From Candidatus Zixiibacteriota bacterium (GTDB lineage: Bacteria > Zixibacteria > MSB-5A5 > GN15 > FEB-12): a stretch of 49,485 bases of DNA. A model generated the notes under the pieces. It was given only the letters and a program-made list of their open reading frames with translations, ran no database searches and had not been told where the DNA came from. Made by a program: the position numbers and the translations under genes. Location of the stretch: NCBI GenBank assembly GCA_034003725.1, contig JAVEYB010000003.1, positions 1-49,485 on the forward strand, given 5' to 3'. The first letter of the stretch is position 1. The number at the start of each line of letters is the position of its first letter. Of this stretch, positions 1 through 49,485 are shown in pieces.

Positions 1-320
1 TGACCTGGGTATAGGTGTACCGAACTCCCAAACGAAATATCTCCGTGCCCGTGACCTTGGTCACGGTGAACCGACCTCCCAAACGAAAAATCTCCGTGCC
101 CGTGACCTTGGTCACGGTGAACCAACCTTCCAAACGAAAAATCTCCGTGCCCGTGACCTCGGTCACGGTGAACCAGCCTCCCAAACGAAAAATCTCCGTG
201 CCCGTGACCTCGGTCACGGTGAACCAACCTCCCAAACGAAAGATCTCCGTGCCCGTGACCTTGGTCACGGTGAACCAACCTCCCAAACGAAAAGCGAACC
301 GACCGCGACCAGGGTCGCGG
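1..320. repeat. 51-bp tandem repeat with a hairpin in every unit
   Basis: Five close copies of a 51-bp unit start about 41, 92, 143, 194 and 245. A degraded copy lies at 1-40 and a divergent one at about 296-320. Each good unit contains a perfect 8-bp inverted repeat, CCGTGACC-(TT or TC)-GGTCACGG, at 49-66, 100-117, 151-168, 202-219 and 253-270. The last element at 303-320 reads CCGCGACC-AG-GGTCGCGG, so one base pair has changed on both arms and the stem is intact. The unit is 17 codons long and leaves one frame open by arithmetic, but no ribosome site or protein family supports a gene. There is no terminator T-run. The array probably continues upstream of the window. Confidence 0.9.
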
Positions 321-687
321 GCACAAGGTCAAACCTCCGCCGAGTCACCAGGACTCCTGAATTTCCGGCACACCCCTCTCACACTTTCCCTACCACCTCG
401 ATGGAAAAAATGCCCGCTCCCCCTTTACAAAGACTTCTCTCACACAGGGTGCAAGAACGATGGAACTTTGGTATCGCGACAGATCGTCAAAAACCTGCGT
501 TTACAGCAGTTTTTCCCCTGCCGGACATCAAGATCGGGGGAAGGGGAAGAAATGGGTCCCCCTAAAAATGACAAAACAAAGCCATTTCCCCGTAACCCCC
601 TCGCATTCACGTTTGTACAATGACTTTTTTATTTTTCGGAGAAATCGTGATGTTAGATGCGCCCGATTGGTCAATCCGAATCCGCAC
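321..687. other. non-coding stretch, nothing recognised
   Basis: This 367-bp stretch lies between the tandem repeat and the end of the minus-strand acyltransferase gene. The short open frames here have no ribosome site and unconvincing composition. There is a purine-rich tract around 535-560 and a T-rich tract around 622-640, but no clear terminator hairpin for the neighbouring gene. Confidence 0.5.
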
Positions 688-1884
688 TCAGCGCCCGCGC
701 AGCCGCTGAACGGCTCTGCGAAGCGGCGTGATTCGTTTCAGACGTTCCTTCAGTCCGAACAACGCGCCGACAACCCGCCCGCGCAGGCTCGGACTGAACG
801 CAATTGTCTCGTACGCATGCGTCTCTTGAGTCGCAAAGCGGTACTTGTAGCCCGAATCCCAGGGGAATAGATGCAGAAGCGCGATCTCCGGATAGTTCTG
901 CATGCAGTCGCGAATCACTTCCCGAAGCAGGTTGTTCGACGGCGACGTCTCATGATAGGTTTCGTCGTATGCGGCCTTGAGATAATGCAGCGTGCCGCCG
1001 TCAACATAGCCGAACGCGGCGGCAATCGGGTGGTCGTTGATTTGGAGCTCAAACAGGTGAAGTGCATCCTGCTCGGCCAGCAACCGAACAAATGCCTCAT
1101 AGAACCGCCGGCATCGCGCGTCACACCGGGCAATCGATGTTCCGTTGCGCCCTTTCCATCCGGCGTCCTCGATTCCCACCAGCACCTGCCACGCCGCGAC
1201 TGCCTCCGCACCCTGCCGATGCACGTACCGGGGTTCGCCGAGATTATTCAGCCGCTCGCCGGTCCGACGAAACATGCGGCGCGCCTCGCGCGACAACCCC
1301 GCGATATACTGCTCGAAGTCCTGATCGAGATCCGTGATAAAGGTCGGCTCCGCGCGCTGTGCGAACCGCAGGTTGAAGCGCTTCAACAGCTCGCTGTGAA
1401 GCAGCGGCTCCGGGCGCTCGAACGAATACGCGAACTCGTAATCGACCAGATCCCAGTCGGACTCGTGATCGACCAGTTCACGCACCAGCCGTTCCGCGAA
1501 CGCAGCCTCGTAGCCCGGCACGATCAGCGGTTCCGCGTGCAGACAATGCGAGTTCGTGAGGCCGGTGAGCACTCTGATGCCGTGGCGGTTCGACAGCGTC
1601 ATCGGCAATATGCCGATCACCCGCTCCGAGTCGGCGATCTGGAACAGCCGCACGTGCGATGGCTCGGCGAACGTCTCGTACCAGAGCCGCGCATACTCGA
1701 ACGATCGAAGCGGCGACGGTTGAACCAGCGTCGCCTGGAGCTCCGACCACGCCTCGCGTACCGTGTCCATGTCCGCGAGATTTCGGACGACCGTCGTGCG
1801 GGCCGGTCCGCGACGGTCAATTGTCCGTACGCCGACTGCCGGCGGGCCTGCCGCTACCGGTTCGTGTTCCAGTTTGTCGCTCAT
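688..1884 (-). CDS. GNAT-fold acyltransferase, BioF2-like/CelD (Acetyltransf_6) family
   Basis: The 398-residue protein resembles the BioF2-like/CelD acetyltransferases related to the FemAB fold, which transfer acyl or aminoacyl groups in envelope or exopolysaccharide assembly. The central part (about residues 190-345) has the typical course: a basic stretch with SREARRMFRRTGERL, a long helix, then beta strands around LHLFELQINDHPIAAAFGYVDG and a tyrosine-rich segment (LKAAYDETYHE). The C-terminus is basic (LKERLKRITPLRRAVQRLRGR). No signal peptide is seen, so it should be cytoplasmic. The start was set at the ATG at 1884, preceded by GAGAGGGG ten bases upstream; the frame stays open 60 codons further but without a ribosome site. 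The substrate cannot be read from the sequence. It is transcribed alone. Confidence 0.75.
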   Translation of the reverse strand: MSDKLEHEPVAAGPPAVGVRTIDRRGPARTTVVRNLADMDTVREAWSELQATLVQPSPLRSFEYARLWYETFAEPSHVRLFQIADSERVIGILPMTLSNRHGIRVLTGLTNSHCLHAEPLIVPGYEAAFAERLVRELVDHESDWDLVDYEFAYSFERPEPLLHSELLKRFNLRFAQRAEPTFITDLDQDFEQYIAGLSREARRMFRRTGERLNNLGEPRYVHRQGAEAVAAWQVLVGIEDAGWKGRNGTSIARCDARCRRFYEAFVRLLAEQDALHLFELQINDHPIAAAFGYVDGGTLHYLKAAYDETYHETSPSNNLLREVIRDCMQNYPEIALLHLFPWDSGYKYRFATQETHAYETIAFSPSLRGRVVGALFGLKERLKRITPLRRAVQRLRGR

Positions 1885-2522
1885 AACTTCTATGCCCCTC
1901 TCAGGCTGCACATGCGCACAGACATCGCGCCTGTACCCATCCGTTCCTGGCCGGTTTCGTACCGCATTGCGTACACCTCCCCGACCTTTCCTCCAATCGA
2001 GTCGCCGATCCCAGCCGATAGAATGAGAATCGACCCGACAGCACCTCGAATCTGGTTCGCACACCGATGCTCGTCGGGTTCAGGCAGAAGACCAGTCCCC
2101 GTTTGGTCAACAATCGTCCCAGCCCTGCAGCAAGTTAACTTTCCGCCTGCCGTAGTGCCGTACGTACCGCGTCGAAGGTGTCAATCAATGACGTGTGCAG
2201 CCCTGAATCCCTCTAAGTAACATAGTGTGTTTTGTCCAGATTACAAGAACTCTTTTTGATAACTTCTTATACCTCTCCGAAGCGCAACCACATGTCGTTT
2301 CGATGGTTACCAGTCGTCATCTTGACGTCCGCAAGCCCCAATATCGACGGCATAGAGTTCGAAAGGGACTCGATAGACAGATTCTGCCCCGCCGAAACCG
2401 ACTCCGCTGCCCGGGAAAAGCCGTGAAAATCGGCCCGTTCCATCGATTCTTATCAGTTTATCGGCTGTTACCGCTCCGGCGTTAACGACACCGGTTCAAC
2501 GAGAGCGCACCCAAGTGCGGGA
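1885..2522. other. long intergenic gap between divergent genes
   Basis: About 640 bp lie between the acyltransferase (minus) and the EamA transporter (plus). Several frames are open on both strands but none has a ribosome site or a recognisable protein. The part around 2210-2280 is AT-rich and could hold the acyltransferase promoter (a weak minus-strand TTGTAA/TATGTT pair), which would imply a leader of more than 300 nt. I could not identify a structured RNA. Confidence 0.4.
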
Positions 2523-2551
2523 TTGACTGATCACCGGGAAACGCGTATGTA
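2523..2551 (+). promoter_or_regulatory. sigma70-type promoter of the EamA transporter gene
   Basis: TTGACT (2523-2528), a 17-bp spacer and TATGTA (2546-2551). The -10 ends five bases before the ATG at 2557, so the transcript would begin at or next to the start codon (leaderless). This is inferred from consensus matching only. Confidence 0.5.
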
Positions 2552-2556
2552 TGGCC

Positions 2557-3462
2557 ATGCTGTCGCGACTGAAACTGCTCTTCTGCGTCGTCATCTGGGG
2601 CTGGACCTTCGTCGCCACCAAAGTCGTGCTGTCCTACGTGACCCCCGTCGAACTTCTGGGGCTTCGCCTGCTCCTCGCGCTTCCCGTTCTCCTCGCAGTC
2701 GTTCGACTCAAACGCATCCGATTCCGCTTCGGCCTTCGCGATTCGGGCAAGGTCGCTCTTGGATCGGCGATCATCACGGCACACTTCCTGATACAGATCA
2801 CCGGACTGCAGTATACCTCGGCCACCAACACCGGCTGGATCATCTCGATCACGCCGCTGGTACTGGCTGTTCTCTCATTCCTGTTTCTGAACGAGCGGCT
2901 GGGAATAAGAGAGTATGCCGGTATCGCGGTCGCAACGGCGGGAATCCTGCTGCTGGTATCACACGGCAATCTGTCGAGTTTCGAGTGGCTATCGAGTGTT
3001 GGCGATTGGCTCGTACTGGCTTCGGCGCATACCTGGGCTCTGTATACAATCGCGACTCGCGACCTCTCCAGGGCGCACAACCCGCTGGCGCTGACCTTCG
3101 CGGTCCTGGCGCCCGCCGGGCTGATGATACTCGGCTACATGGCCGTCACCTCGGACTGGGAGAGATTTCTGCATCTGCCGGCCGATGCCGTGGTTGCGCT
3201 CTTGTTCCTCGGCGTGCTTGGGCTGGCGATCGCCCACTGGTTCTGGCAGGAGGGTGTTGCTGATATCGGCGCCGCCCGAGCCGGCATTTTCCTCTACCTG
3301 GAACCGGTCGCCACTACCGTACTCGCCGTTCCGTACCTCGGGGAGCAATTCACCTGGGCGACTGCCCTCGGCGGCCTGGCGGTCCTGGGCGGCGTCTACT
3401 TCGGACAGCGGCGACGCAAGCCGAAGCGGGCCGCCGTATCGATTGCCGCTGATGACCATTAA
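2557..3462 (+). CDS. EamA/DMT-superfamily membrane transporter
   Basis: A 301-residue, very hydrophobic protein with about ten membrane segments arranged as two tandem EamA halves. The first begins at the N-terminus (FCVVIWGWTFVATKVVL). The second begins near residue 150 (WLVLASAHTWALYTIATRD). The conserved loop GLQYTSATNTGWIISITPL and the pattern FLNERLG fit the drug/metabolite transporter superfamily, whose members export amino acids or other small metabolites at the inner membrane. The substrate cannot be assigned. The start is ambiguous between ATG 2551 and ATG 2557. I prefer 2557 because the predicted -10 element covers 2546-2551. The gene is monocistronic, with a hairpin directly after its stop. 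Confidence 0.85.
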   Translation: MLSRLKLLFCVVIWGWTFVATKVVLSYVTPVELLGLRLLLALPVLLAVVRLKRIRFRFGLRDSGKVALGSAIITAHFLIQITGLQYTSATNTGWIISITPLVLAVLSFLFLNERLGIREYAGIAVATAGILLLVSHGNLSSFEWLSSVGDWLVLASAHTWALYTIATRDLSRAHNPLALTFAVLAPAGLMILGYMAVTSDWERFLHLPADAVVALLFLGVLGLAIAHWFWQEGVADIGAARAGIFLYLEPVATTVLAVPYLGEQFTWATALGGLAVLGGVYFGQRRRKPKRAAVSIAADDH

Positions 3463-3495
3463 AATGGTCGCCCGGCAGATTCAACGGGCGACCAT
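3460..3495. terminator. terminator between convergent genes
   Basis: Perfect 11-bp stem ATGGTCGCCCG / CGGGCGACCAT (3464-3474 and 3485-3495) with a 10-nt loop. On the minus strand it is followed by TTTTAATGG, so it best terminates the PTS EIIA gene. It may also end the EamA transcript, whose stop codon it abuts. The left arm can alternatively pair with GACCAT at 3453-3458. Confidence 0.75.
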
Positions 3496-3706
3496 GAACG
3501 GTGTGGGGGTAAACACACGGGGATGAGGTCTACCGGAGCAGCCCACCACCGATTGTCCGGTCGGCGGGACCTGCTTTCTTTGACGGATTTTATCTTCGAG
3601 CTTCGCTCGGTAAGTGATGGACGATCCTCCCGCCGGATTGTGTAAAGGAATTGATCGCGCGCCTCAGTGTCGCGGCGCACATGTCCACTACCACTATAGC
3701 CGCCGG

Positions 3707-4207
3707 CTATTCCATCGAGCGAACGAGGCGGATGATTTCGCCGGGAGATTGCGCGTTCATGAGATCGCTGCGGAATGACTCGTACTGCAGCATCCCGGCC
3801 AGCGTCTTGAACGCCTTGAGATAAAAGTTGTCGTCGTATGGCGGGGCCGCCATGACAAAGAACATATGAGTGGGCTGATTATCCAGCGAGTCAAAATCGT
3901 AGCCGACGGTCGAGCGGGCGAATGCCAGCATGAACTCCTTGGCCTGCAACGACCGGATGTGCGGGATTGCAATTCCATAGCCGATTGCAGTCGTCGCCTT
4001 GCGTTCGCGATTCACGAAATCGATCAGCAATTTGGTCTCGTTGCCGACCCGATTGTCGGCGGCCAGCAGTTGCACCAGCTCACCAAGCACCTTTTCTTTG
4101 GCGTTCTGACGCCACTTTTCACGCGATGCGCCTTCTTCGGGCGGCTCGATGACGGTCGTCAGCTCCAGCTTGACCAGCTTTTCTGTCAGATAGCGCGAAA
4201 GATTCAT
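3707..4207 (-). CDS. PTS EIIA-type (PtsN-like) phosphocarrier domain protein
   Basis: A single-domain protein of 166 residues matching PTS_EIIA type 2 (fructose/nitrogen class). The phospho-accepting histidine is His83 in AIGYGIAIPHIRS, followed by the typical strand FMLAFARS and the segment FFVMAAPP. Members either pass phosphate to a sugar permease or act as regulators (PtsN). No permease, EI or HPr gene lies nearby, which favours a regulatory role. The start at 4207 (MNLSRYLTEKL) was chosen because a promoter lies 65 bp upstream and the family begins there; no strong Shine-Dalgarno is visible. The gene converges on the EamA gene and shares its terminator. Confidence 0.85.
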   Translation of the reverse strand: MNLSRYLTEKLVKLELTTVIEPPEEGASREKWRQNAKEKVLGELVQLLAADNRVGNETKLLIDFVNRERKATTAIGYGIAIPHIRSLQAKEFMLAFARSTVGYDFDSLDNQPTHMFFVMAAPPYDDNFYLKAFKTLAGMLQYESFRSDLMNAQSPGEIIRLVRSME

Positions 4208-4271
4208 ACAGTCATTTATCGACAATTTAGTCCAGAACGTGCACCGTTCCGGCCCGTTTACTCGGACCCCC

Positions 4272-4301
4272 ACGATACGACCAACCCCGGTGCATTGTCA
4301 A
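4272..4301 (-). promoter_or_regulatory. promoter of the PTS EIIA gene
   Basis: On the minus strand TTGACA (4301-4296), an 18-bp spacer and TATCGT (4277-4272). It predicts a start near 4265 and a leader of about 58 nt. The -35 overlaps a 6-bp inverted repeat, CAAGTG-N7-CACTTG (4299-4317), a possible operator. Confidence 0.55.
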
Positions 4302-4391
4302 GTGCCGGCGACACTTGCATGCGGCGGACCGCCTCGGTCAGGGCCGCGCTGCCCACCACCGCCGCGTATTTGCAGGCGGCCGATGAGCCAC

Positions 4392-4420
4392 TTGACTTTT
4401 CCGGTACGCAGAATGATATT
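4392..4420 (+). promoter_or_regulatory. promoter of the aspS operon
   Basis: TTGACT (4392-4397), 17-bp spacer and GATATT (4415-4420). The predicted start near 4427 gives a leader of about 85 nt before aspS. It is divergent from the EIIA promoter 90 bp away. Confidence 0.5.
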
Positions 4421-4511
4421 CGGGCCACCATGAGCCTATCCGGTGATGTCTCAATCCACGGCTGCCTTCTGCCGATAATTTAATGAACAGCAAACAGTTA
4501 ATGAGGAGCCT

Positions 4512-6344
4512 GTGCCACCCTTCCTAAGCCTGAAACGAACGCACACCTGCGGCCAGTTGCGGCCCGCCGATATCGACACGCCTGTCCGCCTCAACGGCTG
4601 GGTGGCCGGCTACCGAAATCTCGGCGGCTTGATGTTTTTTGATCTCCGTGACCGATACGGAGTTACTCAGGTAGTGGTCAATCCCGAGACTCTGGAGAAG
4701 GACATGCTCGCCGCGGCGGAGCGAACCAGATCGGAATTCGTCGTCGCTGTTGTTGGCCATGTCAGAAAGCGCCCGGACGGAACCGCCAACCCCAAGCTTG
4801 CCACCGGGGAAGTTGAAGTGGTCGCGGATCAGTTCCACATTCTTTCCGAATCGCGCACCCCGCCGTTTGAGGTTGCCGATCAGACCAACGTCAATGAAAC
4901 CCTCCGTCTTGAGTATCGTTACCTTGATCTCCGCAGGGCTCCGCTCCAGCGCGCCTTGCGTATGCGGCATCAGGCGACCATGGCGGTGCGCACCTATTTC
5001 GACCGAAACGGCTTCTATGAAATCGAGACGCCCCTTTTGATGCGGTCCACGCCCGAGGGCGCTCGCGATTACGTTGTCCCGAGCCGCGTCTCGAAAGGCA
5101 AGTTCTACGCGCTGCCGCAGTCGCCGCAGCTGCTCAAGCAGATCCTCATGATCTCGGGTTTCGATCGCTATTTTCAGATCGCCCGGTGTTTGCGCGACGA
5201 AGACCTGCGGGCCGACCGTCAGCCGGAGCATACCCAGATCGATGTCGAGATGTCGTTTGTGACACCCGACGACGTATTTGCAGTGATTGAAGGCATGCAA
5301 AAAGAGCTGTTTCGAGCAGTCCTCGATATCGATATCGAAACACCCTTTCCACGATACACCTTCGACGAAGTCATGAATCGATGGGGAATCGACAAGCCCG
5401 ACCTGCGTTTCGGCATGGAGATAGTTGACCTGACTGATATTGCAGGCCAAAGCGACTTCAAGGTGTTTGCCGACAACGTCCGCTCGGGTGGCGTCGTGAA
5501 GGGCATCGTGCTGAAAGGCGGGGCGTCCTACTCGCGAAAGCAGATTGATGACCTCACCGAGCTGGCGAAAAAGCACGGAGCCGGCGGGCTGGCGTATATT
5601 CTGCGATCCGAGGGCCAGGACAAGTCGCCCATCCTGAAGTTCATCGGCGAGGACGTCAAAAACCGAATGTGCGATCGTGCGGGAGCCTTGGCGGGCGACG
5701 CGCTGTTTATCATATCGGACAGAAGACTGCGCACCGAAAGCATCTTGGGGCAGCTCCGCCTGCATCTCGGGCGCGTGCATGATCTTGTCGACAGAAGCCA
5801 GTTCCGGTTCCTGTGGGTAACGGACTTTCCGCTGCTCGATTATAACGAAGAGGAACGGCGATGGGACGCCATGCATAATATCGTCTCTCATCCGCACGAG
5901 ACCGATCTTCCCTTGATCGACGAAGGGTTCTCGTCGACTCTGCCGGGCACCGACCTGAATCACCCCTGGCGTCGCGCCCGGGCGATGCAGTATGATCTTG
6001 TGGTGAACGGGTGGGAGATCGCCTCTGGCGGGCAGCGAATCAACCGAAGTGAACTGCAGAAGAAGATTCTGGCGATTCTGGGTATCGACAACAACCGGGC
6101 GGAGAGGATGTTCGGTTTTCTGCTTCGCGCGCTCGAATACGGCGCGCCTCCGCACGCGGGCATTGCCCTCGGTCTGGACCGGCTGGTCACACTGATGGGC
6201 GGATATGAGTCCATTCGCGACGTCATCGCATTCCCGAAAACGGCTAACGCCTCGTCGTTGATGGACGGCTCCCCGTCCGAAATCGAGCCGTCGCAACTCG
6301 AAGAACTGGGGCTGCAAATTGTAGCGAAGGAGACCTCGGCTTAG
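4512..6344 (+). CDS. aspS: aspartate--tRNA ligase
   Basis: Class II aminoacyl-tRNA synthetase that charges tRNA-Asp (or Asp/Asn in organisms lacking AsnRS) with aspartate. The 610 residues match the bacterial type. An N-terminal OB-fold anticodon domain occupies about residues 1-105 (LNGWVAGYRNLGGLMFFDLRD). Class II motif 2 is seen near 220-250 (FQIARCLRDEDLRADRQPEHTQ). A GAD insertion follows near 290-420. Motif 3 is near 555-565 (GIALGLDRLVTLM), followed by AFPKTANASSLMDGSPSE. It begins with GTG at 4512 behind AGGAG only three bases away; there is no better start in frame. It leads an operon with phoH two bases downstream. Confidence 0.97.
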   Translation: MPPFLSLKRTHTCGQLRPADIDTPVRLNGWVAGYRNLGGLMFFDLRDRYGVTQVVVNPETLEKDMLAAAERTRSEFVVAVVGHVRKRPDGTANPKLATGEVEVVADQFHILSESRTPPFEVADQTNVNETLRLEYRYLDLRRAPLQRALRMRHQATMAVRTYFDRNGFYEIETPLLMRSTPEGARDYVVPSRVSKGKFYALPQSPQLLKQILMISGFDRYFQIARCLRDEDLRADRQPEHTQIDVEMSFVTPDDVFAVIEGMQKELFRAVLDIDIETPFPRYTFDEVMNRWGIDKPDLRFGMEIVDLTDIAGQSDFKVFADNVRSGGVVKGIVLKGGASYSRKQIDDLTELAKKHGAGGLAYILRSEGQDKSPILKFIGEDVKNRMCDRAGALAGDALFIISDRRLRTESILGQLRLHLGRVHDLVDRSQFRFLWVTDFPLLDYNEEERRWDAMHNIVSHPHETDLPLIDEGFSSTLPGTDLNHPWRRARAMQYDLVVNGWEIASGGQRINRSELQKKILAILGIDNNRAERMFGFLLRALEYGAPPHAGIALGLDRLVTLMGGYESIRDVIAFPKTANASSLMDGSPSEIEPSQLEELGLQIVAKETSA

Positions 6345-6346
6345 GC

Positions 6347-7333
6347 ATGCAACCAGATTACGACGAGAAGAAGATCGGCACGTTTACGCCTGGCGATATT
6401 GATCAGCGGCTTTTGTTCGGGCAAAACGATTCCTTTCTCCGCATGATCGAAAGCCGCTTTCTCAGCCGTATCGTTGCGCGCGGCGAACGCATCCAGGTGG
6501 AGGGACCGCCGGAGGAAGTGGAGCAGATACTCCGGTTGCTGACCGATCTGACCACCCGCATCAAGCAGGGCGAAGTAATCACCGAGCAGTACCTCAACTA
6601 CGCCATCGGAATGATCCGCCAGAACGGTCTCGGTCCGGCGGCGTCGATTTCCACCGAAGCCCTGTTGACCAGCGCGCTCAAGAAAGCGATCAAACCGAAA
6701 ACGATCGGGCAGACGCGATATGTCGAGGCCGTCGACCAAAACGATCTGGTGTTTGCGATCGGCCCGGCCGGCACGGGGAAGACCTATCTCGCCGTCGCGA
6801 TGGCTGTCGCCGAACTGAAGACCAAGCGGGTCAACCGGATCGTCTTCGCGCGGCCCGCCGTCGAAGCAGGCGAGTCGCTGGGATTTCTGCCCGGCGATGT
6901 CCGCGCCAAAGTAGATCCGTACCTTCGCCCGGTCTACGACGCACTGTACGACATGATGCAGCCGGACAAAATCGCCAAGCTGCTCGAAATGGGCGTTATC
7001 GAAATAGCTCCGCTCGCGTTTATGCGTGGTCGGACGCTCAATGAGGCGTTTGTGGTTCTTGACGAAGCCCAGAACACTACGACCGCTCAGATGAAGATGT
7101 TTCTCACCCGTATCGGAGAAAAATCGAAAGCGGTCATCACGGGCGATGTCACGCAGGTCGATTTGCCCGACAAAAAGACTTCCGGCTTGATCACCGTGCA
7201 GAAGATCCTGAAAAACATCAAAGGAATCGAGTTCATTCACCTGACGGAGAAGGATGTCATCCGTCACCGGCTCGTCCAGCAGATCATCAGCGCCTACGAG
7301 CGATACGAAGGCGCCCGGCGAAAGGATTCCTGA
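6347..7333 (+). CDS. phoH: PhoH-like ATPase (YbeZ type)
   Basis: A 328-residue PhoH-family P-loop NTPase. The Walker A motif GPAGTGKT is at residues 139-146 and the Walker B VVLDEAQN has Asp239-Glu240. A KH-like N-terminal segment precedes the ATPase domain, as in the YbeZ branch. Family members are RNA-associated ATPases or helicases linked to YbeY and ribosome RNA processing. Here ybeY lies two genes downstream, which supports that role. The ATG lies two bases after the aspS stop, so the two are translationally coupled. Confidence 0.93.
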   Translation: MQPDYDEKKIGTFTPGDIDQRLLFGQNDSFLRMIESRFLSRIVARGERIQVEGPPEEVEQILRLLTDLTTRIKQGEVITEQYLNYAIGMIRQNGLGPAASISTEALLTSALKKAIKPKTIGQTRYVEAVDQNDLVFAIGPAGTGKTYLAVAMAVAELKTKRVNRIVFARPAVEAGESLGFLPGDVRAKVDPYLRPVYDALYDMMQPDKIAKLLEMGVIEIAPLAFMRGRTLNEAFVVLDEAQNTTTAQMKMFLTRIGEKSKAVITGDVTQVDLPDKKTSGLITVQKILKNIKGIEFIHLTEKDVIRHRLVQQIISAYERYEGARRKDS

Positions 7334-7351
7334 TCCCGCAGGGAATGCCGC

Positions 7352-9604
7352 ATGGCCAAGCTGATTCGCATACTCATCCGCCGCGTTCAGCGCTTGCTGA
7401 AGGTCCAGTCCGAAAGCAGGCAGGTGCAGACGCCGACCGCCCAGACGCGGACCATCAAGGTCCTGCTGCTGGTGCTGTTCTCGGTTCTGCTCGTCGTCAT
7501 GTACCCCGGCGAGGACCTGTTCGATCCGTTTGATATCCCGAGGCGCGGCGAAATATCTCTGCAGGACATCCTGGCGCCGTTCGAAATCACCGTGTTCAAG
7601 GGTGAACAGGACCTTGCGCGCGACCGCGAGCGGGAACGTCAGTCCGTTCCCTACGTGCTGGTGTCCGATTCGTCGGTGATCGATACCGTCCGCCAGAGAT
7701 TACGTTCGTTCCTCGGGTTGGTGGATTCCGTGCGGACAGCCCGACCGGAGGGCGCGGGCATGACCGAGGATGAGGTGCGCCTCGTCAGCGGACGATTCCC
7801 GCTGATGAGCCGCTCGGCTATCGAGAAATCGCTCGGTCGCCCCATCAGGCTCACCCGCGTCGGTACGCAGCTGGAGCGCATTTATGACTCGGATATCTAT
7901 CGCATCGGCGTGCTGCCCACCGGCGCGTCCCTGCCGGAGGGGGGAAGCCGCTCCGTGGTCGTTCAGCGGGGAGAACACGAGGTGTCGTTCCAGCGGGACC
8001 AGTTGTACGATCGCGCCATGGCGAACCTCCGGCTGTTGACTGCCCTCAATCGAGTGGCCGACCGTGATACGATCGACGTCGACTATTATTACAACGTCGG
8101 CAAGAACTTCATTCAGCCCAACCTCCGCGTCGACATGGACGAGTACAACAATCGGCTGGCGAAGGCGCTGGAGTCAATCTCGCCCGTCAAGAAGATCGTC
8201 GAAGAAGGTGACATCATCGCGCGCGCCGGGCAGCGTGTCACCGTCGAACAGGAAGAGGTGCTGGTCGAGATGGCGCGCATCCAGCGCCAGCAAGCCGCCG
8301 AAGAAGGGTGGCTGCTCGCCGCACTGCCCTTTGTCGGCCGCGTCCTGCTGACACTCGCCGCATTCATCGCGCTTTATCTGTTCCTGTACAAATTCCGCAG
8401 GACGATCTACAACTCAAATCCCAAAATCCTGGCGCTGTTTCTCGTGTTCGTCCTCCAGTTCGGCCTGATCTATCTGATCGGGTCCATGACCGAACGGATA
8501 GGCATATCATCGATCTACATCTACCCGATCGCGGTCCTCCCGGTGATGATTACCGTGCTGTTTGATCCTGAGATCGGCATACTGTCGACGATCATCCTCG
8601 CGCTGTTGTTGGGCGTGATGCACCGTTTCAGTTTTACGATTACCCTGATGACCGTGGTGGTCGGTATGGTCGCGTGCTTTACGGCCGGGCGGGTTTACAA
8701 GCGGTCCGACTTCTACCGGATTATGCTTGCCGTCATCATGGCCTACGTGCTGCTGATCCTCGTCGTGGAAACGCTCAAGCTGACACCGAACCCCGAGATC
8801 ATACCTGAGCTGGCCCTCGGCGCCCTCAACGGTATTATCACGATCGTTCTGGCGATATTTTTCCTGCCCATATTCGAATCGTTGTTCGGATTCACCACCG
8901 ACCTGACGCTGCTGGAGTTGTCGGATCTCAACCACCCGCTGCTCAAGCGGCTGGCGCTGGAAGCTCCCGGTACGTACCATCACTCCATCGTGGTCGGCAA
9001 CCTGTGCGAATCCGCTGCGAAATCGATTAATGCCAATCATCTGCTGGCCCGCGTCGGCGCCTATTACCATGACATAGGCAAAATGGAAATCCCGGAGTAC
9101 TTCGTCGAGAACCAGCTGAGCGTCAAGTCGAAGCACGATGTGCTCACGCCGTCCATGTCATCGCTGATTTTGTCCGCGCATGTCAAGAAAGGTCGCTGGC
9201 TCGGCGAGGAGGCCGGCTTGCCCAATGAAGTGCTGAATTTCATCGAAGAACACCATGGCACGATGGTGATGAGCTACTTCTACGACAAGGCGCTGAAACA
9301 GGGCGCCGACCCGTCGGATATCGACAAATACCGCTATCCCGGCCCCAAACCGCAGACGCGCGAGACCGGGATATCGATGCTTGCCGACGCGGTGGAGGCT
9401 GCCAGCCGAACGCTCGACGAGCCCAAGCCGGCGCGGATCAACAACCTGATCCAGCGGATTATCAACGATCGGTTCCAGTCCGGACAGCTTGACGAATGCC
9501 CGCTGACGCTTCGTGATCTGGCCCGTATCAAGGAGTCCTTCGCGAAGGTGGTGATGGCGGCTTTCCACCAGCGGATCGTCTATCCTGGCAGGGATGAGAA
9601 ATAG
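7352..9604 (+). CDS. pgpH: 7TM-HD cyclic-di-AMP phosphodiesterase PgpH
   Basis: 750 residues with the PgpH layout. There is one N-terminal membrane helix (about 35-53), then an extracytoplasmic 7TMR-HDED domain (about 55-320). Seven membrane segments follow (about 325-525), and a cytoplasmic HD phosphohydrolase domain ends the protein. The HD signature is complete: His543-His544 in GTYHHS and His573-Asp574 in YYHDIGK, with later histidines in EEHHGT. Characterised PgpH proteins hydrolyse c-di-AMP to pApA, so this predicts c-di-AMP signalling in the organism. No diadenylate cyclase gene is in the window. The phoH-pgpH-ybeY order is widely conserved in bacteria. Confidence 0.94.
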   Translation: MAKLIRILIRRVQRLLKVQSESRQVQTPTAQTRTIKVLLLVLFSVLLVVMYPGEDLFDPFDIPRRGEISLQDILAPFEITVFKGEQDLARDRERERQSVPYVLVSDSSVIDTVRQRLRSFLGLVDSVRTARPEGAGMTEDEVRLVSGRFPLMSRSAIEKSLGRPIRLTRVGTQLERIYDSDIYRIGVLPTGASLPEGGSRSVVVQRGEHEVSFQRDQLYDRAMANLRLLTALNRVADRDTIDVDYYYNVGKNFIQPNLRVDMDEYNNRLAKALESISPVKKIVEEGDIIARAGQRVTVEQEEVLVEMARIQRQQAAEEGWLLAALPFVGRVLLTLAAFIALYLFLYKFRRTIYNSNPKILALFLVFVLQFGLIYLIGSMTERIGISSIYIYPIAVLPVMITVLFDPEIGILSTIILALLLGVMHRFSFTITLMTVVVGMVACFTAGRVYKRSDFYRIMLAVIMAYVLLILVVETLKLTPNPEIIPELALGALNGIITIVLAIFFLPIFESLFGFTTDLTLLELSDLNHPLLKRLALEAPGTYHHSIVVGNLCESAAKSINANHLLARVGAYYHDIGKMEIPEYFVENQLSVKSKHDVLTPSMSSLILSAHVKKGRWLGEEAGLPNEVLNFIEEHHGTMVMSYFYDKALKQGADPSDIDKYRYPGPKPQTRETGISMLADAVEAASRTLDEPKPARINNLIQRIINDRFQSGQLDECPLTLRDLARIKESFAKVVMAAFHQRIVYPGRDEK

Positions 9605-9605
9605 C

Positions 9606-10037
9606 ATGCGTCTTGTCGTTTATAAGGAGGTACGGGCGCGTCTTCCGCGCGCCAGGATCACCGCGATGTTCGAAGCAATTACCAATGACGAGGCCGAACC
9701 CGACAGTCGGGCTGTCATCAATCTGGTTTTCACGTCCGACAGGCGGCTCAGGACGCTCAACCAAACCTTTCGCAGGAAAGATGCGGCGACCGACGTCCTG
9801 TCATTCAATCTGGACACGTCGAAAGAACCGAGCTCGACGTTCGGCGAGATTTATATTTCGGTGCCGACCGCCGACCGGCAGGCTGCCGCGTATGGCGCGA
9901 GCCGGTCCGAGGAGTACCTGCGTCTGGTCTGCCACGGCCTGTTGCACCTGTTCGGGTACGACCACACCCGGCGCGCCGACGCGATCGAGATGAAACGGCG
10001 GGAGCAACTCTATCTCGCCATGGCGATGGAAGGGTGA
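9606..10037 (+). CDS. ybeY: endoribonuclease YbeY (rRNA maturation factor)
   Basis: A 143-residue UPF0054 metalloprotein with the zinc-binding signature HGLLHLFGYDH starting at about residue 110. Upstream is the typical strand DRRLRTLNQTFRRKDAATDVLSF. YbeY acts in 16S rRNA 3' maturation and ribosome quality control. The start is either ATG 9594, overlapping the end of pgpH by 11 nt, or ATG 9606, one base after the pgpH stop. I prefer 9606 because the conserved first strand (RLVVYKEV) begins there; neither has a clear ribosome site. The next gene follows after four bases. Confidence 0.93.
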   Translation: MRLVVYKEVRARLPRARITAMFEAITNDEAEPDSRAVINLVFTSDRRLRTLNQTFRRKDAATDVLSFNLDTSKEPSSTFGEIYISVPTADRQAAAYGASRSEEYLRLVCHGLLHLFGYDHTRRADAIEMKRREQLYLAMAMEG

Positions 10038-10041
10038 TGCC

Positions 10042-11337
10042 ATGTTTGAAGCCATCGCCCTGTTTTTGATCGCCGCCAGCTACACCGCCGGCTATTTCGT
10101 CTCGTTGTATTCCATGGCCGTCTATGTTGATCCGGACGACCTGTCCGAACTGGCTCCCGACGTTTCCAACGGCACCCGGCACTTTCTCGAGACCCTCGCC
10201 AAGAATCCGCGCGCCAGCCTTCAGGTCGCCACCGTGTTCAAGTCGTTTCAACTGGTGCTCGTATCGGTGATGAGCGGTCTCTTGTTGGAACAAATCTCCG
10301 CCCGCTCGGAACTGACCGTTTTTGTCGCCTTTCCGGTCGGATTCGCCGTCGTCTGGCTTCTGCAAATACTCTTTGTCGAATTTCTGCCGCGCCGTCACGC
10401 CCGCCGTGCGGTAAACCCGAACATGCTGCGACACCTCTGGCTGATTCGTCTGGTCCACTGGCTGTTTCTGCCCATTGTCGGGGGCTACCGCCGAATTCTG
10501 CGAAATAATGCCGACGTGCCTGTGAGCGAGGAAGACAAGGAGGATATCATCGAGCGGGCCATTGAGACGCTCGCCGATCAGGCCGGCATCGACGAGCGCA
10601 TCGTCGAAGACGAAGAAAAGGAGATGATTGGGCAGATTTTCCAGCTCGACCAGACCGTGGTTCGTGAGATCATGATCCCCCGTATAAAGGTGACCGGGAT
10701 CGAACGCCACATGTCATTCCGCGACATCCAGCAGCTGGTTGTCCAGGACGGTCATTCCCGGTTCCCCGTTTACGAGGAATCGATCGACCGCGTGATCGGC
10801 ATCCTCTACGTCAAAGACCTGTTCAACAATATGCCGGGACCGGGGGAGGAGTTCGTCATAGCCCGGTATCTGCGGAAGCCGTTTTTCGTTCCTGAGTCAA
10901 AGGTGATCGGCGAACTCCTGCGCGAGTTCAAAGCGCGCAAACAGCATATCGCGCTCGTGGTCGATGAATACGGCGGACTGGCCGGTCTGGTGACGCTTGA
11001 AGATATCCTCGAGGAGATTGTCGGCGATATTCAGGACGAACACGATCCCGATGAAACCCAGTTGCTGGTGCGGACCGACGACGGTTACCTGGTCGATGCG
11101 TCCATGCTTGTCAGCGACCTGCAGGAGGTCCTCGACACTGAATACGAACAGGGGGATTACGATACGGTCGGCGGCCTTATGTACCATCTCTTTGGCGAAG
11201 TTCCTCGTCAGGGGCAACGAATCCGCTGGCATGATCTTACCTTTGAGATCGTCTCAGTTGACGCTCATCGAATCCGGCAGGTTCGCATCCGCCAGCGCGC
11301 GGGAGCCCGTATCAACGGCTTCGAAGACGAATTATAG
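10042..11337 (+). CDS. CNNM/CorC-type (hemolysin C family) transporter with CBS domains
   Basis: A 431-residue protein with the CorC/HlyC layout. An N-terminal CNNM (DUF21) membrane domain takes about residues 1-160. A CBS pair lies at about 200-325 (VREIMIPRIKVTGIE, HSRFPVYEESIDRVIGILYVKDL, ALVVDEYGGLAGLVTLEDILEEIVGDI). A C-terminal CorC_HlyC domain covers about 340-425 and contains YDTVGGLMYHLFG. Relatives take part in Mg2+/Co2+ efflux or sense adenosine nucleotides through the CBS pair; the old name hemolysin is misleading. It is the last gene of the aspS operon, four bases after ybeY. Confidence 0.92.
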   Translation: MFEAIALFLIAASYTAGYFVSLYSMAVYVDPDDLSELAPDVSNGTRHFLETLAKNPRASLQVATVFKSFQLVLVSVMSGLLLEQISARSELTVFVAFPVGFAVVWLLQILFVEFLPRRHARRAVNPNMLRHLWLIRLVHWLFLPIVGGYRRILRNNADVPVSEEDKEDIIERAIETLADQAGIDERIVEDEEKEMIGQIFQLDQTVVREIMIPRIKVTGIERHMSFRDIQQLVVQDGHSRFPVYEESIDRVIGILYVKDLFNNMPGPGEEFVIARYLRKPFFVPESKVIGELLREFKARKQHIALVVDEYGGLAGLVTLEDILEEIVGDIQDEHDPDETQLLVRTDDGYLVDASMLVSDLQEVLDTEYEQGDYDTVGGLMYHLFGEVPRQGQRIRWHDLTFEIVSVDAHRIRQVRIRQRAGARINGFEDEL

Positions 11338-11401
11338 CCGTCCCCGGATTTCTGCCGTCGAGATCCGTGCAGCATCATCGCTGCTACTCGGAGCGGTCTG
11401 T

Positions 11402-11420
11402 CGGCGCAATAACTGCGCCG
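11402..11420 (+). terminator. hairpin after the aspS operon
   Basis: Perfect 7-bp stem CGGCGCA-ATAAC-TGCGCCG with no T-run. It may stabilise the 3' end or be a weak terminator of the operon. Confidence 0.3.
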
Positions 11421-11433
11421 CGTAAAATATTGC

Positions 11434-11462
11434 TTGACAGATGGGTATGGGATTTTTACCAT
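11434..11462 (+). promoter_or_regulatory. promoter of the small secreted protein gene
   Basis: Perfect TTGACA (11434-11439), 17-bp spacer and TACCAT (11457-11462). The predicted start near 11469 leaves a leader of about 100 nt before the ATG at 11568. Confidence 0.55.
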
Positions 11463-11567
11463 ACAGATGGCAAAGTATGCGCTCGACGCGCCCTTTGCGT
11501 CGTGTTCATTGAGTTCTCGCAGTTTGCACCAAGCAGGGCGATTTCACGTTGTACAGGAGGCAGGGTT

Positions 11568-11849
11568 ATGAGAGGTTCACGAGTCTCAGCATTTCTGGTG
11601 CTGTGCGTGTTCGTGGCCGCTTTTGTCATCTCAGCCCCGATGTTGGTAGCAGAGCATGCCTGGGACGCTGACGCGTCGGGCAGCAGCACCGGCGTAACCG
11701 GCGATCCGGTCGGCCCGACCGGTCCCGATTCGACCAATGAGGGTTCCTCAGGCATGGAATCCACCAGCACCGTGAGTTCGGGAGGAACGACCGTTCTCGA
11801 GCAAGTGTTGTTCCAACTGATCTTTCACGTGTCCGGGGGTGGGCTGTAG
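11568..11849 (+). CDS. small secreted Ser/Thr/Gly-rich protein of unknown function
   Basis: A 93-residue protein that I do not recognise. It has a signal peptide or N-terminal membrane anchor (residues 1-25, VSAFLVLCVFVAAFVISAP). A low-complexity middle rich in Gly, Ser, Thr and Pro follows (residues about 34-73, including VTGDPVGPTGPDST). It ends in an amphipathic or hydrophobic tail, TVLEQVLFQLIFHVSGGGL. The start at 11568 has an ideal AGGAGG seven bases upstream, so translation is likely strong. There are no cysteines after the signal. It lies 116 bp upstream of the TPR-sigma54 regulator and may share its transcript. Function is unknown; a secreted peptide precursor is one guess. Confidence 0.75.
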   Translation: MRGSRVSAFLVLCVFVAAFVISAPMLVAEHAWDADASGSSTGVTGDPVGPTGPDSTNEGSSGMESTSTVSSGGTTVLEQVLFQLIFHVSGGGL

Positions 11850-11965
11850 CCCCACTGGAGATGATCGATGTGAGGCAGTGGCCAACAGGTCCAAATGCAG
11901 GGAGAGAGTTGATGTGATTGGAGCGTTAACGAAGATTCAGACGTAACACAAAACACAGAAGAATC

Positions 11966-14905
11966 ATGGACCGACCCTCACAAAAATTCGCGTTCGATAA
12001 CCGCCTGCTCGAGGTAGAAGAACTGTTCCGCCAGCGCAGCATCGGTACCGCGATCCGCCAGTTCGATACCTTGAATGCCTCCGACTTCGAAGACAGCCCG
12101 CACCAGAACGGGCTGTTTCTGTTATTGGCGGCGGAGAAGGGATTCGCCGAAGGGAATTACCGCACCGCCATTGAACACGGACTCAAGGCCACCCGGGTCC
12201 TCGCGGACTTCCCTCTGAACCGGCAGTACGGCCGTGTCCAGCTGGTCCTTTCCAAGTCATATTCAGCCATCGGCGATCTGAAAAACGCCGAAATCCGTGC
12301 ACACAATTCGCTCGCATCGTATCGCCGTGCGGCCGATCACGTCGGCCAGGTCAACGGCCTGAACGAGTTGGCCCGTATCGCATTCATCCGAGCCGACTTC
12401 GACAAAGCCCTCGGGTATCTTGATGAGGCGATTGAAATCGCCGGTGAGGAGCCCCGCAAAGTCGCCCAGCTGACCGGTAACGCCGGCACGATTCGCATGC
12501 TCGCCGGTCTCTGGAAGCAGGCCGAACAGGATTTGAATACGGCGCTCGAGTTCAACACCCGGCACAAACAGGAAATCTCGCAGGCCGTCAACCTGCTCTC
12601 GCTTGGGTACCTGCACATCCGCAAACGTGAGTTTGTCTTCGCCGCGCGCCACCTCGATCGCGCCCACGAGATTATTAGCCGTCTCAATCTGAAACGAGAG
12701 CGCGTCATATATCTCGAGTACATGGGTGAAATGGCCTTCGAGCGCGGTGACATTTTTAAAGCCAAGGCAACCCTGTCAGACGCATACCAGGAAGGCCGTA
12801 TGCTCGCCCCGGAATCGTCGCTCGTCAGCCAGGCAAGCCGTCGGCTTGCCGATGTCGAGCTTGCGCTCGACAATCACTCCGAATCGATGAAGCATGCGCA
12901 GAAAGCGCTGGAACTTGCCCAGACAGTGGGTGAGAAAGCGGAAGTTGGCGCTTCCTTTCGCGCCATCGCACGCATCTTCGCCGAGCGCGGAGAGTTCGAC
13001 GACGCCCTGACCTATATCCGGCAGGCGGTGGAAACCCTCCAGCACGTTGGCGATCCGCTTGAGCTGGCTCGCACCATGCTTGTCCAGGTCCAGATCAAGA
13101 TGAAAGCCGGGCTCGACGACACCGATCGGATGCGTCAGACGCTAGATGACGCCCTGCGCATTTTCCGCCGCCTCGAGCTCGAATACTGGATTGCGGAGAC
13201 CGATCACATTGCTGGTGTGCTCGCCTGCCAGGTGGGTGATCTGGCCCGCGGATTCAAGCACCTCTCCCGGGCCGAACGGTCGTTTACCGCGCTCGCTGAA
13301 AAAGGCAAGGTGCGCGCCGTCAATCAGTTCCTGCGTTCCCTTGCCGATTCGGCTGTGGCGGTCGCAGTCTCCGACCAGAATGAATTCAAAGTCTTCGGCA
13401 ATCTGGTGTCCCCTTCGGAAATGAAGGAGCTTAAGATGGGACGGATCGAAGAGACTCTCGACGTCCTCATCAAGCGGACACGGGCCAGCCGTGCGATAAT
13501 CTACACCCCGGACTTCTACGAGACTCCCGTCGTCGCATCGAAGCCGATGACCGAGCTGCAGGCGCACCGGTTCGCCGAGTCGTTCTCGCAGTTGCTGGGC
13601 GAAGAAGTAGCGCAGGACCGTCCGACCTTGTTGCTCGATTGCCGGCGCGACCCGTACATCAACGATCTGTTCGGCGACATCCCGGACCCCGTGGCGAGCG
13701 TTATTGTCGTTCCGTTCAAAATGAGCGACAAGTCCACCAGCTACCTGTATCTCGATCGTACGGCCGGCGACAATTCCATTAACCCGTTTTCTCAGCCAGA
13801 TCTGAACTTCACGGTTGGCTTCTCCGACCTGATCGCATTCAAGGCGGCCGAGTTGCAGAAGATGAAGCTGCTTGAAGATAACCGGCGGCTCAAAGACCAG
13901 CTCAAGATGGAGGCGGCGTTCCCGAATATCATTACCCGGTCCTCCCGGATGCTGGAGATGCTCGCACAGGTGCGACAGGTCGTCGATTCGTCTATCTCTA
14001 TCTCCATCGAAGGGGAGACCGGGTCCGGTAAGGACTTGCTGGCCCGCGCCATCCATTACAATTCGGTGCGGCGTGACAAGCGGTTCATCTCCGTCAACTG
14101 CGCCGCGCTGCCCGAAACGCTGCTCGAGTCGGAGTTGTTCGGCTATCGCCGCGGCGCGTTTACCGGCGCCGATCGCGACAAGGCCGGGCTGTTCGAGGAG
14201 GCCAACGGCGGGACGTTTTTCCTCGATGAAATCGCCGATATGCCGCTCGGGATTCAGGCGAAGATCCTTCGCGTGCTCGAAGAAAAAGAAATCGTGCGGC
14301 TTGGGGAAACCTCGCCGCGCAAGGTCGACGTCCGGATCATCTCGGCCACCAACAAGAGTCTTCGCGAGGAAATCGAACGTGGGACGTTTCGCCATGACCT
14401 GTATTATCGCCTTTCCGCGCTGACCTTCCGGCTGCCGCCGCTTCGCGATCGCAAAGAGGACATCCCGCTGCTCGTGGAGCATTTTCTGCGCGAAAGCGGC
14501 AAGTCCGTCTCTCCCACCGTCATGAAGTGCCTGGTTGCGTACGACTGGCCGGGCAACGTGCGCGAACTCGACAACGAAATCAAGAAACTCATTTTGTTGA
14601 CCGGCGACGCCGAAGAGATTTCCAGCGACACTCTGTCGTCGAAAATCGCAGCTGCGCTTGATGCCGACCAGATCGAGTCCGCCCCCGACATCATGCCCGT
14701 CTCCACCGGCATAGAGTTTACCGAAGAGTACTCCCTGTACGACTATCTGGCCGAGCACGAACGTCAGTTCATCATCAAGGCGCTTCGTGACCAGAAGGGT
14801 GTCAAGAAGCACGCCGCCGCTCTGTTAAAAATCCCGGAATCGACCCTTCGGCTGAAGATCAAGCAGTACAACATCGACCTGAATCAGATAGATTCGATTC
14901 ACTGA
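11966..14905 (+). CDS. TPR-GAF-sigma54-dependent transcriptional activator
   Basis: A 979-residue regulator of the NtrC-like AAA+ class with an unusual sensor part. Residues 1 to about 440 are tetratricopeptide-like helical repeats. About 470-640 resembles a GAF domain. About 655-885 is the sigma54-interaction ATPase: Walker A GETGSGKD at 683-690, the sigma54-contact loop GAFTGA at 730-735, Walker B FFLDEIAD with Asp754-Glu755, and the arginine finger region FRHDLYYRLS. The C-terminus carries a Fis-type helix-turn-helix (VKKHAAALLKIPESTLRLKIKQY). There is no receiver domain, so activation is probably by protein partners or a ligand. Its target promoters are not evident; I found no convincing -24/-12 site in the window. 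A terminator follows directly. Confidence 0.93.
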   Translation: MDRPSQKFAFDNRLLEVEELFRQRSIGTAIRQFDTLNASDFEDSPHQNGLFLLLAAEKGFAEGNYRTAIEHGLKATRVLADFPLNRQYGRVQLVLSKSYSAIGDLKNAEIRAHNSLASYRRAADHVGQVNGLNELARIAFIRADFDKALGYLDEAIEIAGEEPRKVAQLTGNAGTIRMLAGLWKQAEQDLNTALEFNTRHKQEISQAVNLLSLGYLHIRKREFVFAARHLDRAHEIISRLNLKRERVIYLEYMGEMAFERGDIFKAKATLSDAYQEGRMLAPESSLVSQASRRLADVELALDNHSESMKHAQKALELAQTVGEKAEVGASFRAIARIFAERGEFDDALTYIRQAVETLQHVGDPLELARTMLVQVQIKMKAGLDDTDRMRQTLDDALRIFRRLELEYWIAETDHIAGVLACQVGDLARGFKHLSRAERSFTALAEKGKVRAVNQFLRSLADSAVAVAVSDQNEFKVFGNLVSPSEMKELKMGRIEETLDVLIKRTRASRAIIYTPDFYETPVVASKPMTELQAHRFAESFSQLLGEEVAQDRPTLLLDCRRDPYINDLFGDIPDPVASVIVVPFKMSDKSTSYLYLDRTAGDNSINPFSQPDLNFTVGFSDLIAFKAAELQKMKLLEDNRRLKDQLKMEAAFPNIITRSSRMLEMLAQVRQVVDSSISISIEGETGSGKDLLARAIHYNSVRRDKRFISVNCAALPETLLESELFGYRRGAFTGADRDKAGLFEEANGGTFFLDEIADMPLGIQAKILRVLEEKEIVRLGETSPRKVDVRIISATNKSLREEIERGTFRHDLYYRLSALTFRLPPLRDRKEDIPLLVEHFLRESGKSVSPTVMKCLVAYDWPGNVRELDNEIKKLILLTGDAEEISSDTLSSKIAAALDADQIESAPDIMPVSTGIEFTEEYSLYDYLAEHERQFIIKALRDQKGVKKHAAALLKIPESTLRLKIKQYNIDLNQIDSIH

Positions 14906-14928
14906 CGGATGACACGGAATTGTATCGA

Positions 14929-14957
14929 GAGCGCCTTGTCTCACAGGGCGCTCTTTT
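14929..14957 (+). terminator. intrinsic terminator of the sigma54 activator gene
   Basis: Stem GAGCGCC / GGCGCTC (14929-14935 and 14947-14953) with an 11-nt loop and TTTT directly after. It overlaps the promoter of the next gene. Confidence 0.75.
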
Positions 14958-14964
14958 GTATTCT
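14936..14964 (+). promoter_or_regulatory. promoter of the lipoyl/octanoyl transferase gene, inside the terminator
   Basis: TTGTCT (14936-14941), 17-bp spacer and TATTCT (14959-14964). The -35 sits in the loop of the upstream terminator and the spacer contains its right arm. The -10 ends five bases before the ATG at 14970, predicting a leaderless mRNA. Confidence 0.45.
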
Positions 14965-14969
14965 GTCGT

Positions 14970-15791
14970 ATGCGACCGGCCCGGCTATACACGCATCACT
15001 GCGGCGATCCCTGGTTCAACATGGCCTGCGACGAATGGCTCATGGCGTCAGCAGCAACCACTGACACCGTTTTGCTGAGGCTGTACACCTGGCGTGTCGG
15101 AACGATTACGATCGGATACAACCAGCGCCGCGAAAGCGCGTGCGACTGGACGCGCGTCAGCGATACGCCGGTCATCCGGCGCGTTACCGGCGGCCGGGCG
15201 CTCTTCCACGACCCATCCGAACTGACATACTCCATCGCTCTTGATACGGCGGCCGGCCACCCGTCACATCCTCTGAACAGCACTGTCTCTCAAACGTCGA
15301 GGTTGATCGCCCACGCGCTGGCAGCTTTCGTCGCCGCAGCCGGCAAGCCCGTCTCATACGTCAGGGTGTCATCGTCCGACAACGCGCGCCCGGCCTATTT
15401 TCATTCGGCGCCCTGTTTCGCCTCGCGGGCGCGATACGAACTCGCCGACGAACACGGCAAAGTCGTGGCCTCGGCCCAGCGCCGGATCGGATCGGTTTTG
15501 CTGCAGCACGGATCGATCAAGTTGCGCGGTGTGGCCGGACACCCTGCGCTGCCCGGTGTTGGCGACGATGCCGGCGGAAGTGCCCGGCACCCCATAAGTG
15601 CCGACGAATTTTCACGTTACGCTGCGCTTTTTGCTTCTGCCGCAGGCGCATCCCTCGATCTTGAGATCGCCCCCGCCGAACTTGACTCGCGTGATATTGA
15701 CGGGATTTCTCACTGCGCCGAGCGCCTCTCCGAAAACGGCCTGGTGCGCCGTGATCCAATTAAACAAAGTACTTCAGACGCCAGTCTATAA
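14970..15791 (+). CDS. lipoate-protein ligase/octanoyltransferase family protein (LipM-like)
   Basis: A 273-residue member of the BPL/LplA/LipB fold, which moves lipoyl or octanoyl groups onto lipoyl-domain proteins. Typical signatures are GDPWFNMACDEWLM at the N-terminus, the acyl-binding motif IRRVTGGRALFHDPSELTYS (about 68-87), and GKVVASAQRRIGSVLLQHGSI (about 162-182), whose lysine aligns with the catalytic lysine. A cysteine in APCFASRARYEL (about 150) matches the acyl-thioester nucleophile of LipM octanoyltransferases, so LipM is more likely than LplA. No Shine-Dalgarno precedes the ATG. No lipoyl synthase or E2 gene is adjacent. Confidence 0.8.
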   Translation: MRPARLYTHHCGDPWFNMACDEWLMASAATTDTVLLRLYTWRVGTITIGYNQRRESACDWTRVSDTPVIRRVTGGRALFHDPSELTYSIALDTAAGHPSHPLNSTVSQTSRLIAHALAAFVAAAGKPVSYVRVSSSDNARPAYFHSAPCFASRARYELADEHGKVVASAQRRIGSVLLQHGSIKLRGVAGHPALPGVGDDAGGSARHPISADEFSRYAALFASAAGASLDLEIAPAELDSRDIDGISHCAERLSENGLVRRDPIKQSTSDASL

Positions 15792-15828
15792 TGCGTCGGG
15801 CGAACTCCCCCGGTGGGGAAAAAATCGC

Positions 15829-15858
15829 TTGACGCGAGCGCGGAAATAAGGCTATTTT
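15829..15858 (+). promoter_or_regulatory. promoter of the outer-membrane operon
   Basis: TTGACG (15829-15834), 18-bp spacer and TATTTT (15853-15858); CTATTT with 17 bp is the alternative. The predicted leader to the ATG at 16072 is long (about 205 nt). I could not fit a known riboswitch to it. Confidence 0.5.
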
Positions 15859-16071
15859 TCGAGCCATTGTGGATCAGTACAGCGTGGTAACCGTCAATGA
15901 ATGATAGGCTTGTGGGAACGGTTCTGAGGTTGGGACAACACCAAGATACTCTCTCACGCAATCATCCATCTCCGCACTTTATGTACTGACCTGAAACAGC
16001 TCGCGCTCTTGACCGGCGTGAGATAAGGCGTTGCAAGATAATAACATTTCAGATACGTGAGGAGGAAGACG

Positions 16072-19000
16072 ATGCAGGGCGTTGGTAACGCAGTCCGCTT
16101 CGGTAGAGTGCTTCTGCTCGTGGTCTTGCTTCTGATTCCCTTGCAGGTGTTCGGTCAGACCGGGCAGATCAAGGGACGAGTCACCGATGAAAAGTCGGGC
16201 GAGCCGGTCATCGGCGCTTCCGTGCTCATCGTCGGGACTAGTATGGGTGCGATGACCGACGTCGATGGTCGGTATCAAATCCTGCGTGTGGAAATCGGCA
16301 GCTATGACTTGCGGATCAGCCACCTTGATTTCAATACCGTCGAAGTCAAAGGCGTCACCGTCAACGACGGTCTTACGACGGAGCAGAATGCGAAACTCTC
16401 GCAGAAGGTCACGGATATCGGCACGACCATCGAAGTCGTTGCCGACCGCGATATTATCGAAAAATTCGAGACGCAGACGTCGACCAAGATCACCGCTGAA
16501 CAGATCCAAACCAAACCGGTGCAGAATGTCGATGCCTTGTTGACGCAGGTGGCCGGTGTGCAGACCAGCGCCACCGGTGAAGTCTTTATCCGCGGCGGTC
16601 GCGCCAACGAGGTGTCGTACATCGTCGACGGTGTGGAGATCGGTGACCCGCTCGGCGGGCAGGGAGCTGCCGGCGCCAACCTCTCGCTGGTCTCCGGTTC
16701 GATTCAGGAAATCCAGATCATCAAAGACGGCTTCGACCCCGAGTACGGAAACGCGCTATCGGGTATCGTCAACATCAAGACGGCGACCGGCTCCAAGGAC
16801 AACACCCAGATCAATATGCAGTACATCACTGACGATCTGGGCAATTCCGAGTTGAACAAGTACTCGCGCAACTATGACTACGCGCGCTTTTCGCTCTCCG
16901 GTCCGGACCCGCTGCTGAAAAACAAGATCCTGCCGGCGCTCGGCCTCAATTTCCTGGCCGACAAAGAGTTTACGTACTTCTTCTACGCCGAGGTCTCCAA
17001 GGACGATGACTATTATCCGATGCAGAACTACGATACCCCGGCTACCGAACGCGGTTGGTCGTCCTTCAATTTCCTCGGCGTCGATATTCCCGAGAGAGCC
17101 CGCAACCAGACGTACTGGATGGGTAACCTCAAGTTCAAGCCGAGACAGAACCTGAACTTCGTGCTTTCATACAAGTCGACGCACTCGAAAGACACGCGTC
17201 TGTTCGGCTATTGGGAGTACCGCTACTCCAACGCGACCCTTCCGGTCCGCCAGGAGAATTGGGAGTCGTTGTCGCTCGAGGTGTCGCAGTCGCTGAGCCG
17301 CAATACGACATATGAATTGAACCTGTCCTACTACTCGCAGGACATCTCGCTCAAGCCGGGCGACCCCAACAACCCCGGCCGGACCCTCGATCCTGATGAC
17401 TTTATGCTGCAGGGTGAGTGGGAGGATTACACCGACCTCAACGACAACGGCGTGTACGACGCCCCGGAGCCGGTGATTAACCTGTTTCCCGACACCGCAG
17501 TTTATGGCACGGATTTTTCCGGCCCCGCATATACGTTCGGCGAACTGAATCTGGATCAGGATCCTCTCGACCCGCAGAGTCCCGTCCTCTCGGATTTCCG
17601 ATTCAATGATAACGGCGTGATCGACTTCCTCGAAGGCGAGCCGTTTATCGACCTGAACGGAAACGGCGTGTGGGACAGCGGCGATTTGCTGCAGGACAAA
17701 AACGGCAACGGACGGCTCGATCTCAATCGGGTCCAGCCGATCAACAATCGGACGCCGGAAGCATTTGTCGATGGAGACATCATTCTCGGCGAACCGTTTA
17801 CCGACATCAACCGCAACGGCGTCTACGACCGTGGTATTGACCGCTTTGTGCGATCCGAAGATCCGGCCATCAACCAGGATCTGAACTACAATGGTGTCTA
17901 CGACGGTCCCAACAGCGTCTGGCAGCCCGGCATCCCGTTCCTCGATCGCAACGGTAACGGCATCTACGACGCCCCGAATTTCCGCTACGATCCGGGCGAA
18001 ACCTTCACCGACGTCAACGGCAACGGCTCCTATGATTACGGCGGCTCATCCACCTTTCTCGATCCGTACAACTACGACCCAGATGCGTTCTGGGTCGAGC
18101 GCGGCATCGATCGCTGGCGCGGTGAATTGCAGGTCTATCAGCAGCTCGGCAACCACGAGTTGAAACTGGGCGGCGCCATCATCCGTGAAGACTTCAATTT
18201 TGTCGAGATCCAGCGGCCCTACCTCAGCTACACCGGCCGCCCGGATGGAGGCCCGTACCCGGACCGCGGGGCATTCCGCGACGTGTTTGATTACACCCCG
18301 TGGCGCGGTACGGTTTATTTCCGCGACAAGCTCGAGTATGGATCGATGATCGCGTCGCTCGGCTTCCGCTGGGATTTCTTCCTGCAGGATGTTGACAACC
18401 TGATCGATGTGGCTGTCAACGACGATCTCGGGTCCGGTATCATCGAAGGCGACCGTCAGAAGTTCTCGCCTCGTATCGGGTTTTCCTACCCGATCTCGGA
18501 CAAGGCCAAGGTCCACTTCAACTACGGACACTTCTACCAGTTGCCCGAGTATCAGTGGATGTACGCTCGAAACACCGCCTCCGTGGACCAGGACCGGGTC
18601 GTCGGCAACTACAACCTGGACTTCCAGAAGACTATTCAGTACTCGTTCGGCGTGAAGTACGCCATGAGCGAGTATTATTCGATTGACGTTTCCGGCTACT
18701 TCAAGGATGAGTTCGACAAGATCAACAGCCAGTCGGTGCGTATCGGCGGTCTGACCCGTCAGCAGTACCGCAACAGCGACTACGGCCGCAGCCGCGGATT
18801 CGAGATCACGCTCGACAAGCGGGGCGGCGGATATATCACTGGTCAGCTCAGCTACACCTACGCATTTGCATATGGCAAGGCGTCGCAGACCAACGAGAAC
18901 TACCTCGAGGATTTCGAGCTGTCGAACGAACCGCTGTCGGAAACCCCGCTGGACAACGACATCCGCCACTCGCTGAAGACTGCTATCACGTTCTATATTC

Positions 19001-19416
19001 CGAACAACGTCAAACCGCGGCTCTTCGGCCTGCCGATTCCGAACGGTTGGTCCATGTCGATCGAATCGATTATCGAGAGCGGTCGTCCCTTCACGCCGTC
19101 GCGCTCCTACCCGGGGATCTCACAGTCCACGGCCGAAGCGATTGAAAACAATTCGCTCCGCTACCCGGCTACGGCGGTGTTTGACGCTCGGTTTTCCAAG
19201 GAATTTACGTTCGCTGGACTCAGCTTCGAGGGCATCCTCTGGGTTGAAAACGTGTTCGACAGCCGCAACGTGCAGGCCGTCTACACCAACACCGGCCGCC
19301 CGGACACCCAGCAGAACGTGAACCAGGTCATCAAAGGCGGTACGCCCTACGACGCCAACCCGTACAACTGGGACTACGGTCGCCAGGTCCGCGTCGGCAT
19401 CGAGGTCAACATTTAA
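16072..19416 (+). CDS. TonB-dependent receptor-like outer-membrane protein with calcium-loop repeats
   Basis: A 1114-residue outer-membrane protein. A signal peptide (about 1-28, VLLLVVLLLIPLQVFGQ) precedes a carboxypeptidase-regulatory-like beta-sandwich (about 30-110, IKGRVTDEKSGEPVIGASV). A TonB plug domain follows (about 140-245, VFIRGGRANEVSYIVDGVEIGD, then PEYGNALSGIVNIKT). The rest is a barrel ending in aromatic/hydrophobic alternation (VRVGIEVNI). Inserted at about residues 455-655 are eight EF-hand-like loops. I see no clear TonB box. GTG 16057 would lie in the ribosome site; the ATG at 16072 has GGAGG correctly placed. It heads an operon with a PorV-like gene and a lipoprotein. Ligand uptake or protein export/assembly are both possible. 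Confidence 0.88.
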   Translation: MQGVGNAVRFGRVLLLVVLLLIPLQVFGQTGQIKGRVTDEKSGEPVIGASVLIVGTSMGAMTDVDGRYQILRVEIGSYDLRISHLDFNTVEVKGVTVNDGLTTEQNAKLSQKVTDIGTTIEVVADRDIIEKFETQTSTKITAEQIQTKPVQNVDALLTQVAGVQTSATGEVFIRGGRANEVSYIVDGVEIGDPLGGQGAAGANLSLVSGSIQEIQIIKDGFDPEYGNALSGIVNIKTATGSKDNTQINMQYITDDLGNSELNKYSRNYDYARFSLSGPDPLLKNKILPALGLNFLADKEFTYFFYAEVSKDDDYYPMQNYDTPATERGWSSFNFLGVDIPERARNQTYWMGNLKFKPRQNLNFVLSYKSTHSKDTRLFGYWEYRYSNATLPVRQENWESLSLEVSQSLSRNTTYELNLSYYSQDISLKPGDPNNPGRTLDPDDFMLQGEWEDYTDLNDNGVYDAPEPVINLFPDTAVYGTDFSGPAYTFGELNLDQDPLDPQSPVLSDFRFNDNGVIDFLEGEPFIDLNGNGVWDSGDLLQDKNGNGRLDLNRVQPINNRTPEAFVDGDIILGEPFTDINRNGVYDRGIDRFVRSEDPAINQDLNYNGVYDGPNSVWQPGIPFLDRNGNGIYDAPNFRYDPGETFTDVNGNGSYDYGGSSTFLDPYNYDPDAFWVERGIDRWRGELQVYQQLGNHELKLGGAIIREDFNFVEIQRPYLSYTGRPDGGPYPDRGAFRDVFDYTPWRGTVYFRDKLEYGSMIASLGFRWDFFLQDVDNLIDVAVNDDLGSGIIEGDRQKFSPRIGFSYPISDKAKVHFNYGHFYQLPEYQWMYARNTASVDQDRVVGNYNLDFQKTIQYSFGVKYAMSEYYSIDVSGYFKDEFDKINSQSVRIGGLTRQQYRNSDYGRSRGFEITLDKRGGGYITGQLSYTYAFAYGKASQTNENYLEDFELSNEPLSETPLDNDIRHSLKTAITFYIPNNVKPRLFGLPIPNGWSMSIESIIESGRPFTPSRSYPGISQSTAEAIENNSLRYPATAVFDARFSKEFTFAGLSFEGILWVENVFDSRNVQAVYTNTGRPDTQQNVNQVIKGGTPYDANPYNWDYGRQVRVGIEVNI
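17434..18036 (+). repeat. eight EF-hand-like calcium-loop repeats within the receptor
   Basis: The encoded segment contains eight motifs of the form D-x-[DN]-x-[DN]-G-x-x-D: DLNDNGVYD, RFNDNGVID, DLNGNGVWD, DKNGNGRLD, DINRNGVYD, DLNYNGVYD, DRNGNGIYD and DVNGNGSYD. Several are separated by short linkers such as GEPFIDLNGNG and GETFTDVNGNG. The pattern matches the Ca2+-binding loops of dockerin and thrombospondin type-3 repeats. Its position between barrel strands suggests a surface loop. Calcium binding is inferred. Confidence 0.85.
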
Positions 19417-19460
19417 GCGGGCAACCGTGAGGCTGTCGAAAGAAAAGTGGTGAAGAATAA

Positions 19461-20465
19461 ATGAGGCGAGACATGGTACGCACAACGACACGTCGACCGC
19501 TCGGCTGCTCGGCCCCCGTCCGGGCGGCTCTGGCGCTGACGGCGATTACGCTTGTACTGGTCGTTCTGCTGACACCCGCGGACGCGAGAGCTCAGGCAAA
19601 GGTGGGAACCACCGGCGCCCAGTTCCTCGAACTCGGGGTTTCGGCGCGAGCGATGGGTATGGCCGAGGCGTATACCGCCGTCGTCGACGACATCTCTTCC
19701 ATATATTACAACCCCGCTGCGCTCGTGCAGATGTACGGGCGGGAGGGCATGCTGACCTACATCGACTTGCCCGCCGACATCGACTACGGATTCGGCGCCG
19801 TGGGGTTCCCGCTTGAGTCGATCGGCGGTGTGCTGGGTTTCAGTATGGCGGCCCTCACGACCGGCGATATCATCGAGCGAACCTACGAACAGGGAACTGA
19901 AGTCGGAACCGGCCGCGTCTTTACGGCCAACGACTTCCTGTTCTCCGTCGGATATGGACGGTATCTCACCGATCGCTTCTCGATCGGCTTCAACGTCAAG
20001 TATATCGGCGAGTTCTTTCATGAATATTCGGCCAGCGGATGGGCCGCCGACGTCGGTACCGTCTACGATACCGGGTTCCGCGGGTTTAAGATCGCGATGG
20101 TCATTACCAACTTCGGTCCCGATCTCACCATGATCAGCACGTCCTATCCGCTGCCGATCAACTTCAGATTCGGCGGCGCCATCAACCTGTTGGAGAATGT
20201 TGATCATATGGTGACGTTTGCGGCCGAAGGATCGCACCCCTCCGACAACCTCGAGAAATATAATGTCGGTCTCGAATACACGTTTAAAGACCGGTTCGTC
20301 CTTCGCGGCGGCAGCCGCTTCAACTACGACGAGGACGGTTTCACCGCAGGCGGCGGCATTCGCTGGCCGTTGGGCGAGGAAAGCGAAATTCGCGTCGACT
20401 ACGCGTTCCAGGACTTCGGCGTGCTGACCGAAGTTCATCGATTCACCATGGGATTCGCGTTTTAA
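19461..20465 (+). CDS. PorV/PorQ family outer-membrane beta-barrel protein
   Basis: A 334-residue FadL-like small barrel of the PorV/PorQ (UPF0164) family. It has a signal peptide (about residues 20-45, ending ARAQA). The family hallmark follows: GTTGAQFLELGVSARAMGMAEAYTA, then DISSIYYNPAAL. In the type IX secretion system PorV shuttles cargo carrying C-terminal sorting domains; homologues occur throughout the FCB group. It lies 44 bp after the receptor gene and 21 bp before the lipoprotein gene, in one operon. ATG 19461 and 19473 are both possible starts; no strong ribosome site separates them. Confidence 0.85.
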   Translation: MRRDMVRTTTRRPLGCSAPVRAALALTAITLVLVVLLTPADARAQAKVGTTGAQFLELGVSARAMGMAEAYTAVVDDISSIYYNPAALVQMYGREGMLTYIDLPADIDYGFGAVGFPLESIGGVLGFSMAALTTGDIIERTYEQGTEVGTGRVFTANDFLFSVGYGRYLTDRFSIGFNVKYIGEFFHEYSASGWAADVGTVYDTGFRGFKIAMVITNFGPDLTMISTSYPLPINFRFGGAINLLENVDHMVTFAAEGSHPSDNLEKYNVGLEYTFKDRFVLRGGSRFNYDEDGFTAGGGIRWPLGEESEIRVDYAFQDFGVLTEVHRFTMGFAF

Positions 20466-20486
20466 GGAGGGTGGAAAGTCAGGCTT

Positions 20487-22712
20487 ATGAACGCTCTATA
20501 TAACAACGCAATCGCCCGCGTGCTGATCGCGATCACCGCACTCGTCCTCGTTCTCGCAGCCGTCGGCTGTGATCGATTGACAGGCGAAAAGACCCCAAAC
20601 CGGGCGCCCGATGTCTACTTCGTCAACGTCCCGCCGGACGGCCACCAGACGTCGTTTGATCCCGTCGTCTATTGGGTAGGTACTGACATCGACGGAACGA
20701 TCAGCATGTATCGCTATATTGTCGTCCGTGAGGACGAAATGGGCGGAACAACCGACCCCGCGGTGTATGCGCAGACCGTCCTGCCGAACCGTCCCGAAAG
20801 CGACTGGACGTATCTCGACGTGCCGCCGGAAGATCCGCAGACGACGAACATCATTCCGATGTCGGCCAACCTCAACGATCCCATCTCGTCCTATGTAGGA
20901 CAATACGTGTTCCTGCAGGCCTTCGACGATATGGGAGCGCACTCGCCCATCATTTGGAAACTGTTCCTCCGTAACGATAACCCGCCGAATACCAATATTT
21001 CCATCACCGATCAGGTGTATATCAATGCGGCGGAACCCGCCGGCGCCATCACCGGCGTCCGGTTCTCGATTTCGTCGGAGGACCCGGACGAGGCCGACAG
21101 CCTCTTCGAGTTCCAGTGGAAGGTGTTTGGACCGTACACATTCGACGATGAGTCTGATACCGCGCAGTGGCAGCGCCTCGCCGACCTCTATTTCAAGCGC
21201 GCGCTGGTGACTACTGACGCCCGCGTGTTTATCTCGGGCTATGGACTCGCCGACACGATCATACAGGTCGTGGTGACCCCCGGCGGCATCGATACGGTCG
21301 AGTCTGTTATCCTTATTGATACCGCTGTCGTATCGAGCAATCTTGACCCGTTCTACGGCCGGGTCGAAACAACGCTCGATATGGAAGCGTTCGTGCAGGA
21401 CGGCGAGCTGTTCAAACCGGTCGACAGCTCCTACCGGAACGGCAGCCCGTGGGTATCGAACAACAAGGCGGATACCTATGCGGATTCGTTGTACAATCTG
21501 TTCCGTAACGAGTCGAACACCGTCACGCTTCAGCGCTACTTCCTGCTGTGGGCGCAGGCCCGCGACGCCGCATCGGTAGTCGACGGGACGCCGCGCTACC
21601 GCGGATTCGAAGTCGTCGATCCCAAGTACGAACGTGACATTCTGGTCATCGACTTCATGAGCTTCCTGAGCCGCATCAACGCCCCGGTCTTTGCGGCGGC
21701 CCAGGGTATCGATACGGCGCGGGACTACTGGGCCGAGAAGATTGCCACGTGGGCGAACACGTACTATCCCGGGGAAGTGGACTTCATTCCGTCGCGCGAC
21801 ATCATCCGCACGGAAGCCCAGTTGAACGAATTGCCGCTCGGCCAGTTGCTCGGATACAAGGTATTGATTCTCTACAATGACTACCTCCCGGCCGCGGGTA
21901 TGGCCGATGCGTCGGGTGTCGGCAGCACGCCGCAGGCGCTTAATATCTTCACCGCTATCGACGCAGGCGTGAACGTGTGGGCGACCTGGCGCTCGCCGGT
22001 GTACGGTGGTATCACGAATACGCCGTCGTTCGCCGTCCGGGTACCGCCTGAATTTGTCACCTACTTCGGTGTCCAGCAGCTTGCCTATTCCGGCTGGGGC
22101 TTCTATGCGCGCGGTAACGCCGGCCCCAAAGTCCGAATCGAGGACTTTGTCGGCGCCATCTCCCTCAAGAAAGGCGAGGGATGGCCAGACCTCACCATTG
22201 ATACGGCAAACCTGCACCGTCGCTACGACTGGCCGATCCGCCAGTCCGGCCAGACCATCGACTCCTCGTTTGTCTGGGAGCCGCCGCTCGGGTTAAAGTT
22301 TGACCTCGACAATTACTCGTATCCGGAGGTGAACTGGGCGCTGAGAACCTATGGCACCGACATCATCTATCTGTACAAGTCGTTCTTTTCGCCGAATCTT
22401 CATCCGCTCGGACAGGAACTGACGTTTGATGGAGCGCCCGTCGGCATCAGGTACGAGACCGACCTGTTCCGGACCGCTTTCTTCTGCTTCACGCCGCTTC
22501 CCATGGAAGACGACGTCATGCAGACTGTCATCGACAGCGTCATGAACTGGCTCTATGATCCGCAACTTGCGGTTCCGACAACCGGGACCCGCTACCATGG
22601 CTCCGATGTCACGATTGGCGCCGATCGGGCGCGCGAGGCGTTTTTTGAGCGCGGCCTGCGAGAGGAGCAGCATCGTCGTCAGACGAATAAGACGGTGCGG
22701 ATCGAACGATAG
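20487..22712 (+). CDS. large lipoprotein with a C-terminal Rossmann/GATase1-like region
   Basis: A 741-residue predicted lipoprotein with a lipobox ending in LAAVGC (Cys28), so anchored in an envelope membrane. Residues 40-180 look like a fibronectin/Ig-type beta region (APDVYFVNVPPDG, YWVGTDIDGTISMYRYIVV). From about residue 385 an alpha/beta pattern appears: RDILVIDFMSF, GYKVLILYND, IDAGVNVWATWRSP and near the end RTAFFCFTPLP. This resembles the ThuA/class I amidotransferase-like domains of surface proteins, but no Cys-His-Glu triad can be assigned. The C-terminal tail is charged and Arg-rich (residues about 710-741). It is the last gene of the receptor/PorV operon. Its function is not known to me. 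Confidence 0.75.
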   Translation: MNALYNNAIARVLIAITALVLVLAAVGCDRLTGEKTPNRAPDVYFVNVPPDGHQTSFDPVVYWVGTDIDGTISMYRYIVVREDEMGGTTDPAVYAQTVLPNRPESDWTYLDVPPEDPQTTNIIPMSANLNDPISSYVGQYVFLQAFDDMGAHSPIIWKLFLRNDNPPNTNISITDQVYINAAEPAGAITGVRFSISSEDPDEADSLFEFQWKVFGPYTFDDESDTAQWQRLADLYFKRALVTTDARVFISGYGLADTIIQVVVTPGGIDTVESVILIDTAVVSSNLDPFYGRVETTLDMEAFVQDGELFKPVDSSYRNGSPWVSNNKADTYADSLYNLFRNESNTVTLQRYFLLWAQARDAASVVDGTPRYRGFEVVDPKYERDILVIDFMSFLSRINAPVFAAAQGIDTARDYWAEKIATWANTYYPGEVDFIPSRDIIRTEAQLNELPLGQLLGYKVLILYNDYLPAAGMADASGVGSTPQALNIFTAIDAGVNVWATWRSPVYGGITNTPSFAVRVPPEFVTYFGVQQLAYSGWGFYARGNAGPKVRIEDFVGAISLKKGEGWPDLTIDTANLHRRYDWPIRQSGQTIDSSFVWEPPLGLKFDLDNYSYPEVNWALRTYGTDIIYLYKSFFSPNLHPLGQELTFDGAPVGIRYETDLFRTAFFCFTPLPMEDDVMQTVIDSVMNWLYDPQLAVPTTGTRYHGSDVTIGADRAREAFFERGLREEQHRRQTNKTVRIER

Positions 22713-22742
22713 CTGCCGGGTGATGACTGATGGACCACTCTG

Positions 22743-22769
22743 GGGACCGGCCGCGTGCCGGTCCCTTTC
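22743..22769. terminator. terminator between the lipoprotein and glycosyltransferase genes
   Basis: Perfect 9-bp stem GGGACCGGC-CGCGT-GCCGGTCCC (22743-22765) followed by TTTCTTATT. It ends the plus-strand operon and lies directly against the stop codon of the convergent gene. Confidence 0.85.
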
Positions 22770-24938
22770 TTATTGTGGTTGTTCGGGGACTAGTCGCTTC
22801 AGCGTTTCCGCGCCAAACCGCCTGTCAGCCTCGGCCATCACGCTGTCTGCGACCGCCGGGCGACCGGACTGATAGTAGCCACGGGCGAGATTCACGTACG
22901 CCTCCACTCGCATCGAGTCCAGATCGATCGCTTCCCGGCTGTACTTGATGGCATTGGCGAGATCGCCACGGATGCCCGCGAGGAACCCGAGCTGGAAGTT
23001 CGACTCGGCGAGGGCGCGTCGGCGGTTGGACGGGCTGTTGCGAAAGTCGCGGTCAAACGCCGTATCGTCCATCTCGATCGGCGGGCGTTTGGCTCCCAGG
23101 GCGACACGCAAGATGGAATCGGCAGTGCCGTACGCTCCGCGCGCGGCCGCTACAGTCGCCGCCTCATTCAATACGAAGATATCGTTGTCGGTATCACGAG
23201 CCCGCTCCCGGATAATATTCACCACCGAATCGACCGACAAGGTACTGTCCCCTGCAGCCGCGCGGACCATGATCCGCGAGGCCATCGGGTCGTACGGCCG
23301 AAGGGCAAGTGACCGACCCGCCGCGGATCGTGCGCTATCGGCGTGCCCCTCGATAAGCATCAGCGACGCTAAATTCGCGTAGCCCGCCGCCCGCTCGGGA
23401 TGTTTCGCTATTTCACGCCTGTAGTAGTACTCCGCGGAATCGGCCCGGCCGAGTCGCAGCCAGGCTGTCCCCATGTTGAGATTGACCTCGGGGAAATCGT
23501 CGTCCTGTCGAAGCGCAGCGGCATAAAGCTCACGCGCAGTCTCAAAGTCTTCGGCGGCGTAGAGGTGGGACCCGCGTATCATCAGCGTGTGGACGGCCGT
23601 TCCCTCCGACAACGATACCAGTGGCGCGTAGCTGACTATCCCGGCGCATATCCCGATCAACATCGCCGGCGCAAGGCCAATTGCGCTGTGCCGTTGCCGC
23701 CATGCTTCGGTGATGCCGGCTCCCGCCAGGACCGCAAAAAACGGAATGAGCGGCAGTCTGAATCTACTCGCGAAAAAGAAGAGCGCTCCGGAAAGTACAG
23801 TTGCCAGTAGCACGGCGGCCAGCCAGCGAACCCGCTTGTTTTGCTTCCACAGCAGTATCAGGCCCATGATCGCCAGCGCGAATACGAGACCGAACTCGAT
23901 GGGGTTGTATCGGAGCAATGCGACCCGCGAAAAGTACTCGGCGAGATCGCGGTTGTTGGAAACTTCACGGTTCGAGATGCTGTAGTGCAGCTTCCTGCCA
24001 AATAGCGACAGGAACGAAACCGGGTTGTCTTTCATCCACTGCACGGCCTGATCGGTCCAGTAGCCCGATACCTCCCCAGGCGTCAGGTCCCGGCCAAGAG
24101 CTTCCTCCGCTCGGTGAACGACGTCCGCGATCCGCCAGTTGTGCCCCAGCGGCTCGGGAAGCACGGCCGAGAGACCGTCGGCGCGCTCGTTGTTGCCGAT
24201 ATAGAGGTTTATACCGCCCTGCGATGCAATCAGGACGGGATCGTCCGCCACAACGATGTTCCGCACGGTCAACGGGACAATGATGAGCCCCGCTCCGGCA
24301 AGAAACACCGCGGCTCGCCGTAGACCCACCCGCCAGCTTAGAAGCGCAACCGGTATCAGCGCGCATACGATCATCCAGACGAGCGCGGTTGGTCTGCAAA
24401 TCGAGGCCAGCCCAAACCACAGCCCGGCCGAAAAAAACATCCACGGCGTCGGCCGCTCCCACCACAGTAGAACCCGGTACATGGCTACTTGCAGCAGGAG
24501 CGTGAACAGGGGGTCGAGCAGCAGCTCGAATTCGAAATAGATGGCAGCCGGGTAGACGGCATGAATCAGCCCTGCTGCAAATCCCGCCCCGGGCGATACC
24601 AGTCGGCTGGCGAGTCGATAGGTCATGAATACCGAGCCAAGGCCGACCACGAGACCAAAAAGCCGACCTGTAATCAGGCCATCACCGAACACCGCATACA
24701 ACGCTGAGAGACACCAGACATACAGCGGTGCCCGGAAGTATGTCGTGTCGCCGACTACGTCTCCACCGGCAATCACCTGCGCCCAGTGATGGTGATAGTA
24801 GTTGTCAACCGTAAGCATCGTCCAGTCCGGCATCGCCCGGTAAACCCAGAAGTACACCAAACGGATGGCCACGGCGATCGCCATGAGAATGATGATGGTT
24901 GGGAGATTGCTGGCGTGCGCGTGTTGGGATCGAGTCAT
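22770..24938 (-). CDS. GT-C (family 39-like) glycosyltransferase with C-terminal TPR domain
   Basis: A 722-residue membrane protein. The N-terminal two thirds has about ten membrane helices and the ArnT/PMT-like layout, with an acidic motif early in the first periplasmic loop (MPDWTMLTVDNYYHHHWAQ) and TYFRAPLYVWCLSALY. Such enzymes transfer sugars from polyprenyl-phosphate donors to lipids or proteins. From about residue 430 the chain becomes soluble TPR-like repeats (SHLYAAEDFETARELYAAALRQ, PEVNLNMGTAWLRLGRADSAEYYYRREI, ANAIKYSREAIDLDSMRVEAYVNLARGYYQSGR), probably periplasmic and binding an acceptor protein. The start is the ATG at 24938. The frame extends 11 codons upstream, but a -10-like TATATT six bases upstream favours 24938. 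Confidence 0.85.
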   Translation of the reverse strand: MTRSQHAHASNLPTIIILMAIAVAIRLVYFWVYRAMPDWTMLTVDNYYHHHWAQVIAGGDVVGDTTYFRAPLYVWCLSALYAVFGDGLITGRLFGLVVGLGSVFMTYRLASRLVSPGAGFAAGLIHAVYPAAIYFEFELLLDPLFTLLLQVAMYRVLLWWERPTPWMFFSAGLWFGLASICRPTALVWMIVCALIPVALLSWRVGLRRAAVFLAGAGLIIVPLTVRNIVVADDPVLIASQGGINLYIGNNERADGLSAVLPEPLGHNWRIADVVHRAEEALGRDLTPGEVSGYWTDQAVQWMKDNPVSFLSLFGRKLHYSISNREVSNNRDLAEYFSRVALLRYNPIEFGLVFALAIMGLILLWKQNKRVRWLAAVLLATVLSGALFFFASRFRLPLIPFFAVLAGAGITEAWRQRHSAIGLAPAMLIGICAGIVSYAPLVSLSEGTAVHTLMIRGSHLYAAEDFETARELYAAALRQDDDFPEVNLNMGTAWLRLGRADSAEYYYRREIAKHPERAAGYANLASLMLIEGHADSARSAAGRSLALRPYDPMASRIMVRAAAGDSTLSVDSVVNIIRERARDTDNDIFVLNEAATVAAARGAYGTADSILRVALGAKRPPIEMDDTAFDRDFRNSPSNRRRALAESNFQLGFLAGIRGDLANAIKYSREAIDLDSMRVEAYVNLARGYYQSGRPAVADSVMAEADRRFGAETLKRLVPEQPQ

Positions 24939-24944
24939 GCCTCG

Positions 24945-24950
24945 AATATA
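24945..24950 (-). promoter_or_regulatory. possible -10 element of the glycosyltransferase gene
   Basis: TATATT on the minus strand, six bases before the ATG at 24938. No good -35 is found at 17 bp. If real, the mRNA would be leaderless. Confidence 0.3.
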
Positions 24951-25068
24951 AGGTCGCTGCTCGGGACACACCTTGAAAAATTATGCACTCTTCGGAACTC
25001 ATCGTCCGCCGTGGTCGTCAATTTGCACACATGTGCTGACACATTCCTTTCGACCCTCGCCTCCACAA

Positions 25069-25096
25069 TTCCATGAATAACCATGTAAGCTATTAT
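25069..25096 (+). promoter_or_regulatory. possible promoter of the subtilase gene
   Basis: TTCCAT (25069-25074), 16-bp spacer and TATTAT (25091-25096) in an AT-rich patch. It predicts a leader of about 110 nt. The rest of the gap 24972-25213 shows nothing else. Confidence 0.4.
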
Positions 25097-25213
25097 CTGT
25101 CAATATCTTAAACGATTTCCTCGGCGGCGGGAGTGCATCCGCCTGCAGGGTGTCGGTCCGTACCAATCGACGGCACAGCCTTTGCAGCAAGACCCTGTTG
25201 AATGGAGGAAAGT

Positions 25214-28126
25214 ATGAGACTCCGGTTTGCCATCATCTTCGGTATCACTGCCCTGGTACTCCTGGCCGCTGTCGATGCGGTCTCGGGCCCAGCCAAACTC
25301 TCGCCCCGGCTTCAATCGCTTGATCGCCGGGCCGCCGATAGTGACAGCCTGATCGAAGTGGTGGTTTTCCTTGAAGACCGATCGGCGCAGGACAATCTGC
25401 CTTACGCGGTCTCCCGGCCTCATATGAAGCGATCCGACCGCATCAAGTCCGTGCTTTCCCGGCTTTCGTCTGCCCGCGCCAACGGTTCATCAGAAATAGA
25501 AGACTTTCTCAATTCCTTTGGCCACGGTGAATCGCGCCGCTTCTGGATCGTCCCCGCGTACGCCGTGACGCTTCCGGTCAGTCGCATCGATGAGCTCGCT
25601 GCCATGGAAACGGTCCGGATGATCGTAGAGAACGTCTCTTTGTCCTTCGATGAGCCGGTCGACGTACTCGCCGCCGGTGAGTTGTCGACGTCGTCGGCGT
25701 CCACCCAATTGAACTTGCTCAACGTCCCGTATCTCTGGCAGCGCGGGCTCACCGGTTCCGGCCGGCTGGTCTGTTCGTTTGACACGGGCGTGGAAGGATC
25801 CCATCCGGCGCTCGCCTCCAAGTGGCGCGGAACTCACGCACCCGTTTCCGAATCGTGGTTCTCCCCGGTCAATCCAAACGCCACACCGTACGATGTCGCC
25901 GGCCACGGTACGCATACGATGGGAATAATGGTCGGCTCCAACGCCACCGACACGTTTGGTGTCGCCCCGGGCGCCGAGTGGATCACCGCCGGGGTGATCG
26001 ATCAGGGACGTACCTTCAATACTACGCTTGCCGACATTATCGCCGCCTTCCAGTGGGTTCTCAATCCTGACGGCGATGTCAATACAACTGACGACGTACC
26101 CGATGTAATTCTCAATAGCTGGGGTATACCCGCCGGCCTGTTCGCGCCCTGCGACCCGACCTTCTGGGGCGTCATCGACGCGGTCGAGGCTGCAGGCATC
26201 GTGACCGTATTCGCCGCCGGCAACGAGGGGCCCAACGCCCAGACTCTTCGCGATCCCGCCGACCGTGCCACCACTCCGCTGAACTCATTCTCCGTCGGGG
26301 CGGTTGACAACAGCCGGCAGATCGCATCCTTCTCCAGCCGTGGACCGTCGCGGTGCAGCCCCGGCGAGATCAAGCCTGAGGTCGTAGCCCCCGGCGTCAC
26401 CGTATACTCATCCACAAAGGGTGGAACCTATGCCTTCATGAGCGGCACCTCCATGGCGGCTCCTTATATTGCCGGCCTTGTTGCGCTCTGTCGGCAATAC
26501 AATCCCGATGCGACAGTTGAAGAGATCAAAAACGCGTTTCTGCAGTCCACCGTGGATCTTGGTCCGGTCGGCGAAGATAACGCCTACGGGCACGGTATTG
26601 TGGATGCTTCCCTGTTGCTCGAACATCTCCCGATGCCGGGCGGATATATGTTCGTCATGAATGGCGATCCGTACCTCCCCGACGGTGTCGCGCTCCCCGG
26701 CAATGACGTCTCCATGCAGATTCTGCTGACAAGCACGACCGGCAACGCCAACCAGATCACGGGCCGCCTGGTCAGCGACGACCCGGCGATCGCAAGCGTT
26801 CTGGACAGCATAAAAACTTTCTGGTTCGGTTCTGGAGCGACCACCGCCCTGAATCAAACCCCGTTCACGATCCGCCTCGCTGCAGACTTGGTCCATGGTT
26901 CGGAGGCAGACTTCACGTTGTACCTGGCGCTGGAGAACGGCACGGTTGTCGACACGCTGACGTTCGGAGTTACGGCCGGATATCCTTCGCCCGGCGCCAC
27001 CCTCGACCACGAAGGCGGCTCACTCCAGTGGACTGTTTCGGATTTCGGCCAGTACGGCTTCGCCGCCGGATCGATTTACAACCTCGGCGGCACGGGCTTC
27101 AGCGCTTTCGGTGGAGAGAACCTCCTGTATGAGGCCGGTATAGTGGTCGGCCGAAATTCGCTCCAGCTTGCCAGCTCCCTGCGCGCCGAAGACGGCGCGT
27201 TTCGCCCCAGCGACTTCACGCCGACTCGGGCAATTGCCTCCGCTCGCCAGGACGACGACGGCGCCGTGCATTACACCGCCGAGTTCGTAGATACGTACGC
27301 CGACATCCCCATTCCGGTCGCCATCCACCAGACGACCACTCACTTTACAAACGAAGTCTCCGGCGGCGTGGCCCTCGTTCGTTACCGGCTGATTAACGAC
27401 TCGATCGAACGCCTGACCCATGTCAGCTTCGGTTTCCTCGCTGATTTCGATCTCTCCGACCACGCTGACCGTCTTCAATTCGACCCGACCGCCGGCCTGC
27501 TCTGGCAGACCAACGATTCGGGGCTGCTGGTCGGTCTGCTGGCTCTGAATGGTCTCGATGCCTTCCACGGAATGTCCAATGGAGACGCCAAGTCGGGCTT
27601 TTCCGCCACCGAGCAGTATGACCTCATCAGCGCCGCTGTCAGCCGGATGGATGACTCCACAACCGGGGACATGATCATGATGATTTCGTCCGGCGAATTC
27701 GACATCGAGGTCGGTCAGTCGGTGGAAGTTGCGTTTGCTATCGTAGTCGGCCGCACGATCACCGAACTGTACGGCGCGGTCGAAGATGCCCGTCATGCGT
27801 ACGACATCTCTACACCGGTCGACGACGGTCGTCGCGATCAACTGCCTCAGGCCTTTGTGCTCGAGCAGAATTATCCCAACCCCTTCAATCCGGTTACGAC
27901 GATCGCCTTCTCGCTGCCGGCCGCGTCCGACGTTCGGCTCGAGGTCTTCAATACGCTCGGCCAGCGCGTCTCCGTGCTGCACAACGGCGCTCTCCCCGCG
28001 GGCTCCCACACGATCGAGTGGGACTCCACCGATGACGCCGGACGTACTGTCGCCTCAGGTGTCTATTTCTATCGTCTCTCCAGCGATACGCACGCCGACT
28101 CTCGCAAAATGATCCTTTTGAAATAA
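25214..28126 (+). CDS. secreted subtilisin-like (S8) protease with C-terminal sorting domain
   Basis: A 970-residue secreted serine protease. It has a signal peptide (about 1-22) and an inhibitor-like propeptide (about 25-150). The S8 catalytic domain has Asp190 (VCSFDTGVEG), His231 (GHGTHTMG), oxyanion Asn337 (AAGNEGPN) and Ser413 (SGTSMAAP). After a long beta-rich region comes a C-terminal domain beginning at about residue 877 (FVLEQNYPNPFNPVTT) and ending ASGVYFYRLS...RKMILLK. This is the FlgD-Ig/type A sorting domain used for secretion and surface anchoring in FCB bacteria. The ATG at 25214 is preceded by GGAGG; the in-frame ATG at 25202 lies within that site. The next gene carries the same C-terminal domain. 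Confidence 0.93.
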   Translation: MRLRFAIIFGITALVLLAAVDAVSGPAKLSPRLQSLDRRAADSDSLIEVVVFLEDRSAQDNLPYAVSRPHMKRSDRIKSVLSRLSSARANGSSEIEDFLNSFGHGESRRFWIVPAYAVTLPVSRIDELAAMETVRMIVENVSLSFDEPVDVLAAGELSTSSASTQLNLLNVPYLWQRGLTGSGRLVCSFDTGVEGSHPALASKWRGTHAPVSESWFSPVNPNATPYDVAGHGTHTMGIMVGSNATDTFGVAPGAEWITAGVIDQGRTFNTTLADIIAAFQWVLNPDGDVNTTDDVPDVILNSWGIPAGLFAPCDPTFWGVIDAVEAAGIVTVFAAGNEGPNAQTLRDPADRATTPLNSFSVGAVDNSRQIASFSSRGPSRCSPGEIKPEVVAPGVTVYSSTKGGTYAFMSGTSMAAPYIAGLVALCRQYNPDATVEEIKNAFLQSTVDLGPVGEDNAYGHGIVDASLLLEHLPMPGGYMFVMNGDPYLPDGVALPGNDVSMQILLTSTTGNANQITGRLVSDDPAIASVLDSIKTFWFGSGATTALNQTPFTIRLAADLVHGSEADFTLYLALENGTVVDTLTFGVTAGYPSPGATLDHEGGSLQWTVSDFGQYGFAAGSIYNLGGTGFSAFGGENLLYEAGIVVGRNSLQLASSLRAEDGAFRPSDFTPTRAIASARQDDDGAVHYTAEFVDTYADIPIPVAIHQTTTHFTNEVSGGVALVRYRLINDSIERLTHVSFGFLADFDLSDHADRLQFDPTAGLLWQTNDSGLLVGLLALNGLDAFHGMSNGDAKSGFSATEQYDLISAAVSRMDDSTTGDMIMMISSGEFDIEVGQSVEVAFAIVVGRTITELYGAVEDARHAYDISTPVDDGRRDQLPQAFVLEQNYPNPFNPVTTIAFSLPAASDVRLEVFNTLGQRVSVLHNGALPAGSHTIEWDSTDDAGRTVASGVYFYRLSSDTHADSRKMILLK

Positions 28127-28159
28127 CCCCTCGCCGGACTATATTACCTTTCACAAACA

Positions 28160-28177
28160 CAGGACGGATTCGTCCTG
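28160..28177 (+). other. short hairpin between the two protease genes
   Basis: Perfect 7-bp stem CAGGACG-GATT-CGTCCTG without a T-run. It could be a weak terminator, an mRNA-stabilising element or chance. Confidence 0.4.
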
Positions 28178-28201
28178 CTGCACCAGAAGTCACGAAGAGG
28201 T

Positions 28202-30988
28202 ATGATCGGTATGGAGAGGTCCAACAGGTTGTCTACCGCCGCTGTCTGTATCGCCGTCGTTGTAGCTTTGGTTTCATCTGCAATCGGCCGGCCGCCCTCC
28301 GACGAAGCTATCGCGAAATGGAAGGCTGAAGGCGTCTACGAAGAGAAGATTGCGCAGTGGCAGGATTTCCTGAAACGCGAAGGACTGCACCTGTCAACGT
28401 GGACCCCTGAGCAGCTTCAGCGGTACGCCAAAGACGCCGGACTCGATGACAACGATCCTACCGATGTAGACACGATCAACTTGTGTGTTATCATCGTCGA
28501 TTTTTCGGACAATCAACTGAGCTGGGGGTTGGTTCGCGGAGACAGCACCGCTTTCGACTCGGTGTTGTTCGGCGACGGTCAGGACGGGCGCCCGCTCAAC
28601 CCCACCGGATCGATGACAGATTATTACCTCGAAGTGTCGTACGGCCAATTGTATGTAACAGGGAAGTGCTACGGGCCTTTCCGTATGCCCGAAACGTACG
28701 TGCATTATACCTGGATAGACGACGGCCTGTCCCGAGGTTCGGAACTCGCTACTGATGCCGCGGTGGCAGCCAATAACGTTATCGACTACACCCAGCACGG
28801 AACCCCCGGGCTCGGCATGCATGGGCTGACGATAATCCATGCCGGGCTCGGCGCCGAAAGCGGTGCAACAGGGATTTGGTCCCATGCTGCGGATATCGGG
28901 ACCGCCCTCACATTGGACGGAGTAGCCATCGTTGACTATATCATGAATCCGGAAGAAGTTCCCGGTGGTGGGCTGTCGCCCATCGGGGTCTTCTGCCACG
29001 AATACGGTCATACGTTGGGCTGGCCGGACTACTACGACACCCAGTACAACCCCGGATCATCCGGACTCGGCCGGTGGTGCCTGATGGCCTCCGGCAGCTA
29101 CAACGGCAATTCAATGCGACCGGCCCATCCAAACGGCCGGGCGAAACAATTCAGGGGCTGGCTGCCCGCGGTCGAAGTCCTCAGCAACATGAGTCAGGTC
29201 GAGATCGCTCCTCTTTCGACGACCCCGTCCGCCTACTACATGAGCAACCAGCCGGGTTACGCGGCGGAGCCTGAGCGGTTTTTTGTGGAGAATCGCCAGC
29301 CGTATGGATTCGATGAGGCGCTGCCCGGATTTGGGTTGTTGATCTATCACCAGGACTTTTCCCAGCCCAACAATAACAACCCCAACGCCTATCAGGTTGG
29401 CGTGGTTCAGGCCGACGGTCTCTGGAGTATGAATTTCGGCGGCAGCAGCGGTGACGGCGGCGATCCGTTTCCCGGTACAACCAACAACCGCGAGTTGCAC
29501 GCCTATAGCTATCCGAACACCCACCTGAACACCGGCGACACTACGCAAATCGGAATCTGGAATATCTCAGACTCCGATTCGCTCATGTATGCTGATCTCG
29601 ATGTCACCTGGTCGCGTCCGTGGCTGGTCTTCACCGGAAGCGATTCGCTCGTGTTCACCGAACAGGCCGGGGACGGCGACGGATACTTCGAGGCGGGGGA
29701 GACCGTTGCGTTCAACTGCCGTGTCAAAAACCTGATGCGCAACGCGGCGTACGCAACCGTTACTCTTTCCGCCGACGCCCCGGAATTGCAGTTCGTCACC
29801 AACGGCGTGCTCACCGATTTACTCCTGTCGCCGTTGAATCGACCACGGCTGGCGGAACCGATCGTCTTTTCGATTCCGTCGGACTTCGAAACCCGCAACG
29901 TCAATTTCACGCTCTCGTTTGAGATCGACTCCACCATATCGGCCCTCAGCCAGTTTCATTTCGAGTTCCAGTTCCAGCGGCTGATCGGGACGCCGGAGCT
30001 CCTCATCGTCGACGATGACAACGGCGTCGACAGCGAGGAGCCGCTCAAGGACATTTTCGACCGTCTCGGGATCGGATACGCGATATGGGAAAGCCAGGAT
30101 GCGGCCGACGCTCCGGACTCGCTGGACCTGATGGAATTCCCGTACGTGTTCTGGATTACGGGTCCGCCGCACCTCGACTGGGCGGCCGATGGGCAGATCG
30201 GCGTCGACGATCGGGCGGCAATTCGCGGTTTCCTCAATCACGGCGGGAACCTCTGTATTTCCTCTGCGTCAACAGCAGAGATACAGGACGAGTACGCTCC
30301 GACCTTCTTGAGTGACTATCTGCACGCCGGATATCCGGGAACCAACACCGAGGGCAAGCCAACGGGCATACTCGGCCTTGCCGGCAATGCCATCGGCGGC
30401 GACCTGGTCAGCTTCGAGGTCGACCCGTACGCGCCGGGCTTCTGGTGCAACCGCCTGACCGCCGTTAACGGCGGCTCGGAAGCATTCACGGGTATCTTCC
30501 AGTCGGGCACCATGGGCGTTACCTACAGCGGCGCCTTTCGTACCGTGCTGATGAGTTGCCCGATCGAGTACCTCGCTGCGGTGCCCTCTTTCGGGGAAGA
30601 CTACAAGTCCGTCGACACGCTCGTCGCTCGAATCATGCAGTTCTTCGGTCGGATCCCCACCGATGTCGGTGAGGGAGAGGGGATCGAAATTCCGGAATCA
30701 TTCTCGCTCGATCAGAACTACCCGAACCCGTTCAACCCAACCACCACGATTTCGTATGCGATCAGCCCCGCCGCCGGCGGCGGTCCTCAGCGGACACAAT
30801 TGGTCGTGTATAACGCTCTCGGTCAGAGAGTCAGAACATTAGTCGATAAACTCCAGTATCCCGGCGGTTACGTCGTAGATTGGAACGGGACCGACGATGC
30901 CGGGCGGAAGGTCTCGACCGGCGTCTACCTCTACCGATTGACGCGCGGAGATCAAAGTGAAACTCGGAAAATGATCCTATTGAAGTAA
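28202..30988 (+). CDS. secreted M6-type metalloprotease with GATase1-like and sorting domains
   Basis: A 928-residue secreted protein. The signal peptide is at about 10-32 (TAAVCIAVVVALVSSAIG). The zinc site is CHEYGHTLGWPDYYD with His266 and Glu267, which fits the immune-inhibitor-A/M6 family (HExxHxxGxxD). A beta domain follows (about 475-590). Next is an alpha/beta region (about 600-820; ELLIVDDDNG, PYVFWITG, IRGFLNHGGNLCISS, RTVLMSCPIEYL) resembling a class I amidotransferase/ThuA fold. The C-terminus is the sorting domain (SLDQNYPNPFNPTTTISY to TRKMILLK). ATG 28202 has GAGG too close, so the ATG at 28211, ten bases from it, may be the true start. It lies 75 bp behind the subtilase. Confidence 0.88.
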   Translation: MIGMERSNRLSTAAVCIAVVVALVSSAIGRPPSDEAIAKWKAEGVYEEKIAQWQDFLKREGLHLSTWTPEQLQRYAKDAGLDDNDPTDVDTINLCVIIVDFSDNQLSWGLVRGDSTAFDSVLFGDGQDGRPLNPTGSMTDYYLEVSYGQLYVTGKCYGPFRMPETYVHYTWIDDGLSRGSELATDAAVAANNVIDYTQHGTPGLGMHGLTIIHAGLGAESGATGIWSHAADIGTALTLDGVAIVDYIMNPEEVPGGGLSPIGVFCHEYGHTLGWPDYYDTQYNPGSSGLGRWCLMASGSYNGNSMRPAHPNGRAKQFRGWLPAVEVLSNMSQVEIAPLSTTPSAYYMSNQPGYAAEPERFFVENRQPYGFDEALPGFGLLIYHQDFSQPNNNNPNAYQVGVVQADGLWSMNFGGSSGDGGDPFPGTTNNRELHAYSYPNTHLNTGDTTQIGIWNISDSDSLMYADLDVTWSRPWLVFTGSDSLVFTEQAGDGDGYFEAGETVAFNCRVKNLMRNAAYATVTLSADAPELQFVTNGVLTDLLLSPLNRPRLAEPIVFSIPSDFETRNVNFTLSFEIDSTISALSQFHFEFQFQRLIGTPELLIVDDDNGVDSEEPLKDIFDRLGIGYAIWESQDAADAPDSLDLMEFPYVFWITGPPHLDWAADGQIGVDDRAAIRGFLNHGGNLCISSASTAEIQDEYAPTFLSDYLHAGYPGTNTEGKPTGILGLAGNAIGGDLVSFEVDPYAPGFWCNRLTAVNGGSEAFTGIFQSGTMGVTYSGAFRTVLMSCPIEYLAAVPSFGEDYKSVDTLVARIMQFFGRIPTDVGEGEGIEIPESFSLDQNYPNPFNPTTTISYAISPAAGGGPQRTQLVVYNALGQRVRTLVDKLQYPGGYVVDWNGTDDAGRKVSTGVYLYRLTRGDQSETRKMILLK

Positions 30989-31016
30989 AAGATGATTTCA
31001 TCTACGTTTTTATTCC

Positions 31017-31048
31017 AAGCCGCCCGGATACGGGCGGCTTATTTATTG
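31017..31048 (+). terminator. intrinsic terminator after the M6 protease gene
   Basis: Perfect 10-bp stem AAGCCGCCCG-GATA-CGGGCGGCTT (31017-31040) followed by ATTTATT. Confidence 0.85.
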
Positions 31049-31091
31049 CCTTCCAATAGATTAAAAACGTGAAAAAATTCTCATATTTCGC

Positions 31092-31119
31092 TTGACTCCT
31101 GCCGAAATACTAGTATAAT
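31092..31119 (+). promoter_or_regulatory. promoter of the fur-feoAB operon
   Basis: TTGACT (31092-31097), 16-bp spacer and a perfect TATAAT (31114-31119). The predicted start near 31126 lies inside the Fur box and gives a leader of about 55 nt. Confidence 0.8.
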
Positions 31120-31120
31120 C

Positions 31121-31139
31121 GAAAATGAAAATCGTTTTC
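31121..31139 (+). promoter_or_regulatory. Fur box over the transcription start of fur-feoAB
   Basis: GAAAATGAAAATCGTTTTC matches 15 of 19 positions of the classical Fur consensus GATAATGATAATCATTATC and contains the palindrome TGAAAA-TCG-TTTTCA. Its position immediately after the -10 fits iron-dependent repression of the operon and autoregulation by its first gene. Confidence 0.8.
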
Positions 31140-31181
31140 AATTAAATCGAGTAATTGAGAACATAATAGGACCATGGCACG

Positions 31182-31637
31182 ATGAGAGAGTTCCTCAAAA
31201 CCAAGGGCTTCAAGATGACTCCGCAGCGGGAGTTGATCTTTCGCTCCTTTTTCGCCATGGGCAAACACGTCTCGGTCGATGAGTTGTACGACAAAGTGCG
31301 TCAGGCGGACTCATCGGTCGGCTACTCAACCGTCTGGCGAAATCTCAAATTGATCTGCAGAGTCGGACTCGCCGAGGAAGTGAACCTGGGAGACGGCGTG
31401 ACGCGGTATGACCGTGTCACCGAAACGCCTCACGGCCACTTTTATTGCGTCGAGTGCAAGAAGCTCACCGAGTTCGGCATGGACAACATAGTCGGCCAAT
31501 TGGCTATCATTTCCCGCGACTATGACTTTGTTCCGTCGGGATTCAAGATAGAAATTCAAGGGCGCTGCCGGGCGTGCCGCGAGAAACTGGCCATCGATCA
31601 CACCACCGATGCAAGCGCGGAGGCACACAGGGCATGA
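31182..31637 (+). CDS. fur: Fur-family metal-dependent repressor
   Basis: A 151-residue Fur-family regulator. The N-terminal winged helix contains KMTPQRELIFRSF and GYSTVWRNLKLICRVGLAEE. The C-terminal metal and dimer domain has HGHFYCVECKK and a second Cys pair, CRAC, forming the structural zinc site. Fur represses iron-uptake genes when loaded with Fe2+. The adjacent feoAB and the Fur box at its own promoter favour Fur over PerR or Zur, though the sequence alone does not exclude these. Its stop overlaps the feoA start (ATGA). Confidence 0.9.
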   Translation: MREFLKTKGFKMTPQRELIFRSFFAMGKHVSVDELYDKVRQADSSVGYSTVWRNLKLICRVGLAEEVNLGDGVTRYDRVTETPHGHFYCVECKKLTEFGMDNIVGQLAIISRDYDFVPSGFKIEIQGRCRACREKLAIDHTTDASAEAHRA

Positions 31638-31864
31638 CCGTACTCAGCAAACTCACCCCCGGACAACGAGCGCGCGTTGTCGGCTACGCCGAAGACTCGC
31701 CGTTGGTGCGCCGGCTCACCGAACTTGGATTGATTCCGGGCCGCGAAATCCGGTACGTGCGTAATGCGCCGCTTCGTGATCCGCTCGAAATTCAGATCGG
31801 CGCCAGCTATCTGTCTTTGCGACACGCCGACGCCTCGCTGGTTGCCGTAGAACTGGAAGACTGA
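31634..31864 (+). CDS. feoA: ferrous iron transport protein A (FeoA)
   Basis: A 76-residue SH3-like cytoplasmic protein that supports FeoB. Typical features are LSKLTPGQRARVVGY, the RRLTELGLIPGREIRYVRNAPLRDP core, and IQIGASYLSLRHADASLVAVE at the end. The ATG at 31634 overlaps the fur stop by 4 nt. An upstream in-frame start inside fur would add 20 non-homologous residues. Confidence 0.93.
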   Translation: MTVLSKLTPGQRARVVGYAEDSPLVRRLTELGLIPGREIRYVRNAPLRDPLEIQIGASYLSLRHADASLVAVELED

Positions 31865-31898
31865 TCGTCCGGGCCGACGCCCGGCGCCGGTGTCGCGT

Positions 31899-34313
31899 AT
31901 GCTACAGCCCGCCCGATCTACCGCCTCCCGTACCACGACGGTCGCCATCTGCGGCAATCCCAATTGCGGAAAAACAACGATTTTCAACGCTATCACCGGG
32001 CTGCGCCAGCGGGTCGGCAACTACCCCGGCGTGACGGTGGAAAAGGTGTCCGGCGATTTCCGCCTCGACCGCTTCCCCGACAAAACGTTCTGTCTGCTTG
32101 ACATCCCCGGCAGCTACTCACTGGCTGCCTTTTCTCCCGACGAGTACATCGCCGCCCGGGCCCTGTTCGGCGCGATCGACGGAGAACCGGCCCCCGATGT
32201 CATCGTGTGTGTGATCGATGCCACGCAGCTCGAGCGCGGCTTATACCTGCTGTTCCAGGTGATGCAGATCGGACGGCCCGTAGTCGTGGCGCTGAACATG
32301 ATCGATCTCGCTCTCCGAAAAGGTCTGGTCATCGACACGAAAAAGCTCTCGACTCAACTCGGCGGCGTGCCGGTCGTCAATGTCATCGGCAGCCGTCGCG
32401 AAGGAATCGACGACCTCAAGGCCGCAATCGGCGAGGTCTCCGCCGCGCAGCATCAAAACGATGTGCGCTTCTACGATCGTGATGTGGAACAGGCGATAGA
32501 CGACATAGCCGCTGGCGGCAATGACGGCTATTGCACCCGGGCCGAATACGTCCGGGTATTGTTCGATGTCGATGGCCCCGCGGAGAAGGCGTTTCTGGCC
32601 AATCACGACCCCAATTTGGTGCGGACGATTGAGGCGGGTCGCGCCCGCCTTCGCGATCGCTTCGGCACGCTGTCGGCAGCCGAAACGGCGCCGCTTACAC
32701 AACGGGCGGCTGCCATTCGCGGCGAGGTAGTCAAAGCCGGCAAAGCCCGCAAGTCGCGCTCCGACCGAATCGATACGATCGTTCTGCATCCTGTCGTCGG
32801 CCCCGTGTTGTTGCTCTTGATCATGACATTGATGTTCCAGTCGGTGTTCAGCTGGGCCGAGCCGGTCATGAATCTGGTGGACGGCATGTTCGGGTGGCTT
32901 GCGAATCTCGTGGCCGGTTCCATGGACGATGGACCGCTGCGGTCTTTGCTTACCGACGGCATTATCGGTGGTGTTGGATCAGTCGTCATCTTCCTGCCGC
33001 AGATCGTCATTCTGTTTTTGTTCATTTCGCTGATCGAGGATTCCGGCTACATGCCCCGCGCCGCCTTTCTCGTCGACCGCCTGTTCGGCTGGTGCGGGTT
33101 GTCGGGAAAATCGTTCATCCCCATGTTGTCGTCGTTCGCCTGCGCCGTACCCGGCATTATGGCGACGCGAACGATCGAGGACCGGAAGCTGCGGCTGATA
33201 ACCATCATGGTGTCGCCGCTGATGGCCTGCTCGGCGCGCCTGCCCGTCTACGCCATCATGATTGCCGCGTTCATCCCGCACCGCACGTATGCGGGCATCT
33301 TAAACTCACAGGGACTGGTGCTGACCAGTCTTTACCTGCTGGGGATTGTTGTGGCGGTCCTCGTCTCGTTTACGCTGAAGAAACTCGTGTTCCGTTCCGA
33401 CCGGAGCTCTTTCGTCATGGAACTGCCGTCATACAAGGTTCCGACACCGGATTCGGTGCTTATTCGTGTGTACAACCGGGCGCGCTCTTTTCTCGTGCGG
33501 GCCGGGACGGTCATCGCAGCCATCACCATTATCGTCTGGGCCTTGAGCTACTATCCACGCTCGTCCTCGATTGTCGCCCAATATGAGGTCGCTCAAGCGG
33601 CTGCGGAGACTTCTCACGCCGATGAGCTTGCCCTACTCGAACCCCCGTTGCAGGAAGCGCTGGCGGCGCTTGAGCCGGTTCGACGCGCCGAATTCGCCGC
33701 TTTCATGAGCAGCCTCACCGAAACCGCATCGGATGCGGATGCCGCACGTGTTCGCGCCGCGTTTGACCCTCGGTCAGATGCCGAACAGCGCGCCGCCGAT
33801 CTGGCTCTGCAGCGACACCTGCTTTCCATCGCACACGAGCTCCGGCTCAGCGAACTCGAACGCGAAATGGCGGGCGCCCTGCTCCGCCACTCGTACTTCG
33901 CCCGAGCCGGCAAAGCGCTTGAACCGATCTTCGTGCATCTCGGCTGGGACTGGAAAATTACCATGGCCGTGCTCGCGTCGTTCCCCGCGCGCGAGGTGAT
34001 TATTGCCACGCTCGGGACAATCTACAATCTCGGAGGGGATGTCGACGAAAGCTCCGGATCGTTGGTTGACAAGATGCGGCGAGCGACATGGGAAGACGGC
34101 CCCCGCACGGGAGAACGGGTCTTTTCGCCGGCGGTAGCGCTGTCGGTAATGGTTTTCTTCGCCCTGTGTTGTCAGTGCGGCGCCACCGTGGTCACGATCC
34201 GCCAGGAAGCGGGAGGGTGGATTTATGCGGTCGCGACCTTTGCATACATGACTACGTTGGCGTTTGTGGGGGCCTTTGTCACCTACAACCTTTTTACCTG
34301 GCTGGGCTACTGA
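31899..34313 (+). CDS. feoB: ferrous iron transporter FeoB with a large C-terminal insertion
   Basis: An 804-residue Fe2+ permease. The N-terminal G domain has G1 GNPNCGKTT (from residue 19), followed by NYPGVTVEK, DIPGSYSL and LNMID. The membrane part has two gate repeats, including GKSFIPMLSSFACAVPGIMATR and FPAREVIIATLGTIYN. Between the membrane segment ending at ALSYYPR (about residue 552) and LRHSYFARAGKALEPIF (about 662) there is an Ala/Glu/Arg-rich, probably helical insertion of about 105 residues, longer than usual. GTG 31890 and ATG 31899 are alternative starts. It is 34 bp after feoA and overlaps the next gene by one base. Confidence 0.95.
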   Translation: MLQPARSTASRTTTVAICGNPNCGKTTIFNAITGLRQRVGNYPGVTVEKVSGDFRLDRFPDKTFCLLDIPGSYSLAAFSPDEYIAARALFGAIDGEPAPDVIVCVIDATQLERGLYLLFQVMQIGRPVVVALNMIDLALRKGLVIDTKKLSTQLGGVPVVNVIGSRREGIDDLKAAIGEVSAAQHQNDVRFYDRDVEQAIDDIAAGGNDGYCTRAEYVRVLFDVDGPAEKAFLANHDPNLVRTIEAGRARLRDRFGTLSAAETAPLTQRAAAIRGEVVKAGKARKSRSDRIDTIVLHPVVGPVLLLLIMTLMFQSVFSWAEPVMNLVDGMFGWLANLVAGSMDDGPLRSLLTDGIIGGVGSVVIFLPQIVILFLFISLIEDSGYMPRAAFLVDRLFGWCGLSGKSFIPMLSSFACAVPGIMATRTIEDRKLRLITIMVSPLMACSARLPVYAIMIAAFIPHRTYAGILNSQGLVLTSLYLLGIVVAVLVSFTLKKLVFRSDRSSFVMELPSYKVPTPDSVLIRVYNRARSFLVRAGTVIAAITIIVWALSYYPRSSSIVAQYEVAQAAAETSHADELALLEPPLQEALAALEPVRRAEFAAFMSSLTETASDADAARVRAAFDPRSDAEQRAADLALQRHLLSIAHELRLSELEREMAGALLRHSYFARAGKALEPIFVHLGWDWKITMAVLASFPAREVIIATLGTIYNLGGDVDESSGSLVDKMRRATWEDGPRTGERVFSPAVALSVMVFFALCCQCGATVVTIRQEAGGWIYAVATFAYMTTLAFVGAFVTYNLFTWLGY

Positions 34314-34495
34314 TGGACATACTCTGGCAACAGATCACCACCGGTGTCCTCCTTGCCGGCGCCGCCCTTTATCTGGCATTCAGATTCATCAGGCGGCGCC
34401 GGGAAAAAGGATGCTGTCCCGGATGTAAGGTCGGCCGGATCGTCCGGCCTCAGGCAACCTTTGAAGAAAGAGATCGGCAGTCGCCTTCGCGTTGA
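34313..34495 (+). CDS. FeoB-associated Cys-rich membrane protein
   Basis: A 60-residue protein: one N-terminal membrane helix (ITTGVLLAGAALYLAFRFI), a basic stretch RRRREKG, then CCPGC. This matches the small FeoB-associated Cys-rich proteins often encoded directly after feoB, whose biochemical role is unclear. Its ATG overlaps the feoB stop (ATGA arrangement), indicating translational coupling. Three cysteines near the cytoplasmic face could bind iron or another metal. The -35 of the following operon overlaps its stop codon. Confidence 0.85.
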   Translation: MDILWQQITTGVLLAGAALYLAFRFIRRRREKGCCPGCKVGRIVRPQATFEERDRQSPSR

Positions 34496-34521
34496 CACGT
34501 GCCGGCTCCCGAGCCTATATT
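34492..34521 (+). promoter_or_regulatory. promoter of the ecfT-truA-pur operon
   Basis: Perfect TTGACA (34492-34497), 18-bp spacer and TATATT (34516-34521). The leader would be about 16 nt. The -35 overlaps the last codons of the Cys-rich protein gene. Confidence 0.65.
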
Positions 34522-34543
34522 CCCTGCGACTGATTGTCGCACT

Positions 34544-35347
34544 ATGATTTACCGCTCAACCACATTTCTCGGGCAGTACCGGCCGCTCGATTCGTTTCTG
34601 CACCGGCTCGACGCCCGGGCTAAACTCGCCCCGGTCGTGCTGGTTATGATCCTCGCTCTGCTCACTGAGTCGTTTGTCTTCTACGGTGTCATCCTGGGAG
34701 TGCTGATCCTGTCTCTGATCGCATCCGGAGTCGGCCCCAACCGACTACTGGTCAGTTTTCGTCCGGTTCTGTTTATGGTTGCGGTGACAGCGCTGTATCA
34801 TCTGCTTTTCTCCGAGCGTGCGAGCGAACCGCTGGCAAGCATACTGGGGTTTGCGGTGACTGAGGGTGGCGTTCGAATGGCGGCGTTTTTCTCCCTGAGA
34901 CTGCTGATTTTCGTATCCATCGCGTTTCTGGTGACTCTTACCAGCTCCCCATCCGATCTGGCCGAAGCCCTCACGCGTCTGGCGCGACCGCTGACGGCCC
35001 TGAGGGTTCCGGTAAATGACCTGGGACTCGTGCTGTTCATGGCAATCAGGTTTGTCCCAATCCTGATGGACGAGTTTGCCGCCATCCGCAGCGCCCAGAT
35101 GATTCGCGGCGTCGACTTCTCCGGCGGATTTTTCGCCCGGATCAGGAAAACCGGTTACCTGCTGGTTCCGGTATTTCTGGCGGCGCTGTCGCGTGCCGAC
35201 GAGCTGGCGCTGGCCATGGAAGCGCGAGGTTACCGGGGTGGAGCCCGTCGCACGTTCTATTCGCATACCTCATTCGCTGCAATTGAACTCTTCTTCCTGA
35301 TGACAAGCTGCGCCGGAATCATGGCTCTCTACCTGGGGACGAGATAG
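34544..35347 (+). CDS. ecfT: EcfT/CbiQ-family transmembrane transporter subunit
   Basis: A 267-residue membrane protein of the EcfT/CbiQ family, the T component of energy-coupling-factor vitamin and metal importers. It begins YRSTTFLGQYRPLDSFLHRLDARAKL, typical of the family. The cytoplasmic coupling region contains ALTRLARPL and ALSRADELALAMEARGYRGG, with the Ala-Arg-Gly coupling motif that contacts the ATPases. No EcfA ATPase or S-component gene lies beside it, so partners must be encoded elsewhere. The start at 34544 has no clear Shine-Dalgarno; the frame extends upstream but would cross the predicted promoter. truA follows after two bases. Confidence 0.88.
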   Translation: MIYRSTTFLGQYRPLDSFLHRLDARAKLAPVVLVMILALLTESFVFYGVILGVLILSLIASGVGPNRLLVSFRPVLFMVAVTALYHLLFSERASEPLASILGFAVTEGGVRMAAFFSLRLLIFVSIAFLVTLTSSPSDLAEALTRLARPLTALRVPVNDLGLVLFMAIRFVPILMDEFAAIRSAQMIRGVDFSGGFFARIRKTGYLLVPVFLAALSRADELALAMEARGYRGGARRTFYSHTSFAAIELFFLMTSCAGIMALYLGTR

Positions 35348-35349
35348 CC

Positions 35350-36105
35350 ATGGTACGACGCAATATCAGACTCCTCATTGAATACAAGGGGACTTCGTTT
35401 GCCGGTTGGCAGATGCAGAAGGAACAGTCAACGGTGCAGGGAGCGATAACCGACGCGATAGTTCAGGTCACCGGCCAGCGAGTCGCGGTTACGGGCGCCG
35501 GACGAACCGATTCCGGCGTGCATGCCCTCGGTCAGGTCGCCAATTTCCATATCGAGCACCACCTCGATCCCGAACGGTACCGGGACGCTCTCAATTTTTA
35601 CCTGCCCGATGACATCCGGATCAGGAAGTCGGATGAAGCCCCGGATGATTTCAACGCCCGGTTCAGCGCCAGTTTCCGACGGTACCGCTACCTGATCGGG
35701 CGCGAACGGTCAGCCCTCTACCGGGAGTACCGTTGGGAATTGCCGGAACGGCTGCGTTTCGAAGATCTGCAGGCAGCCGCGCGGATCGTTGCGGGAACTC
35801 ATGATTTTACGCCGTTTTGTGTGATATCGTCCCGACAGGACAATGGCGATTGCACGATTTTGCACTCGCGATGGCATACGATCGGGCCCCTGCTGACATA
35901 CGAAATCCGTGGTAACCGCTTCCTGCACAGCATGGTACGCTCGCTTGTGGGCGCCATGGTGAATATCGCCTCGGTGAATCGCGATAACCACCCCGCCAAC
36001 TTGACTTTGACCTCCTTTGCGGATATCATTAACGTTCCTTCGGAAACCCGTATCCCTTTCACGGCCCCGGCACACGGTCTGTACCTGGTGGCTGTGGGAT
36101 ACTAG
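35350..36105 (+). CDS. truA: tRNA pseudouridine(38-40) synthase TruA
   Basis: A 251-residue pseudouridine synthase that modifies positions 38-40 of the tRNA anticodon stem. The catalytic aspartate is Asp54 in GAGRTDSGVHALGQVANF. N-terminal EYKGTSFAGWQMQ, the central FNARFSASFRRYRYLI and C-terminal GNRFLHSMVRSLVGAMVNI all fit. It is two bases after ecfT, an order also known from Firmicutes. Confidence 0.96.
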   Translation: MVRRNIRLLIEYKGTSFAGWQMQKEQSTVQGAITDAIVQVTGQRVAVTGAGRTDSGVHALGQVANFHIEHHLDPERYRDALNFYLPDDIRIRKSDEAPDDFNARFSASFRRYRYLIGRERSALYREYRWELPERLRFEDLQAAARIVAGTHDFTPFCVISSRQDNGDCTILHSRWHTIGPLLTYEIRGNRFLHSMVRSLVGAMVNIASVNRDNHPANLTLTSFADIINVPSETRIPFTAPAHGLYLVAVGY

Positions 36106-36123
36106 ACACAGGACTAGGCCCCG

Positions 36124-36771
36124 ATGAAGTTTTTTATCGACACGGCGAATATCGATGAAATCACCAGAGCCACCGCTATGGGCGTGCTCGATGGCGTGAC
36201 CACCAACCCCTCGCTTGCTGCCCGGGAAGCCGCCCCGTACCGCGACATCCTGGCCGAAATCTGCCGCATCGTGCCGGGTCCGGTTTCTGCCGAGGTTATC
36301 GCCACTGACTACCAGGGAATGCTCAATGAGGCAGAGAAGCTGTGCAAGATCGCCGATAACATCGTGGTGAAAATCCCGACCATCGGTGAAGGGCTTCGCG
36401 CCATGAAGTCCCTGTCGGGTGATGGTATTGCCGTCAACGCGACCCTGGTATTCTCTGCGATGCAGGCGCTGCTCGTCGCGAAAGCGGGCGCGGCTTATGT
36501 CTCCCCGTTCGTGGGCCGGCTCGACGACATCTCCACCGACGGCATGCAACTAATTGAAGATATCATCACCATCTATCACCAGTACGACTACCAGACCGAA
36601 GTACTGGTTGCCTCCGTGCGACATCCAATGCACGTTCACCAGGCGGCCCTGATGGGTGCGGACGTGGTTACGATGCCGTTCAAAGTCATCGACCAGCTCA
36701 TCAAACATCCGCTGACAGATATCGGCCTCGAGAAATTCCTCTCCGATTACAGGAAGGCCGGGAAGCGCTGA
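36124..36771 (+). CDS. transaldolase / fructose-6-phosphate aldolase family (short type)
   Basis: A 215-residue short transaldolase (TalC/FSA subfamily) that makes a Schiff base through Lys83 in [13 protein letters not shown]. Typical motifs are [13 protein letters not shown] at the start, [11 protein letters not shown], and [12 protein letters not shown]. Short-type members serve either as transaldolase in the pentose phosphate pathway or as fructose-6-phosphate aldolase; the sequence alone does not decide. The stop overlaps the purB start by one base. Confidence 0.92.
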
Positions 36772-38066
36772 TGATAGACCGCTACACTCTGCCGGACATG
36801 GCCGCGCTCTGGAGTGAACGGGCCAAGTTTGAAAGCTGGCTGGAAGTCGAGATCGAGGCCGCCCACGCGATGGCTGATGCCAGGATCATTCCGGTCAAAG
36901 CATACCAGTCGATCAGAAGAAAAGCGAAATTCGACATCGCTCGGATCGACGAAATCGAGGCCGAGGTTAATCACGATGTGATCGCGTTTTTGACCGCCGT
37001 ATCGGAGCATGTTGGCGAAGATGCCAAGTATCTTCACTTCGGTCTGACGTCCTCCGACGTGGTCGACACGGCTCTGGCTCTCCGCATGAAACGCGCCGCT
37101 GCCATAATCGACAGGAAAATCGCCGAAGCGCTCAAAGAGATCAAACGTCTTGCGTTTAAGTACCGCCTAACTCCCTGTATCGGCCGCACTCACGGCGTGC
37201 TGGCGGAACCCACGACGGCTGGGCTGAAATTTGCCCTGTGGTACAGTGACCTGACCCGGGCCCGCGACCGATTCGCACGGGCAGCCCAATCGATGGCGGT
37301 AGGCAAGCTCTCCGGCGCCGTCGGCAATTTCGCGAATCTCGACCTTTCGATCGAACGGGCTGTGTGCAAGCGCCTCGGACTGGCGCCGGCTGACATCTCT
37401 ACCCAGGTGCTGCAGCGCGACCGTCATGCCGAATTCGTCGCGGCGCTTGCCATTCTCGCCTCCACGCTCGAAAAATCCACGACCGAAATCCGCAATCTGC
37501 AGCGACCCGAAATAGGGGAAATGTCCGAAGGGTTCGCCAAGTCGCAGAAGGGCTCTTCGGCTATGCCGCACAAGCGCAACCCAATCACCTGCGAACGCAT
37601 CTCCGGTATTGCCCGGCTGGTGCGGGGGTATGCGTTGACGGCAATGGAGAATATCGCGCTGTGGCACGAACGGGATATCACGCATTCCTCGGTCGAGCGA
37701 GTGATTATCCCCGATGCCACGACTATTGTCGACTATGCCCTAAAAAAATTCATCGACGTGCTCAAGGGTTTGGTCGTAAATGAAGAACGGATGATGCGGA
37801 ATATCTACTTTGGCGGTGGGCTCGTATTTTCTCAGAAACTGCTGCTGAAGCTGGCCGGGCCGGTCGGCTCGCGCGACACCGCATATCGCATGGTCCAGCG
37901 CAATGCCCTTGCCGCGGCCGAAGGGCACGGATTGTTCAACGAGCTTGTTAAAAAAGATACGGATATCAGGGCGCACCTGTCGACTGCCGAAATCGACGCG
38001 TGTTTCGATCTGAAGCAATACACGAGGAATGTGCCAAAAATCTTCAAGCGAGTGTTCAAAGGATGA
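36771..38066 (+). CDS. purB: adenylosuccinate lyase
   Basis: A 431-residue lyase that cleaves SAICAR and adenylosuccinate in purine synthesis. It carries the fumarase/aspartase superfamily signature GSSAMPHKRNPI (Ser262-Ser263 in the catalytic loop). The other conserved regions are GLTSSDVVDTALALR and GRTHGVLAEPTT, with the general acid histidine. Length and N-terminus ([16 protein letters not shown]) fit the PurB short type. It overlaps psd by four bases (ATGA). Confidence 0.96.
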   Translation: MIDRYTLPDMAALWSERAKFESWLEVEIEAAHAMADARIIPVKAYQSIRRKAKFDIARIDEIEAEVNHDVIAFLTAVSEHVGEDAKYLHFGLTSSDVVDTALALRMKRAAAIIDRKIAEALKEIKRLAFKYRLTPCIGRTHGVLAEPTTAGLKFALWYSDLTRARDRFARAAQSMAVGKLSGAVGNFANLDLSIERAVCKRLGLAPADISTQVLQRDRHAEFVAALAILASTLEKSTTEIRNLQRPEIGEMSEGFAKSQKGSSAMPHKRNPITCERISGIARLVRGYALTAMENIALWHERDITHSSVERVIIPDATTIVDYALKKFIDVLKGLVVNEERMMRNIYFGGGLVFSQKLLLKLAGPVGSRDTAYRMVQRNALAAAEGHGLFNELVKKDTDIRAHLSTAEIDACFDLKQYTRNVPKIFKRVFKG

Positions 38067-38764
38067 TTGCGCGCGAAGGTCTGCTCCTCATTTTTATCGG
38101 GCTGGTCGCCACCGGCATCTGTGTTTTGCTGGCTTCCCGCTTTGACAGCCGATCGCTGTTCGTCGGAAGCCTTCTGCTTGGCGTCTTGACGTTGTTCACT
38201 ACCTTTTTCTTTCGCGATCCGCACCGGCCGATCCCTGCCGGCCCGGGACTGTTGGTGTCACCCGCCGACGGAAAGATCGTGGCGATTGACCGGCTGGTCG
38301 ACCATCCGGTCATCGGCGGCCCGGCCATCAAGATCTCCATCTTCCTGTCGGTATTTGATGTCCACGTAAACCGGGTGCCGATATCCGGGGTCATCGACTA
38401 CGTCAAGTATAACCCGGGGGAATTTCTGGCCGCCTACGAGGACAAAGCGTCCCAGGTCAACGAACAGACTGAAATTGGCATGACCGCGGCCGACGGCCGC
38501 CGGGTCGTCTATAAGCAGATCGCCGGAATCATTGCGCGCCGGATCGTCTGCCGCCTCTCGCCGGGCGACCGCGTTGAGGCCGGAGATCGATTCGGACTGA
38601 TTCGATTTGGCTCGCGCACTGACCTCATTATCCCGGCTGACAGCCGCATCGACGTTTCTATGGGCGACCGCGTAAAAGGCGGTCAGTCCGTGATCGGCTG
38701 TCTGGGAGTCAACGAGACGGGCAGCGCGGCCGAAAAGCTGCGGGAGCGCCGCGATGCAGGTTAA
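38063..38764 (+). CDS. psd: phosphatidylserine decarboxylase proenzyme (short type)
   Basis: A 233-residue proenzyme that makes phosphatidylethanolamine from phosphatidylserine. It has two N-terminal hydrophobic helices (to about residue 55) and the strand SPADGKIVAIDR. FLSVFDVHVNRVPISG carries the active-site histidines. The self-cleavage site is Gly183-Ser184 in RFGSRTDLIIP, which would yield the pyruvoyl group. It belongs to the short form found in many non-proteobacteria. The start at 38063 overlaps the purB stop, and its end overlaps pssA by 11 nt. Confidence 0.94.
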   Translation: MIAREGLLLIFIGLVATGICVLLASRFDSRSLFVGSLLLGVLTLFTTFFFRDPHRPIPAGPGLLVSPADGKIVAIDRLVDHPVIGGPAIKISIFLSVFDVHVNRVPISGVIDYVKYNPGEFLAAYEDKASQVNEQTEIGMTAADGRRVVYKQIAGIIARRIVCRLSPGDRVEAGDRFGLIRFGSRTDLIIPADSRIDVSMGDRVKGGQSVIGCLGVNETGSAAEKLRERRDAG

Positions 38765-39518
38765 CAGAGAGATGTTCCCCGGCATCTTTACGATGGGGAA
38801 CGTCGTGTGCGGCTTTTTCGCGATACTCTCGGCGTTTGACGGCAAAATCACGACGGCGTGCTGGTTCGTCCTGCTGGCCGGCTTTCTTGATGTGCTCGAC
38901 GGCAAGGTGGCCCGCCTGAGCGGGTCGACCTCGCGATTCGGCATCGAACTCGACTCGCTGGCCGACTTCCTGTCGTTCGGCGTCGCCCCCGCCGTCATCG
39001 TCTATGTCATCAAGCTTCACGAACTGGGCGAGTGGCGGTGGATTCTCTCTGTCGTCTTCATTATTGCCGCCGCCTACCGTTTGGCGCGATTCAACGTCCT
39101 CGCCGACACCGAGGAGAAAAAGGACTTTCTCGGTTTGCCCGTTCCGATGGCGGCGGTCGGTCTGGTGTCCTTTGTCATCTTCTGCTGGTACATCTGGGGG
39201 AAGCTCGAGTACTCCGAGTGGCTGATCACGATGATCGTGCTGTTTGCCTTCCTGATGGTGTCCCAGGTGTCCTACGACGCCTTCCCGGACCGTTTCACCA
39301 GCCCTCGCGACCGGGTCAAGCTTGCCGTCACAATTCTCGCGGGACTGGCCATCGCGCTGAATCCCAGACTCCTGTTGTTTCCGTTTGTGGCGTTGTATAT
39401 ATTGTACGGCATGACTCGAGAGGGTTTTCGACTTTTCAATGCCGGGGTCGGTCGTGTAACCGGACGGCCTTTTCGACCCGGCAGAACGAAACAGGATGAC
39501 ACCGATGACGAGCAGTAA
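38754..39518 (+). CDS. pssA: CDP-diacylglycerol--serine O-phosphatidyltransferase
   Basis: A 254-residue integral membrane CDP-alcohol phosphatidyltransferase. The catalytic motif DVLDGKVARLSGSTSRFGIELDSLAD (residues 46-71) has all the DG-AR-G-D-D residues. About eight membrane segments are present and AYRLARFNVLAD follows. It makes phosphatidylserine, the substrate of the adjacent Psd, so the pair completes phosphatidylethanolamine synthesis. It overlaps psd upstream and purS downstream. Confidence 0.94.
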   Translation: MQVNREMFPGIFTMGNVVCGFFAILSAFDGKITTACWFVLLAGFLDVLDGKVARLSGSTSRFGIELDSLADFLSFGVAPAVIVYVIKLHELGEWRWILSVVFIIAAAYRLARFNVLADTEEKKDFLGLPVPMAAVGLVSFVIFCWYIWGKLEYSEWLITMIVLFAFLMVSQVSYDAFPDRFTSPRDRVKLAVTILAGLAIALNPRLLLFPFVALYILYGMTREGFRLFNAGVGRVTGRPFRPGRTKQDDTDDEQ

Positions 39519-39750
39519 AAAGGCAACCGTGTATGTGCGCCTCAAAGACGGCGTGCTCGATCCGCAGGGAGTGACGATCCAGAAGGCGCTTGCCCAGATG
39601 GGCTACGATGACTTCCTGTCGGTCCGCACCGGCAAGTTCTTTGAACTTGAAGTGAGCGCCGGGGCGAAAGATATCGATAGGAAGATCGACGAGGTGTGCT
39701 CGAAGCTGCTCGCAAACCCCGTGATCGAGGCCTTCGAGGTAAAAAAGTAG
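39505..39750 (+). CDS. purS: phosphoribosylformylglycinamidine synthase subunit PurS
   Basis: An 81-residue PurS, the small structural subunit of the three-part FGAM synthase. The family line is clear: [33 protein letters not shown] and [15 protein letters not shown]. The ATG at 39505 has AGGA eight bases upstream; ATG 39496 overlaps that site. The start lies inside pssA and purQ follows after one base. Confidence 0.94.
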
Positions 39751-39751
39751 T

Positions 39752-40462
39752 ATGAAAGTCGGCGTCGTTACATTTCCCGGCTCCAACTGCGATTATGATG
39801 CCTACGCCGCCATCCGGCATATACTGGGTGAGCATGTGGAGTTCCTCTGGCACAAGTCTGAAGATCTGGCGGGCTCCGACCTCGTCATCCTCCCGGGCGG
39901 ATTTTCCTACGGTGACTACCTGAGGGCGGGCGCAATCGCCCGGTTTTCTCCCATCATGAAGAAGGTCATCGACTTTGCCAGAGGCGGCGGACTGGTTGCC
40001 GGCATCTGCAACGGATTCCAGGTTCTCACCGAGTCCGGACTGCTGCCGGGCGCTCTTATCCGCAACCGGTCACTGCGATTCAGCTGCAAATACGTTACGC
40101 TTCGGGTGGAAAACACCGCTACGCCGTTTACCGGCGCGTGCCGCAAAGGTGAACTGCTCCGTATTCCGATCGCACACGGCGAAGGCAATTACTACAATTT
40201 CGACGGTGACATACGGCAGCTTGAGGATGCCGGCCGTGTGGTGTTTCGGTACGTCGATGCACAGGGATCGGTCACCGACGACGCAAATCCGAACGGCTCC
40301 GTTAACAACATCGCAGGGATCGTCAACGCCGACGGAAATGTGCTTGGCATGATGCCGCACCCCGAACGCGCTGTTGAGTCGATTCTCGGCTCGCGTGACG
40401 GTCTGAGGATTTTTGAATCGGTTCGGGCCGCCGTGCCCGCACTTAACCCGGTGGGGGACTAG
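39752..40462 (+). CDS. purQ: phosphoribosylformylglycinamidine synthase subunit PurQ
   Basis: A 236-residue class I glutamine amidotransferase that delivers ammonia to PurL. The nucleophile is Cys86 in [13 protein letters not shown], and the His-Glu pair is in MMPHPERAV. The N-terminus [14 protein letters not shown] and [14 protein letters not shown] are typical. purL, usually next to purQ, is not in this window. Its TAG stop overlaps the GTG start of the next gene. Confidence 0.96.
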
Positions 40463-40728
40463 TGAAACGACGAGAACTCACGTTTATTATCATCGCGCTG
40501 GTACTCGGCGCAGTCATGGGCGGCCTGGTCGGCGATATCATCGGAACCTACCTCCCGCCGGGTGCGGCCAAAACAATGTTCACGAAGTCCGTGCAAATCG
40601 GCATCAATACCACACAGATAGACCTGTTTGCCGTCTCACTCACGTTCGGCCTGATGTTCAAGATCAACTTCATGTCTGTGCTCGTGGTACTTCTGGTAAT
40701 CGTTTATTTCCGCTGGTGGTACCTGTAA
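40462..40728 (+). CDS. DUF4321 small membrane protein
   Basis: An 88-residue protein with two membrane helices (about 7-30 and 58-85) and a conserved Gly-rich first helix ([18 protein letters not shown]). The C-terminal half has [23 protein letters not shown]. This fits the DUF4321 family. Its function is unknown. It starts with GTG overlapping the purQ stop, so it is part of the operon. Confidence 0.82.
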
Positions 40729-40759
40729 TGACCCGGGTAACATCACAGGAGGTTGTCTG

Positions 40760-41008
40760 ATGTTTGGAATGGGACCCTGGGAGCTTTTCCTCATATTCGC
40801 CGTCATCTTGCTGCTATTCGGCGCCAAACGGCTGCCGGAGATGGCGCAGGGTCTCGGCAAGGGGATCAGGGAGTTTCGCAAGGCGATGAAAGAGACCACC
40901 GATGAAATCAAGGGGTCGACCGACGCCGCCGACTACATCGAACGCCACGATCCCAAAAAAGGCGCCGCGAAACCGCCGTCGAGCGACAGCGACACCAAAC
41001 AAGGCTGA
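40760..41008 (+). CDS. tatA: twin-arginine translocase subunit TatA/TatE
   Basis: An 82-residue TatA: a short N-terminal membrane helix ([21 protein letters not shown]) with the conserved FGxxxLPE hinge. An amphipathic helix ([17 protein letters not shown]) and a charged, unstructured tail follow. TatA oligomers form the path for folded proteins with Tat signals. AGGAGG lies seven bases before the ATG. No tatC is in the window. Confidence 0.94.
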
Positions 41009-41030
41009 GCGCGGTCGAAGGTAGGGCGAT

Positions 41031-41513
41031 ATGAGTGCGAAGTTCACCAAGGAAGACGCAGATAGAATCGGCGCCGTGATCGGCCCCGAAAAGGTCTCCT
41101 TCGAAAAAGACCACTACCGCATGAAGGTCTCCAATCCCGAGGAAAAACGAATCCTCGTTCTGGAGATCTATCCCGAGACACAGCTCGGCCGAAAACGCGG
41201 AATGCTGGTGGTCGTCTACACCGGTAATACCCACCTCCAGCTGCATAACTGCACCGGGTACGTGGTTTCCGAAGAACTTGGCGAGGTTACCTTTGTCGCC
41301 GAAAAGCGCGACCGCCTCTCCGGTCTGGTCGTCGAACGCGGCGCTTCCTGTTCCCTCTACGCCGGACTCGACCGCGACCTGATTTCATCGGACTTCACCC
41401 AGCTGGGCGTCGAGGTGATGCTCTCCGGCGTCGCCCTGTCGCTGACTGAAGAAATTCTCAGCAAGGACGGTGAAACGGACGAGGCGCTTGACGGACACGA
41501 TCAGGACGACTGA
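41031..41513 (+). CDS. conserved-looking protein of unknown function
   Basis: A 160-residue soluble protein that I do not recognise. It starts MSAKFTKEDADRIGAVIG, shows alternating beta strands (ILVLEIYPETQLG, GMLVVVYTGNTHLQLHNCTGYVV, VTFVAEKRDRLSGLVVERG) and ends with an acidic tail (DGETDEALDGHDQDD). No signal peptide, membrane helix or catalytic motif is visible. The beta-rich middle could be a small barrel. It is the last gene of the operon, 22 bp after tatA and just before a strong terminator. Confidence 0.7.
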   Translation: MSAKFTKEDADRIGAVIGPEKVSFEKDHYRMKVSNPEEKRILVLEIYPETQLGRKRGMLVVVYTGNTHLQLHNCTGYVVSEELGEVTFVAEKRDRLSGLVVERGASCSLYAGLDRDLISSDFTQLGVEVMLSGVALSLTEEILSKDGETDEALDGHDQDD

Positions 41514-41542
41514 GTTCGCCGCCCGCCGGTTCGCATCGATAA

Positions 41543-41573
41543 AAAAGCCGCCACGAATCGTGGCGGCTTTTCT
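41543..41573. terminator. bidirectional terminator
   Basis: Stem AAAAGCCGCCAC-GAATC-GTGGCGGCTTTT. It has T-runs on both strands and sits between two convergent operons. Confidence 0.92.
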
Positions 41574-41595
41574 CATCCAGCCTTGTCGCCGGCCA

Positions 41596-44088
41596 TCACC
41601 GAGACGCGAACGACTCCACGAAATCTTTCATGTCGTTGGCCAGCTCGCTGGCGCGCTGGTACCGCGCCACTGGATCCTTCTTCAGCGCCTTGGCTATGAT
41701 ATGGTCGAACAGCAGCGGCACGTGCGGATTCACGTCCGACGGCTTCTGCGGCTCATGATTCATGATTGAATAGATGAGCGACGTGATGTTCTCGCCCTTG
41801 AACGGACGCCGTCCCAAAAGCATCTCGTAGACGACGACACCCAGCGAGAACAGATCGGCCCGGCGGTCGATCGCCATCCCCTTCAGCTGCTCCGGCGATA
41901 TGTAGTTGGGCGTCCCCATCGCGATTCCGGTCTTGGTCATCGAATTGGAGTCGATGCGCGCGATACCGTAATCCATCACCTTGACCCGGTAGTCCGACAG
42001 TATCATGATGTTCGCCGGCTTGATATCGCGGTGGACGATTCCCTGCTCGTGGGCGTAATCCAGCGCGTTGCATATCTGCATGATGATCTGCGCGATAATC
42101 CGGTAGTTGAATCTCGTCTTTTTCTTGATCAGGTCCTCGAGCGTCACGCCCTCGAGGTATTCCATCGCGATATACTGCAGCGGCCCCTCAGAACCGACAT
42201 CGTAGACGGTCACGATATTGGGATGTGACAGCTTCCCGGCCGCCTGGGCTTCGCGGTGCAGACGCTCCTTCAACTCCGTCATCTCCTCAGGATCGTTGAC
42301 GAAATCGAGGCGGATAGTCTTCAGCGCGACGGGACGATTAATGGCCGGGTCGATGCCCTTGTACACAAGACCCATCGCTCCCTTGCCGAGGATTCCGGTC
42401 ACCTGGTACCGGCCGAGGTTCTTGACGTCGGGAGCCTGGTGCTGCAACTCGACCTTCTGACTGTCGGTCATGTTACCCGACCGCTCCACGCCACCCGATT
42501 CCGAGAGTCCATCCACCGATTCCGGAATGCGGATCTGGTCCGACGACATGCCGATTTTGTCCGAGTCGCGAAGTCCCGGGGGCGTATCGTCATGCGTCGC
42601 CGCCGCACTGGTGGCGCCGTGTCGCTGTGAATCGGACAGAGGCGGCTTGTCGCCGGATCCGTCAAGCTGCAGCATCTGGTAATCGTCATACGACGATTGT
42701 TTATCGCCGAAATCCATCGCGGCCGTGGCCACATTCAACGGATCAGACGAACCCGACTCGATCACGCGGACACGCCCGCTGTCGCCGTGACTCACGGTGT
42801 CCCGGGTCTCGACCATTCTCGACGGTTTCTTTGAGGTCGGCCGACGAGCGGGCGTCTCACCCGCGATCCACACCGAGTCCAGGAGCGGCGACGCAACCAT
42901 GAACAAGATCAACTGCAGGCCGAGGTACACGGAATTGAACAGCACGTTGGCGCTGGTCAGCAGCACGTAGTTCACATTCGCCAGCACCACCAGACCGCCC
43001 GCCAGAATTACCAGTCGATACAGAAGCGACACGCGCGGGAGTATAAACGCACACAGCCCGCCGAGACCGAACAGCACCAGCATGTCGATCATCGGCGTCC
43101 CCGTGCGCTCTATCGTGAAGCGCTGGTCGACAATGTTCGCGATAGCCGTCGCCTTGACGACCGATGTCTGTACCTGCTCGCTTACCGGCGTGCGGAATCG
43201 TTCCTCTCGCGACGGATCGTCCACCGATATGAAAACCAGGCGATCTTTGAATCGCGACCGATCGAAAGTGTCGGAAAGAACATCAGCCGCCGAATACTGC
43301 GTAAAGGGATTACCGTCGGCGAACGTCAAAAACAGGTTGCTGCGCTCGTCGATTGGAATCGTCCGCGCCGCGCCCAGTTCAATGGACTCGCCCTCGTGTA
43401 CCGTGATCATCTCCGGAGGAACGTTGAGGAAAAGCCCGGTCGCTATCAGCGCCATCGACGGGTAATAGAATCCCTCGTAGTTGACGATCAACGGTGTGCG
43501 CCGAAGCGTCCGATCGTCATCCGGACTCTCATAGTTGAAACCAAGGTAACTCCGCGTGGCGAGCAGCTTCTCGGCCGGCAAAAATACCTTTCGTGCCAGC
43601 AGGCTGCTGTTTTCGGCCATCAACCCGATCGGGTTGTCGATAACCATCGCGTTATTGAACAGATACTTGGGGTTGCTGGTCAGGCTGGTACGGTAGGTCG
43701 CCAGTGCGATGTCGTAGGGAAGCACCGTGTTTTTGATCCAGCTGAGCTGTCCCGCCAGTACTTCCGTATAGCCGGCCGTGTCCTGCGCCGCGTCTTCAAA
43801 CAACTCCGTATTCAGTACCAGCACCTTCGGTTCGCCCGCCGCGGTTGCGGCTGCCAGATCGGCCAGGCGGTCCCGGTTCCATGGCCATTGTCCGAATTCA
43901 TCCTGCGCCCTGGCGTCGATACTTACCATGACCACTTTGGCGTCATGGGAGTCCGGCGCGGTCACCCGGCACAGAAAATCGCTGATCGAACGCTGCAGGC
44001 TGTCGAGCGGACCGACACCGTTCGCGTACAGGATGACGATGAAAATCGTGATCAGCAGATACAGAATATACGATGAATACTTAGCCAT
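41596..44088 (-). CDS. CHASE2-domain Ser/Thr protein kinase
   Basis: An 830-residue membrane sensor kinase. An N-terminal helix is followed by an extracytoplasmic CHASE2-like domain (about 35-330; VVMVSIDARAQDEFGQWPWNRDRLADL, FKDRLVFISVDD). Two to three membrane helices lie at about 340-415, then a polar linker to about 555. A Hanks-type kinase domain takes about 560-825. It has the glycine loop LGKGAMGLVYKG, VALKTI, HRDIKPANIM with Asp688, DYG in place of DFG at 706-708, and GTPNYISPEQ. The Tyr substitution is conservative and activity is likely. It is third in an operon behind an FHA protein and a metallophosphoesterase. It probably links an envelope signal to Ser/Thr phosphorylation. Confidence 0.92.
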   Translation of the reverse strand: MAKYSSYILYLLITIFIVILYANGVGPLDSLQRSISDFLCRVTAPDSHDAKVVMVSIDARAQDEFGQWPWNRDRLADLAAATAAGEPKVLVLNTELFEDAAQDTAGYTEVLAGQLSWIKNTVLPYDIALATYRTSLTSNPKYLFNNAMVIDNPIGLMAENSSLLARKVFLPAEKLLATRSYLGFNYESPDDDRTLRRTPLIVNYEGFYYPSMALIATGLFLNVPPEMITVHEGESIELGAARTIPIDERSNLFLTFADGNPFTQYSAADVLSDTFDRSRFKDRLVFISVDDPSREERFRTPVSEQVQTSVVKATAIANIVDQRFTIERTGTPMIDMLVLFGLGGLCAFILPRVSLLYRLVILAGGLVVLANVNYVLLTSANVLFNSVYLGLQLILFMVASPLLDSVWIAGETPARRPTSKKPSRMVETRDTVSHGDSGRVRVIESGSSDPLNVATAAMDFGDKQSSYDDYQMLQLDGSGDKPPLSDSQRHGATSAAATHDDTPPGLRDSDKIGMSSDQIRIPESVDGLSESGGVERSGNMTDSQKVELQHQAPDVKNLGRYQVTGILGKGAMGLVYKGIDPAINRPVALKTIRLDFVNDPEEMTELKERLHREAQAAGKLSHPNIVTVYDVGSEGPLQYIAMEYLEGVTLEDLIKKKTRFNYRIIAQIIMQICNALDYAHEQGIVHRDIKPANIMILSDYRVKVMDYGIARIDSNSMTKTGIAMGTPNYISPEQLKGMAIDRRADLFSLGVVVYEMLLGRRPFKGENITSLIYSIMNHEPQKPSDVNPHVPLLFDHIIAKALKKDPVARYQRASELANDMKDFVESFASR

Positions 44089-44100
44089 GGCTTCCTCGCC

Positions 44101-44829
44101 TTACTGACCCACTGTAAGTCGTTCCACGAGCATTCCGGGTACTCCAGCCGCTCGCATTTTCTGCTGCGTCGCGGCTATGTCATAAGCAACGCGGTGATAA
44201 CTGACCGACCGGCTTTCCGTGTCGAACGAAACATAACAGGCATTGGGATCGCCGTCCCGAGGCTGACCCACTGAACCTACGTTTATCAGGTACTTCTTTT
44301 CGTCGGATGGCTGGATGTCATGTCCCACCTGGTGACGAATATCCCCCTCCGGTGACTGAGAAAAGATCATCGGCAGGTGTGAATGACCGTAAAAACAAAT
44401 CGTCCCGCGCATCCGGTCAAACGCCCGGCGCGCCTCCTGAGTGGCCAGGATATACCGCCAGCTGTCCGGCTCGTACGGAGAGGCATGAACCAGGTCGATA
44501 TCGGCCAGGTGGGCCTCCATATCAAATCCCGCGATCGTCTTGATATCCGCGTCGGAAAGGTGCTGCTGGGTCCAGACTGCGGACTGAGCGGCGACCGGGG
44601 AGAGGTACTCGCTGGACACTTTCCCCAGCGCATAATACTCGTGGTTGCCCATCAGGCGAATGTCACAATGCTCCATCACGAGGTCCAGGCAGGCCGATGG
44701 ATCGCAGCCGTAGCCGACCACGTCGCCGAGGCAGTACGTCGACTCAAAGCCTCTGCCGCGTATGTCCGCCAGCACCGCAGTGAGCGCCTCGAGATTGGCG
44801 TGGATGTCCGATATCACGGCAAAAACCAC
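44101..44829 (-). CDS. calcineurin-like metallophosphoesterase (YfcE/DR1281-like)
   Basis: A 242-residue metallophosphoesterase with all the metal-binding motifs: FAVISDIHANLEAL, CLGDVVGYG, MGNHEYY, IDLVHASP and FYGHSHLP. Such proteins hydrolyse phosphodiesters, and some dephosphorylate proteins. GTG is the start because AAGGAGG lies six bases before it, and its G overlaps the TAG stop of the FHA gene. The kinase gene follows after 12 bases with its own GAGGAAG site. The context suggests a phosphatase partner to the kinase; that is inference. Confidence 0.88.
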   Translation of the reverse strand: MVFAVISDIHANLEALTAVLADIRGRGFESTYCLGDVVGYGCDPSACLDLVMEHCDIRLMGNHEYYALGKVSSEYLSPVAAQSAVWTQQHLSDADIKTIAGFDMEAHLADIDLVHASPYEPDSWRYILATQEARRAFDRMRGTICFYGHSHLPMIFSQSPEGDIRHQVGHDIQPSDEKKYLINVGSVGQPRDGDPNACYVSFDTESRSVSYHRVAYDIAATQQKMRAAGVPGMLVERLTVGQ

Positions 44830-45524
44830 TAATTGCCTCCTTCGACAAACTTCAGAGTCGTTTTTCCGACCGAAACCAAATCGCCGTTTTTGAGCCAGCA
44901 ACGCTCGACCGGCTCGCCGTTGACGCACGTCTTCCCCTTGCGACCCAGATTCACCACCGCATAACCTTCCGGCTCCTTCGTGATCTTCGCCTGGATGCCG
45001 GAAAGCATGAGTCCCTTCGCCTTGACATGAACGAACTTGGCTTTGCCGATCGTAGTGACCTCACGGTCGAGCGCGTATTCGGCAAACTCTGCGTTCTCCT
45101 CGCCGAGCAATACCGAGCCTCCGTACTTGGCGACTATTTCACGCTCCGACCGGTCGGTTTGGAGAAGCTCTTTCTGCCTCTTCGTGTTCAGAACCATCGT
45201 GCCATCCATGTCGGACCCGTCGTCGGCGGGGCCGGTGGCCTGGCAGTTGTAAATGAGTGAATACTTCCCTATTGTGACGACATCTTTGTCGCGAAGCACG
45301 TCCTCGCCGATCTTCCGGTTGTTCACGAACGTGCCGTTCAGCGATTCATTGTCGATAATGACTGCGGCGTTTTCGTTAAACTCGATCATGGCGTGCTTGC
45401 GCGAGACGCCGCGGTTCTCAAGTACGATGTCGTTGTCGTTGGTCCGGCCGATCGAAATGCGTTTCTTCTCGGTGACGATCCGCTCGATGACCTTGTCTTC
45501 GTACTTAACGATGATCTCCGGCAT
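44829..45524 (-). CDS. double FHA-domain protein
   Basis: A 231-residue cytoplasmic protein with two FHA modules. The first (about 1-95) is canonical: ISIGRTNDNDIVL, SRKHAMIE and NGTFVNNRKIG hold the phosphothreonine-binding Arg, Ser, His and Asn. The second (about 135-231) is degenerate: TIGKAKFVHVKAKGLMLSGIQAKI, CVNGEPVER. The linker has MDGTMVLNTKR, whose threonines are plausible kinase targets. FHA domains bind pThr peptides, so with the downstream kinase it forms a likely phospho-signalling pair. It is first in the operon; no convincing promoter was found upstream. Confidence 0.9.
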   Translation of the reverse strand: MPEIIVKYEDKVIERIVTEKKRISIGRTNDNDIVLENRGVSRKHAMIEFNENAAVIIDNESLNGTFVNNRKIGEDVLRDKDVVTIGKYSLIYNCQATGPADDGSDMDGTMVLNTKRQKELLQTDRSEREIVAKYGGSVLLGEENAEFAEYALDREVTTIGKAKFVHVKAKGLMLSGIQAKITKEPEGYAVVNLGRKGKTCVNGEPVERCWLKNGDLVSVGKTTLKFVEGGN

Positions 45525-45724
45525 ACCGGTATCCTTTCATCCTGTTTAGAACAGCAGTATCCCGCATCGAAACCGGGCGGTCGATAGCTGCGGCACGCCG
45601 CGACACGGACGGGATAAGCACTACTCTTTTCTCTTTTTGTCGGCAATCGCCTCGCAAAACTAAACCCTCGTCCCATAAGCCGTTGGCACCCTTGCCACCG
45701 GTCGCCGCTGACGGGTGAAAAAGG

Positions 45725-45753
45725 TTGCCTCGGGTTGCGGATGATTCTATATT
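45725..45753 (+). promoter_or_regulatory. promoter of etfA
   Basis: TTGCCT (45725-45730), 17-bp spacer and TATATT (45748-45753). The leader would be about 30 nt, with AGGTGA five bases before the ATG at 45790. Confidence 0.6.
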
Positions 45754-45789
45754 GGCGGGAAATTGATATCCAACCCGCAGGTGACATGC

Positions 45790-46749
45790 ATGAAGATTCT
45801 GGCTATCGCGTTGCAAAAGAACGGCTCCCTGTTGTCGGCCGATTTTGAAGTGCTGGAAGCTGCCAAATCTCTTGGCGGAGAACTACATACGGCGATCCTC
45901 GCGGAGCAGGCCGAAAGCCTCGCAGCCGAGCTCGCCAAACGCGGCGGCGGCAAGGTCCTCGCCGTCTCTAACCCCGCGCTCAAGTTCTTTCACGATGAGA
46001 TATATGCAAAGGTCATCGGCGAACTGGTCACGAAGCACGGCATTGACCTCGCCCTTTGCCCCGCAACCACCTACGGAAAGGCGCTGACAGCGCGATTAGC
46101 CGGCGCCAATGGCGGCCGGGCCGCCTCCGACGTCACTGCCGTCAAGGTCGAAAGCGGCAAACTCACCGTCACGCGCCCCACCTTCGGCGGCAACGTCATT
46201 ACGACCCTGCAGACCGACAGCGGGCCGTTTTTCGTCTCCATCCGCCCCAAGATCTTCAATGAGTCCAAAGACGGCTCGGGCAACGTTGTCGTCGAATCCG
46301 TCAGCGCTGCCGCCTTTGAAGGCAAGGCGGTCATCAGAGACGTCCGGGTTGAAGCCGCCGCGACACAGAATCTCGCCGAGGCCGATGTTATTGTCTCCGC
46401 CGGCCGGGGCATCAAGGGGCCCGAAAACGTCAAGCTCATTCAAGATCTCGCGGCCGCCCTCAACGGCGCCTTCGGCGCGTCTCGCGCGATCGTTGATGCC
46501 GGCTGGGTCGAGTACAAACACCAGGTCGGGCAAACCGGACGAACCGTGAATCCCAAGCTCTATATTGCCTGCGGAATCTCGGGCGCCATCCAGCATCTCG
46601 TCGGTATGCAGACGTCCCGGACGATCGTCGCCGTCAACAAAGACAAGGACGCCCCCATCTTTAATATCGCTACCTACGGCATAGTCGGCGACTTGTTCGA
46701 GATCGTGCCCGCTATGACGAAGAAGTTCAAGGCGGAATTGGGCGCCTGA
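45790..46749 (+). CDS. etfA: electron transfer flavoprotein subunit alpha
   Basis: A 319-residue EtfA/FixB. The N-terminal half has the adenine-nucleotide-like alpha/beta fold (MKILAIALQKNGSLL, LALCPATTYGKALTARLAG). The C-terminal FAD domain is well conserved: IVSAGRGIKGPENV, ASRAIVDAGWV, QVGQTGRTVNPKLYIACGISGAIQHLVGM and IVAVNKDKDAPIF. ETF carries electrons from acyl-CoA or other dehydrogenases to a quinone reductase or bifurcating complex. No etfB or dehydrogenase gene lies next to it; it has its own promoter and terminator. A TTG at 45763 is in frame but lies closer to the promoter without a better ribosome site. Confidence 0.94.
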   Translation: MKILAIALQKNGSLLSADFEVLEAAKSLGGELHTAILAEQAESLAAELAKRGGGKVLAVSNPALKFFHDEIYAKVIGELVTKHGIDLALCPATTYGKALTARLAGANGGRAASDVTAVKVESGKLTVTRPTFGGNVITTLQTDSGPFFVSIRPKIFNESKDGSGNVVVESVSAAAFEGKAVIRDVRVEAAATQNLAEADVIVSAGRGIKGPENVKLIQDLAAALNGAFGASRAIVDAGWVEYKHQVGQTGRTVNPKLYIACGISGAIQHLVGMQTSRTIVAVNKDKDAPIFNIATYGIVGDLFEIVPAMTKKFKAELGA

Positions 46750-46770
46750 ATCGGCTCCGATAAAAACTGG

Positions 46771-46805
46771 AAGCCCGTTGACCTCGCGGTCAACGGGCTT
46801 TTTTC
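46771..46805. terminator. terminator between etfA and the PKD lipoprotein gene
   Basis: Perfect 13-bp stem AAGCCCGTTGACC-TCGC-GGTCAACGGGCTT (46771-46800) followed by TTTTCTC. It is the strongest hairpin in the window and is shared by convergent genes. Confidence 0.93.
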
Positions 46806-46822
46806 TCAGTTTCCGATTTTGG

Positions 46823-47989
46823 TCACTGGAATGTCGTAGAATCCGTTACGGTAATCGTGTCAAATGCCGTGTCCGGCACGTTGCAGTCGTTGTTCACAAC
46901 AAGAAAGACGGCGTACTCACCGGCCGTGTCGTACGCGTGTGTGGGGTTGAAAATTGCCTCCGTACCGCCGTCGCCGAAATCCCAGAAATAGGACGTGGCG
47001 TTGGTCTGCGTGGACGCGGTGAAAAACACGTTGGTAATATTGGAGTCGAGCTGGCTGATCGTGTTGATTACTGCCTGCGCCAGCGGGTTGACATACACGA
47101 TTGACTTGAGCGTGTCGCTCAGAAAGAGCCCTTCGGTATACACTTTGTTCCATATGTTCCGTGCGCCCGCCGTCGTATAGCCGCTGTACAACACCGGGCT
47201 CGTCTCGCCGCGAACGGAATCTGTGGGGGAGAAGAACCAGTAAATGCTGTCGACCGTCCCCTGGGTTATCGTGAAGTCCACGGTTACCGTCTCGAGGCCG
47301 CAAATTGTATCCTGGGTCAGGCCCCCGTTGACCGTGAATTCCACGAGCGCGCAGCTGCGTACGTCAATCAGATCCTGCTGGACGATTGTTGAGTCTCCGC
47401 ACGCACCGCTGACCGTAAGCGACACCGAATACACCCCCGGCTGTGTAAACACGTAGTCGGGATTTGAGCGAAAGCTGGAGTCGATATACGACGAGTCTGC
47501 CGTATAGAACATCCACTTGTAATCCGTAATTCCCCCGTGAGACTCATTGATGAACTCAACCCGCGTGCCCGCGCATAAAGTCAGACTGCCGCCCGTTCGG
47601 AATGCGGCCACCGGATTCGAAACCAGCACATAGCGCGTTTTGGACTCCGAGTCGGTCCGATCCAGCGAATCCCGCACCACAAGCGACACGGAATAGAAGC
47701 CCGGCTCGACGAATATGAACTGCGGATTGGTGTCGCGAGAAGAATCCACAATCGTATCGGCAAACCGGATCACCCAGTTCCAGGCCTCTACCGGACCATG
47801 GGATTCATCTGTGAATCGCACCGTGCACGGGGCACATCCCTCGCGTTTGTTGGCCGAAAACTCGGCCTCTGGATAATCAAATACCACGGTGGTGTTGTTT
47901 TCAGTGATTAATTCATCGCAGCCCGGTCCGGTGAACAACAGGATAATAGCACAAAGGGCCGATGCCGCCAGAAGCACTTTACGATGCAT
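46823..47989 (-). CDS. PKD-domain lipoprotein
   Basis: A 388-residue predicted lipoprotein (lipobox around TGPGC, Cys24). It carries several PKD-like beta-sandwich repeats. The first is at about 40-125 (EAEFSANKREGCAPCTVRFTDES, GFYSVSLVVRDS). The second is at about 128-212 (PVAAFRTGGSLTLCAGTRVEF, GVYSVSLTVSG). A further partial one and a typical last PKD are at about 305-385 (SYFWDFGDGGTEAIFNPTHAYDTAGEYAVFLVV). PKD domains mediate protein or polysaccharide contacts on the cell surface. AGGA precedes the ATG by about eight bases. It is monocistronic with a near-consensus promoter. Confidence 0.9.
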   Translation of the reverse strand: MHRKVLLAASALCAIILLFTGPGCDELITENNTTVVFDYPEAEFSANKREGCAPCTVRFTDESHGPVEAWNWVIRFADTIVDSSRDTNPQFIFVEPGFYSVSLVVRDSLDRTDSESKTRYVLVSNPVAAFRTGGSLTLCAGTRVEFINESHGGITDYKWMFYTADSSYIDSSFRSNPDYVFTQPGVYSVSLTVSGACGDSTIVQQDLIDVRSCALVEFTVNGGLTQDTICGLETVTVDFTITQGTVDSIYWFFSPTDSVRGETSPVLYSGYTTAGARNIWNKVYTEGLFLSDTLKSIVYVNPLAQAVINTISQLDSNITNVFFTASTQTNATSYFWDFGDGGTEAIFNPTHAYDTAGEYAVFLVVNNDCNVPDTAFDTITVTDSTTFQ

Positions 47990-48023
47990 ACATATGTCCT
48001 GTTACCTGAGTGAGTCTCGGTCC

Positions 48024-48052
48024 TATATACGGTCGCGAGCGAAGACTGTCAA
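48024..48052 (-). promoter_or_regulatory. promoter of the PKD lipoprotein gene
   Basis: On the minus strand a perfect TTGACA (48052-48047), 17-bp spacer and TATATA (48029-48024). The leader would be about 28 nt. Confidence 0.75.
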
Positions 48053-48086
48053 TGCTGGAGTTCATCCCGGTGTCGCGCCTTTTGTA

Positions 48087-48170
48087 CACCGGAGTTCCCC
48101 AACCGTTTCTGCCGGGCACCCGATCTCTCCCCGGTTGTCTACCCGCACGGAGACACTGGAACTCCCGGTG
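48087..48170. repeat. long interrupted inverted repeat between divergent promoters
   Basis: Arms CACCGGAGTTCC (48087-48098) and GGAACTCCCGGTG (48158-48170) pair over 12 bp with one bulge. The 59 bp between them contain two further small stems: AACCG/CGGTT (48101-48105, 48132-48136) or the overlapping CCGGG/CCCGG, and GTCT/AGAC (48137-48140, 48151-48154). It lies outside both predicted transcripts. Confidence 0.6.
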
Positions 48171-48216
48171 CGCACCCGCTGTATAAGAGTCGAAATACCA
48201 GACAGATCCAAACCGC

Positions 48217-48245
48217 TTGCCTCAGAGGAGTCTTTTCGCTATTAT
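48217..48245 (+). promoter_or_regulatory. promoter of the last gene
   Basis: TTGCCT (48217-48222), 17-bp spacer and TATTAT (48240-48245). The predicted start near 48252 leaves a leader of about 113 nt. Confidence 0.6.
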
Positions 48246-48315
48246 CTCGACTGTTATCGATATATGAACGTTTCCGAAACTCTCGACGTCCATTGAACAA
48301 ACGGTTGAGATAATC

Positions 48316-48351
48316 CCGTACTTTCGTCGGTCGACGGGGTACGGCTTTTTT
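48316..48351 (+). terminator. terminator-like hairpin in the leader of the last gene
   Basis: Outer stem CCGTAC / GTACGG (48316-48321, 48339-48344) with inner stem CGTC-GGTC-GACG (48325-48336), followed by CTTTTTT. The T-run ends only three bases before the GGGAG ribosome site of the next gene, so it may act as an attenuator. No known riboswitch class was recognised. Confidence 0.6.
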
Positions 48352-48364
48352 GTGGGAGCGCAGC

Positions 48365-49485
48365 GTGAAATTTCTCGGATCGCTTCTTCTGGTCTTGAGC
48401 CTCGTCCCAGCCACTTTTGCCGACACCCCATGGACATTCGAATTGTCCGCGCCGCGCCAGGCCGCCGGCAGTGCCGCCGAACCGCCTGATACCGGCCTGG
48501 TCACTAATTCGGCGGTGGATATCGTGCTTCATGACGGAGCCGTCTGGCTGGGCACCAGCAAAGGACTCATGTTCACCTACGACGCGGGACAAACCTGGCT
48601 TCGCTACGACCAGACCAACGGTCTGGTGAGCGCTAACCTGTCGGCCCTGTTTTCGGCGCCGGGAGGGGACCGGCTCTGGATCGGCAGCAATCACGACGAG
48701 TTGGTGCAGGATCAGCTGTTCTCGATTTCCGATGGCGTCTCTTTCTCGCCCGACAACGGGGACACATGGACGCAGGTCGACTTTGGAACGTCCGGCCTGA
48801 ATATCCCGTTCGTGACCGGCGGCAACCGACAGGTGTTCGATTTCACCGGAATGAATCGAGCCGACCTCGGCGGCAACTGGCGGTTTTTCGCCGCCTTTGC
48901 GGGCGGTTTGCTCGCCTCGCAGGACGGTGGTGACGGATGGCGCAGGATATTCCCGACACCTTCAGATTCCGTGCAGTTTTACACCCCGAACGCTCAGCCG
49001 TCGCTCCGCAACCGCTATTTCTCCTGTATTTCTGACACCGCCCACACGGACTCAGTTTTTCTCTGGGCAGGCACCGCCGCAGGTATCTTCCAGTACGTGT
49101 GGGTCAAGCCCGGCGACAAGCTGTACAACCGCACCATCAGGTCCGTCGCCTTCTGTGATACCTGCTCGGTCGGTGATCGGTACTCGCTGTTCATCGGCGG
49201 AAATCTTGGTCTATCCCGAGGCCGGTTCACCGGTGGTCCGTTCGATACGAAATTCGAGGCCGACGGCCTCCCCGGCGAATACATTTCAGCCCTGGGCGTG
49301 TTTGAAGGGCGGCTGTTACTCGGTATTCTCGACCTCCCGTCGCTGACTCCGATACTCGCCTACTCCGACGACCAGGGAGAGACATTCACCGACATCACCC
49401 CGGCGTCCCTGACTGACAGCGTCACCGCTTTCGAACGCATGGGCGACCGGTTGTACATGACCGCAGGCGCCGCCGGGCTGTATGT
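48365..49485 (+). CDS. secreted beta-propeller-like protein, 3' end outside the window
   Basis: An open frame of at least 373 codons with no stop before the window edge. GTG at 48365 has GGGAG six bases upstream. The N-terminus MKFLGSLLLVLSLVPATFA is a signal peptide. The rest has repeats of the sialidase/BNR or photosystem-assembly propeller type: VWLGTSKGLMFTYDAGQTWLRY, LWIGSNHDEL, SPDNGDTWTQVDFG, SQDGGDGWRRIF, LWAGTAAGIFQY and AYSDDQGETFTDITP. Such propellers are common in FCB surface proteins that carry a C-terminal sorting domain, which would lie beyond the window. Enzyme activity cannot be inferred. Confidence 0.82.
   Translation, partial: MKFLGSLLLVLSLVPATFADTPWTFELSAPRQAAGSAAEPPDTGLVTNSAVDIVLHDGAVWLGTSKGLMFTYDAGQTWLRYDQTNGLVSANLSALFSAPGGDRLWIGSNHDELVQDQLFSISDGVSFSPDNGDTWTQVDFGTSGLNIPFVTGGNRQVFDFTGMNRADLGGNWRFFAAFAGGLLASQDGGDGWRRIFPTPSDSVQFYTPNAQPSLRNRYFSCISDTAHTDSVFLWAGTAAGIFQYVWVKPGDKLYNRTIRSVAFCDTCSVGDRYSLFIGGNLGLSRGRFTGGPFDTKFEADGLPGEYISALGVFEGRLLLGILDLPSLTPILAYSDDQGETFTDITPASLTDSVTAFERMGDRLYMTAGAAGLY

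Follow-up and report, generated by a model that had tools for sequence, protein, structure and literature searches.

Type IX secretion (T9SS) is known almost only from Bacteroidota; cargo with a type A C-terminal sorting domain (CTD) shares a single carrier, PorV, and dedicated carriers are PorP/SprF-like. PorV docks on the SprA translocon, binds the CTD and carries the cargo out (PMC10994853). PorU, which remains on PorV, and PorZ, which remains on PorQ, retain their CTDs, and handling by a cognate PorV-like barrel has been proposed as the reason (PMC10202324). Outside this system, the receptor Oar of Myxococcus xanthus, with its TonB box, is required for secretion of PopC (PMC6434023), and the FadL-family barrel protein BamG and the surface lipoprotein BamH are conserved across most of the FCB superphylum (PMC12611786). 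Here we describe a three-gene outer-membrane operon of the Zixibacteria that combines a TonB-dependent receptor, a barrel of the PorV/PorQ family and a large lipoprotein.

The window, that is, the whole stretch of 49,485 nucleotides that was analysed, belongs to contig C3 of a 3.7-Mb Candidatus Zixiibacteriota genome that is 99.5% complete. An earlier note, made from the sequence alone, had described in it an envelope operon for a receptor-like barrel, a PorV-like barrel and a large lipoprotein. All three genes are present on the forward strand: REC, encoding a TonB-dependent-transporter-type receptor of 1114 aa (16072-19416), POR, encoding a PorV/PorQ-family outer-membrane barrel of 334 aa (19461-20465), and LIP, encoding a large lipoprotein of 741 aa (20487-22712), with 44 nt between REC and POR and 21 nt between POR and LIP. 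The true start of REC is probably ATG 16072, not the listed GTG 16057, because a GAGGAGG motif lies just upstream of the ATG and the corresponding Met is nearly invariant in relatives; the GTG overlaps this GAGGAGG-type ribosome-binding site, and REC residues are numbered from it throughout. The order and strand of the trio are kept in 31/31 relatives examined in full, which come from four families, with median gaps of ~20-30 nt. The trio is therefore a tight operon, far beyond chance, which confirms the earlier description.

The earlier note had placed this unit between a promoter and a strong terminator, and the terminator stands. An intrinsic terminator-like hairpin (22742-22766, + strand) with a 10-bp, GC-rich stem (8 GC pairs) and a T-rich tail, TTCTTATTGT, is a good match and lies directly before the convergent gene. 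The promoter-like site TTGACG-18-TATTTT (15829-15858, + strand), by contrast, is at chance level, since it matches the consensus at 9/12 positions and 3.6 such sites are expected in shuffled 10-kb sequence, so that it is not evidence by itself. The trio is nevertheless probably a transcription unit of its own, because in relatives the spacing between REC and the lipoate-ligase-like gene upstream is kept large (~95-815 nt, mostly ~270) compared with ~20-30 nt inside the trio. This lipoate-ligase-family gene (14970-15791, + strand; PF21948) adjoins REC in nearly all relatives with sequence reaching that far and probably lies outside the operon; it is the constant upstream neighbour of REC in most of the phylum, for a functional reason that is not evident. 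Ahead of the block, most members of the family to which the window belongs have a gene for a 979-aa protein with TPR and NtrC-type sigma-54 activator regions (window 11966-14905). On the other side, relatives keep the convergent glycosyltransferase-TPR gene (GT-C (PMT_2)-TPR; 22770-24971, - strand; PF13231), followed by a subtilisin-type protease that carries a type IX sorting domain, here an S8 protease with a type A T9SS sorting domain (25202-28126, + strand; PF00082), which in the window is followed by an M6 protease, also with a T9SS sorting domain (28202-30988, + strand; TIGR03296). Both proteases had been noticed earlier as sorting-domain proteins just downstream, and their TIGR04183 scores, 36.3 and 31.0 bits against a cut-off of 23 bits, bear this out.

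Co-occurrence of the three genes in order in other genomes had been proposed as a check, and it gave the same picture over a wider set: among 80 named loci, POR follows REC in 58 (median gap 29 nt), with LIP reached in 51 of those 58, and in 21 more a CTD protein of one family comes directly after REC; 11 of these 21 loci continue to POR within the locus (median gap 16 nt). REC was found in every genome searched (61/61), and a LIP profile matches 125/132 genomes of the phylum, including 77/78 good ones. These figures describe Zixibacteria, which filled the named-genome scan and to which the phylum search was confined. Nearly all named REC relatives retained are labelled Candidatus Zixiibacteriota or carry older names of this phylum; the few exceptions, labelled bacterium, Calditrichota, Ignavibacterium or FCB group, may be bins with a wrong name. 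One genome (contig CP070824.1, isolate bin1124) has two REC copies, at L177 and L180, both matched over the C-terminal part only; POR and LIP come after one copy, and after the other there is a shorter POR with LIP missing.

REC consists of a CarboxypepD_reg-like N-terminal domain (residues 37-114, 16165-16398, by domain search), a plug (residues 139-236, 16471-16764; PF07715, 48.6 bits) and an Oar-like barrel, with matches to PF13620, PF13715, PF07715 and PF25183. The plug had been recognised before, together with the remark that no clear TonB box was present; this second point did not hold. The linker from the N-terminal domain to the plug contains a conserved TonB-box-like segment, TTIEVVA (residues 123-129, 16423-16443), in which V127 is Val in 37/38 relatives and position 129 is Ala or Gly in 32/38; relatives read, for example, KTITVTA or KTIVVTG, and the segment is degenerate in part of the family. 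The structure model (pLDDT 72.4) has the fold of a TonB-dependent transporter (TBDT) and gave Foldseek matches to PqqU (E 6e-27), Cir, BtuB and XusA, so that REC is, as modelled, an ordinary TonB-dependent transporter by fold. It reaches 68.3 bits with the SusC/RagA model TIGR04056, below the cut-off of 368.25, and a mean column identity of 58% makes it unusually conserved for a receptor. A pattern count revealed a calcium-type repeat region with seven DxNxxGxxD motifs (residues 460-660, 17434-18036), modelled mostly as coil between barrel strands; the mean over 38 relatives is 6.1 motifs, and the two paralogous receptors on C9 and C1 have 0. The same region occurs as a free domain in a 356-aa lipoprotein-like ORF elsewhere in the genome (C17:42495-42773 (-), locus L293:3384-4451), where it is 65% identical to REC residues 568-660.

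POR scores 201.7 bits with the PorV/PorQ family model NF033709 (cut-off 90) and falls below the equivalog cut-offs of PorV (NF033710, 66.3 bits, cut-off 250), PorQ (NF033711, 101.5 bits, cut-off 220) and PorV2. Its alignment profile finds the SprA-bound carrier PorV of Flavobacterium johnsoniae in the PDB (6h3i_F, E 7.9e-15), a FadL-type match (PF03349) is weak, and about ten places in its own genome match it. Judged by sequence, POR is thus a paralogue within the PorV/PorQ family and not PorV itself. The earlier designation as PorV-like is upheld at the level of the family, and canonical PorV was rejected as an identity for POR on two grounds, its score below the PorV equivalog cut-off and a separate PorU-PorV-type pair on C12. 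There, PorU (NF033707, 673 bits, cut-off 420) adjoins a PorV-type barrel (L103:7420-9999), a protein of 860 aa whose barrel is split by a long insert with a LysM domain. The genome also encodes SprA (TIGR04189, 589 bits, cut-off 200), which is found in 117/132 genomes of the phylum, a PorQ-like barrel on C1 (181.7 bits, cut-off 220) and about 50 places that match the type A sorting domain TIGR04183. PorP_SprF had no match in the genome and marginal matches only, in 11/61 relatives. With the SprA translocon, the PorU sortase and CTD proteins all present, a link of the trio to type IX secretion is supported by gene content.

LIP carries a signal peptide with the lipobox LAAVG|C28, whose Cys28 is invariant in the alignment of relatives. 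By sequence it had no match in Pfam, NCBIfam or the PDB, the SusD families of Pfam and NCBIfam included. Its structure model (pLDDT 85.7) predicts two Ig/FN3-like domains (~37-380), which gave common fold matches only, followed by a GATase1-like Rossmann domain (~383-692); residues 383-692 align to 2gk3 with a VIA-align Z of 15.2 (rmsd 3.7, 201 aligned), so that the C-terminal part has, as modelled, a clear GATase1-like fold, which implies no function. BamH is absent among the Foldseek and VIA matches listed for LIP, which does not exclude a BamH fold. We know of no part of a T9SS or Sus system with this combination of Ig and GATase1-like folds. Operons that include the CTD gene encode a shorter LIP (median 601 aa, n=7) than the others (747 aa, n=39), a difference that may reflect phylogeny alone. 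Several genomes of the family encode second LIP-like proteins that match only from ~residue 165 onward (G011:C14:83607-85247, G030:C1:2349213-2350859 and others).

The CTD protein that follows REC in the deeper Zixibacteria families is ~870 aa long (~830-945 aa) and lies between REC and POR. The family had no match in Pfam or the PDB. The proteins end in a tail (...NTQAVVSGIYLYSVES...GKFVIIK) of type IX/FlgD-Ig character, and such tails give weak matches to the CTD ends of the models for PorU and PorZ (best E 1e-4 to 4e-6). A profile of this family, which we term the client family, finds copies in 132/132 genomes of the phylum. None of the copies in the window's own genome belongs to the operon: C2 has a tandem array of four full-length copies, C17 and C11 have one copy each, a partial match lies on C3, and two divergent relatives are found on C9 and C1. 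We infer that the CTD-containing order is ancestral and that the CTD gene has since left the operon in the taxonomic order to which the window belongs and multiplied elsewhere. The tandem array (C2:370091-381363, loci L287/L288) comprises four CTD proteins of ~870-940 aa, and just ahead of it lie three ORFs, two of them peptidase-like (505 and 719 aa) and one of 323 aa; similar arrays occur in other Zixibacteria. The copy at C11:120212-122818 (L290) is interrupted by a TAG codon into two ORFs of 523 and 305 aa. In the long deep locus L214, a CTD gene follows REC with no POR within ~5 kb, and in two other deep loci the CTD genes are in tandem and POR is absent from the range covered.

The association of barrel, receptor and CTD protein recurs outside the operon. 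The two best paralogues of REC in the genome lie on C9 and C1, the two best of POR lie at the same two places, and each place reads receptor-CTD protein-barrel. The C9 row is complete in 18/20 relatives fetched, and the other two end at contig ends. From their gene content, the C9 and C1 rows look like duplications of a module rather than of single genes. They and the CTD gene inside the deeper operons tie the trio to type IX cargo, and they bear on a further check proposed in the earlier note, whether copies of the genes flank sorting-domain proteins.

Guided by these observations, we propose that REC, as a TonB-dependent transporter, forms one constitutive outer-membrane complex with a T9SS-exported surface partner, with POR as the dedicated carrier or anchor of that partner, and with LIP; we give this reading an even chance of being right. 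Besides the plug and the TonB-box-like segment, REC would contribute a large surface region with the calcium repeats. POR would take over a single class of type IX cargo from SprA and keep the CTD of that cargo attached to the outer membrane, a role suggested by analogy with PorV, which holds PorU, and PorQ, which holds PorZ. The exported client would be the ~870-aa CTD protein family, becoming the extracellular partner of REC, and LIP would be a second partner that caps or joins the complex from the cell surface. Ligand would then be bound and taken up via REC, under a Sus-like lid made from type IX cargo. That the four parts form one complex, with POR handling the CTD, LIP facing outward and TonB working with the whole, is what we infer from these features. 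The client presumed for the window's order is taken from the deeper lineages, because the CTD gene is not in the operon in the window's order. The earlier note had suggested a secretion or surface-assembly module: gene content does tie the trio to type IX cargo, but the conserved TonB-box-like segment and the TBDT fold make uptake as possible as secretion. Taken together, uptake with a T9SS-delivered surface partner is the most likely function, and surface assembly comes next.

The trio could instead be a dedicated secretion or surface-assembly machine, with REC acting in the outward direction, as Oar does in Myxococcus, or providing a surface docking platform for ~870-aa CTD proteins that form an abundant surface layer. 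We regard this as possible, if rather doubtful. The REC barrel matches the Oar-like PF25183, but this is a broad barrel family; the role of Oar in PopC secretion provides a precedent (PMC6434023), yet REC shows no sign of outward transport, and SprA is present for export. The conservation of REC and its occurrence in all 61 genomes are as expected of a housekeeping role, and the ubiquity and multiplication of the client family, with its tandem of four here, point the same way. GldM_1st matched 0/41 genomes in a search without a positive control, as control genomes likewise gave no match over the cut-off.

A reading of the trio as a simple nutrient receptor that depends on TonB and has a lipoprotein as its lid, SusCD- or XusAB-like, with POR as only a FadL-like porin unrelated to type IX secretion, is in our estimate unlikely. 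It would account for the fold of REC, which resembles PqqU, Cir, BtuB and XusA, the last of which pairs with a surface lipoprotein, and for the weak PF03349 match of POR. Against it stand the 201.7-bit family match of POR and the recovery of PorV by its profile, as well as the CTD protein found beside POR in deeper lineages and beside the barrels of the C9 and C1 modules, and LIP matches no SusD family. More speculative, and in our view very improbable, is a TonB-powered branch of type IX secretion, in which REC-POR-LIP would receive the ~870-aa CTD proteins from SprA and, with TonB energy replacing the GldLM motor, would pull them off the translocon and build the main surface layer. A lineage version of the Bacteroidota BAM accessory subunits, although suggested by the BamG/BamH makeup of barrel and surface lipoprotein and its FCB-wide conservation, can be set aside almost entirely, as the BAM complex has no TBDT among its subunits (PMC12611786) and model scores reject POR as BamG: POR had no match to the BamG model NF053685 at E up to 0.1, whereas a barrel on C15 has one (49.8 bits, below the cut-off of that model).

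Each part falls in or near a known family. Neither the combination, nor its conservation across the phylum, nor the pairing of PorV-type barrels is described in the literature searched, where we found no paper combining Zixibacteria with type IX secretion; the earlier suggestion that such a module had not yet been described agrees with this. Across an entire uncultured phylum, SprA and PorU appear to have been retained and PorV-type barrels to have multiplied, and some of these barrels appear to have a single CTD protein and a single TonB-dependent receptor as partners. With such pairs, the proposal that a cognate PorV-like barrel retains a CTD protein at the cell surface becomes testable, and the arrangement points to outer-membrane complexes in which a transporter is joined by a partner delivered through type IX secretion.

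Compared with known systems, REC shares with Oar of M. xanthus the succession of CarboxypepD_reg domain, plug and Oar-like barrel and a TonB-box-like segment, but a PorV-type barrel or a lipoprotein is not part of the Oar system as described in the literature consulted. Like the carrier and anchor barrels of the PorU-PorV and PorZ-PorQ pairs, POR belongs to the PorV/PorQ subfamily of NCBIfam, and barrels of that kind adjoin genes for CTD proteins here, PorU included; POR differs in scoring below both equivalog cut-offs, in being encoded with a TBDT and a large lipoprotein, and in having about ten matching places in one genome. The cognate shuttle pairs of type B CTD proteins and PorP-SprF barrels of Flavobacterium (PMC12618676) likewise place the gene of a cargo protein next to that of a shuttle barrel of its own, whereas the Zixibacteria barrels are of the PorV family and the cargo tails resemble type A CTDs. 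With SusCD, RagAB and XusAB the operon has in common a TonB-dependent transporter with a CarboxypepD_reg domain, encoded together with a lipoprotein that is possibly surface exposed; in contrast to those systems, the score of REC stays far under the SusC/RagA cut-off, LIP is not of the SusD type, and the Zixibacteria module includes a PorV-type barrel and type IX cargo.
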